In this document: in pieces, positions 1-41,366 of the stretch | Layout of the letters: each line of letters opens with the position of its first letter | How positions within the stretch are numbered: the stretch's first letter is position 1 | IMG/VR virus record: IMGVR_UViG_3300017992_000046 | Coordinates: 1-41,366 of that record | DNA: 41,366 bases | Origin: a virus | Strand: one strand, 5' to 3' | The notes under the pieces: model-generated | What the model saw: only the letters and a program-made list of their open reading frames with translations | What the model was told of the DNA's origin: nothing | Databases searched by the model: none | Position numbers and translations under genes: made by a program

Positions 1-352
1 CACCCCCCCAGAAGTCGGCCCACTCGTCCGAGGGGGTCTCGGTCTGCTCGACTTCCCCCTCTTCTAGGGGGGACAGGCCCTTGGCCACCCTATCAGCCAT
101 GTCCTGGACCCGCTGCCGGTGGGCTTCGACCTCCCTCTGTCGGGTGGTAACCGCTGTCGCTTTGGCCGCTCCCCCCTCATTCGAGGTAATGTTCCAGAGG
201 GGGGTGTGCTTCCCCTCCAACTCGGGGAACAGGGCCTCCCCAGTTTGGGGGTCTACTGCCTGACCGGCATCTAATTGAAAGTAGGCAAACGGGGCAATTT
301 CGGGATTTTGGCAAGCTAGGTCAAGTAGGGCGTTTTCGGCTGAGATTCTCAT
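1..352 (-). CDS. Hypothetical phage protein, C-terminus beyond the window
   Basis: The minus-strand frame is open from an ATG at 352 to the left edge, giving 117 codons without a stop. The start is supported by an AAGGAG Shine-Dalgarno 6-11 bases upstream. The product is hydrophilic with no membrane segment; it has a motif DPQTGE near residue 37, also found in the next minus-strand gene, and a charged, probably helical stretch around residues 65-95 (TTRQREVEAHRQRVQDMADR). I do not recognise a family. Both minus-strand genes share a leader of the form CACC...CCCAAAAG before the Shine-Dalgarno, suggesting related expression. The DNA is full of C4-6/G4-6 hairpins, unlike the + strand genes to the right. 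Confidence 0.65.
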   Translation of the reverse strand, partial: MRISAENALLDLACQNPEIAPFAYFQLDAGQAVDPQTGEALFPELEGKHTPLWNITSNEGGAAKATAVTTRQREVEAHRQRVQDMADRVAKGLSPLEEGEVEQTETPSDEWADFWGG

Positions 353-421
353 GGTCTACTCCTTTTGGGGGGTGGTGGGTAACGCCGGTCTCACCCCCTC
401 CGCAGAGGGGGCAGGACGGGC

Positions 422-468
422 GTCCCCCCTTGCGGGGGGACTACCCTACCGACCCCCTATTCGGGGGT
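422..468. other. Two adjacent GC hairpins at the end of a minus-strand gene
   Basis: GTCCCCCC-TTGC-GGGGGGAC at 422-441 and ACCCCC-TATTC-GGGGGT at 452-468 flank or overlap the stop codon (457-459) of the minus-strand gene at 457-1038. A third hairpin, 394-411, follows towards the next gene. None has a U-tract on the minus strand, so they are not standard intrinsic terminators. They might stabilise the 3' end of the upstream message or cause pausing; that is inference. Confidence 0.5.
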
Positions 469-1038
469 GTACTCGTAGGTCTCCCCCTCCAGGGTAACCT
501 TGACATAGTCCATTTTAGTCAGCGCCCAGTCCCAATAGGTGGCCGCTGGCTTCCCCGATAGGGGGATGCCGTCCGCTCGGCAGAAGACGATGCGGTCTAC
601 CTCTTCCGGGGGGACTTCCTCCCCCGTTTGGGTGTAGACGTAGCGGGTTGTCATCGGTACGCCAACCGCACCACCCGTTTGGGGGGTCGTTGGGCGTGCG
701 GTCAAGTAGTGGTTCCCCTTATGCTCCACAAGGGGGGTATTGGGGATGCGGACCCCCCATTTGCGCTCCCCCGTCATGGGGGGTAGGCCCATCTTCGCTC
801 GTTGTTTCTCAAAGTCTGCATTAACTTCCAGACCCCCCTCTTGGATGCGGGTGATGACCCCCTTGTCCCCCTTTCGGGGGGCGGGGTCGTCCGTTTTCCT
901 GACCACGATTCGGAGCAGACCCCTCTTTCGGGGGTCGCCCGCCTTATTGACGACCGTCTCCCCCGTTTGGGGGTCCATCCGATAGGGGGCTGCTTTGAGA
1001 ATTTCGACCAACTCCGCCATTTTCACTACCTTAGCCAT
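457..1038 (-). CDS. Conserved phage protein of unknown function
   Basis: A 193-residue protein starting at an ATG preceded on the minus strand by GGAGA at 6-8 bases. The central part (about residues 73-108) has the pattern VNADFEKQR...ERKWGVRIPNTPLVEHKGNHYL. I associate this from memory with a widespread uncharacterised phage protein whose members carry 'NYE..VNRQR...WG..I.GTPLVEHKG.YYL'; this has not been checked by a search. Three PQTG or TQTG segments (about residues 23, 119 and 137) are encoded by C-run/G-run hairpins and look like tolerated in-frame insertions. It reads leftwards, opposite to the structural cluster, and so probably belongs to an early or replication transcript. Confidence 0.7.
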   Translation of the reverse strand: MAKVVKMAELVEILKAAPYRMDPQTGETVVNKAGDPRKRGLLRIVVRKTDDPAPRKGDKGVITRIQEGGLEVNADFEKQRAKMGLPPMTGERKWGVRIPNTPLVEHKGNHYLTARPTTPQTGGAVGVPMTTRYVYTQTGEEVPPEEVDRIVFCRADGIPLSGKPAATYWDWALTKMDYVKVTLEGETYEYTPE

Positions 1039-1072
1039 TTTACCGTCTCCATCTTTTGGGTGGTGGTGTGTT

Positions 1073-1090
1073 GCTTGCGTCGTCGCAAGC
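1073..1090. other. Perfect 7-bp stem-loop in the leader of a minus-strand gene
   Basis: GCTTGCG-TCGT-CGCAAGC is a perfect palindrome with a four-base loop, 35 bases upstream of the start at 1038. Its composition differs from the C/G-run hairpins. It could be an operator or an RNA hairpin affecting translation; position is the only guide. Confidence 0.5.
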
Positions 1091-1416
1091 CTCTACCCTA
1101 CGGAAATTGCCCCAAAGGTGGGGTACTCGTAACGTGTTGGCACACAAGAGGTTACGTCGATTCTTTCCCTATTTTACCCAATGTGATTTAGGCCATACCC
1201 CCCGGCTCGAATCGTCGTAAGTCGTTACGTACCATAGGGTTAAAATTCTCGGAAAATAATCCATTTTCCAAGCGAGGGGGTGGGGGGGTCGCCGTTTTCG
1301 GCTTCTGTAGGGGGGCCACCTCGGAGGGGGTGGGTAGCAGAGCGGTTCCCCCCCTGGAGAGGGGGCTCGGCTCGATGCGGGTTGACCAGAATAGGCCACC
1401 ACAGGGGGGGTCGGCA

Positions 1417-1444
1417 CCCCCCGCACAATGCGGGGGGGCTTTTT
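1417..1444 (+). terminator. Rho-independent terminator on the + strand
   Basis: CCCCCCGCA (1417-1425) and TGCGGGGGG (1429-1437) form a perfect nine-pair stem closed by the loop CAA, followed after GC by TTTTT (1440-1444). The U-tract is only on the + strand, yet no + strand gene lies upstream in the window. A G7 run at 1404-1410 could pair with the same C6 arm and prevent terminator formation. Confidence 0.7.
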
Positions 1445-1508
1445 ATAACCCCCTTGGGAGGTATTTGATACCCCCCCAAAATCGCACGGGGTTTAGAAGA
1501 AGCAAGCC

Positions 1509-1548
1509 AAAAAAATCCTGAAACGTCCAGTTTTGAAAGGACCAGTTT
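1509..1548 (-). terminator. Terminator of the small minus-strand operon
   Basis: Read on the minus strand, AAAC-TG-GTCC pairs with GGAC-GTTT around a ten-base loop with a two-base bulge, and seven U follow after five bases (A run at 1509-1515 on the + strand). It overlaps the stop codon of the gene ending at 1547, so it should end the 1992-to-1547 transcript. Confidence 0.65.
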
Positions 1549-1786
1549 ATGTGGACAGAACGTCCGAGACCTCGTCCATTTCTTTTTCGACTTCTATGCA
1601 ATGGAGCGTAGCACGCACTTTCGCAACGATTCGCTGGAGCGCCGCCCTCATATCAGATTCACTTGCTTGTGGAGATAAGCCGTTCTCTGCAATAGCACGG
1701 CAGTCCGTCAGGCCCAGGTGGAGTGATGAAACTTCTATGTTCAACACCCCACCATTCGGGCTCCTCATCACTCTGGGCTGTTTCAT
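1547..1786 (-). CDS. Small hypothetical protein, second gene of a minus-strand operon
   Basis: A 79-residue protein whose ATG overlaps the stop codon of the preceding gene (ATGA arrangement), with GGTGG just upstream, so translation is probably coupled. An alternative start at 1768 would remove six residues. The C-terminal half (about residues 40-79) is predicted helical and amphipathic, with alternating acidic and hydrophobic residues. There is no recognised domain, no signal peptide and no membrane segment. A terminator overlaps its stop. Base composition is ordinary, without the G/C runs that begin just to the left. Function unknown; its place beside a promoter switch makes a regulatory role possible. 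Confidence 0.6.
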   Translation of the reverse strand: MKQPRVMRSPNGGVLNIEVSSLHLGLTDCRAIAENGLSPQASESDMRAALQRIVAKVRATLHCIEVEKEMDEVSDVLST

Positions 1787-1992
1787 CTCACCACCTCTTG
1801 CCGCACTAGTTTACTTACGCCACGACCGTGGGCTTTTTTCAGGCCGAGCTTTTGACGTTTCTTTCGGTAAGCATACGTTGAAATGACCCTTCCAACAATC
1901 TCACTCAATTGCATTGCTCCTTGCTTATCCGTCAGCCGCTCGACATTCTCTCGAATGAATTGCTCCTCAATTTGGCTCCAAACTTCATTCAT
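1783..1992 (-). CDS. Small basic hypothetical protein next to the promoter switch
   Basis: The start at 1992 is chosen because AAGGAG lies 6-8 bases upstream on the minus strand; a longer in-frame version from 2046 would begin inside the promoter. The 69-residue product has an acidic, helical N-terminal half (MNEVWSQIEEQFIRENVERL) and a strongly basic C-terminal half (YRKKRQKLGLKKAHGRG), a layout compatible with nucleic-acid binding. It is not a recognisable helix-turn-helix repressor. Two minus-strand promoters, at about 2025-2054 and 2144-2173, can transcribe it. It is a plausible candidate for the factor acting on the inverted repeat at 2031-2051, but only by position. Confidence 0.65.
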   Translation of the reverse strand: MNEVWSQIEEQFIRENVERLTDKQGAMQLSEIVGRVISTYAYRKKRQKLGLKKAHGRGVSKLVRQEVVR

Positions 1993-2002
1993 GGCATTCT
2001 CC

Positions 2003-2032
2003 TTGACAAAATGCTGTTTCTGTGTGTATAAT
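2003..2032 (+). promoter_or_regulatory. Consensus sigma70 promoter, + strand
   Basis: TTGACA (2003-2008) and TATAAT (2027-2032) are separated by 18 bases. Initiation near 2039 gives a leader of about 40 bases before the ATG at 2079. It should transcribe the 2079, 2257 and sigma-like genes and perhaps the overlapping packaging genes behind them. It needs no phage factor, so it can act immediately after infection unless repressed through the inverted repeat at its start site. Confidence 0.8.
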
Positions 2033-2054
2033 AAAGTGGTGGTCACTTTATCAA
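2025..2054 (-). promoter_or_regulatory. Divergent sigma70-like promoter, minus strand
   Basis: Read on the minus strand, TTGATA (2054-2049) is followed after 18 bases by TATACA (2030-2025). Its -10 box overlaps the -10 box of the + promoter, so the two promoters probably exclude each other. It would transcribe the 1992-to-1547 operon. It is less consensus-like than the minus-strand promoter at 2144-2173. Confidence 0.5.
2031..2051. promoter_or_regulatory. Candidate operator: perfect 8-bp inverted repeat
   Basis: ATAAAGTG and CACTTTAT are exact inverted arms around GTGGT. The element covers the start site of the + promoter and part of the -35 region of the divergent minus promoter. That placement is typical of a repressor or switch-protein site. 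The binding protein is not identified. Confidence 0.6.
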
Positions 2055-2078
2055 TTGTCCTGTTTTTGGGAGATAGTT

Positions 2079-2267
2079 ATGAGTTCATGCAGTTGTCGTC
2101 GCAGTAAAGCCTGTGGGTCCAAAGCTCCAGTTATCCCCTCTCTATTATACACGCAGGCAAGCCCTTGTGTCAACGAAGAAATCGAAAAAGACATGGATGT
2201 TCCTGACCCGGAACCATGTGACGGAGAGGCTGCTATTGCATCGGAGGTTATGAGCAATGAGGGTTAA
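2079..2267 (+). CDS. Small cysteine-containing hypothetical protein
   Basis: The start at 2079 is supported by GGGAGA six bases upstream and by the promoter at 2003-2032; upstream in-frame ATGs lie within the promoter. The 62-residue product opens with MSSCSCRRSKACGSK, a Cys-x-Cys...Cys cluster with basic residues, and has two further cysteines and an acidic C-terminus. The cysteines could bind a metal, but there are too few and they are too irregular to name a fold. It is the first gene of the rightward transcript and overlaps the next by 11 bases. A strong minus-strand promoter lies inside it (2144-2173), so it may be subject to antisense transcription. Confidence 0.6.
   Translation: MSSCSCRRSKACGSKAPVIPSLLYTQASPCVNEEIEKDMDVPDPEPCDGEAAIASEVMSNEG
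2144..2173 (-). promoter_or_regulatory. Consensus sigma70 promoter, antisense to the first rightward gene
   Basis: On the minus strand TTGACA (2173-2168) and TATAAT (2149-2144) are 18 bases apart, both exact. The bases next to the -10 (GTGTATAAT) match those of the + promoter at 2027-2032. Transcripts would run leftwards through the + promoter and operator into the 1992-to-1547 operon, giving it a second, stronger promoter and possibly interfering with rightward initiation. Confidence 0.75.
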
Positions 2268-2466
2268 ACTCCAAAGTAAGGCGACTCACTTGGAAGTGGT
2301 CGATGTAGAAACAGGGAAGTTACTTGAGGGAATAAGCCGCCTCTCATTGTTGTCTGACCCCCAGAAGGGCACCCGCCTAGACATAACCCTGGTCGATTTT
2401 GACCTTGACATCGACATGGTCGCAAACTTGAGCAGGGAAGAACTTAAGCCTACAGGTAAGCCGTAA
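2257..2466 (+). CDS. Small hypothetical phage protein
   Basis: A 69-residue protein starting at an ATG with GGAGG nine bases upstream, inside the end of the previous gene. It appears to be a compact beta-rich domain: KATHLEVVDVETGKLLEGI, then RLDITLVDFDLDID. No catalytic motif or membrane segment is visible. Its stop shares TAATG with the start of the sigma-like gene, so the two are probably translated together. Function unknown. Confidence 0.65.
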   Translation: MRVKLQSKATHLEVVDVETGKLLEGISRLSLLSDPQKGTRLDITLVDFDLDIDMVANLSREELKPTGKP

Positions 2467-3104
2467 TGTTCGTGCCAGAAGGATACACCGAAGATGAAGT
2501 GATGGCGGCGATTGAAAAGTCACTCAATAGTCTAGTTTCCAATTTTTCTTTTGGCTATTACGACAAAGATGACATGTACCAAGAAGGATTCATATTTGCA
2601 CATGAAGCCTTACCTAAGTTCAACCCCGATAACACACAGGGCTGTTCCCTCGCCAGCTTCCTGAGAATGGCTATTCGTAGTAGGTTCTTGTCTCTCAGGA
2701 GGGACAAATTTCATAGGAATACACCTCCCTGCTCAACTTGTATGTTCAAAGCTGATGACGTGGATAAAGGTTGTAAGGAGTTTGATGACAAGCATGAGTG
2801 TCCCAAATGGATGGGTTGGAATTCTAGAAACCAAGCCAAGAGAAGTCTAGTGGAGTCATGCGATGCTGACAAGATTACAAATAATACACCCGTGGATTCG
2901 GATGATGTATGCACGAGCTTGTCTCGTGCAGAGCTTGTTCGCCACATTTCATCTAAAATACCATTGGCTTTGCGAACCGATTACCGCAGGCTGCTTGATG
3001 GTGCTAAGCTGAACAAAAGTCGCACCGATAAGGTGTTGGCTGCTATCCGTGAGATTGTAGGGGAGTTGACGAATGGCAAAGAAATTGAAGCGTGGGGCGG
3101 CTAG
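2466..3104 (+). CDS. Sigma-factor-like transcription factor with a Cys4 insertion
   Basis: This 212-residue protein matches the sigma70 region 2 pattern at about residues 33-84: DKDDMYQEGFIFAHEAL, KFNP...G...ASFLRMAIRSR, then LRRDKF. In sigma factors this region binds the core polymerase clamp and the -10 element. Residues 89-112 hold four cysteines (89, 92, 103, 112) in the place of a region 2-4 linker, perhaps binding zinc. The last 60 residues (LVRHISSKIPLALRTDYRRL...) could be a region 4 helix-turn-helix. From established phage biology such proteins direct late transcription. The gene follows a host-type promoter and precedes the packaging genes. A shared 12-bp motif before structural genes is its candidate target. 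It overlaps the next gene by 32 bases. Confidence 0.65.
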   Translation: MFVPEGYTEDEVMAAIEKSLNSLVSNFSFGYYDKDDMYQEGFIFAHEALPKFNPDNTQGCSLASFLRMAIRSRFLSLRRDKFHRNTPPCSTCMFKADDVDKGCKEFDDKHECPKWMGWNSRNQAKRSLVESCDADKITNNTPVDSDDVCTSLSRAELVRHISSKIPLALRTDYRRLLDGAKLNKSRTDKVLAAIREIVGELTNGKEIEAWGG

Positions 3105-3879
3105 TGGTCGCGAGATGGAGCAGATTGCTGCCAATCGTGATATGCCGCTGGCAGAACTCGCGGCACTGTTAAATCGTTCGGAGAACTTTGTACGTAAGCA
3201 AATCGCGGCCCTACCGACTGTTGAGAAGCAGATTGAGCAAGGAGATTGGGTAGCTCGTCTCCATTCTAGTTCTTTTTGGCCGGAAGTCCGCAAGGGTTTG
3301 ATTGGTTCGGAAGTTGGGTACTTTGAACAAGCATGGGCCTCCTACAACGAACAGTTCGGGTCGGCCACTGACATCCTGGCTACAGACGAGTTGATGATTA
3401 AGGACTTGGTCCTACTTGACATTTGTGGTCAGCGTGCGTTCACTGAGAGAGCTACGGTTCTGCGACGGATTGCTGAGCTAGAACGCATGATTGATGATGA
3501 GCAGGAGAAAGACATAGATTCTCGTGACATGCAAGAGTTAGCACTGTGGAAGACACAGTTAAGTGCGGCTCTTACATCAAAGAATGCGTTGTCGAAAGAA
3601 CACCAGGATTACCAGCAGAGAAAAGACGCGAAACTCCGTGACCTCAAGGGTTCGCGTGACCAACGATTCAAACAGATTGAGGAAAGTCGTCGTAACATCT
3701 TTGAACTCATCAAGGAACTTGACAAGCACAAGCGTCGTGAGCAAGAGGGACGCCTAGCAGACAAGGTTCGGATAGCTGCTGCCAATGTGGCTGACGACTG
3801 GAACGAGTTAACCGAGTACGAAGATGGAACCGTGGACAAACCGTTTCTATCCCCAGAAGGAGAGTTGAAAGATGAGTGA
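3073..3879 (+). CDS. Probable terminase small subunit
   Basis: A 268-residue protein beginning inside the end of the sigma-like gene, with GGGAG seven bases upstream. Residues about 15-48 look like a DNA-binding helix-turn-helix (MEQIAANRDMPLAELAALLN then FVRKQIAALP). Residues about 105-225 are strongly helical and charged (RRIAELERMIDDEQEKD, later KQIEESRRNIFELIKEL), suggesting an oligomerising coiled coil. This HTH-plus-helical layout and a location upstream of the large terminase fit a small terminase, which recognises phage DNA and regulates the motor. No direct family motif was identified, and two unrelated genes separate it from the large subunit. A general DNA-binding protein is the alternative. 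Confidence 0.5.
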   Translation: MAKKLKRGAASGREMEQIAANRDMPLAELAALLNRSENFVRKQIAALPTVEKQIEQGDWVARLHSSSFWPEVRKGLIGSEVGYFEQAWASYNEQFGSATDILATDELMIKDLVLLDICGQRAFTERATVLRRIAELERMIDDEQEKDIDSRDMQELALWKTQLSAALTSKNALSKEHQDYQQRKDAKLRDLKGSRDQRFKQIEESRRNIFELIKELDKHKRREQEGRLADKVRIAAANVADDWNELTEYEDGTVDKPFLSPEGELKDE

Positions 3880-4411
3880 TTTTCGCATGGACAAGACCAA
3901 GCCCATTGGTGACCGCAACAAAAGCACGATTATGGGTATCAATGTTGGTGGTAACAAGAAGCCTGTTCAGCCTAGCCTGACGCCTGCTCCTGTGCAACCA
4001 AAAGACGCTGGATTGCCTGACAATCCCAACCTACTGCGACCCTTTGAGATAGTTCAGCCAGTGGTACAAGAAGACATGGACCTATCCCCCGAGGAAGCGT
4101 TGGGTCAGGTGGTCACAGTGGTTGAGAAGGAGGAAGATTATGCAGAGGACGACAGCGCTGTATCAGTCAATGATGATAGCGACACAGAAGACGACGAAGG
4201 GGCTGATAGCGAAGTCGATGAGCCCGAGGCAGATGACAGTGACGCTGAGGGCGACAGTGCCTTCGATACTGAGGCGGGAGTCGATATTTCCGATGAGGAA
4301 GGCGAAGCTGAGGACGATGAAGATGCTGACGCTGACGAAGAAACTGAAGACGAACCCGTAGACGAGGATGATGACAATGCTGAAATCAGCGACGGGGAGA
4401 AGTCCGTATAA
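3872..4411 (+). CDS. Highly acidic protein of unknown function
   Basis: A 179-residue protein with AAGGAG upstream of its ATG, which overlaps the previous stop by eight bases. The first 75 residues are ordinary and proline-containing; from about residue 80 the chain is mostly Asp and Glu (for example EDDEDADADEETEDEPVDED) with Ser and Ala, and is probably disordered. No known domain is seen. Such tails can act as DNA mimics or as chaperone-like or scaffold segments. Its position between a probable small terminase and the large terminase suggests a packaging or head-assembly role, but this is only positional. Open frames opposite this segment are composition artefacts. Confidence 0.6.
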   Translation: MSDFRMDKTKPIGDRNKSTIMGINVGGNKKPVQPSLTPAPVQPKDAGLPDNPNLLRPFEIVQPVVQEDMDLSPEEALGQVVTVVEKEEDYAEDDSAVSVNDDSDTEDDEGADSEVDEPEADDSDAEGDSAFDTEAGVDISDEEGEAEDDEDADADEETEDEPVDEDDDNAEISDGEKSV

Positions 4412-5498
4412 GTCGGCCATCATAATTGGGGTGACCGGACAGGACGGGTCTTATCTCTCAGAATTTTTGCTTAGCGGCGGGTATCGTGTTGTTGGCGTCA
4501 AGAGACGTTCTAGCGTTGACAATACGACCAACCTGGAGGAAGCTAAGCACTACAATGACTTCCATCTCATAGAGGGTGACGTAACTGATTACTCATCCAT
4601 GGTGAATGTGTTGTCGCAGGCTTCTGGTATTTTTCATGGAGCCCCGCATGAAGTATACAACTTGGCTGCACAGAGCCATGTTGGAACTAGCTTCAAGCAG
4701 CCGTTGGCAACCTGGGATATGACCGCTAAGGGCGTGTTGAATATCCTGGAAGCTATCCGTCAAGGCGGCTACATTCCTCATACGAGGTTTTACCAAGCAT
4801 CCACTAGCGAGATGTATGGAGACAACTACAAGTTGGTTGAAGGTCATTCCCTATGTGAAGAACTGAGTCAGCCCCAAGTTCAGCTTGTGCAGGACGAGAC
4901 TGTGGCGTTTTCACCACGTAGTCCCTATGCGATTGCCAAGACCGCTGCCCATCAAGCAGTGGGTTTATATCGGGACGCATATGAACTACATGGCTCTTGT
5001 GGCATTTTATTCAACCACGAGAGCCCGCGTCGTGGAGAGAACTTTGTGACCAGGAAAATCTCTCGATATGTTGGGAGATTGGCGGTTGCCAAGGAATATG
5101 GTGACAAGAACTTTGGTCCGTTGAAGTTGGGTAATCTTGCTGCGCGTAGAGACTGGGGTCATGCCAAGGATTATGTAGCGGCGATGCACTTGATGCTTCA
5201 ACAAGATAAGCCTGGGGACTATATCGTTGCCACTGGTGAAGACCATAGCGTTAAGGACTTTTGCCAAGCTGCTTTTTACCACGCTGCGCTGAACTATGAG
5301 GACTATGTGGAGGTTGACCCGTCATGCATGCGCCCCGCCGAGGTTCCTCACTTACATGGGTGTGCCGATTTAGCACGCGAAAAACTAGGTTGGCGTCCCA
5401 CCAAGACGTTTGAGCAACTTGTTCGTGATATGGTAGAGGCCGACTACCTACTCGCTAGGCAGGAGAGAGAATATGAATCCTTACGTAGTTCTTCGTGA
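4371..5498 (+). CDS. gmd: GDP-mannose 4,6-dehydratase
   Basis: This short-chain dehydratase converts GDP-D-mannose to GDP-4-keto-6-deoxy-D-mannose, the precursor of GDP-fucose, rhamnose and perosamine sugars. The NAD(P) site is GVTGQDGSYLSEFLLSGG near residue 20. The family segments YNLAAQSHVG, FYQASTSEMYG and SPYAIAKTAAHQ carry the Ser/Thr-Ser-Glu and Tyr-x3-Lys catalytic residues; RRGENFV and LGNLAARRDWGHAKDYV complete the signature. Length (about 375) is normal. Start choice is uncertain among ATGs at 4368, 4371 and 4377, all after GAGG. The gene overlaps both neighbours and has no promoter of its own, so it is made with the terminases. It may modify host surface sugar or supply a glycan for the virion or DNA; no glycosyltransferase is visible nearby. 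Confidence 0.9.
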   Translation: MTMLKSATGRSPYKSAIIIGVTGQDGSYLSEFLLSGGYRVVGVKRRSSVDNTTNLEEAKHYNDFHLIEGDVTDYSSMVNVLSQASGIFHGAPHEVYNLAAQSHVGTSFKQPLATWDMTAKGVLNILEAIRQGGYIPHTRFYQASTSEMYGDNYKLVEGHSLCEELSQPQVQLVQDETVAFSPRSPYAIAKTAAHQAVGLYRDAYELHGSCGILFNHESPRRGENFVTRKISRYVGRLAVAKEYGDKNFGPLKLGNLAARRDWGHAKDYVAAMHLMLQQDKPGDYIVATGEDHSVKDFCQAAFYHAALNYEDYVEVDPSCMRPAEVPHLHGCADLAREKLGWRPTKTFEQLVRDMVEADYLLARQEREYESLRSSS

Positions 5499-5958
5499 TA
5501 CACGAGAGAAGGAGGGTCAGGGTTGGTCTTTCCGCAAGTCAAGTCGTTGCGGTGGTACTGTTACCCGCAAACTTGACACTGGTGACTATACCCTAGAGGG
5601 CCTGGAGAACTACCTTACCATTGAACGTAAGGGTAGCGTCTCTGAATGGGCTAAGAACGTGACAGAGGCTCGTTTTGAGCGCGAGCTTGAGCGTTTGGAC
5701 GCAATCCAGCATCCGTGGATTCTGTTGGAATTCAATATGACCGACCTGATGAACTATCCCGTTGGGTCTGGTATTCCAAGAGCCAAGTGGCGCTACCTTA
5801 AGTTTCGTGGACCATTCATCTTGAAGAAGATGACTGAGATGATGATGCAGCATCGAGTGCGTATTGTCCTTTGTGGAAGCAACGGCAAAGAGGTAGCCTC
5901 CAACATTTTCAAGAGGACAGTTGAGCATGTCGCAGCTAATTCTACCGTCACCGAATAG
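5473..5958 (+). CDS. ERCC4-type (XPF/MUS81-like) nuclease
   Basis: A 161-residue protein with AGGAGAGA before its ATG, inside the end of the dehydratase gene. The N-terminal half has the ERCC4 nuclease order: hydrophobic strand VVLRDTREK (Asp9, Arg11, Glu12), LDTGDYTLEG (Asp38) and LTIERKGSVSEW (Glu51-Arg52-Lys53). The usual final Asp of GDXnERKX3D is replaced here by Ser57/Glu58. There is no helicase domain or clear helix-hairpin-helix, so this is a stand-alone nuclease. ERCC4 enzymes cut branched or flap DNA. The gene overlaps the large terminase by 32 bases, which suggests trimming branches or joints on concatemeric DNA before packaging, as HNH proteins do in other phages; this role is inferred. 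Confidence 0.75.
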   Translation: MNPYVVLRDTREKEGQGWSFRKSSRCGGTVTRKLDTGDYTLEGLENYLTIERKGSVSEWAKNVTEARFERELERLDAIQHPWILLEFNMTDLMNYPVGSGIPRAKWRYLKFRGPFILKKMTEMMMQHRVRIVLCGSNGKEVASNIFKRTVEHVAANSTVTE

Positions 5959-8035
5959 TCGTCTACACGTTCCTCAACGCAAGCTGTCGGTCACACAGAT
6001 TGACGCTATGATTGAGAACGAACATATGGGTTTGCCTCGTGACTTTGATGAAAGTCAAATTCACAACATACTCTTAGACTCTAGTTATCGTTCTAAGTTT
6101 GACAATCCGATGCTGGAGATGTTGGACTTTATGTCCAAGCCCGAGAACTTCTACTTCACATGCAAGTGGCTACTGAACATCCACTTGATGCCGTTCCAGG
6201 TTACTATCTTACAGGAACTCTGGAATCGAAAGTTCCCGATGTTGATTGCTACCCGTGGTGGTGGAAAAACATGGATTCTCTCGCTCTATGCCATGTTGAA
6301 AGCCATCTTTCACCAGGGTTGTAAGGTTGTTGTGGTTGGTGCGGCCTTCCGTCAGAGTAAGCTGCTGTTTGAATACATGGAACAGTTCTGGCGGGGGGCT
6401 CCCATCCTCCGCAACATGGTTGGTGATGGTAAGCATCAGGGGCCAAAGCGCGACGTAGACCGCTGCAACTTCTACATTGGTGACAGTGAAATCATTGCTA
6501 TTCCGCTGGGTGACGGCACCAAGATTCGTGGTTTGCGTGCCAACTACACGATTGCCGATGAGTTCGCTTCTATTCCCTTGGAAATCTTTGAAGTCGTTAT
6601 CAAGGGATTCGCGTCTGTTAGCGCAAGCCCAGAACGGCGTTCCAAGGACATGGCTCGTATTAAGGTCTTGAAGTCTCTTGGTATGTTCGCTGAGGCTGAT
6701 GATGTAGACGTAGGCTTTGGCAACCAAACCGTTGTGTCTGGCACGGCCTATTACTCATTCAATCACTTCTACGATTACTGGAAGCGATACAAGGACATCA
6801 TTGAATCCAGGGGTGACACGCGCCGCCTAGAAGAAATCTTCAAAGGCGAGGTTCCCGAAGGGTTTGACTGGAAGCAGTTTGGTGTCTTTCGTGTGCCATG
6901 GCAGAAGTTGCCGTATGGTTTCATGGATGAGACGCAGATTCACCAAGCCAAGGCTACTGTCCATAACGCCATCTACCAGATGGAGTACGGAGCATGCTTC
7001 GCGCGCGATAGTGATGGGTTCTTCAAGCGTTCACTCATTGAGTCGTGTGTGTGCAATGAGCCAATCCAGTTGGCGAGTGGTCCTGTCCAGTTCTCTGCAA
7101 TGATTCGGGGCAACCCCAATTGTGAGTATATCTATGGGATTGACCCCGCGTCCGAGCAGGACAACTTCGCAATCGTTGTTCTGGAGCAACACGCCGACCA
7201 CCGTCGCATTGTGTACTCATGGTCTATCACACGCCAGGAATTACGTGAGCGAATCAAAAAGGGTGGGCAGACTTCTCACAAGTCTTTCTACACCTACTGC
7301 GCTCGCAAGATTCGTGAGCTAATGCGCGTCTTCCCAACTCGTCACATTGCTATTGATAGCCAGGGTGGTGGTATTGCTATCATGGAAGCGCTTCACGACC
7401 CAGACGAGATTCGGTCTGACAAGGGGGAGCGTCCGCTGTGGCCCTGGATTAAGCAGGGAGACAATGATGTGTTCTGGTGGGAGAAGCCGGATAAACCAAC
7501 AGACGGCGAGCCGGGGTTACATATCCTGCATATGGTGCAGTTTGCGCAAGCTGATTTCACTCGCGATGCTAACCACTTTATGCGAAAAGACTTTGAGAGT
7601 AAAATCACCTTGTTCCCCCAATTCGACCCTGCGACTATTAGTGAAGCTATCTCCTTAGACAAAATCCACAAGCGAGACTATGATACGCTAGAGGATGCAG
7701 TTGTCGAGATTGAAGAACTCAAGGATGAGCTTGCAACAATCATACACGACCAAACCACAGGTGGTCGAGACAGGTGGGATACTCCAGAAGTCAAGTTGCC
7801 CGGCAACAAGAAGGGCAGAATGCGCAAGGACCGCTACTCAGCCCTGTTGATGGCCAACATGATTGGTCACGTAATGGATAATGAGTTGTTGGGTGTCCAA
7901 CATGAGTTCGTTGGTGGTTTTGTCGGCCAAAAGAAGGGTGTGCAAGCTGGAACTGGAAAAATGTACGTGGGTCCAGACCATATCGTGTCTAAGATGAATG
8001 CTGGGGCTTATGGCAAAGGCGTCCGTCGCTTTTGA
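5927..8035 (+). CDS. terL: Terminase large subunit
   Basis: The DNA-packaging motor ATPase and nuclease, 702 residues from the ATG at 5927 (a TTG at 5921 is possible but is only four bases from AGAGGA). Walker A is ATRGGGKT (108-115), an arginine-containing variant common in terminases; Walker B with catalytic Glu is IADE (209-212). The RNase H-like nuclease half begins at YGIDPASEQDN (Asp406), continues with HIAIDSQGGG (Asp477) and ends with KDRYSALLMANM, which holds the third acidic position. The ATPase pulls DNA into the prohead and the nuclease cuts the concatemer. It overlaps the ERCC4 nuclease gene and is followed by the portal gene behind a motif promoter. Confidence 0.93.
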   Translation: MSQLILPSPNSRLHVPQRKLSVTQIDAMIENEHMGLPRDFDESQIHNILLDSSYRSKFDNPMLEMLDFMSKPENFYFTCKWLLNIHLMPFQVTILQELWNRKFPMLIATRGGGKTWILSLYAMLKAIFHQGCKVVVVGAAFRQSKLLFEYMEQFWRGAPILRNMVGDGKHQGPKRDVDRCNFYIGDSEIIAIPLGDGTKIRGLRANYTIADEFASIPLEIFEVVIKGFASVSASPERRSKDMARIKVLKSLGMFAEADDVDVGFGNQTVVSGTAYYSFNHFYDYWKRYKDIIESRGDTRRLEEIFKGEVPEGFDWKQFGVFRVPWQKLPYGFMDETQIHQAKATVHNAIYQMEYGACFARDSDGFFKRSLIESCVCNEPIQLASGPVQFSAMIRGNPNCEYIYGIDPASEQDNFAIVVLEQHADHRRIVYSWSITRQELRERIKKGGQTSHKSFYTYCARKIRELMRVFPTRHIAIDSQGGGIAIMEALHDPDEIRSDKGERPLWPWIKQGDNDVFWWEKPDKPTDGEPGLHILHMVQFAQADFTRDANHFMRKDFESKITLFPQFDPATISEAISLDKIHKRDYDTLEDAVVEIEELKDELATIIHDQTTGGRDRWDTPEVKLPGNKKGRMRKDRYSALLMANMIGHVMDNELLGVQHEFVGGFVGQKKGVQAGTGKMYVGPDHIVSKMNAGAYGKGVRRF

Positions 8036-8037
8036 TT

Positions 8038-8049
8038 TTGGCGTATAAT
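8038..8049 (+). promoter_or_regulatory. Late-promoter-like motif before the portal gene
   Basis: TTGGCGTATAAT, in the 54-base gap between terminase and portal, has an exact -10 box but no -35 hexamer at normal spacing. The same block precedes the protease/scaffold and tail-tube genes. Initiation near 8056 would exclude the ATG at 8054 as the portal start. Confidence 0.6.
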
Positions 8050-8089
8050 AGGAATGAGTTTGTATTACAGTCGCACTGGGAGTTTTGAA

Positions 8090-10324
8090 ATGGCGAAAAC
8101 CCCGAAGAAAGTTCCATCATCCATCCCTACTGTCTCTCCTGCTAATTCTTCGCAGGGAGCATTCATTCATGTGAAACCGGGCGAGGATGTGCCGAGTAGT
8201 ACGGGGCGAGCGCTGCAAGCCTACGACGGTATTTTTGCGGCTGTTGGCAATCGAACTCAATATAGGAACTACGATACCAACACATCAGTACGCACGCAAT
8301 TCACTCGTGGCGATTATGAATTCTTTCGACCTAATGAATCTGTGCCAGTTGATGCAGAAGAAATCATTGAGTCGTGTCGTGGCGCATATCGTCGCGTAGG
8401 TATCATTCGCAACGTCATGGACCTCATGTCTGACTTTGGCGCACAGGGCGCTCGACTGGTCCATCCCAATCCTCGCATTCAGAAGTTCTACCGGGGCTGG
8501 TGGAAGAAGGTGGCTGGCCCACGCATTTGCGAGAGATTCTTGAACTTGTTCTACCGTGAGGGTGTGTCAATTACGAAGCGCACCATGGGCAAGCTACCCT
8601 CTCTGGGAGAACGTCAACTGCGTGCCATGGGCGCTGATGGTGTGTTAGAACCTGACGTAGAACCCAAGAAGCCGCTCCGCACAAAGAAGCGCAACATCCC
8701 TCTGCGCTACAACTTCTTGAACCCTCTTTCTCTCAAGGTCTTGGGAGCAGAGTTGTCTCAGTTCGTGGGTGAGCAAGCCTATGCCATTAAGGTGAGCTAC
8801 AAGCTGCGTCAGACTGTGAACAATCCGAAGAATGATGCTGAGCGTCGTTTGGTGGAGATGCTTCCCGATGACATTCGCACAGCTATCCAGCGTGGTGATA
8901 CGGAAATTCCATTGGACCCCGACAAGGTTCAGTCGTTCTTCTACAAGAAAGATGACTGGCAGCAATGGGCCGACCCCATGACTTACGCCATCATGGATGA
9001 CATTGTTCTACTGGAAAAGATGAAGCTGGCTGACCTAGCTGCTCTCGATGGTGCTATCTCTCAAGTGCGCCTGTGGAAGTTGGGTGACATTGAAGCCGGT
9101 ATCTTCCCCACCGAGACGGCCATCGCGCGTCTATCTGAGATTCTTCTATCCAACCCTGGCGGTGGTGCGTTTGACATCATTTGGGGTCCAGAGTTGTCTG
9201 TTGAAGAATACAAAACCAACGTCCACCAATTCCTTGGTGAGGAAAAGTACAAGCCCGTTTGGAACTCTATTTATGCGGGCTTGGGTGTTCCTCCCACTCT
9301 GACCGGTGCCGCCAATGCTTCTGGTATGACGAACAACTTCATCTCTTTGAAGACCCTTATCCAACGTCTTGAGTACGGTCGTTCTGCTCTTACAACTTTC
9401 TGGGAGCAGGAGATTGAGCTAGTGCGTCAAGCCATGGGTTTCTCAAAGGGTGCCAAGCTGGTGTTTGACAACATGGCACTGACTGACGAAGCTGCGGAGA
9501 AGGCACTGTTGATTCAGTTGGCCGACCGTGACGTTATCTCGATTGAAACTTTGGTCGAACGATTCGGTGAACTACCCGAATTTGAGGCATTGAAGTTGCG
9601 CCGCGAGGAGCGTTCACGCAAGACTGGCATGATGAAGCCCAAGGCATCGCCGTGGCACGCACCTGAGAAGGTGTTTGAGCTTATGAAGCTGGCTCTACAG
9701 CGTGGCTACATCGCACCAGAGCAAACTGGAATGGTTGAGGAGTTCCCAGATGAATTCTTGGATGTTGAAAGTCCGTTTGATGAGCAGTTGAAAAGTGCTG
9801 AGAAGACTGCGTCGATGAAGACCGGCCCAACGACCCAATCGAAGAAATCGGATGTGCCCAACAAGGGTCGTCCCAAGAACTCCAAGGACAAGAACACTCG
9901 TAAGCAGAGGACGCCAAAGCCATTGGGTTCGTCTACTGCTGCATACATGACTTCTTTGATGTGGGCGCGAGATGCACAGAACGCAATCTCAGAGATTCTA
10001 AACCCAGCAATCCTCAAGCAACACGGCAAGAAATCTCTACGAGCGCTGTCCTCAGAACAGACAAAGGAAGCAGAGCATATCAAGTTCGCAGTCCTGGCCA
10101 ACATGCAACCGTATTCTGAGGTGACGACTGCTGCTGTTCACGAAATACTGAGTCGGGGTCAGTCCGTTCCTGCTCATTATCGTCAGGCATACGATTCACT
10201 ATATGCTCGTGTTGTCGCAAAGCGTAAGGGTGAGCCCTCTCTGGATGATACCAGGATTATTCAAGCCACCACATACGCGATGCTTAACTCTGATGAAGAA
10301 CTTATTTATGGAGAGGTAGACTAA
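8090..10324 (+). CDS. Portal protein
   Basis: The 744-residue dodecameric vertex protein through which DNA enters and leaves the capsid. The start at 8090 has GGGAG seven bases upstream; the upstream ATG at 8054 coincides with the predicted transcription start. Identification rests on position directly after the large terminase, on size, and on portal-like segments: YRRVGIIRNVMDLMSDFGAQ near residue 100, and EKYKPVWNSIYAGLGVPPTL followed by a Gly/Asn loop and FISLKTLIQRLEYGRSALTTFW around 385-440 (stem/tunnel-loop helix region). Residues about 580-612 form a basic, low-complexity linker (KKSDVPNKGRPKNSKDKN). After it comes an extra helical domain of about 130 residues, not typical of portals. 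The stop overlaps the next start. Confidence 0.85.
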   Translation: MAKTPKKVPSSIPTVSPANSSQGAFIHVKPGEDVPSSTGRALQAYDGIFAAVGNRTQYRNYDTNTSVRTQFTRGDYEFFRPNESVPVDAEEIIESCRGAYRRVGIIRNVMDLMSDFGAQGARLVHPNPRIQKFYRGWWKKVAGPRICERFLNLFYREGVSITKRTMGKLPSLGERQLRAMGADGVLEPDVEPKKPLRTKKRNIPLRYNFLNPLSLKVLGAELSQFVGEQAYAIKVSYKLRQTVNNPKNDAERRLVEMLPDDIRTAIQRGDTEIPLDPDKVQSFFYKKDDWQQWADPMTYAIMDDIVLLEKMKLADLAALDGAISQVRLWKLGDIEAGIFPTETAIARLSEILLSNPGGGAFDIIWGPELSVEEYKTNVHQFLGEEKYKPVWNSIYAGLGVPPTLTGAANASGMTNNFISLKTLIQRLEYGRSALTTFWEQEIELVRQAMGFSKGAKLVFDNMALTDEAAEKALLIQLADRDVISIETLVERFGELPEFEALKLRREERSRKTGMMKPKASPWHAPEKVFELMKLALQRGYIAPEQTGMVEEFPDEFLDVESPFDEQLKSAEKTASMKTGPTTQSKKSDVPNKGRPKNSKDKNTRKQRTPKPLGSSTAAYMTSLMWARDAQNAISEILNPAILKQHGKKSLRALSSEQTKEAEHIKFAVLANMQPYSEVTTAAVHEILSRGQSVPAHYRQAYDSLYARVVAKRKGEPSLDDTRIIQATTYAMLNSDEELIYGEVD

Positions 10325-10659
10325 TGGCTAGTGTAGTAATAACTGTTGACACAGAAAACAAAACCGTGGCCGTATCAATTGATGGAATGTCCGTTCCCGA
10401 CGTTGAAGACGCCAGCGTGTACACCTATAGGGATTCCGATGGGAATGTAAAGTCATTGGGTGTCAGCGTATACACTGTGAACAAATCAGAGAATGGTGTG
10501 ACAAAGCGAGTGTCGTACTACGCCGAAGGCTCTGAGCAGGCTAAAAAGGCTATTGCGTCGGGAGTTACGGTGTATAATGATGTGAAAGGTTTCGTTGGCA
10601 TCGAGGACCAAACTCAAGCCGCGCAGGACATTGATGAATTTCTTTCTGCGAAAAAATGA
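10324..10659 (+). CDS. Small hypothetical protein between portal and protease
   Basis: A 111-residue protein whose ATG shares bases with the portal stop, preceded by GGAGAGG. It looks beta-rich: VVITVDTENKTVAVSIDGM, then repeated short strands with Asp/Asn turns, ending in a short helix with FLSAKK. No signal peptide, membrane segment or known motif is visible. Translational coupling to the portal and a promoter directly behind it place it in head assembly, perhaps as a portal-associated or minor head protein; this is inference. Confidence 0.6.
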   Translation: MASVVITVDTENKTVAVSIDGMSVPDVEDASVYTYRDSDGNVKSLGVSVYTVNKSENGVTKRVSYYAEGSEQAKKAIASGVTVYNDVKGFVGIEDQTQAAQDIDEFLSAKK

Positions 10660-10674
10660 GCCGTTTGAGTTTTC

Positions 10675-10686
10675 TTGGTGTATAAT
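10675..10686 (+). promoter_or_regulatory. Late-promoter-like motif before the protease/scaffold gene
   Basis: TTGGTGTATAAT lies 19 bases before the ATG at 10706. Initiation about seven bases after the -10 gives a very short leader in which AAAGGG (10691-10696) could act as Shine-Dalgarno. No -35 hexamer is present. A looser copy, ACGGTGTATAAT, occurs at 10567-10578 inside the preceding gene. Confidence 0.6.
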
Positions 10687-10705
10687 CAAATGAAAGGGTG
10701 TTTAG

Positions 10706-12250
10706 ATGGCTAAGTCTCCAATTCCTGTATATGCTGCCGAAATTGAAGCTGGCTTGGCCGAGGCGATAGCTCAGCAAAATTCTGTAGCCTACGTAACACA
10801 GGTGCTTAAGAGCCCAGAACCGTTACGTGCTGCGTTTCAAGCGATGGCTGCTGCCCAAGCATCACTGAGTAACGAAGTCACATTTGACCTCTATCCCGTA
10901 CACACCATTATGGTGACGACTGGGTGGAATAACAACGATGACATCTTTACCAAGGCCGATACATGGGCTGCCCGCTATACACCTGAAGACAAACCCTTTA
11001 ACATTGGTCATAAGCCAAGAGAGATTATTGGGCACATCACTGCCAATGCTGTCGTTGATGACAGCATGACATTTGTTGATGACAAACTTTCCTTTGAGGA
11101 AGTGCCTGATAAGTTCCACATACTTACGAGTGCCGTAATTTATCGACACTTAGAAGCCAACGATGAGACCTTGCAGGCGGAAGCCGCTGAGCTTATCGAA
11201 CAGATTGAGGCTGGCGACTGGTACGTGTCGATGGAATGTTTGTTTGGTGGGTTCGACTACGGTGTCACTTATGCCAGTGGCGAACACCAAGTTGTTTCCC
11301 GCAACCAAAAGACAGCCTTCCTTACTAAACACTTGCGTATTCAAGGCGGCTGCGGCGAGTACAACGGGGGTAAGTTAGGTCGTGTTCTCAGGAACATCAC
11401 ATTCAGTGGCAAGGGCTTGGTCGATAAACCAGCCAACCCTGAGAGCGTCATTCTGAATGATGTAACACGTTTTGCTGGGGTTGTAGCCGTAACCGAATGG
11501 CCGCAAGCACAAGCCCATAACCATGAATCGGGAGAGAAGAATATGGCTGAAAACGACAAGTACGCCGCACAGTTGGAAGAAACGAACCGAGAGCTTCAAG
11601 CATCTTTGGCAAACGCCAACAAGAAGATTGAAGAATTGGGCGAAGCCAACGTGAAGGCTGCTCTGGCCGAGAAAGATGGTCAGATTGACCAGTTGACCAA
11701 AGACTTGGAAGCTACCAAGGCTAAGGTTGACGAGTTGACCGAGTCTTTCAACAAGGCAACCGCTGCCAAAGAAGAAGCCGACGCTGCCAAGGCTGAGGTT
11801 GACGAGAAGCTGGCCGAAGCAACGGCTAAGCTAGATGAGGCTGCTGCGGTCGCCAAGACAAACGAACGTATTGCAACTTTGGTTGACAAGAAAGTTGACA
11901 AGGCGATTGCCGAGACGGTAGTTGCTGAGTTTGCCGACCTTGACGACGAGAAGTTCACAAAGGTTGTTGAGATGCAGGCCAAAATCGCTGAGGCTTCCGC
12001 CGAGAAGCCCGAAGGTGAGAAGCCCGCTGAGGATTCTGCCGCTGCTGGTGACGACGCCAACAACGACGACCCCGAAGACGACCCCGAAGGCGAAGCTGCC
12101 GCTGGTGATGCTGACCTTGACAATGCCGAAGCTGACCAAGACCCGAACATGGGTTCTGACGACAGTGCAAGCGACAAGGACGCTGACAAGATGCAGGCTT
12201 TGGCCTCTTTCCTGGATACTGCCATGCACGGTGACACTGCTGGTGAGTAA
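10706..12250 (+). CDS. Prohead protease fused to scaffold protein
   Basis: A 514-residue protein in two parts. Residues 1-260 resemble phage prohead serine proteases: FNIGHKPREIIGHI places histidines at 102 and 110, DWYVSMECLFGGFDYG places Ser175 in the nucleophile position, and FSGKGLVDKPANPESVIL (about 238-255) is the conserved end segment. From about residue 285 it becomes coiled coil (KYAAQLEETNRELQASLANA, later KAEVDEKLAEATAKLDEAAA) and then an acidic disordered tail, typical of scaffolds. The protease clears scaffold and trims head proteins during maturation; the coiled coil guides shell assembly. A second start at 11543 probably makes the scaffold alone. It precedes the decoration and capsid genes. 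Confidence 0.8.
   Translation: MAKSPIPVYAAEIEAGLAEAIAQQNSVAYVTQVLKSPEPLRAAFQAMAAAQASLSNEVTFDLYPVHTIMVTTGWNNNDDIFTKADTWAARYTPEDKPFNIGHKPREIIGHITANAVVDDSMTFVDDKLSFEEVPDKFHILTSAVIYRHLEANDETLQAEAAELIEQIEAGDWYVSMECLFGGFDYGVTYASGEHQVVSRNQKTAFLTKHLRIQGGCGEYNGGKLGRVLRNITFSGKGLVDKPANPESVILNDVTRFAGVVAVTEWPQAQAHNHESGEKNMAENDKYAAQLEETNRELQASLANANKKIEELGEANVKAALAEKDGQIDQLTKDLEATKAKVDELTESFNKATAAKEEADAAKAEVDEKLAEATAKLDEAAAVAKTNERIATLVDKKVDKAIAETVVAEFADLDDEKFTKVVEMQAKIAEASAEKPEGEKPAEDSAAAGDDANNDDPEDDPEGEAAAGDADLDNAEADQDPNMGSDDSASDKDADKMQALASFLDTAMHGDTAGE
11543..12250 (+). CDS. Nested scaffold protein from an internal start
   Basis: Inside the protease/scaffold gene, GGGAGAGA (11530-11537) precedes an in-frame ATG at 11543 that encodes MAENDKYAAQLEE and so on. 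This site closely resembles the Shine-Dalgarno and start of the capsid gene (GGGAGAGATTAAC-ATGGCTGAC). The product would be 235 residues: coiled coil plus acidic tail without protease. Lambda C/Nu3 and several other phages make scaffold this way, giving many scaffold copies per protease. The site is seen; its use is inferred. Confidence 0.6.
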   Translation: MAENDKYAAQLEETNRELQASLANANKKIEELGEANVKAALAEKDGQIDQLTKDLEATKAKVDELTESFNKATAAKEEADAAKAEVDEKLAEATAKLDEAAAVAKTNERIATLVDKKVDKAIAETVVAEFADLDDEKFTKVVEMQAKIAEASAEKPEGEKPAEDSAAAGDDANNDDPEDDPEGEAAAGDADLDNAEADQDPNMGSDDSASDKDADKMQALASFLDTAMHGDTAGE

Positions 12251-12298
12251 ACCCTGTTTCCTTTTCGACAAAGACAGAAATTTTTGGAGGCTAATAAA

Positions 12299-12775
12299 AT
12301 GGCTCTAAAAGGCGACCGCTACACGGCAGTTACCGAAATCTCCTTCTTCATGGACCAAGTCGCAGAAAAAGGTGGTATCGCCGTTATGAAGACAGCCGGT
12401 TCTGGCGCTGCGCTAGACCAGCAGGCTGCTGAAGTTGAGTACGCTGCCAGCCCCTCTGGCAAGTACCCCGTTGGCCTGTTGCTTGACAACATGGTTGACA
12501 AAAACCTGACCCGTACCCACTTGAACTTCCAGAACACCGAGCAGCAAAAGGGCTCCAAGGTTGGTCTGGGTCGTGACGCTTGGTACGTTACGAACATGCT
12601 TGAAGGTACTGGTATTGTTCCTACTGGTGGTGAGATTGCTTACTTGGGTATGAGCGGCCTGTTGACGACCGCTGCAACCGGCCCTGGTGGCTATTCCAAC
12701 CCTCAAGTTGGTCGTTTCGAGTCCTCACGGGACGAAGACGGCTACGTGCGGGTTTACGTCAAGCTGCCTAAGTAA
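12299..12775 (+). CDS. Probable capsid decoration or head-stabilising protein
   Basis: A 158-residue protein; the ATG at 12299 follows GGAGG, and an upstream in-frame TTG at 12284 overlaps that Shine-Dalgarno. The chain is rich in small residues and turns (KTAGSGAALDQQAAEVEY, SGKYPVGLLLDNMVDKN, LEGTGIVPTGGEIAYLGMSG). It lacks catalytic motifs, and a beta-sandwich or beta-tulip fold is plausible. Its place between scaffold and major capsid genes is where trimeric decoration proteins such as lambda gpD are encoded. Codon use and the strong Shine-Dalgarno suggest abundant expression. The assignment is mainly by position. Confidence 0.55.
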   Translation: MALKGDRYTAVTEISFFMDQVAEKGGIAVMKTAGSGAALDQQAAEVEYAASPSGKYPVGLLLDNMVDKNLTRTHLNFQNTEQQKGSKVGLGRDAWYVTNMLEGTGIVPTGGEIAYLGMSGLLTTAATGPGGYSNPQVGRFESSRDEDGYVRVYVKLPK

Positions 12776-12831
12776 TTGCTTGATGGCAACAATAACAAGA
12801 ACTGAACTTTTTTAAGTTGGGAGAGATTAAC

Positions 12832-13842
12832 ATGGCTGACAACACCCGAGTTGTTGAACCCACCGATGCCATGACGCAATTGCTACGTGACAGCGGTTCC
12901 AAAGACCCTCAGCAGTCTGAGGCAGCTACACGACAGTTGGCGGTGGCTCTAGAGACACCGCTCCGTAAGGGCGTTATGTCTGGTGACATCACTGGCGGCA
13001 TCTTTGAGCGAATCCGCCTCGCTCCTGGCGCAGCACCCGAATTCCCCTTGGACTTCGTGCAGCCGGGCACTGAAAAAGATTACGTTGCGTATACGATTCC
13101 CAACCAGGGTCGTATTCCCGAACGTAATGTCGAAGGTGACTTCGTTATGGTCCCGACCTACGATGTAGGTTGCTCCATCGACTGGTTGCTTAAGTACGCT
13201 CGCAACGCTCGTTGGGACATTGTCTCTCGTGCAATGCAGGTGCTAGAAGCCAGCTTCATCAAGAAGTCCAACGACGACGCATGGCATACCATCTTGGCTG
13301 CTTGTGCCGACCGTAACATCGTGGTCTATGACTCCGCTGCTTCCGCCGGTCAGTTCACCAAGCGATTGGTTAGCCTTGGCAAGACCGTTATGCGACGTAA
13401 CGGTGGTGGTAACTCCACCTCTGTGAACCGTGGCATGTTGACGGACATCTTCCTGAGCCCCGAGGGCATCGAAGACATCCGTGACTGGGGTGTGGACCAG
13501 ATTGACGAGATTACTCGTCGCGAAATCTTCCAGGCCCAAGACGGTACGCTGAACCGCATCTTCGGTGTTAACCTCCACGACCTGGATGAGCTAGGTGTGG
13601 GTCAAGAGTACCAGAACTTCTTCGAGAATGAGCTTAGCGGTAACCTGCAAGCCTCTGACGTTGAATTGGTTGTTGGTCTTGACCTTCGTACAAACGACAG
13701 CTTCGTCAACCCCGTTGTCGAAGAAGTCTCCGTGTACGACGACCCCACCCTGCACCGTCAGCGCCGTGCTGGTGTCTACGCTTGGGGTGAACATGGCTAC
13801 GCCGTCCTTGACAACCGTCGAGGCATCCTCCTGTCCTTCTAA
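12832..13842 (+). CDS. Major capsid protein
   Basis: The ATG at 12832 follows GGGAGAG; an upstream in-frame ATG at 12817 overlaps that site. The 336-residue product is the expected size for an HK97-fold shell protein without a long delta domain. Residues 60-110 (SGDITGGIFERIRLAPGAAP, then VAYTIPNQGRIPERNVEGDF) fit the extended E-loop and spine-helix region. Residues about 155-205 and 280-336 (AGVYAWGEHGYAVLDNRRGI) fit P- and A-domain strands. Position after the protease/scaffold and decoration genes and before the neck genes is canonical. It ends in a structured 3' region and a strong terminator, consistent with a highly transcribed gene. No separate cleavage site is obvious. Confidence 0.85.
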   Translation: MADNTRVVEPTDAMTQLLRDSGSKDPQQSEAATRQLAVALETPLRKGVMSGDITGGIFERIRLAPGAAPEFPLDFVQPGTEKDYVAYTIPNQGRIPERNVEGDFVMVPTYDVGCSIDWLLKYARNARWDIVSRAMQVLEASFIKKSNDDAWHTILAACADRNIVVYDSAASAGQFTKRLVSLGKTVMRRNGGGNSTSVNRGMLTDIFLSPEGIEDIRDWGVDQIDEITRREIFQAQDGTLNRIFGVNLHDLDELGVGQEYQNFFENELSGNLQASDVELVVGLDLRTNDSFVNPVVEEVSVYDDPTLHRQRRAGVYAWGEHGYAVLDNRRGILLSF

Positions 13843-13866
13843 GCGGGGCATCAGGTAAGAAATTAC

Positions 13867-13919
13867 ATGGGGTTTCACGGCTCAGTCCATGAGCGATGGA
13901 CTTCCAAAGGTCACCCCAT
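13867..13919 (+). ncRNA. Structured 3' untranslated element after the capsid gene
   Basis: ATGGGGT (13867-13873) pairs with ACCCCAT (13913-13919), enclosing GTCCAT-GAGCG-ATGGAC (13885-13901). The nested stem lies between the capsid stop and the terminator. It may protect the capsid message from 3' decay or be a processed small RNA. Only the complementarity is seen. Confidence 0.45.
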
Positions 13920-13927
13920 CCATACTA

Positions 13928-13975
13928 GGGCTGTAGCGGCGGCGAACGTCAAGCCGTTCGCTACAGTCCTTTTTT
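13928..13975 (+). terminator. Strong terminator after the major capsid gene
   Basis: Outer stem GGGCTGTA/TACAGTCC (one G-U pair) and inner stem GCGAACG/CGTTCGC with loop TCAAGC form a hairpin with a one-sided six-base bulge, followed by TTTTTT and more T. It ends 22 bases before the next start codon. Confidence 0.85.
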
Positions 13976-13997
13976 CTTTTACCTGTGAGGGTACGCG

Positions 13998-14471
13998 ATG
14001 CCTTGGACAACTGATATGATTAAGATTGTTCGGGGTCTTGTCAACGATATGACTGCTCCGTACACCTACGACGATTGGCGACTGCAAGAGCTAATCGTGG
14101 TTGGTGCCGTATTGACTATTCAGGAGGTTGACTTCTCGACTTCCTACACGGTCAATCTGTGTACCAATACCATCACTCCTGACCCATCTGATGCTGGCGA
14201 CTACGACTTCATGTCGTTGGTTTCTCTCAAGACCGCCTGCATGATTTCTTCGGGCGAGCATCGTGAAGCTGCCAAGACTGCTCTTAGTGTTAAGGATGGT
14301 CCGTCCTTTGTGGATACTAAGGACAAGGCCAAGCACTTGGGTGGCTTAGCTGAGAACGTGTGCGAGGCTTACGAGAAAGCTAAGCAGAATTACCAGATGG
14401 GTGATGGTTCCTTGGGTCGCGCTATTGTTGGGCCGTATGGTATGGGCACCCCCACCCCAGCTTTGGAGTAA
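13998..14471 (+). CDS. Head-tail connector (head completion) protein
   Basis: A 157-residue protein beginning 22 bases after the capsid terminator, with GAGGGT upstream. The chain starts with helices (MPWTTDMIKIVRGLVNDM, WRLQELIVVGAVLTIQEV), then FSTSYTVNLCTNTITPDP, a strand typical of adaptor proteins, and SLVSLKTACMISSGEHREAA. This helical-bundle arrangement with an 'ITPDP...LKTAC' core resembles the neck protein that docks below the portal (gp6/gp15-like adaptor). The order capsid, adaptor, stopper, tail completion, tube supports this. Transcription must read through the terminator, or come from elsewhere, as no promoter is seen in the gap. Confidence 0.65.
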   Translation: MPWTTDMIKIVRGLVNDMTAPYTYDDWRLQELIVVGAVLTIQEVDFSTSYTVNLCTNTITPDPSDAGDYDFMSLVSLKTACMISSGEHREAAKTALSVKDGPSFVDTKDKAKHLGGLAENVCEAYEKAKQNYQMGDGSLGRAIVGPYGMGTPTPALE

Positions 14472-14474
14472 GTT

Positions 14475-16205
14475 ATGGCTTCGACATATGTAGCAAAAGT
14501 ATTTACTACGCCGCCAATTGACCATGGTGATGCTGTTCACTTTAATCCAGAAAATGAGATTAAAGATGCTGACCGAGGGTATGAGGGCACTGCACCAGAG
14601 ACACTGAATGGTCGTTTGCAGTTTACCGATGGCGACACTGTGTTTGCTGGTGCGGGTGTTCCTGGTATTGTTCCTGACCCCGTCGTGGAAGCTGGTAAGT
14701 TTCTACGAGACAATGGAACCTGGGAAGTTCCCGCTGGCGGCGGCGCTCCTGTGTTTGGGGGTGCTGGCGCTGACGGTTTGGTTCCCGACCCAGTAGCGGA
14801 AAACGGCTACGTGCTGTTTGACGATGGTTCGTGGGATGCTATCACTTTCGATACGTTCGGCGGTGCCGGTACTCCTGGTTTGGTGCCTGACCCCGTTGCT
14901 GAGGCCGGTAAGGTTCTCTATGACGATGGAACGTGGGCTGTGCCGGTGGACCTGACAGCCAACTACTCTTGGAGTGGTAGCCACACCTTTGAAGACATTG
15001 TGTATGGCAACACATACTGGGATGACTTGCGTGTGGCTGTGAGCGCAACAGAGGTCGTTGGTAGTAATCCTCCCGATTATGCGTTTTTCCTAAATGATGG
15101 CAACGGCTCCCCCGCATACAATGCCTTGAGTTTAGTTGGAGAGGGCGCTGGAAACAATGGTTATGCTGTTGCTTCTGACGCTAGTGCGTATCCATTTACT
15201 TCCGACCATAGTTGGTCATTTTGGATATTGCCGACAATTGATACCGACAGCGGAGATTACTACTTCCAAAAGATTGATGTTTTTCGTTTTCGTCACTGGA
15301 CCCAGGATAGACTACGGGTGTACTACGGCAACTCCAATGCTACCGCTAGCTCTCCCTTAAACATTGGTGGCTGGAACCATGTGTGTGTGACTTACACCGC
15401 ATCTACCAACGAAGTGTCGGTGTACGTCAACGACAACCTAGTGGCGCAGTTCATCACCAACAGCTTTAGCACGAACAACAACAACCTAGAGATTAACGAA
15501 GATGGTGATACTAACTTCACCATTGACGAACTCTGCTTGTTTGACAAGGCTCTCGCCCCCTCCGAAGTGACTGCTGAGTACAACAGCGGTTTTGGAGTAA
15601 GTAAGAATGGAGCCACAGCCAACGTGATTGGTCTGTGGAAGTTTGATGAGAGCAGCGGCACCCAGGCGGCTGATGCTCACGTAACCAACAACCACTTCAC
15701 CATTTCCGGCACAGAGAATACTGAGTTTGAGTGGGTAGATGGCATTGTGGGTTCTAGCAGTATCGGTAGTCGCGGTGTTGCCACCAGAGCATTTCAAGCT
15801 GGCATCACTCAGGAACTACAGTTTTCCGTGCAGCTTCCCCACGAGTGGGCTGAGGGTACAGATATATCGCCCCACATTCATTGGGTTCCAATGGACGCAG
15901 GCACCGGCAATGTACGTTGGGGGCTGGAGTATACATGGGCAAGTATCGACGCGGTGTTTAGCAACACCACTATTATTACTGCGGCCACGCTGACTTCCGG
16001 TAGCATGGCAGTGAATCACCACAACCTAACTGAACTACCAAACATTGACGCCACTGGCAAGACGTTAAGCTCCATGTTGCTTTGTCGTATTTTTAGGCAA
16101 GGTGACCATGTTGATGACACTTACGCTGGGTCTGCTGGCTTGTTGGAAATAGACTTCCACTACCAAATCAACCGTCCTGGCTCACGCACCGAATACTCGA
16201 ATTGA
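14475..16205 (+). CDS. Virion protein with fibre-like repeats and a lectin-like domain
   Basis: A 576-residue protein. Residues about 56-160 hold three tandem copies of a roughly 34-residue unit, consensus FGGAGxPGLVPDPVAEAGK followed by LxDDGTW, which in other phages links fibre proteins to a trimeric stalk. Residues about 195-400 look like a concanavalin/LamG-type jelly roll: WSFWILPTIDTD, WNHVCVTYTASTNEVSVYVN, FTIDELCLFDKALAPSEVTA and IGLWKFDESSG are characteristic. A further beta domain (about 425-576) ends with LEIDFHYQINRPG. The domain probably binds glycans. Its place in the neck block, before the connector genes are complete, suggests head or neck fibres or decoration. It follows the connector gene by three bases. 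Confidence 0.7.
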   Translation: MASTYVAKVFTTPPIDHGDAVHFNPENEIKDADRGYEGTAPETLNGRLQFTDGDTVFAGAGVPGIVPDPVVEAGKFLRDNGTWEVPAGGGAPVFGGAGADGLVPDPVAENGYVLFDDGSWDAITFDTFGGAGTPGLVPDPVAEAGKVLYDDGTWAVPVDLTANYSWSGSHTFEDIVYGNTYWDDLRVAVSATEVVGSNPPDYAFFLNDGNGSPAYNALSLVGEGAGNNGYAVASDASAYPFTSDHSWSFWILPTIDTDSGDYYFQKIDVFRFRHWTQDRLRVYYGNSNATASSPLNIGGWNHVCVTYTASTNEVSVYVNDNLVAQFITNSFSTNNNNLEINEDGDTNFTIDELCLFDKALAPSEVTAEYNSGFGVSKNGATANVIGLWKFDESSGTQAADAHVTNNHFTISGTENTEFEWVDGIVGSSSIGSRGVATRAFQAGITQELQFSVQLPHEWAEGTDISPHIHWVPMDAGTGNVRWGLEYTWASIDAVFSNTTIITAATLTSGSMAVNHHNLTELPNIDATGKTLSSMLLCRIFRQGDHVDDTYAGSAGLLEIDFHYQINRPGSRTEYSN

Positions 16206-16213
16206 GGTAAATC

Positions 16214-16405
16214 ATGGCTGACCTAGCAACCAAATCCGATGCCGCCGAATCCCAGCGTGAGGGAACTCGCGTTGTGGACGTAACCGAGAAGGGCACGGTG
16301 GCCAAGCATGGTGGGCGAGACATTGCTGCCGATGCTGGTATCGCTATCGCCAACACTCGATGGGGCAACCGTTCCATGGGGAATGGTGGCGTGATTGGCG
16401 CGTAA
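16214..16405 (+). CDS. Small hypothetical protein
   Basis: A 63-residue protein following GAGGT in the short gap after the lectin-like gene. The N-terminal half is charged (MADLATKSDAAESQREGTRV) and the C-terminal half glycine-rich (NTRWGNRSMGNGGVIGA). No motif, signal or membrane segment is visible. Its position among neck genes suggests a minor virion or assembly protein. Function unknown. Confidence 0.6.
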   Translation: MADLATKSDAAESQREGTRVVDVTEKGTVAKHGGRDIAADAGIAIANTRWGNRSMGNGGVIGA

Positions 16406-16421
16406 GCAAGGGAGATGCCCC

Positions 16422-16961
16422 ATGGCTGGTAAACTACCACACCTGGGAAACTTCGACATTCCATCTGAGGTCTTCGACTTGCACGAGTGGGTGACAGACG
16501 AATTCATTGATGGTGAGATAGGGTCCACATGCACACTCATCTTCCCTGCTAAAAGGGAGGAATGCGATAATTGTGTGTATGACCCTGATACTGGACGGTC
16601 GTCCAATATCTACAAGGCGGGTGGTCCAATTGAGTTTCAGACCCACGGCACATGCCCCCGTTGCCAGGGTAAGGGACTTTTGGAGTTACCGCAGACGGAC
16701 TCCATGCGGTTGCGGGTTTATTGGGAGCCTAGCAGTTGGCGCGACATTGGAATCAAGGTCGCAGACCCCGAGGGTAGATGCATGGTGATTGGCTACATGG
16801 TGGACTTACCTAAGCTGGAACGAGCCAATACCGTATTGCTGAATGACGAGTTGAAAAACATTCGTAATTACGAATGCGCAAGAGATGGAGAGGCGCAGCC
16901 GTGGGGTTTCCGTCGAGACCGTTACTTTGTTCAATTGATGAAAAGGACGAGCGGTGGTTAG
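16422..16961 (+). CDS. Probable head closure or neck protein with zinc-ribbon cysteines
   Basis: A 179-residue protein; the ATG at 16422 has GGGAG seven bases upstream, better than the in-frame TTG start at 16395 inside the previous gene. Two cysteine pairs, ECDNCVYD (about residues 48-51) and GTCPRCQGKG (about 77-80), form a CxxC-CxxC zinc-ribbon signature like that in DnaJ-type zinc fingers. After them comes a beta-rich part (MRLRVYWEPSSWRDIGIKV, MVIGYMVDLPKLERANTVLL). The family is not recognised. Location between connector and tail-completion genes and size fit a stopper or head-closure protein in which zinc stabilises a loop. It overlaps the next gene by eight bases. Confidence 0.5.
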   Translation: MAGKLPHLGNFDIPSEVFDLHEWVTDEFIDGEIGSTCTLIFPAKREECDNCVYDPDTGRSSNIYKAGGPIEFQTHGTCPRCQGKGLLELPQTDSMRLRVYWEPSSWRDIGIKVADPEGRCMVIGYMVDLPKLERANTVLLNDELKNIRNYECARDGEAQPWGFRRDRYFVQLMKRTSGG

Positions 16962-17655
16962 TGTAGCAACTATGCCCATGCGGCTCCAGATGGTGACTTC
17001 GCCAGGAGGTTTCAAGGACAAGATTTTGCGTGCCATGTTGGCTGAGTTGACAAGCAAATTGCAGCGCCCGGCTTTTCAGAATTCGATTCGTCGTGGCACC
17101 AAGAAGCTCCTAGAAATTTCATTGAAGTCACAGCCTGAATACACAAGCATGATTTTTCAGGATGGTAAACTGAGGGCTGAGTTAGGTGTGGCTGACAGCC
17201 AGTCAGCGATGGAGAGTCTTGTGCGCGCATGGGTGGCGTCAGTTCAAACAAGGGTTCACACGCCTAGAATAGTTGGGTCGCGAATAGCTGGCCCAATCAT
17301 TTCGGTGCGGGCTATTCAGGCGGATTATCAAGATGTTTTGGGCAAAGCCTATGCGAGCTATACAAGCGTGAACCGACAGGGGGAGGAGACACACATTCCG
17401 TGGTTGGAGTGGCTGTTGACGAAGGGCACGGAAATAATGGTACAGACCCACAGTATTTACCATCCTTCAACGCCAACTTCTAGGTCTAGAACACTTACTA
17501 ACACGCTGATGAAAAGGACGAAGGGTCAAGGCTGGGGTGTTCCCGAAGAATTTTCTGGCACGTATGACAACAACTTTGCAACCCGTGCTGTTCAGATGGC
17601 CATGCCTGATATTGGTGATATGGTCCAGGCTGAGACACAAAGGAGATTCGGATAA
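16954..17655 (+). CDS. Putative tail-completion or neck protein
   Basis: A 233-residue protein starting at GTG 16954, with AAGGA seven bases upstream; an ATG at 16972 lacks a Shine-Dalgarno. The N-terminal half begins with helices (FKDKILRAMLAELTSKLQ). It then has RRGTKKLLEISLKSQPEYTS and AWVASVQTRVHTPRI, and later WLEWLLTKGTEIMVQTHSIY. The ending MPDIGDMVQAETQRRFG resembles the amphipathic ends of HK97 gp10-like neck proteins. Those proteins join the stopper to the tail terminator. This assignment is from gene order and general character, not from a clear motif. TAATG joins it to the next gene. Confidence 0.45.
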   Translation: MVSVATMPMRLQMVTSPGGFKDKILRAMLAELTSKLQRPAFQNSIRRGTKKLLEISLKSQPEYTSMIFQDGKLRAELGVADSQSAMESLVRAWVASVQTRVHTPRIVGSRIAGPIISVRAIQADYQDVLGKAYASYTSVNRQGEETHIPWLEWLLTKGTEIMVQTHSIYHPSTPTSRSRTLTNTLMKRTKGQGWGVPEEFSGTYDNNFATRAVQMAMPDIGDMVQAETQRRFG

Positions 17656-18638
17656 TGGCACTTCAACCTTATGAGACCTTCAAGGGGGTCACTGACTGGC
17701 GTCGTGATGGTTTCAATGACAATCTAAGATATGGCATGTTGTCGTGGTGTCGCTGGGCTTTGCTACAGATTGGCGGCTTTGAAAATGTTTTGAAGTCTCA
17801 GGCCAGTGGTATCTATGGTGGGCATCCTGCCATACTGCGTGGTGTGACTGACCCCAACTTTGAGCAGGGGCGTGTCTGGGAGGGCATCCGTTCAGACTGG
17901 GTGTGGGAGACAGGTATTTCCTACGGTGTTCAGCCCCGTCAGTGTAGTGGCGTGTACGTGGATGGAGCCTTCAAGCCTACAGCAACCGAAGTGGGGGCGT
18001 ATGAGCATTACATAGACTACCCGCGTGGTCGTGTGGTGTTCACCAACGCTATTCCTACAACAAGTGATGTAAGATGTGACTATGCATTCCGTATTCCAAC
18101 TGCGGCATACTCGAAAATGCCATGGATGCAGGAATTGCTCTACGGGTCTTTGAACGTGCATCGGTCTGATTTTATGGCCGCTGGTTCAGGCTCGCACAAC
18201 CAGTTGGCAGAGGCTCGTCGCCAAATGCCGACCATAGGACTAGAGCTTTCTCAACGTAGAGGCTACCATCCCTATCAGTTAGGCGGTGGCCAATTTGTTT
18301 ACCAGGATGTGTTACTACATGTCTTGGCTGAGAGCCAAGGGGAAAGGGATAAGCTAGTCAACGTCCTGTCAAACCAAAATGACAGAGTAATCGTTCTGCC
18401 AGATAGAGGTTTGATGAAAGAGGGAGCAACATTCCCTGTAGATATTGATGTTAAGGGTCGCCCAGTAAGTAACCCAATGCAATATCCTAGTATTGTTGCT
18501 CCAACTGGCGATGGTGGCTTTAAGTGGGCACAAGTTATGTTGAGAGATGCCCAAAGTCAAGTGATACAGACAGCTAATGACTGGTTGTATCGTGGTGTTG
18601 TTCGATTAACCTGCGAAGCTATCTTTGAGAACGTCTAG
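17655..18638 (+). CDS. Putative neck or tail-terminator structural protein
   Basis: A 327-residue protein coupled to the previous gene by TAATG, with AGGAGA upstream. The N-terminal half contains YEHYIDYPRGRVVFTNAIP followed by DVRCDYAFR; I associate a similar 'YP.GRVVF...I' strand with structural proteins of several long-tailed phages, from memory. The C-terminal half (VYQDVLLHVLAESQGERDKL, NDRVIVLPD) has the helix-strand character of tail-terminator proteins. It is the last gene of the neck block, directly before the tail-tube promoter, where the terminator that caps the tail is expected. Specific function unproved. Confidence 0.45.
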   Translation: MALQPYETFKGVTDWRRDGFNDNLRYGMLSWCRWALLQIGGFENVLKSQASGIYGGHPAILRGVTDPNFEQGRVWEGIRSDWVWETGISYGVQPRQCSGVYVDGAFKPTATEVGAYEHYIDYPRGRVVFTNAIPTTSDVRCDYAFRIPTAAYSKMPWMQELLYGSLNVHRSDFMAAGSGSHNQLAEARRQMPTIGLELSQRRGYHPYQLGGGQFVYQDVLLHVLAESQGERDKLVNVLSNQNDRVIVLPDRGLMKEGATFPVDIDVKGRPVSNPMQYPSIVAPTGDGGFKWAQVMLRDAQSQVIQTANDWLYRGVVRLTCEAIFENV

Positions 18639-18650
18639 GTTTTTTCCGAC

Positions 18651-18662
18651 TTGGCGTATAAT
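18651..18662 (+). promoter_or_regulatory. Late-promoter-like motif before the tail-tube gene
   Basis: TTGGCGTATAAT is identical over all 12 bases to the copy before the portal gene. It lies 42 bases before the GTG at 18705, giving a leader of about 35 bases that contains AGGAGAGA. No -35 hexamer is present. Confidence 0.65.
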
Positions 18663-18704
18663 ATGGTAGCTTAGTCCTTAGAGCGAGAAATCAGGAGAGA
18701 TAAA

Positions 18705-19850
18705 GTGGCTAACAAACGAATTTACTATGCCGTCCAACGTGCTGGCATCGCGCCCTTCACTGACACCCAGAACTACACGACCATTCGTGGTCTACAGACC
18801 TTGGGTGTGACGACTACGTTCAACCTTGAACAGGTCTTTGAGATTGGCCAGCTTGCCATCTACGAAAACATCGAGGGTGTGCCTGACGTTGAAGTCCAGA
18901 CCGAGAAGGTCATGGATGGTTGGGCTCCGGTCTATACTTTGGCGACCCAAACGGACGCCGAAGGGTCCGCGCCCCCATCGTCCAGCCTGTCTGGTCGTTC
19001 ACAAGGTATTTGCCGCATGGCAATTGCCATTTACGAAGAAGAAAACACCTACGCTGAAACTCAAGGTAGCCAAAGCCAGCCCGGTGCTGAGGTCCATATG
19101 AGTGGTTTGTATATTTCGTCCGTTGGCTATGCCGTCAGCGTTGATGGAAATGCAACAGAAACCTGTACGCTGGTTGGTAACAACAAGGTGTGGGTCATCG
19201 GTGGTGACACTGGTAACTTCCATTCTTCTTACGACACCACAGCCGCAACCTGGATTGACCCCCCATGGTCTGGTGGCAACACTGACCCCAAGTCCATCGC
19301 TGGTTCTGGTGGTGTTAACAGGCGTGAGGATGTTCTCTTTGGTAGTGGCGCAAATGTGTCCTTGCTACCGTTGAACATTCCTGGCGTTTCCAACGGTGGT
19401 AACTGCTCTGGTTTGAACCTGTTGAGCAATGGTGTGTACGGTGCCCACGTACAAAGCTGGAACGTCAATACCGACCTCGGTCGTGAAGAGTTGTTTGAGC
19501 TTGGCCGTCGTGGTACTTACTACCGATACGTTAACTTCCCCGTTGAGGTTACCAACGAGATTACGGTCATCAGCGTGTCTGGTGACATGATTTCCGCGAC
19601 CGAAGATGGCATCTACGACAGCGGCCTTGGTGCTTGTGGTAGTCGATACAACTTGGTTGACCAGTGCATCCGACTTGTCCTTTGCGAAGGCTTGGTCGTT
19701 GACTCTGGAACCAAGAACAAGCTATCCAGCGTTGGTGTGAGTGGTGGTGATGCTGGTGGTGGTAACGTCGAAGTTACCTACAGCTACACCAACTTCAACG
19801 AGATGGATGTTAAGCACCCCAACGACCCGGTCGTTGCGCTGCGTCCGTAA
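18705..19850 (+). CDS. Major tail tube protein
   Basis: A 381-residue protein with a GTG start six bases after AGGAGAGA and its own promoter-like motif. The beginning (MANKRIYYAVQRAGIAPFTD, then the TFNLEQVFEIGQLAIYENIE stretch) and the strand pattern with a central insertion fit a tail-tube fold: hexameric rings stacked along the tape measure. Residues about 150-240 form a Gly/Ser/Asn-rich, probably surface-exposed insertion (GGNTDPKSIAGSGGVNRRED). The end is VEVTYSYTNFNEMDVKHPND. There is no sheath gene beside it, which argues for a non-contractile tail. A terminator follows after 38 bases, consistent with very high transcription. Confidence 0.75.
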   Translation: MANKRIYYAVQRAGIAPFTDTQNYTTIRGLQTLGVTTTFNLEQVFEIGQLAIYENIEGVPDVEVQTEKVMDGWAPVYTLATQTDAEGSAPPSSSLSGRSQGICRMAIAIYEEENTYAETQGSQSQPGAEVHMSGLYISSVGYAVSVDGNATETCTLVGNNKVWVIGGDTGNFHSSYDTTAATWIDPPWSGGNTDPKSIAGSGGVNRREDVLFGSGANVSLLPLNIPGVSNGGNCSGLNLLSNGVYGAHVQSWNVNTDLGREELFELGRRGTYYRYVNFPVEVTNEITVISVSGDMISATEDGIYDSGLGACGSRYNLVDQCIRLVLCEGLVVDSGTKNKLSSVGVSGGDAGGGNVEVTYSYTNFNEMDVKHPNDPVVALRP

Positions 19851-19888
19851 GACGCTGATTGAAATTTGAGTTGGACGGGAGAGAGAAC

Positions 19889-19917
19889 GCGGGTATGGTA
19901 CGCCCTGCCCGCTTTTT
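19889..19917 (+). terminator. Terminator after the tail-tube gene
   Basis: GCGGG (19889-19893) pairs with CCCGC (19908-19912) across a loop that can form two further G-C pairs, followed by TTTTT. It ends 58 bases before the next start codon. Confidence 0.7.
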
Positions 19918-19931
19918 CTTCTCACAGGATT

Positions 19932-19967
19932 TTCTACTTTACAGTAGAATTCTATTACACAGTAGAA
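19932..19967 (+). promoter_or_regulatory. Tandem 18-bp palindromes ahead of a tail gene
   Basis: TTCTACTTTACAGTAGAA and TTCTATTACACAGTAGAA are directly adjacent; the first is a seven-pair palindrome, the second keeps five terminal pairs. The Shine-Dalgarno AGAAGGAG starts within the second copy, so folding would partly mask it. It may be a translational or transcriptional operator. Confidence 0.55.
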
Positions 19968-19974
19968 GGAGTAC

Positions 19975-20385
19975 ATGATGGAGATACAAGGAACACCCCA
20001 AGACCAGATTAGTCTTCCCGGCGCTGCCTCTAACGCGCCCCATACCGCCCAACTTCCCATCCAGGCGGTTGATACTGACCAACTTCCCCGCGAGGGTGGT
20101 CTATCTTATGACGAGGTCACTTCCATTATTGGTAGTCTGTACCTCGACTCTCACCATGCCATGAAGGTTCGCGAAGAACAATTTCAGGCCATTTTGAATG
20201 AGCATGAAGCTGTTGGTATGCGCCTACAGGCAGAGCTACAGGGTAAGCAGGAGGAGGTCAATAGGCTAGTCAGTGAAGTAACGGCGCTTCGCAGAGAACT
20301 GGAGATACGAAAAGATGAAGGAAGACAATCAAGACTTACTACTCCATCAAGTCCTGACAGGCCGCGTCATGTGTCAGGTGAATAA
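19975..20385 (+). CDS. Hypothetical protein in the tail-chaperone region
   Basis: A 136-residue protein with AAGGAG before paired ATGs at 19975 and 19978. The first 45 residues are Pro/Gln/Asp-rich and probably disordered. Residues about 50-115 are predicted helical with coiled-coil character (HHAMKVREEQFQAILNEHEA, MRLQAELQGKQEEVNRLVSE). No family is recognised. It lies between tail tube and tape measure, where tail assembly chaperones are normally encoded, and the next gene starts 71 bases before its end in another frame. Tandem palindromes at its ribosome-binding site suggest controlled translation. Confidence 0.6.
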   Translation: MMEIQGTPQDQISLPGAASNAPHTAQLPIQAVDTDQLPREGGLSYDEVTSIIGSLYLDSHHAMKVREEQFQAILNEHEAVGMRLQAELQGKQEEVNRLVSEVTALRRELEIRKDEGRQSRLTTPSSPDRPRHVSGE

Positions 20386-21373
20386 CACAACGTACTTTGT
20401 GTGTCCTCCCTCTCCTGCTGATAAGTTGAATGCGTCTGTTGCCTATGAGGACATACTATACGAGTGTTCATTCACTGGAGTGTTTACACAAGAGTCATTA
20501 CTACAGATGTTGCTTGACAACAATCTGTGGACAATGGAAGAAGAAAATGAACTGAACTCCGCGCCCACTAGGATGGACGCATTGAAAGTTGAAATGTACA
20601 AACGCTTCATTGCGTTTCAAAGCCGTCGTGTGGAGCAGGCCAAGCGCTTGTTGTTGCGACTGCGTACAAGACAAGCCGAATTGGCGCGCCGACGACACGC
20701 CTACGACTTGTATACTGACACTGGGTTGGCCGAAGCATTTCGATTGCAACACCTGATTTCTTGCTCAACTCGTGATGTTAACGACAATCCCGTAGACCTG
20801 GAGTCGCAATCTGAGGCTATTTTGCGACGACTGTTGGATGACTACCTGCGTAGTCGCCCCAATGAGTTTGACCTTCGTAAGTTGTCACAGTACAGTAAGT
20901 GGCGCATGATTTGGTCAAGCGGACGACAAGAGGGTAGGGTTTTTGGTGTTCCTTCCACATGGCTCACTGATGAACAACAAGGTTTGATAGCATGGTCTAA
21001 GCTATACGACAACATCAATGAGCATCCTGAACAGCCCATTAAAGAAGTCGTGGAAGACGATGACTTGCTGGATGGTTGGATTATCCTTGAGCAAAAGAAA
21101 CGTGAGAAGGAACGTAGTGAACGTGAAGGTGACGACAAAGCGCGCAAGCGTGGCGGCGCACAAGAGGTGTTTATCCCAGCCGAAACTCGTGAAGATGCCA
21201 AGCGCATTGAGCAGATGAATGAGGCGGGTGCAGCGTTTACGAAGCGACAACGTATGGCGGCATTGAAGTCTAAAGGTGTGATGGCAGAGCAACACATGCC
21301 TGACTCACAGCAGAAGATTTCAGTACAGGCCGCTCAACAATTCCGTGATAGAATGAAGCAAGCAAGGAGATAA
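20315..21373 (+). CDS. Putative tail assembly protein
   Basis: A 352-residue protein beginning inside the previous gene; GGAG lies ten bases before ATG 20315, and a later ATG at 20369 is possible. It starts with a small beta region (GRVMCQVNNTTYFVCPPSPAD). It then has acidic helices (LQMLLDNNLWTMEEENEL), a basic helical stretch (RRVEQAKRLLLRLRTRQAEL) and LAEAFRLQHLISCSTRDVND. The C-terminal third is highly charged and disordered (KKREKERSEREGDDKARKRG). No enzyme motif is seen. Position before the tape measure suggests a chaperone or tail-assembly role. The frame relation to the upstream gene (+1) means a programmed frameshift is formally possible but no convincing slippery site was found. Confidence 0.5.
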   Translation: MKEDNQDLLLHQVLTGRVMCQVNNTTYFVCPPSPADKLNASVAYEDILYECSFTGVFTQESLLQMLLDNNLWTMEEENELNSAPTRMDALKVEMYKRFIAFQSRRVEQAKRLLLRLRTRQAELARRRHAYDLYTDTGLAEAFRLQHLISCSTRDVNDNPVDLESQSEAILRRLLDDYLRSRPNEFDLRKLSQYSKWRMIWSSGRQEGRVFGVPSTWLTDEQQGLIAWSKLYDNINEHPEQPIKEVVEDDDLLDGWIILEQKKREKERSEREGDDKARKRGGAQEVFIPAETREDAKRIEQMNEAGAAFTKRQRMAALKSKGVMAEQHMPDSQQKISVQAAQQFRDRMKQARR

Positions 21374-21374
21374 C

Positions 21375-21785
21375 ATGGATAGTGCTGCAACTACCGAAGC
21401 TCCTGTTCTAAGTCACGGTCAAATGAAAGCCATGAGCAGCCGTATGAAGCAAGCTCGTGAGGAACGTTTTTTGGAACAGTCGCGTCGTCGTCTAGACAAA
21501 ATCGTGACAACCAAAATGAAGACAGCGTTCATCGGAGCCCTGGCTGCTTTTGAGGACGAATTTGGCGAACTCTGGGGAGGCAAAACTCCAGAGGATGAAC
21601 TGACGGCAGAACAGCTAGACATGCGCGAACTTTGGAACCGCGCTCGTACCAATGTGTTGAACAATGGTAATACTCAACTGCGTGCGTTGCGTAATGAGAT
21701 TGCCAATCATGTGATTAAGTGGAATCGTTATCACATGGACCTTCCCGTTAAACCAGTTGATGCAAAGGAACCTAAAGATGGCTAA
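21375..21785 (+). CDS. Hypothetical protein, possible tail chaperone
   Basis: A 136-residue protein starting one base after the previous stop, with GGAGATAAC before its ATG. It is mostly helical: MKAMSSRMKQAREERFLEQS, KTAFIGALAAFEDEFGELWG, ELWNRARTNVLNNGNTQLRA. It is basic at the start and acidic in the middle. It overlaps the next gene by ATGGCTAA. Size, helical content and placement just before the tape measure fit a tail assembly chaperone (gpG-like), but no sequence motif proves this. Confidence 0.5.
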   Translation: MDSAATTEAPVLSHGQMKAMSSRMKQAREERFLEQSRRRLDKIVTTKMKTAFIGALAAFEDEFGELWGGKTPEDELTAEQLDMRELWNRARTNVLNNGNTQLRALRNEIANHVIKWNRYHMDLPVKPVDAKEPKDG

Positions 21786-22665
21786 ACAAAAGGAAACCTT
21801 CAAGATTACCAAAAAGGATGACAACGGCAAAGAGACCAAGACTACGGAATATGCCGTTTTGTCTCCCACTCCCAAAGATGGTCGTGAGGCCCAAAAGCTG
21901 TACAACGCTACGTTCGCTGAGGTGTTAAGAGCCGGTGGTCTATTGCGTGAGCGTGTGGGTACGTACATGCGTGAACAAGGACTGTGGACTGACGAGAAGG
22001 AAGCTCAGCAAAAGTCGTTGATTGAAAAGCTCAACGAGTTGGAGCTTAAGTTGCAGCGCGGTGGTATTAAACTGGTCGAGGCCCGTGAATTGGCCATCGA
22101 GATGCGTCGTGTGCGCGTTCGCCTTCGTGACTTGATTGCGAAGCGAAATGAGCTTGACATCAACACGGTTGAGGGACAGGCGGAAAACGCTAGGTTTAAC
22201 GCTCTTGTTGCCCGCTGTTTGGTGTATAATGAAACAGGGGAACCTGTATACAAAGACGTTGACGACTACATTGCCAACAGTACAGATGAACAGGCATTCC
22301 GAGGTGCGCAAGTCCTTGCTGCCATGATGTACCAGTTGGACAAAGACCATGAGGCATCTTTGCCAGAAAACAAGTTTTTGTCTAGGTTTAAGTTCGTTGA
22401 TGAAGAACTTAGGCTTGTTAATAAGAACAAGAAGTTGTGTGATGCCGATGGCAACCTTATCAATGAGGACGGTCACTTTGTCGATGAGAATGGAAACCTT
22501 GTTGACATCAGTGGCAATCCAGTTGATAAAGATGGTAACTACACCGTTGAACAAGCGCCGTTCTTGGACGACGATGGAAAACCCATCATCGAAGAAGATG
22601 AGTCAACTCCAGTAGAGGCTCCCGCCGAAGACGAAGAAGAACCCGCTGCTGAGGCGGCTGGTTAA
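21778..22665 (+). CDS. Putative tail assembly protein with Asp/Gly/Asn heptad repeats
   Basis: A 295-residue protein; the ATG at 21778 follows AAAGGA, and upstream in-frame TTG/ATG codons (21757, 21760) overlap that site. Residues about 70-135 form a long charged helix (KSLIEKLNELELKLQRGGIK, LAIEMRRVRVRLRDLIAKRN). Residues about 220-255 hold five copies of a seven-residue unit, (V/I)(D/N)x(D/N/S)G(N/H)x: DADGNL, NEDGHF, DENGNL, DISGNP, DKDGNY. The Asp/Asn-Gly-Asn turns recall calcium-binding loops. It ends in a long acidic tail. It is the last gene before the tape measure and could be the long form of a chaperone. It contains an internal copy of the late-promoter-like motif. Confidence 0.5.
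   Translation: MAKQKETFKITKKDDNGKETKTTEYAVLSPTPKDGREAQKLYNATFAEVLRAGGLLRERVGTYMREQGLWTDEKEAQQKSLIEKLNELELKLQRGGIKLVEARELAIEMRRVRVRLRDLIAKRNELDINTVEGQAENARFNALVARCLVYNETGEPVYKDVDDYIANSTDEQAFRGAQVLAAMMYQLDKDHEASLPENKFLSRFKFVDEELRLVNKNKKLCDADGNLINEDGHFVDENGNLVDISGNPVDKDGNYTVEQAPFLDDDGKPIIEEDESTPVEAPAEDEEEPAAEAAG
22219..22230 (+). promoter_or_regulatory. Internal late-promoter-like motif upstream of the tape measure
   Basis: TTGGTGTATAAT matches the copy before the protease/scaffold gene base for base but lies inside a coding sequence (encoding LVYN). It is 531 bases before the tape-measure start with a strong terminator in between, so any transcript would reach that gene only by read-through. 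Confidence 0.4.
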
Positions 22666-22680
22666 TTCATACGCGGATAG

Positions 22681-22740
22681 GGCTATACTGTCGGTGAGGC
22701 GAGGTATTTTAATCTCGGCGCTGACAGTATAGCCTTTTTT
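22681..22740 (+). terminator. Strong terminator immediately before the tape-measure gene
   Basis: GGCTATACTGTC (22681-22692) and GACAGTATAGCC (22723-22734) form a perfect 12-pair stem, with a second possible stem (GCGAG/CTCG) in the loop, followed by TTTTTT. It ends 20 bases before the ATG at 22761, with no new promoter between. Confidence 0.9.
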
Positions 22741-22760
22741 CTTGTACGACGGGGTGTTAC

Positions 22761-25700
22761 ATGGCTCAATCCTTCAATCTTGTGGCTCGCCTGCATCTAC
22801 AGGGGCCGCAAAATATCAATCAGGTAGTCAACCGTATCCAATCTCGGTTGAACAGTATCACGGCGAACGTATCGTTGAATGTTCCTGCTGGTGCTGGGTC
22901 TACGTTGGCGACATTCAATAACACGTTGTCTCAGACCAACACCTTATTGACTCAAGTAACATCCAATGCTCAAGCGGCGGCGGCGGCGCTACGTACTGTA
23001 GGTGCTAGCGGTCGTGCGGCTGGCGCTGGCGTTGCGAGTGGTGCTGCTGGAGCCAATGCTACAGCTAGCAACATGAAGAAGGTTTCTGCTGCTACGCAGG
23101 TGGCCACTACTGAGATGGCTCAGTTTGGCAAGATTTCTGCGTTGGCTGTTCGTCGTTTCTTGGCGTTCAGTATCCCTGCTGGTATCATTGTTGGATTGGT
23201 GATGAATATCAAAAAGGGTGTTCGTGCCGCAGTTGATTTTGAGCGGGAGATGGTCCGTGTTCAACAGGTTACTGGTAGAACTACTGAGGGCTTGAGGGCG
23301 TTGACCGGCACCATTGGTGAGTTGTCTACTACCTTTGGTTCTGCATCAGCCGAGTTGGCTGAGGTTACTCGTACCTTGGCACAGGCTGGTCTAACCGCCC
23401 AGCAAACCCGAGTGGCGCTGTCGGCCATTGCCAAGTCTGACCTTGCTCCTACATTTGATAGCATGAAGCAGACGACAGAAGGTGCTATCGCTGCCATGCG
23501 TCAGTTTGGTTTAGCGGCGGAAGACCTTGAGGGCAAGCTAGGTTCTATGAACGCTGTTGCAGGTAGCTTCGCTGTTGAAAGTGCTGACATCATCAGCGCT
23601 ATCCGACGTACTGGTGGTGCGTTCCAGGCTGCTGGTGGCAACCTTGAAGAATTGATTGCGTTGTTCACAAGTGTTCGTTCTACTACTCGTGAAAGCGCTG
23701 ACTCGATTGCTACTGGTTTCCGTACAATCTTCACTCGTTTGCAGCGTCCGCGAACCATTCAGTTCTTGCGTGGTTTTGGCATTGAACTACAAAACCTGGA
23801 AGGCAAGTTCGTTGGTCCATACAAGGCTGTCGAAGAATTGTCGCGGGCCATGAAGAACCTTGACCCTCGTGATGTACGATTCTCTCGTATCACGGAAGAG
23901 TTGGGTGGCTTCCGTCAGGTCTCCAAGGTAATCCCGTTGATTCAACAGTTCGCTACTTCGCAGAAGGCATTGACGGTAGCCTTGAGTGGTACTGAGTCGT
24001 TGACAGAAGACGCTGCTACTGCACAACAGGCTTTGGCGGTTCAGATTAGTAAGGTTGGCGAGGAGTACACCAAGCTGTTCCGTGAAATTGTTGGAAGCGA
24101 CCTTTTCAAGGATTTGGCTGATAGTGCCCTGACGTTTGCCAAGAACCTTGCTGATGTTGTTCGTCTGCTTGAGCCAATTATCCCGTTGATTACTACGTTG
24201 GCTGGCTTTAAGGCTGTATCTGTAACAAGGCAATTCGCGACCGGATTCATCCCTGGCCTGCTTAGCGCGGGTGGCACTGGCGGTGGTCCTACAACGGGTC
24301 CACAGAATGCCGTGGCGGCACAGAATCAAAATACGACTGCTACCAACAGAAACACGGCTTCTCAGAACCAGCAAACACAGGCCAGCACTCAGACAATGAC
24401 AAGTCTGATTGCCGCGCTGAACTCAACCACCAACGCCGTTAACCAGAACACAATGGCGGTGAATGGTTTGCGCGTTGTCATTTCTGCTTTGCAATCCTAC
24501 ATGCAGGCTCGTGGAGCCGCTGCTGCCGCTGGTGGTCTAGCTGGTGGCCGTGGATTCCAGCGTGGCGGTCCTGTTCCTGGCTCTGGTAGGGGAGACAAGG
24601 TTCCCGCGATGTTGGAGCCCGGTGAGTTCGTCATGCGTCGAACTGCTGTCGAAGCCATGGGTATGGACCAGATGCACGCCATCAACACGCAGAAGTTTGC
24701 CAAGGGTGGTCCGGTTAAGCGTGTTAGGATTGGTTTGGCTGCATTGCGTGGTGAGCCCGCGAACACATTTCCCGACAGGGTTTATGCTCCGCAGGAATGG
24801 GGAGGTCGTTCTGAACTAGCGCTTTCGTTGACTGCTCAACCACTGGACCCCAAGATTGGTGCGAACTTTGAGCGTCGTACATTCCATGGTCTGGTCAATG
24901 CCTTGCGTAATGCCAGCCAGGATACGGTTAATAGGCTGGGCACTCAATTGCCGCCAGCGCCTCGCAACTTCTGGGTCCACAACTTGCGTAAGGCCAATCT
25001 GTTTCCGAGCAAAGAGAACCGAACTGGTACACTAGGAAAGATGTTTGAGGCTGTGGTCACTCGACTGGGTAACACCGCGCAGTTTCGTCCTAGCGATGCT
25101 GCTCCGCACAGTCGCGAAAGTGGAAAGTATGCGCGTAGACTCAGTCGTCAATCCGTTGGTAAGGTGTCTGAGCCATTTGATTTCATCGGCGGTGTTCGTA
25201 ATGCTCAGTTAGAAGCATGGCCAATGCTAGCCGGTATTCCTTTGGTAGACGCCAAGCGTACCAACAGCGCGAAGAATCGTAGGGACGTTTACGCTAAGGG
25301 CTTGACGTACCTGGGCAAGTCTGCTGCTGCATTTAGACAGAATGTAAAGAATCGTGCTGACAATAGAAAGTTGGCTGCTGGCGTTATTGCTTCGGGAACG
25401 CCGTTGCAAAATGCTATTAAGCAGTTACATGCTGCTGATAAAAAAGCCGTGGCGGTTTGGGCTAGTGCCATTACCGGCAAGCGGGATGCATCGAAGATTC
25501 AAGCAGCGGTTACTGCACTGTTTGATAAAAAGGGCTTGCCAGCTATTCGTAATCTGCCCACAGAGCTTCGTGCTACATTGAGTGGTAAGTACGCTAACCG
25601 CAAGGCCATCCAGGAGGAATTGGGTGGTGTTGAGTACATGACCAGCAAGACGGCCTTCATGGAACGCTTGAAGCAGTTGAAGTATCTCAAGGATGGTGGT

Positions 25701-28700
25701 GTTGGTAGCAAGCGTGACCGAGTACCGGCTATGCTTGAGCCCGGTGAGTTTGTTATCAATCGTCACGCTGCGGCGAAGTTTGGTTATGACAACCTAGAGG
25801 CGGTCAACAAAGTTCAGAGGTTTGCGCAGGGCGGTATTGTTCGACAATTCAACGCCGGGGGTCGCGCTCCGAATGTTGGTGCTGGTGCCGGAACCGGACT
25901 GTTCTCTGTTGTGATTTTGTCTAGTATGGCCAAGAGCTTTACTGAGGCTGGCAGCGCAGCCGACAAGATGGTGGATAGCATGACACGACTGGTTGTTGTG
26001 ATGACCAGTTTACAGTTGGCTGGTGGTATGTTGCAGGGCTTTGTTCGCACGTTGAATGCCGTCAATTTGCAGGGAGGTTTGTTGGCTGGTGCGCGCGGTG
26101 GTTATTTGCGCGGTATGTTTGGTAGTCAGACTAGAGGTGTCGGTCTTGCCACCCCCATTGCTCCACGTTACTTAAGTCCAGGTGGAGCCCCGTCATTTGG
26201 TCCTGCGAGTGCTACCGGTCCACCTACCGTGGGTAATCGTGGCGGCTTTAAGGCGAATGCCAATGCCTTGTCTCAAAGCCTATTTGGTTTGAATGCTGGC
26301 ATGCTTGCTTTAGGAGCAGCCGTTGCCGTTGTTGCGGCTGGGTTGTACTTGTGGGGCAGATACCTCAAGAAGACTTCTGAGGAAATGGCCAAGACTGCCC
26401 GTACTCAACAGGCGATGAATGCAGCCATTGAGGAAAGGCGAGCGGCTTCCACTGCGACATCGGCGGGCGTGGGTTTGGGTGGTGGCGCTGCGGCAGGATT
26501 TGTGATTGGTTCTGTGATTCCAGGCATTGGTAATGTCGTTGGTACGGCTGTTGGTGCTGCTATTGGTGGTGTTACCGGCTTGCTATATGGTGCATTTGGC
26601 GACATGACCCAGGCTATTCGAGAGCTTCGCAAGATTAACCGTGAGGAACGCGCTGCCGAAGCTACCACAACCCTAGAAGGGGCGTTCAAAGAACTAACGT
26701 CTGGTGACGTTGCTGTTCGCGGTTCGCGGTCTGCGTTGGACGTAGCTAAAGGGCTACGCGAATTCCGTTCACTAGAACAAGAGGCTCGCCTGAACGAAGA
26801 CGACGAAGGTGCGCAAGCCTACAATCGTTCGTTGCGCGGATTCGCTACGCAAACTGAGGATGTAAGGGCTAAACTTGTTGAGGTTGCTGTAGACCTAGAT
26901 GATTTCAAGAACAACACCGCTGCTGGTGCCGAAGTCATTTTGGCCTTGGCTCAAGTTCAGAAGAAGAGTACGTTTGAAATTGAGCGGGCAATCCAGAATG
27001 AGATTGAGGCACGAGACAAGAAGGCAAAGCGAGATGCTGATGAAGCAGCCGCTCGTGAGCAGACGAATACACTAACCACTACCCTGTCGCTGTTTAATGC
27101 GGCGCTCAAGGACACTGTAGCCAATCTACAGCGCGTGGCTGGTCAACTTGATGTAGAGACCGCTATTTCTCAGGGCAAGCCTACTGTTGGTAGATTTACC
27201 GGTCGTCCTGGGTTTGGTGACTTCTCGCGCGTGGCCTCTGGTGGCGTTGCCAACTTCCCGCAGTTTAGTCGTGCGCTAGAGCAGGCCATAGGTGGCGTTG
27301 GTGACAATCGAGTATTCCAGAATGTAAACGACATTTCCCGCGCTTTGAACGAAATGCCTCAAGTTTTGACTTCCATCGGTGCAGCATCGGCGTTGGACCC
27401 CGATGACGCCCAGACTCAATTTGAGAAAGCGTTTGATTCGCGATTTGCTGGCGTTATCAGCGACGAAATTTCTGCATCATTGAGGAATACTATTGGTGGT
27501 GGCATCAACAGGTTTATTACTAAGTCCGGTGAGGGTGACGCGGGCGCTGGTAAATTCCTAGAGTTGGCTCGTAGCAACCCGCAAGAACTTCTGCGTCAGG
27601 TTGGCGGTCAGGAGTATGAGAGTATTCTCAAGCAAATTGACCTCATTTCCAAGGGACAGTTGGAGGCGGCTAAGCTACTTGAGGACGCTATACTGCAACA
27701 AGTCGAGTCTGAAATGCGAATTGTGAAGGCTCGTGACGCAATGGCCAAGAGCCAGTTGGAGTCTCAGCAGGCGCTATTCCAGGCTACCCGACGATTGCCT
27801 ACAGACATATTCCCACTGGCCGAAATCCGAGCTTCACGGGGAGCGCGACTGTCCAGCCTTGTGCAGGGCACCGGTGTCGCTGATGCAGACCGCTTTGACG
27901 TAGATGCTTTGGCTTCTCGTTTGGGTATTGTTCTTGACCGCATTCGTACTGAAACCGCAGAGAGCAATCAACGCTCGCTGTTGGCTGACGATGAAGGTGC
28001 GTCCTTTGCCAAGGCGAAAGACGAGTTGGGCGCACTGAATGTCGAAGCCCAAAAACTACGCATGGCCATGGAGTTGCTGGGTGAGACAACCGATGAGGCT
28101 GCGCAGATTCAGAAGACTCTGAACCTACTGGAAGAACAAAAGAAGACTCGATTCGGCTTGGCTGACCGCTATACGTTCGGTTCGCGTGAAGACCGTCAGA
28201 AGATTTTGCAGGGTATCTTGGATACTGTGAGGGTTACCACGGGCGGTGTTCCCATTGACAGACTCTCCGCTGAACGACGCGGTGAAGTCTCTCGCCTGCT
28301 AAAAGAGTTCTCCAATGTCAACACGTTGATGGCTGGCGTTGATGCATTCGGTCGTGGTCTCACGGGGCTGGAAGGCAATGTGGGGATTGTTGAGAGGCGC
28401 ATTGGTGGTATCAACGTACCCGGTCCATGGCAGCAGTTCTTTGGCACCGGCCCCAACCTTAGCATTGACCAGTTCAATCCTCTGCAACTCAACGAGGAGC
28501 AGGAGAGTCAAGTTGACCAACTACGTGCGTTGTATGAGCGCCGCGCAGAGGTTGAAACTGCGTTCATTGGCAACATGGAAACTAGCCACGATAGACTAAT
28601 CAACACGATGCAGACTGAGTTCCAGCGCTTTACTGCGCGGTTAGTCGCGGAGTTGGAGTTGATTAACCGTGAGCGAGTCGAGCGTGAGCGTAGCGTTAAG

Positions 28701-31700
28701 CAGGATGAGGCCAATGTGCTTTCTGGTCAACAGCGGGCATTGGAAGACGCTGGTGCGATTATTAGTCCGGTATTTCCTGACCTGGAGCCACAAGGTATCT
28801 TCCGTGTTGTTGAAGCTCTGAGTGATGTGGAGAATGTTGCTACTTTTCAACGCCGTGCCGCAGGGCACGCGGCGATGCAGGGTCTAATGTTGCCTAGCAC
28901 AGCCCCGGCTGTTGAAACACGGGGAGACCAAACGGTTGACTTGGGGATAACCGGCAAGGAGTTCCACGATGTTCTCATTAGCACCTTCAAACGACTGGGT
29001 AGGGATGTAGATGCTACCGCTGTGGAAGAAGAACTCAAGAAGTCGTTTAAGGATTTTGGCGTTGACCCGTTTGAACAACTGACGCAACAAGGTGTGATTG
29101 ACAAGACCCAGCTAAACAAGCTGTACGCTGATATGTCGCAGTCTATTGCCGACAAGATAAATTTAGAGGGGCCGAGAACCATCAGAAGTGGTCCTCGCTC
29201 TCCCCACCCTAGTGTTCGGCGCGCCATCGAAGAAAGACTTGCGACCAATCGCGATAAGTTTATTAGAACAGAACTGATTCCTCAGATAACAGAGGTTCCT
29301 CGACAAAACCGCGTCGATGCCTTAAGAAGTATTTCTGCCGATGCTGGGCTAGAATCCGAAGACGATAATGCTGTACGAGACCTGTTGACTGCTAGTGGCG
29401 ATGCTATCTCCAAGATAAGTGTTGCGTTGGGAGAACTCAAGGTTACGGACGTTGCGAGTCTGGGCGACAATCTTCGCAAGGTCAATGCCCGGCTGGCAAC
29501 CCTGGATGAGATTTTAGCAGGCTTGTCTACTCGTGAAGAAATTCAGACCCGCTTGGGTCTTGGAGAACTTACGTCCGCTGGTAGACACGCTGGTAGTTCA
29601 GAGCCCAAGAGTCTTGGCGGCATCATGTTCAAGCGCCAGGGCACCGATACCGTTCCTGCTATGCTCACCCCCGGTGAGTTTGTTGTCAATGCTGCCGCTA
29701 CGCAGAAACACATGGGATTGCTACACGCAATCAACCGGGGTAGTAGCGTTGTGACGCAAGGTGGCGTTTCTTACGCGCGCGATGGCGGCTACATTGATGG
29801 AGGGGTTTATCGTCGCGGTGACTTGACTGTTGTTTACGACGCTGAGAAAGATGAGTTCTTGACTCCCAATCGTGATTTCGCTCTCGGTGGCGACCTGAGT
29901 CAACTAGAGTTTACTGGCCAGCGCGTTACTGCTCGTGTGAGTGATAACGTGCAAGGGCCTCTTGGTGGTATGTTGGACAGCGTGGTTGCTGAGCCTTACC
30001 AGCGTCCGCAGCTAGACCCAGCGATTAAGCCAACGGGCCAACCCGTTGCTGTGGACCACCCACGCCCTGAGCTTCCTCGTGAGCGTGGTCGCATTCCAAT
30101 AATGCAGCCACAGGGTGACATTCCTACTGACCCACTATTTGGATTGAACCGACCTAGTCGGGAGTTGCCTGTTGCTAAGCCGGGCCGTAGGATTCCCACC
30201 AGGGCGGCTCGTGGCGTTATGCCCGACCACGATGAGTTGATTACGGGTCAAAAGGAGCGTTTCGATGTTCATGCATCGTTGTTTAACGACTCGATGTCGG
30301 CACCACTAGATTATGACCCGTTTACTGGACGCACAACACCAGCGAAACATATAGCGGCACAGCCGCCGCTTAACCCAGCGGGGTTCGACAAGGTGTTGCC
30401 GGAGGTTGCTACCAAGGTCGCTGGTGATATGATTGGTGACCTTGTTGATAATGCTCAAGCGATTGCGGCTGCTGCGCAGCCACGCATTAGCGCTGGTGTG
30501 GACTTGTCTCAAGAGTTTGCTCAAGGGTTTGTTCCGCCGCCTGTCCCGCAGCCATCCGAACGAGAGCGGCTGTTGGCCAAGCTGAGCCCACAGGCTCGTG
30601 CTGCCTACGACAAGCGTCAGAAATACCAAGAGGGCCAAGCCAAGCGTCGTGAGCGTTACTTAAAGGCGCAAGCCGATAAGCGTGCGGCATATCGTGAGCG
30701 CCACCCTGGTTCTGTTGCTGGTTTGACGGGCGAAGCGCGTAGCTCTCACATGAAGATGCTACGTGAACAGCGTGATGCCGAACGTCAATTGCGTTATTTG
30801 GACCGCAAAGAACGAGAGGCTAGTCGTCCACAGGTTAGCACACCAGATATTTACGAGCGCTTGGCCAAGGCCCAAGGGCGACTGCGAGAAAATGACACCG
30901 CTGCCAATCGACGCATCGTTGAACTGTTGGATGCTCAAGTAACTAGGGCTCTGGCAAGCAAGGGCGGTGCTGCTGAGAGTAAGGCCGCTGGCATATACGT
31001 CAATGGCGAACTGGTTACGGGTGAGAATCGAGCCAACTTGATTGAGCAGGGAAGGAAGGCTGCTGGGGTTCAACTGCCCACAGCACAACCCTCTCCTGCT
31101 TATCCCGGCGCTATCAAGACCATTACTGATGCTGATTTCAGAGATGACCAGCGTGTAGTTGGTACGAGAACTCGACCCACGCCTAAAACTGGTGCGTTCC
31201 GAACACGCATTCCAGGCCGTGGAACGTCTGCATATGACCTGGGTCCAAGTCGTGGTAGTGTGGATATATCTCAGCCCACGCCAAATGAAATCATCAAGCA
31301 GGCTTCGGCTCGACTGACTGAGTTGAATCAGCAAAAAGAGGATTACCTCCAGCTACGTAAGCTATTGCGTTACTCCATGCGAGTGGGTAATATCCCTGGT
31401 GTGGATATGACCCCGGCTGACTTGATTACGTTGGCGCGTGAATATGGTCAGATTGAATCTGTTGCAGACTTGCACTTCAAGGGTGAGTTTAACCCAACTG
31501 GTGACCCTGCGCAGCGTGCCCAGATTCGTGAGTGGGCTCGACAGTTGGAACCTGGGGTGGGCTGGGTATTTTCTGGAGTCAAACCTCAGCCTAGTCGCCG
31601 TGTAGTTTCTCCCCGTAGCCTACCTGAGCGTAGGGTGACGCCTGATACGCTGGGAGACATTAAGTCAATTGAGAAGCGAGTGGATACAACTCTGCGCACT

Positions 31701-33674
31701 ATTGGTGGCGGCGACACCATTTCGGATACGCCTGTATCACAACCGGTTCCGTTGGAAACGCCACGAAGACTGCGTGCGGTAGTTATTCCTGGGGTTCCAC
31801 AGGCAGAAGCGAAAGATATTCCAGCGTTGGAAGAAGCCAAGGTTGAGACTCGTTACATAGAAGCGTCAACTAAGAACAAGGCTTTGCCTCCGCGTAAGCC
31901 CGGTGAATTCCGTCCTCGTCGTCCATCAGCGTATGGTGACAGGTCGAATGTGCCAGCGGTTCGCGACAACATTCCTACGCCAGACCAGATTATCAAAGAC
32001 GCTGGAATGCGACTGCAAGAACTGAAAGAGCAGAAGCAGGACTATGACCAGTTGCGTGAGTTGCTCAACTTCTCTCGTAACCTGGATTGGGAGCGCATTC
32101 CTGGTGTTCAGATGCAGCCCCGTCAGTTGATTGAGTTGACTAAGAGCTATGGTCAGTTGGACTCAGCGGCAGAATTGTTGGTAGAGGGCAACTTCAACCC
32201 TACTGGTAACACGGCGCAGCGAGCCCAGATTCGTAAGTGGCATCAGCAGTTGACTGAGGCCAAGCGCAAGTTCGCTGATGAATACAACAAGCCGTCTCGA
32301 CAGGCTGGTCGTGACATTCAGGAGTATGCAAACAGCATTGGGCTTGGCAACCTTCCGTTGGGTCTACAGGTTGAAGACCTGACAAGGGAACAGGCCGAAC
32401 AGATTCGTGCTGCTAAGGGCATGAGTGTGGTTCCCGTTGCGAGCTTTGCGTCTACAACCACGGGGCGTGGTGGCACTATCAAGATTGCTCCGAACAACGA
32501 GTTCTGGAATGAGCGTCCTGGTCTATTGTCTCGCGCTGCTCGACATGAGTTTGGTCATGCAGTAGACTATTACCTGGGTAATCGACGCGGCGCTGGCTCT
32601 GGTCCTGCAAGTATGCAGCGTGACAGCGGAACATATGCGTGGTTGAGTAACCCAGCGAACGCTGAGCGTTGGAAGAAGGCGTTGATTGAGAATCATCTTG
32701 AAACGCTACCTTCTGGTGCAAACAGAACGCGGGCGGTCAGTGACTATGCTAGTAGCTATCACTTCAAGAGCCCCAAGGAAGTGTTCGCTCAGATTCTTGC
32801 TGGCGGCACACCGGCCTTGAATGAGCTACGGGATGAGTTGATAAGCTCTATCGTTCCTGGAACTCAGGGTCAAGTAGCACGTTATCACCAAGGTGGTTTG
32901 GTTCCTGGTCATGGTGAGCAGGCAGCTATCCTCCAGGGTGGCGAGTATGTGCTGAGCCGACCGGCGGTGCAAATGCTGGCGCGCGGCGGTGTAGTTAAGG
33001 GTTATGCTGAGGGCGGCGTGGCTACGTCGTCTGGTGGCGGTGGTGCAGAAATGAACATGACAGTTAGTCTGTCTAGTGAATCTGTGTCAGCGTTTGTTGC
33101 AGCGGTGACAGAAGCGATGAGGGCGGCTAGCGACAATTTCCGCACGGTGTTTGCTGATGTTCCATCGCAAATTACTGAGTCATTGGCTGGTTTTACCACT
33201 TCACTAGAATCGTCTGGTGAGGTTATCAATCAAGCTGCGGCGCAGTTCCAGGCTGGTGCGACAGCTATTCAGGCAACAGCAGAGGCGCTGCCCGAATCTA
33301 TTGCGGCGGCGCTGGGTGATACAACAGCGGCCATGACTGACTCAGCGCAAGTGTTGGGCACAGCGATTGGTGAGTTCAACGCGGCGGCTGATGGCTTTGG
33401 TCAGAGCGTGGCTCAGTTGGCTACCACCGTGGCCGACCTTGCAGCGGCAACCGCAAACATGAGTGGCGCTGCCACAGAACTCCGTGATGCACTAGCTCAG
33501 GAAATCACCATCAATGTAACTCATACCCACTCACCCATTACGGTGACCGTGGAAGGTGGAGAGACTACCCAGCAGGACGGCGAGGCATTTTCTCAATTGG
33601 TTATGGATGTTGTTGGTCCCGAAATCGACTCTCTAAGGGATAGAATCCGTGAAACCGGATTTGGAATTGCGTAA
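22761..33674 (+). CDS. Tail tape measure protein with an embedded metalloprotease-like domain
   Basis: At 3637 residues, far above common sizes. Residues about 125-410 match the TP901-type tape-measure core (FEREMVRVQQVTGRTTEGLR, TESVESADIISAIRRTGG-like and FTSVRSTTRESADSIATGF segments). Residues about 1175-1203 (MLALGAAVAVVAAGLYLWG) and 1235-1283 (Gly-zipper, VIGSVIPGIGNVVGTAVGAA) are membrane-type segments. Long charged coiled coils follow. The motif VPAMLEPGEFV occurs near residues 610, 985 and 2294, with a degenerate copy near 3383. A 91-residue unit is duplicated at 2840-2930 and 3073-3166. HEFGH (3262-3266), followed by SPKEVFAQIL, is a zincin-like active site. The protein sets tail length and probably helps DNA cross the cell wall and membrane. 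GGGGTG precedes the ATG. Confidence 0.9.
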   Translation: MAQSFNLVARLHLQGPQNINQVVNRIQSRLNSITANVSLNVPAGAGSTLATFNNTLSQTNTLLTQVTSNAQAAAAALRTVGASGRAAGAGVASGAAGANATASNMKKVSAATQVATTEMAQFGKISALAVRRFLAFSIPAGIIVGLVMNIKKGVRAAVDFEREMVRVQQVTGRTTEGLRALTGTIGELSTTFGSASAELAEVTRTLAQAGLTAQQTRVALSAIAKSDLAPTFDSMKQTTEGAIAAMRQFGLAAEDLEGKLGSMNAVAGSFAVESADIISAIRRTGGAFQAAGGNLEELIALFTSVRSTTRESADSIATGFRTIFTRLQRPRTIQFLRGFGIELQNLEGKFVGPYKAVEELSRAMKNLDPRDVRFSRITEELGGFRQVSKVIPLIQQFATSQKALTVALSGTESLTEDAATAQQALAVQISKVGEEYTKLFREIVGSDLFKDLADSALTFAKNLADVVRLLEPIIPLITTLAGFKAVSVTRQFATGFIPGLLSAGGTGGGPTTGPQNAVAAQNQNTTATNRNTASQNQQTQASTQTMTSLIAALNSTTNAVNQNTMAVNGLRVVISALQSYMQARGAAAAAGGLAGGRGFQRGGPVPGSGRGDKVPAMLEPGEFVMRRTAVEAMGMDQMHAINTQKFAKGGPVKRVRIGLAALRGEPANTFPDRVYAPQEWGGRSELALSLTAQPLDPKIGANFERRTFHGLVNALRNASQDTVNRLGTQLPPAPRNFWVHNLRKANLFPSKENRTGTLGKMFEAVVTRLGNTAQFRPSDAAPHSRESGKYARRLSRQSVGKVSEPFDFIGGVRNAQLEAWPMLAGIPLVDAKRTNSAKNRRDVYAKGLTYLGKSAAAFRQNVKNRADNRKLAAGVIASGTPLQNAIKQLHAADKKAVAVWASAITGKRDASKIQAAVTALFDKKGLPAIRNLPTELRATLSGKYANRKAIQEELGGVEYMTSKTAFMERLKQLKYLKDGGVGSKRDRVPAMLEPGEFVINRHAAAKFGYDNLEAVNKVQRFAQGGIVRQFNAGGRAPNVGAGAGTGLFSVVILSSMAKSFTEAGSAADKMVDSMTRLVVVMTSLQLAGGMLQGFVRTLNAVNLQGGLLAGARGGYLRGMFGSQTRGVGLATPIAPRYLSPGGAPSFGPASATGPPTVGNRGGFKANANALSQSLFGLNAGMLALGAAVAVVAAGLYLWGRYLKKTSEEMAKTARTQQAMNAAIEERRAASTATSAGVGLGGGAAAGFVIGSVIPGIGNVVGTAVGAAIGGVTGLLYGAFGDMTQAIRELRKINREERAAEATTTLEGAFKELTSGDVAVRGSRSALDVAKGLREFRSLEQEARLNEDDEGAQAYNRSLRGFATQTEDVRAKLVEVAVDLDDFKNNTAAGAEVILALAQVQKKSTFEIERAIQNEIEARDKKAKRDADEAAAREQTNTLTTTLSLFNAALKDTVANLQRVAGQLDVETAISQGKPTVGRFTGRPGFGDFSRVASGGVANFPQFSRALEQAIGGVGDNRVFQNVNDISRALNEMPQVLTSIGAASALDPDDAQTQFEKAFDSRFAGVISDEISASLRNTIGGGINRFITKSGEGDAGAGKFLELARSNPQELLRQVGGQEYESILKQIDLISKGQLEAAKLLEDAILQQVESEMRIVKARDAMAKSQLESQQALFQATRRLPTDIFPLAEIRASRGARLSSLVQGTGVADADRFDVDALASRLGIVLDRIRTETAESNQRSLLADDEGASFAKAKDELGALNVEAQKLRMAMELLGETTDEAAQIQKTLNLLEEQKKTRFGLADRYTFGSREDRQKILQGILDTVRVTTGGVPIDRLSAERRGEVSRLLKEFSNVNTLMAGVDAFGRGLTGLEGNVGIVERRIGGINVPGPWQQFFGTGPNLSIDQFNPLQLNEEQESQVDQLRALYERRAEVETAFIGNMETSHDRLINTMQTEFQRFTARLVAELELINRERVERERSVKQDEANVLSGQQRALEDAGAIISPVFPDLEPQGIFRVVEALSDVENVATFQRRAAGHAAMQGLMLPSTAPAVETRGDQTVDLGITGKEFHDVLISTFKRLGRDVDATAVEEELKKSFKDFGVDPFEQLTQQGVIDKTQLNKLYADMSQSIADKINLEGPRTIRSGPRSPHPSVRRAIEERLATNRDKFIRTELIPQITEVPRQNRVDALRSISADAGLESEDDNAVRDLLTASGDAISKISVALGELKVTDVASLGDNLRKVNARLATLDEILAGLSTREEIQTRLGLGELTSAGRHAGSSEPKSLGGIMFKRQGTDTVPAMLTPGEFVVNAAATQKHMGLLHAINRGSSVVTQGGVSYARDGGYIDGGVYRRGDLTVVYDAEKDEFLTPNRDFALGGDLSQLEFTGQRVTARVSDNVQGPLGGMLDSVVAEPYQRPQLDPAIKPTGQPVAVDHPRPELPRERGRIPIMQPQGDIPTDPLFGLNRPSRELPVAKPGRRIPTRAARGVMPDHDELITGQKERFDVHASLFNDSMSAPLDYDPFTGRTTPAKHIAAQPPLNPAGFDKVLPEVATKVAGDMIGDLVDNAQAIAAAAQPRISAGVDLSQEFAQGFVPPPVPQPSERERLLAKLSPQARAAYDKRQKYQEGQAKRRERYLKAQADKRAAYRERHPGSVAGLTGEARSSHMKMLREQRDAERQLRYLDRKEREASRPQVSTPDIYERLAKAQGRLRENDTAANRRIVELLDAQVTRALASKGGAAESKAAGIYVNGELVTGENRANLIEQGRKAAGVQLPTAQPSPAYPGAIKTITDADFRDDQRVVGTRTRPTPKTGAFRTRIPGRGTSAYDLGPSRGSVDISQPTPNEIIKQASARLTELNQQKEDYLQLRKLLRYSMRVGNIPGVDMTPADLITLAREYGQIESVADLHFKGEFNPTGDPAQRAQIREWARQLEPGVGWVFSGVKPQPSRRVVSPRSLPERRVTPDTLGDIKSIEKRVDTTLRTIGGGDTISDTPVSQPVPLETPRRLRAVVIPGVPQAEAKDIPALEEAKVETRYIEASTKNKALPPRKPGEFRPRRPSAYGDRSNVPAVRDNIPTPDQIIKDAGMRLQELKEQKQDYDQLRELLNFSRNLDWERIPGVQMQPRQLIELTKSYGQLDSAAELLVEGNFNPTGNTAQRAQIRKWHQQLTEAKRKFADEYNKPSRQAGRDIQEYANSIGLGNLPLGLQVEDLTREQAEQIRAAKGMSVVPVASFASTTTGRGGTIKIAPNNEFWNERPGLLSRAARHEFGHAVDYYLGNRRGAGSGPASMQRDSGTYAWLSNPANAERWKKALIENHLETLPSGANRTRAVSDYASSYHFKSPKEVFAQILAGGTPALNELRDELISSIVPGTQGQVARYHQGGLVPGHGEQAAILQGGEYVLSRPAVQMLARGGVVKGYAEGGVATSSGGGGAEMNMTVSLSSESVSAFVAAVTEAMRAASDNFRTVFADVPSQITESLAGFTTSLESSGEVINQAAAQFQAGATAIQATAEALPESIAAALGDTTAAMTDSAQVLGTAIGEFNAAADGFGQSVAQLATTVADLAAATANMSGAATELRDALAQEITINVTHTHSPITVTVEGGETTQQDGEAFSQLVMDVVGPEIDSLRDRIRETGFGIA

Positions 33675-33703
33675 GCAACCATCTATCAGTAACAGGTAGC
33701 ACA

Positions 33704-34609
33704 GTGGCAGTAGAAACCGATGTAATCACCGTATATATGCAGGGCGGGTATGGCTTATCTGTCAACGCAAGTTCCCCACTTGTCACAGCAGGCCATTACG
33801 ACCTCAACTCTTACGCCACCGCCTTTGTGAGTGGTATGATTGAATCTACTGATAGTGCTACTCTGTTTACTGATGGTGTTGGTAGGACAAATGGAATATG
33901 GTATTTGTTTATTGAGGGCTATCGGGATAACCTTAACAGCTATATTCCGCTGTCAGTAGAGGTTGATAATGGTGCTTCAAATGACAGTATTTTTCTGTTT
34001 TTGAAAAACACACAGCCAGCGGCTCCACACTCTGCCGCTCGCACATTGATAATTGAAAGCGCTGCCCCTAGCCTAAATGGCAGCATGGACATGTATCTAC
34101 AGAACGACTCTGTCGGAGGGTCAATGACTCTGTGGATTAAGACTCCAGGCATGTGGGAGAACTGGTTGCCGACTGGTCGGGGCATGCCGTTGTTCATCAA
34201 TCGTCCCGATGAATCCATCGCGATGAGCCTATTTTGTAAGGCGTTGGACAATGGTGTCAACAGCTATGCTCCCCTGCATATTTACAGCGCAATTGAAGAT
34301 ACAGACGCTATTACGTTAGCAATTCCTAACGTGGCGTCTGAGACCCTGAATACGTATGCTACGCTTGTAACGACAGGTGTTATGATTAGCACGGATACAG
34401 AGACATTGTATACCACAGCCCATGGTGTGATAAATGGCACCGCTCCACTGTTGGTATATCAAGAAACCGGTACGCCCAACGCTTATGTGCATCTATCGGT
34501 GGCGGGTGCGTACCTACACAACGATGCGATAACTCTAGTGGTTCCTTCTGTGATTGATACTACGCCACAGAGCGAAGCTCCACTATACGTTTTTGGCTGG
34601 ACACTGTAA
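33704..34609 (+). CDS. Repeat-containing beta-rich tail protein
   Basis: A 301-residue protein with a GTG start after AGGT. Five loosely related units share the pattern LN(S/T)YAxL, then about 10-15 residues and (D)(T/A)xTL: near residues 34 (LNSYATAFVSGMIESTDSAT), 76 (LNSYIPLSV), 185 (VNSYAPLHIYSAIEDTDAIT), 214 (LNTYATLVTTGVMISTDTET) and 257 (PNAYVHLSVAGAYLHNDAIT). Such short beta repeats suggest a solenoid or stacked beta structure. Position after the tape measure is that of distal-tail and tip genes. No enzymatic motif is seen. It may be a tip adaptor or fibre; the family is not recognised. Confidence 0.6.
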   Translation: MAVETDVITVYMQGGYGLSVNASSPLVTAGHYDLNSYATAFVSGMIESTDSATLFTDGVGRTNGIWYLFIEGYRDNLNSYIPLSVEVDNGASNDSIFLFLKNTQPAAPHSAARTLIIESAAPSLNGSMDMYLQNDSVGGSMTLWIKTPGMWENWLPTGRGMPLFINRPDESIAMSLFCKALDNGVNSYAPLHIYSAIEDTDAITLAIPNVASETLNTYATLVTTGVMISTDTETLYTTAHGVINGTAPLLVYQETGTPNAYVHLSVAGAYLHNDAITLVVPSVIDTTPQSEAPLYVFGWTL

Positions 34610-34619
34610 AGGTGATTAA

Positions 34620-37460
34620 ATGGCTGCTCCAACTGCAATTATCTATAATAGCAAGCGACTAATCCCCGCGCCCCAGTTGAACTTCTCGCGAAGTCACAGG
34701 CGTTCGGGTGATAAGTCTATTGTGGGCACTGAGCATCAGGTGACCCTAAGCGGTGAGCTTGTTGGTTGTAAGGGTTGGGATTTCTCTAGTGGCTCGCCTG
34801 AGTTCTACGAGGGCAGTGACTACCCCGCCGATGATACGCCTACGACCTGCAACAAGTTTGCCAATATGGTGGAGATGCAGGAGCAGTTACGTGACTTGTT
34901 TGAGATTGGTGAGGATTATCACTGGTTTGAAGTCATCGGTTGTGATGGTTTAATTCGTAAGTGGCGCGCTCGTGTGCTGAGCATTGATTTTGCGGAAGGT
35001 CGATGGGTAGAGATTGTTCCATACACGATTGTGCTGGAACTACAAACCGATGGTGAGTATGACGAGAATCTCAACATTGATACCGCTGAGACATGGGACG
35101 TTCAGTGGGACGAGAATAATGGTGGCATCTTTACATTGGAACACACGCTGTCTTGTCAGTCCGAAGAATTTGCGCGTGACCCCAATGATATTAAAGATGG
35201 TTGGAAAGTTGCAAAGTATTGGATTGAGCAAAGACTAGCTGGTTCAGATTACGTAGGTGCTGGTCCTGCCACCATTAAGAATGACTTGATTTTTGAGGCT
35301 ACTGGTTTCAATTTGCAGAATTACACTGCATATAACTATACCGTAGCCAAGTCTATTGATGAGTATAATGGTACATATTCCATTACCGAAAGTTGGACTT
35401 TAGCTAAAGACCCAGTTTTCCGCACATGGACGATTACCGTCAATGACCCACGGGATGAGTATGTTACCGTTAGTGTGGAAGGTGAATTTCGTTCTTTGTT
35501 GGATAGAACTGCCTCCACTGAGGTTTCGCCCACAAATACTAGCGCAGCTATTGATGCTCTGAAAGATTGGGATTCTGCTGGTGGTCCATACGACGTAGCA
35601 AATCAGATGTATGTGGATTATGGTGGGTGTGGAACACTGGGTTCATGTCCAGTTAACAAATCCATTACCAATACGACTGAGCAACGAGGGGAGGATTTAT
35701 CTTGGACGGATGCCCATGGTGAGGCTGTGCGAGTGGCGCAGTTTAGCTATGAGTTTAGTGATGCTGACCCCGACGCCGAAGTTTCTATTACTAGAAGTGT
35801 CGAAGAATCGTATGTTGAGCGATGTGCGGCTACTGTTAGTATTCAGGGTGAGATTCAGGGCCATACTTGTGATTGTGAAACAACAAAGCTGGAAAATGCT
35901 ACATTAGCTTATGAGGCCATTTCTTGTTCAGATGAAGCCGAGGCTGTTTATGCTACATGGGGTGGCACCGGTACGCTTACGCAAACACGCAGTTCGTACA
36001 CGGAAAATGAGCGTGATGGAACTATCAGCTTCTCTTGTGAATTCACAGATGAATTTGTTGACGGTGTAATTCAGGAAGAACGAATTACGGTTGGTTGGAC
36101 TTGTGGCGATTTGAAGACGGGTGGTGAAAGCAAGTCTACTTACTCTGTTGAGGGCACCATTCGTGGTCCTTGTGATGGCGAAACCCCGGCTGCGCCTGAC
36201 CCATCGGTCTACAATTGCCAAGGCGACTCATGCTGTGAATTGAAACGCAAGTCGGTTACGACCGATAGCAAGAACAACACGGTCAGTTATAACTACGAAT
36301 GGGATAACGATTGCGGCCCTGGTCTTGTTGAGATTGTGGTGGATTTGAACAACGGTCCAGAGAACTGTGAAGAGACGCTGTCAAGCGTGGAGTTAAGCGT
36401 GCAGGGCACCGGTTGTGATAGTGCCACCATGCTCGCTAGTGCTGAAACGGCTTTGGCGTCTGTGGATGCCGATAGCCATGCTCCAAGTGGTTCATGTCGT
36501 TTGTCGTGGAAGCGAAACATCAATAAGACGCGCGGCAACATTCGTGAAACCTACACATATACGACTGAGTGTGATGCAACCAGTAATGTAACTATTACTG
36601 AGATGTACGACCAGTCTACGTGTGACGAAGCGTCATACTCTATCGAGGGTGAGATTAAGGGCGCGTGTTACTTGGCTGGTGGTGCAGCGGCAGCGGCGGA
36701 AGCCCTGTATCAGTCTGACCATTTGCCCAGCGACTACTCGACCTATGGCTGTTTGTCCTCGTCTCGTGTTTCGCGCAATGAGAAAAACGGAACTGTTCGG
36801 TTCTCGTATGAGTTCAAGGACTGCACTGATGGCTATGAGCATGAGCAAACGGTTACGACAAAGACTGATGACCAGGATTGTTGTACTGAGGTTACATTAA
36901 GTGGCACTATTATTCCATACTGTGACCCAGATACAGGCGTTGATGGCATGGTTACGACTGGTGAAAATGCCTGGACGACAATTCAATCAACGCTAGAGGC
37001 CGATGCACAAGACTATTGTTCTCAGACGGTAGCTTTACGTACAACTACCGTTACAAGAAACAAAAAAAATGGTCAGATTACTTACTCATACACTTATCAG
37101 TGCTGCAATACATGCATTGAAGGTGTATTGAAAGAGTCTATCAATATCACCAAGGAATTTCCAGCCGACGTTGTTGCGATTGTGCCCATTTTGGGTAGAA
37201 CCTGTGGTCCGATTGTGCAATACAAGGGCACACAAACGGTTGAGAAGTGTACGGTGGCGATTGATTTGACCTACGCTAAAGAATGTGGGTGTTCAATGGC
37301 AAAACCTAGTGGACTTGAGAGCGATGTCCAGGGTATAATAAGTGCGGTAGGATGTTGTTCAGATTCTTATGGAACGTACACTGAAAGAGATACCGAATCG
37401 TGGAACCCGCGCAGCGGTAGGTACACCAGGACCGTCACATTTATATGTGAATGTTGTTAA
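34620..37460 (+). CDS. Cysteine-rich tail protein with seven tandem beta repeats
   Basis: A 946-residue protein with AAGGTG before its ATG. Residues 1-230 form an N-terminal domain probably joining it to the tail (HQVTLSGELVGCKGWDF, WVEIVPYTIVLELQTDGEY). From about residue 235 to 900, seven units of 80-100 residues follow one plan: a strand pair such as EKNGTVRFSYEFKDC, KNNTVSYNYEWDNDC or KKNGQITYSYTYQCC, then a second strand such as ATVSIQGEIQG or TYSVEGTIRG, then a short helix. Roughly 40 cysteines (about 4 percent) include several CC pairs and a final CECC. This is unusual for a protein assembled in the reducing cytoplasm. It is probably a tail-tip or fibre protein; disulfides or metal sites are possible. 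Confidence 0.65.
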   Translation: MAAPTAIIYNSKRLIPAPQLNFSRSHRRSGDKSIVGTEHQVTLSGELVGCKGWDFSSGSPEFYEGSDYPADDTPTTCNKFANMVEMQEQLRDLFEIGEDYHWFEVIGCDGLIRKWRARVLSIDFAEGRWVEIVPYTIVLELQTDGEYDENLNIDTAETWDVQWDENNGGIFTLEHTLSCQSEEFARDPNDIKDGWKVAKYWIEQRLAGSDYVGAGPATIKNDLIFEATGFNLQNYTAYNYTVAKSIDEYNGTYSITESWTLAKDPVFRTWTITVNDPRDEYVTVSVEGEFRSLLDRTASTEVSPTNTSAAIDALKDWDSAGGPYDVANQMYVDYGGCGTLGSCPVNKSITNTTEQRGEDLSWTDAHGEAVRVAQFSYEFSDADPDAEVSITRSVEESYVERCAATVSIQGEIQGHTCDCETTKLENATLAYEAISCSDEAEAVYATWGGTGTLTQTRSSYTENERDGTISFSCEFTDEFVDGVIQEERITVGWTCGDLKTGGESKSTYSVEGTIRGPCDGETPAAPDPSVYNCQGDSCCELKRKSVTTDSKNNTVSYNYEWDNDCGPGLVEIVVDLNNGPENCEETLSSVELSVQGTGCDSATMLASAETALASVDADSHAPSGSCRLSWKRNINKTRGNIRETYTYTTECDATSNVTITEMYDQSTCDEASYSIEGEIKGACYLAGGAAAAAEALYQSDHLPSDYSTYGCLSSSRVSRNEKNGTVRFSYEFKDCTDGYEHEQTVTTKTDDQDCCTEVTLSGTIIPYCDPDTGVDGMVTTGENAWTTIQSTLEADAQDYCSQTVALRTTTVTRNKKNGQITYSYTYQCCNTCIEGVLKESINITKEFPADVVAIVPILGRTCGPIVQYKGTQTVEKCTVAIDLTYAKECGCSMAKPSGLESDVQGIISAVGCCSDSYGTYTERDTESWNPRSGRYTRTVTFICECC

Positions 37461-37470
37461 GGAGTAAAGC

Positions 37471-40400
37471 ATGTCAGTTTGTTGTGGTAGTAATGGAACA
37501 CCATTTGTTCAAACCAGATTCTTAGGTGCCAGCGTTCAGCGTTTTTCTGCGCAGGTAGATTGGAATGGTACTGGTGGCGGTCTGCAAGTAGAGCTTGTTG
37601 AAGACTTATGCAATGGTGACTTCTTCAATCCTCCGGGGGTCGGCTGTCCAGTGTTGTTCAGCATGGGTGGCTTTACGCATGGAGGTTTGCTACAGAACTG
37701 GAAGCAGAACGACTCCGCAACGGGTGCTAAGAGCTATACGGTGAACATAATCAGCCCTCGTGAAATCATTGAGGGTTGTCAGGTCATTTTGAGTAGCTAC
37801 AACGGTCCTACGTATGGTGTACCGAATCTTGCCAACGTCTATGGTTGGTTGGAAGCAACACTAGGGAATCCTTGTGTCGAAGCTGGATATACTGGTGAAG
37901 TTATCCCTGGTTTGGGCTCCAATCTTACCTATCCTCCCGCCCCCGGCTTTGGTGGTGCATTCAATAACGAGGTAGGTATCCCTTGGCAGTTGATTCTAAA
38001 CGCATTGGGGGCAATCCTCAACGGTGGTGGCGGCGCGTATGGTTCCCCCATGACGTTCAGGGGTTCCACATACCTATTTGACCTATCTGAGCTTCCCTTG
38101 CTTAATGGTGAAGTACGCATAAGTGGTGAAAACAAGTCCCTTGAGGATTTGATTGCTCAAGTATGTAGTATGGGCGGCGTGGATTATTTCTACGACCTTA
38201 TTACTGTTGGTGCGCCGTGTGGTGGTGTGGCAAGTAGTATCATTAAGGTTCGTACCAGCAATGGTTCGTGGCAGGCTTTCGATGAGTCCGCTGAGTTGGT
38301 TGATGCTGCCTGTGGTTCTCACATTGATGCTCGTCTAAGCCTAGGCACCATTGGTTCTACTATTGCGGCCTCAAGCTGTGTTCATCGTCAGGGTCGCGGT
38401 CTGGAATTGAAACTCGATACTACCAATGCTTTCTTGACTGGTGAATTCCGTCAGGAAATTTGGCAGGTTGCGTATGATGAACCAGAAGACCAAGATGAGT
38501 GTATGGGATATGGCACCATCTGGCCATACTGGGGCAAGAACCCAGATGGGACCGTCATTATTGGTGAGGAATGTTCTGATGGTACGTTGCCAGCAGAAAA
38601 AGACGACCTTGATTACGGCCACCACTTTGTTGCTAAGACTGACCACCTGGGCATTGGCGTTGATGAGTGGGACATTACCCTATTTGAATTGAATGCCGCG
38701 CTGGTTAGCCAGGGTCACTGGGAAGCATGGCTTTACCAGTTTGAGCGGGAGAAGTATGACCAAGTGATGGGTCAGTCTGAGATTGCAGTACGGTGGTTAG
38801 ATGAACTTGGTCAGATTACTGATGACCTTGCTATGGGTTTTGCATTGGCGACAGCCACGAAGGCTGATGAGCATGCTGTTAAAAATGTGGCTACTGTCAA
38901 TTGGGACCGCGCTAGCGCAATTAACCTTGGGGCTATTGATGACGAGCAGTTGTTAAAGAACGGCAAGCTGTATGACTTTGTGCGCAAGTTCGCCCAGGAG
39001 TTTTATGGTCGTCAGTTCATGGTTCGTTTGCCATGGCTCTGCACACGATACAACTCTGACACGCCGTGGACGCTAGAGACCAATTGGGAAACGTCTGACA
39101 GTGGTTGGACCGAGTGGCCTGTTCTGGGGCTACCTAATCCGCACTGGATGCTCGACCAGTTTCGTGCTGACGATGGCAAGATTGAATGCTTCGTGAAGTA
39201 CACCAGTGAGCGCCCCATGATTCTGGATAACTTGAGCAAGAAGGATTACTTTGCTCTCAATCCGTACAATGTGTTTGTGCGCGCTTCGGCTGATGGTGGC
39301 ATTGTCTGGGTTGGTCCTGATGACGCTCGTGCTGTTATCAAGACCAGCGGTCCTATTCAGCAGTACAATCCGTATGACGTGCGTCCAGAATGGTTGCTGG
39401 GATTTGCCTTCACTGGTCATCTGCATAACAAAGACAAGAACGCATATATGCAAGCGGTTAAGAGCATATCTAACGACAAGTTTGCGTTAGGTATGATGGA
39501 CCCATATCTACAGCCAATTGCTGCGTGTGTTCCACTACAGAGCAAGCGTTTGGTGTATGGCCCCTGGTTTGCTAAAGAGGCTGACTTTCCAGGCTATGAC
39601 TTTGGAATTGGTGGCGCTTTGTTTGGTGGCAGCGACAAGGGGAAGACTGAATACCAGCGCGAGGCTGGTTTTGCTCCATGGCACTTTGGTAGCTGGGCAC
39701 TCATGGACTGGGTGGCATACAGCACGGCCAGCGCCATGCTTGGTGATAAGTACGTAGTTGAAATGGGTGACATTACGGTTCCAGGCGCTCCTGTTGGTTC
39801 ATTGGGAAGCCTAATTGCTGCTGGTGGACCCATTGTATCTCATATTGACGTACAAATTGGTCGTGGCAACGGTGCGGTGTTGACCACATATAGGATGCGC
39901 ACACACACACCAGACCAAGGCAAGTTAGCTTTGACTAGACTGCAACAGATTCGTCATAGCGCGAAGGTTGCAATTAAGGCTGAGCGTATGTTCCGCAAGT
40001 ACACGTTAGGCCGCTTGCGTAATGAGTGGGATAGGCCGATTGAACAGCAGTTGCTACAGTGGAAAACTTCACACGGTTTGTCTGGGAGTTCTTCTCACGA
40101 CATGATGGGGGGTCAGGCGTTTCGTGACCCGTCTGGTCCTGCACTGAATACTGGTCCGCTTCAAGAGGTGCAGCATTTTCACACCCGTCAAGATGAGACC
40201 ATCACGGTTCAAGCTCCAGCGAATTATGAGGAATCGTCCCAAGACGACGAGCCTTGGGCACAGAGCGTGGCCACGCAGAGCGAGAGCAAGAAAGACCTTT
40301 ATACGCTCCGCGCGGACAGTCCCCACTACTATCGACGACGAGCGTACATGGAAGCCCAGGGCATGTTCCGTGGTTTTTCCACACTTCCACACGCCCACAA

Positions 40401-41366
40401 GGCAGCGCTAGACGATGCCTACTTTATGCCTCACTACAGGAATGAGACAAATAAGGACAAGGTACTCACTGGGAATTCATGTGAAACCGAAGATGGAGTG
40501 GCAAAATTCCCGCCCCCTGGTGGTTGTCCCAAGGGCGAGGGTTCGTATATGACCAACAATGTGGATTACTTCTCACATGAGCAAGTACCACCCATATTCT
40601 GTAAAGAACAACACCTACCAATCAATGTAGCCACCCTATCTCCCTTCCTTGCTAAAGGTCGGTCGATGAGTCCTGGTAGCGCTGGTTGGAGCAACGGTGG
40701 TATTTGCATGACCAAGAGTCCTGATACGTCTGTTGGTCACGATATTGAGTACATTGCTCGTGATGGCGTGTATCCTACGCATATGAGTGTTCGTCATCCT
40801 GGTGACAACTACAGTCAGAAACACTGGTATCGTGGCGTGGCGTTGCGTGGTCCGTTGGTATTGGCTGGTTGGGGATTTGATATTGATAACAAGCCTGTTC
40901 CAAATGAGTCTTTGGACTACCCCAACAATCCCAAGATGAAGTTTGAGCAGGACTGGTTGCGTAAACCACAGAAGTGGATGTGTGGTCCAGTTGACCTGCG
41001 CTGGGATTACAAGCGCCACGTTTGGACCGCCCCTAGCCCAATGAAGATTGTGAAGCTAGAGCTAATCGAACACCTGTGCCCTGAGCAGTGTGCCAATGCT
41101 ATTCTCTATAGAGACCAGGAACAGTATGATTACGATGGTGACCCAATCGAATGCGATAAAGAGTGCGAGAAGGAGGGTTACAAGGTCAAGGTGTGGAGTA
41201 ATGCGATGTATCCAGTCCCCAAGGGCTGGCGCATTATGGCTTATTTTGACACCACCCTCAACCGATACCAGATGATTAACCACGACCCCCTACCAATCAT
41301 GCGCGCCACGTTGGATGACGACATGATTTGTGAGGATGGTGTTGCTACGCTTCAAGGTCCAGCAGG
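37471..41366 (+). CDS. Very large tail-tip protein, C-terminus beyond the window
   Basis: The ATG at 37471 follows AAGGAG ten bases after the previous stop; the frame stays open for at least 1298 codons to the window edge. It begins MSVCCGSNGTPFVQTRFLGA. Residues about 55-230 (GLLQNWKQNDSATGAKSYTV, IISPREIIEGCQVILSSYNG) resemble hub-type domains that convert the tube end to the tip. Later parts include FVRKFAQEFYGRQFMVRLPW, YNPYDVRPEWLLGFAFTGH and GPVDLRWDYKRHVWTAPSP, the last a strand-turn pattern recalled from large tail proteins of other phages. No lysozyme or peptidase motif was noticed. Likely role is central tail hub or adhesin carrier; the missing C-terminus may hold the receptor-binding part. 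Confidence 0.65.
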   Translation, partial: MSVCCGSNGTPFVQTRFLGASVQRFSAQVDWNGTGGGLQVELVEDLCNGDFFNPPGVGCPVLFSMGGFTHGGLLQNWKQNDSATGAKSYTVNIISPREIIEGCQVILSSYNGPTYGVPNLANVYGWLEATLGNPCVEAGYTGEVIPGLGSNLTYPPAPGFGGAFNNEVGIPWQLILNALGAILNGGGGAYGSPMTFRGSTYLFDLSELPLLNGEVRISGENKSLEDLIAQVCSMGGVDYFYDLITVGAPCGGVASSIIKVRTSNGSWQAFDESAELVDAACGSHIDARLSLGTIGSTIAASSCVHRQGRGLELKLDTTNAFLTGEFRQEIWQVAYDEPEDQDECMGYGTIWPYWGKNPDGTVIIGEECSDGTLPAEKDDLDYGHHFVAKTDHLGIGVDEWDITLFELNAALVSQGHWEAWLYQFEREKYDQVMGQSEIAVRWLDELGQITDDLAMGFALATATKADEHAVKNVATVNWDRASAINLGAIDDEQLLKNGKLYDFVRKFAQEFYGRQFMVRLPWLCTRYNSDTPWTLETNWETSDSGWTEWPVLGLPNPHWMLDQFRADDGKIECFVKYTSERPMILDNLSKKDYFALNPYNVFVRASADGGIVWVGPDDARAVIKTSGPIQQYNPYDVRPEWLLGFAFTGHLHNKDKNAYMQAVKSISNDKFALGMMDPYLQPIAACVPLQSKRLVYGPWFAKEADFPGYDFGIGGALFGGSDKGKTEYQREAGFAPWHFGSWALMDWVAYSTASAMLGDKYVVEMGDITVPGAPVGSLGSLIAAGGPIVSHIDVQIGRGNGAVLTTYRMRTHTPDQGKLALTRLQQIRHSAKVAIKAERMFRKYTLGRLRNEWDRPIEQQLLQWKTSHGLSGSSSHDMMGGQAFRDPSGPALNTGPLQEVQHFHTRQDETITVQAPANYEESSQDDEPWAQSVATQSESKKDLYTLRADSPHYYRRRAYMEAQGMFRGFSTLPHAHKAALDDAYFMPHYRNETNKDKVLTGNSCETEDGVAKFPPPGGCPKGEGSYMTNNVDYFSHEQVPPIFCKEQHLPINVATLSPFLAKGRSMSPGSAGWSNGGICMTKSPDTSVGHDIEYIARDGVYPTHMSVRHPGDNYSQKHWYRGVALRGPLVLAGWGFDIDNKPVPNESLDYPNNPKMKFEQDWLRKPQKWMCGPVDLRWDYKRHVWTAPSPMKIVKLELIEHLCPEQCANAILYRDQEQYDYDGDPIECDKECEKEGYKVKVWSNAMYPVPKGWRIMAYFDTTLNRYQMINHDPLPIMRATLDDDMICEDGVATLQGPA

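What the first reader, a model, noticed from the sequence alone, without database searches (positions are those of the whole stretch)
1..1480. Lattice of C-run/G-run hairpins confined to the leftmost 1.5 kb
At least fifteen inverted repeats with C4-6 and G4-6 arms and 3-18 base loops occur in about 1.4 kb, within two genes and their gaps, then stop abruptly near 1480. Both strands carry the runs, so it is not simple GC skew. It could be a family of tiny palindromic elements spreading in this module, a recombination or packaging signal, RNA-level control, or sites bound by a phage protein. Known analogies are HIP1 palindromes of cyanobacteria and Rickettsia palindromic elements, though both differ in sequence.
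Basis: partly seen in the sequence, partly recalled or inferred. Interest (0 to 1): 0.75.

Follow-up and report, generated by a model that had tools for sequence, protein, structure and literature searches.

The report
C/G-run stem-loops in phage early arm
The left end of this phage contig is the edge of a small-gene region, shared by several related large phages, that is unusually full of short C-run/G-run stem-loops; in some relatives these sit at transcript ends beside early promoters, and in one group they mark where gene cassettes come and go, but why the runs also fill the genes is unexplained.

Summary
Positions 1-1491 hold 15 C4+/loop/G4+ hairpins, and 43 runs of C5+ or G5+ (19 C, 24 G). 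The rest of the window has almost none. Codon usage does not explain it: the two genes carry 25 runs against 13.0 in own-codon shuffles (z 5.4), and 20.2 when codon-junction dinucleotides are also kept. Elsewhere in the window, runs fall below expectation.

It is not confined to 1.5 kb. The contig ends there, and in relatives the run-rich stretch is 14-22 kb, on the far side of a regulatory region from the packaging genes. Several relatives share C-first hairpins in that arm and almost none elsewhere. In one relative, 60-bp tandem hairpins lie at gene-cluster ends, 43-123 nt before the next consensus promoter. In three close relatives a 0.7-kb gene cassette is present or absent exactly between element copies.

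That matches the known PeSL (promoter early stem-loop) cassettes of T4-like phages. The window's own hairpins lack adjacent promoters and are not recognised by a model of the relatives' element. Insertion of tiny palindromes into the genes is not supported. Best reading: a new variant of phage early-region stem-loops plus an unexplained preference for C5-7/G5-7 tracts.

The parts
1..1491 (.). Run-rich stretch, edge of the leftward small-gene arm; truncated by the contig end
   Evidence: 43 runs of C5+/G5+ and 15 C-first hairpins; syntenic run-rich arm of about 14 kb in G001
1..352 (-). P0002, 3' end cut by the contig end; unknown function; orthologue in G001 (52% identical) and a weak homologue in G004
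   Evidence: no Pfam or PHROG match
457..1038 (-). P0001, 193 aa, unknown small phage protein; weak homologues in other large phages
   Evidence: no Pfam or PHROG match
394..439 (-). Two tandem hairpins between P0001 and P0002, sense CCCCCCgcaaGGGGGG - acgcccgtcctg - CCCCCtctgcggaGGGGG, flanked by ACGCC/GGCGT that appears as ACGCT/AGCGT in G001
   Evidence: folding z -5.1 for 353-460
453..467 (-). Hairpin spanning the stop codon of P0001 (CCCCCgaaTAGGGGG)
553..973 (-). Five hairpins inside P0001: 553-565, 768-783, 867-881, 920-934, 960-973
55..251 (-). Three hairpins inside P0002: 55-72, 212-227, 238-251
1110..1491 (-). Four hairpins in the non-coding stretch upstream of P0001: 1110-1123, 1348-1365, 1417-1438, 1471-1491
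1417..1443 (+). The one hairpin followed by a clear T-run: intrinsic-terminator-like, reading rightward, opposite to the flanking genes
1547..2046 (-). Two small genes next to the arm, without C5+/G5+ runs; conserved order in G001 (38346-38833)
5921..8035 (+). Terminase large subunit, used to find relatives; no hairpins around it

Best explanation
The window's left end is the first 1.5 kb of the leftward, small-gene (probably early) arm of a large tailed phage. In this group of phages that arm carries C-run/G-run stem-loops as RNA-level boundary elements. In relatives they lie after the last stop codon of a gene cluster and shortly before the next strong promoter, where they would end or stabilise the upstream transcript and insulate the next one (inferred). 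Their repeated sequence also lets homologous recombination add or drop gene cassettes (indicated by junctions in three relatives), as PeSL cassettes do in T4-like phages. In the window's own lineage (window, G001, less clearly G004) the same arm additionally prefers uninterrupted C5-7 and G5-7 tracts inside genes (shown statistically). Many coding hairpins follow from that preference; its cause is not known.
For: Synteny of genes and hairpins with G001, so the junction is not an assembly chimera. Run-rich arm in G001 38.8-52 kb and G004 2-23 kb. C-first hairpins in the region more than 4 kb upstream of the terminase in nearly half of 28 loci tested (window 14, L053 13, L100 11, L107 5, L080 4), nearly none nearer or downstream; the G-first control is mostly 0-1 except in the run-densest loci. 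G010: elements lie in gaps between gene clusters; 10 of 12 hairpins end 43-123 nt before a TTGAC/TATAAT-type promoter, against a median of 370 nt for random positions; 25 such promoters on the sense strand, 1 antisense. L107 and L167 have one element where L100 has element, gene cassette, element, with matching outer flanks; a ~490-bp unit of gene, promoter and element in L100 is missing in L107. Covariance model R1 finds copies outside its training set (G011:37488, G012:26504). Runs in well-supported genes: window 25 vs 13.0, G001 44 vs 26.8, G004 29 vs 20.9 in own-codon shuffles, with the opposite sign in the rest of each genome.
Against: Model R1 does not recognise the window's or G001's hairpins above noise (window best 24.5 bits, E 0.05, in coding). 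No TTGAC-type promoter follows the window's hairpins. Most hairpins lack the T-run of intrinsic terminators. Stems show no covariation because they are nearly always C and G; only the flanking ACGCY/RGCGT pair changes on both sides, in two sequences. More stable folding than own-codon shuffles in P0001 (z -3.7) also occurs in a control gene outside the arm (z -3.3), so it is not specific to the arm. With junction dinucleotides preserved, the excess vanishes in G004 (29 vs 29.0). No expression data and no known host.
Confidence: 0.5

Rival explanations
1. Composition by-product: the arm is a GC-rich, codon-biased segment (CCC for Pro, GGG for Gly), perhaps adapted to the host's tRNAs before the phage's own tRNAs act, and hairpins arise passively.
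For: CCC is 79% of Pro and GGG 56% of Gly codons in the two genes against 26% and 9% elsewhere in the window; G001 and G004 carry large tRNA sets, so early and late genes might face different tRNA pools; in G004 the excess disappears once junction dinucleotides are kept.
Against: Runs of 5+ exceed own-codon shuffles in the window and G001 even with junction dinucleotides kept (p <= 0.002 each); in the window's genes runs of exactly 4 are not enriched while 5+ are; intergenic parts of the arm are also run-rich; C-first orientation is preferred in the window.
Confidence: 0.22
2. C5-7/G5-7 tracts are themselves a signal, read by a phage or host protein on RNA or DNA across coding and non-coding parts of the arm.
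For: Sharp lower threshold at 5 and upper limit at 7 in the window; no matching A/T excess in the arm's genes; arms stay almost pure C and pure G across diverged phages while loops and linkers vary.
Against: No candidate reader found; loop lengths vary from 3 to 12; most coding tracts are not at the same positions in G001.
Confidence: 0.15
3. A family of tiny palindromes inserted in-frame into genes, as in Rickettsia palindromic elements.
For: P0001 has insertions relative to three homologues that contain three hairpins (PYRMDPQTGETVVNKAGDPRKRG and TPQTGGAVGVPM).
Against: Runs are not enriched in unaligned codons (p 0.58) and most lie at aligned positions changed by substitution; the DPxTG unit of P0002 is a conserved protein motif in G001 and G004.
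Confidence: 0.07
4. Homopolymer slippage or another mutational bias confined to the arm.
For: Excess is in both coding and non-coding DNA and on both strands.
Against: No tail beyond 7 and a deficit at length 4 in the window, no A/T-run excess in genes, preferred C-then-G spacing.
Confidence: 0.06

Closest known systems
PeSLs (promoter early stem-loops) of T4-like phages (Arbiol et al. 2010, Comeau et al. 2014, as discussed in PMC4503421)
   Same: Stem-loop plus early-type promoter between small accessory genes, repeated in one genome region, with cassette gain or loss at the repeats (seen here in relatives).
   Different: Tandem C5-7/G5-7 stems with a 12-20 nt linker; the window's own hairpins lack an adjacent promoter and extend into genes; no close T4 relationship shown. 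The primary papers were not readable here.
PeSL-like motifs of haloarchaeal virus HGTV-1 (PMC3950731)
   Same: Inverted repeat plus promoter before many genes on one side of a large, tRNA-rich (36 tRNAs) virus genome.
   Different: Archaeal virus; TATA-box-like promoters; sequence not compared.
Morons of lambdoid phages (described in PMC1524935)
   Same: Gene with its own promoter and terminator gained as a unit.
   Different: Here the terminal element is a repeated homologous sequence that could itself drive recombination.
Coding palindromes in Nematomorpha mitochondria (PMC6649704)
   Same: Inverted repeats kept inside protein-coding genes.
   Different: Those are perfect repeats up to 284 bp; here short C/G-run arms.
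HIP1 of cyanobacteria (PMC4390886) and Rickettsia palindromic elements (from memory)
   Same: Many short palindromes, partly in genes.
   Different: HIP1 is a fixed octamer GCGATCGC; RPEs are inserted elements, which was tested here and not met.

Membership tests
PeSL cassette (T4-like phages) | Stem-loop next to an early promoter | tested here: not met
   No TTGAC/TATAAT promoter after the window's hairpins; met in relative G010
PeSL cassette (T4-like phages) | Recombination at the motif shuffles small genes | tested here: inconclusive
   Indicated in relatives L100/L107/L167; no close enough relative of the window itself
PeSL cassette (T4-like phages) | Carried by a T4-like myovirus | tested here: inconclusive
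   Terminase only distantly like named phages, best-covered Microcystis phage MaeS and Bacillus phages at 24-26%
60-bp tandem-hairpin element of G010/L100/G008 | Match to covariance model R1 | tested here: not met
   Window best 24.5 bits, E 0.05, in coding; G001 none
Intrinsic terminator | G+C hairpin followed by a T-run | tested here: not met
   Clear T-run only at 1417-1443 on the plus strand; the other hairpins lack one
Rickettsia-type palindromic element | Insertion inside genes relative to homologues | tested here: not met
   Runs not enriched in insertions, p 0.58
Known RNA family (Rfam 15) | Match above gathering score | tested here: not met
   None in the window; only tRNAs in seven loci of relatives
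HIP1 | Over-represented GCGATCGC | not tested
   Arms here are C and G runs; octamer not counted

The most novel reading that the evidence does not exclude
C5-7 and G5-7 tracts are a region-wide code that marks one expression module of a large-phage clade across genes and gaps, read at RNA or DNA level by an unidentified factor, with the intergenic stem-loops as its strongest form.
Probability: 0.13. Interest if true: 0.8.

Novelty: new variant of a known kind. Interest (0 to 1): 0.48.

Why it matters
It extends the PeSL idea, that phages shuffle early genes at stem-loop boundary elements, to a group of uncultivated large phages with a distinct C/G-run tandem hairpin. It also shows a synonymous-site preference confined to one arm of the genome and opposite in sign elsewhere, which makes module-specific selection on codon context testable.

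Tried and rejected
Chance or base composition. Codon usage alone. Assembly chimera: rejected by synteny with G001. Known RNA families and tRNAs: none in the window. In-frame palindromic insertions. Membership of the window hairpins in the 60-bp family by covariance model. Hairpins over stop codons as a general rule: a few cases only. Selection for mRNA folding in genes of the arm: not specific, a control gene shows it too. Cyanobacterial plasmid as yardstick for run excess: z 1.7 only. Host assignment: no terminase relative in genome contigs; the genome hit with the P0002 orthologue was spurious by inspection; psbA family absent in 12 relatives. DNA similarity to phages and plasmids: none. Pattern scans for single motifs mostly returned unrelated GC-rich contigs.

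Full report
Observation. The first 1.5 kb of the window carries 43 runs of at least five C or G, on both strands, and 15 hairpins with C4+ then G4+ arms; the rest of the window has no hairpin of the tested form. The run lengths are peaked at 5-6 and stop at 7, with fewer runs of 4 than of 5, unlike the geometric decline elsewhere. C-then-G pairs are close together, G-then-C pairs are not. The stretch comprises two minus-strand genes without family matches (P0001 457-1038; P0002 1-352, cut by the contig end), the gap between them, and about 440 bp of non-coding sequence, followed by two small genes at 1547-2046.

More than codon usage. Shuffling each gene's own synonymous codons gives 13.0 runs of 5+ against 25 observed; keeping the dinucleotides across codon junctions as well gives 20.2 (p <= 0.002). 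With the codon usage of the rest of the window only 1.7 (P0001) and 0.7 (P0002) would be expected against 18 and 7. The same arm in two relatives behaves alike (G001 44 against 26.8; G004 29 against 20.9), though in G004 the effect disappears under the stricter control. In the remainder of all three genomes runs are below expectation (z about -2.4 to -3.0). A and T runs show no such excess in these genes. The cause of this preference is not established. Gene calls in G001 and G004 are my own heuristic ones.

Not confined to 1.5 kb. The window is a linear IMG/VR fragment. In G001 (125 kb, terminase 81% identical) the genes next to the terminase, the two small genes, then the orthologues of P0001 and P0002 follow in the same order (G001 has one extra small gene before P0001's orthologue), and the run-rich stretch continues from 38.8 to 52 kb; in G004 it covers about 2-23 kb. 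The sharp edge at 1480 is therefore the inner border of a larger arm, and the junction is not chimeric.

Between P0001 and P0002 both phages have two adjacent hairpins with a similar linker (acgcccgtcctg / acgctcgtcctg) and a flanking pair ACGCC/GGCGT against ACGCT/AGCGT. This is one change on both sides in two sequences: suggestive, not proof of an RNA structure. The stretch folds better than its dinucleotide shuffles (z -5.1 window, -4.8 G001), but the lowest-energy structures of the two differ.

Clade-wide feature. Among 28 loci around related terminases, C-first hairpins occur in the region more than 4 kb upstream in nearly half, and almost nowhere else. In G010, L100, L107, L167 and G008 they form a recognisable 60-bp tandem element, and a covariance model built from 14 copies finds further copies in the same genomes. 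In G010 the copies sit in gaps between clusters of small minus-strand genes; 10 of 12 hairpins end 43-123 nt before a near-consensus sigma-70-type promoter on the same strand, against a median of 370 nt for random positions. Stems show no covariation because they are nearly always C and G.

Gain and loss. L107 and L167 carry a single element whose one flank matches the flank of element b of L100 and whose other flank matches that of element c; between b and c L100 has an extra gene cassette of about 0.7 kb. A second unit in L100, gene plus promoter plus element, about 490 bp, is missing in L107. This is what recombination between element copies would give. It rests on three related contigs.

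Window membership. The window's hairpins do not score with that model (best 24.5 bits, E 0.05, inside P0001), and no promoter of that type follows them. So the architecture is shared but membership in the 60-bp family is not shown. Inside the genes, runs are not concentrated in insertions relative to G001, and only 8 of 21 aligned runs are matched by a run of at least 4 in G001 (counted), so the units turn over by substitution rather than insertion.

Interpretation. The position and behaviour of the elements in relatives resemble PeSLs of T4-like phages, reported to mediate shuffling of small genes (PMC4503421 citing Arbiol 2010 and Comeau 2014; the primary papers were not held), and the PeSL-like motifs of the tRNA-rich virus HGTV-1 (PMC3950731). 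G001 and G004 are also tRNA-rich. Shown here: the excess, its confinement to one arm, the positions relative to genes and promoters, and the cassette junctions. Inferred: that the arm is expressed early, that the hairpins end or protect transcripts, and that recombination uses them. Unexplained: why the tracts fill the coding sequence in the window and G001.

Noticed in passing
window 2003-2173: Two perfect TTGACA-18-TATAAT promoter matches face each other (plus 2003-2032, minus 2173-2144), with a perfect inverted repeat ATAAAGTG-GTGGT-CACTTTAT at about 2031-2051 that could be an operator for the small genes nearby (sequence).
   Followed up: no
window 1417-1443: The only hairpin with a clear T-run is a terminator-like site reading rightward, against the direction of the flanking genes; it may stop antisense transcription into the small genes at 1547-2046.
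   Followed up: no
L142, L143, L144 (G001) and L139, L149-L151 (G004): Both relatives carry large tRNA sets (about 31 and 40 by ARAGORN) and a predicted tmRNA each, the one in G001 with a tag starting GNNIV.
   Followed up: partly
window 4368-5498; G001 34929-36086: GDP-mannose 4,6-dehydratase-like gene next to the terminase in the window (Pfam) and a similar protein at the same place in G001 (sequence).
   Followed up: no
window 22761-33674: Single open frame of 3637 aa, not identified.
   Followed up: no
L135 10458-11153 (G001 43458-44153): Protein starting MYLQITTRCNMSCAHCCFSC in the run-rich arm, radical-SAM-like by its cysteine motif (sequence only).
   Followed up: no
LR756508.1 447857-448150: A distant P0001 homologue in a 484-kb uncultured phage genome.
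   Followed up: no
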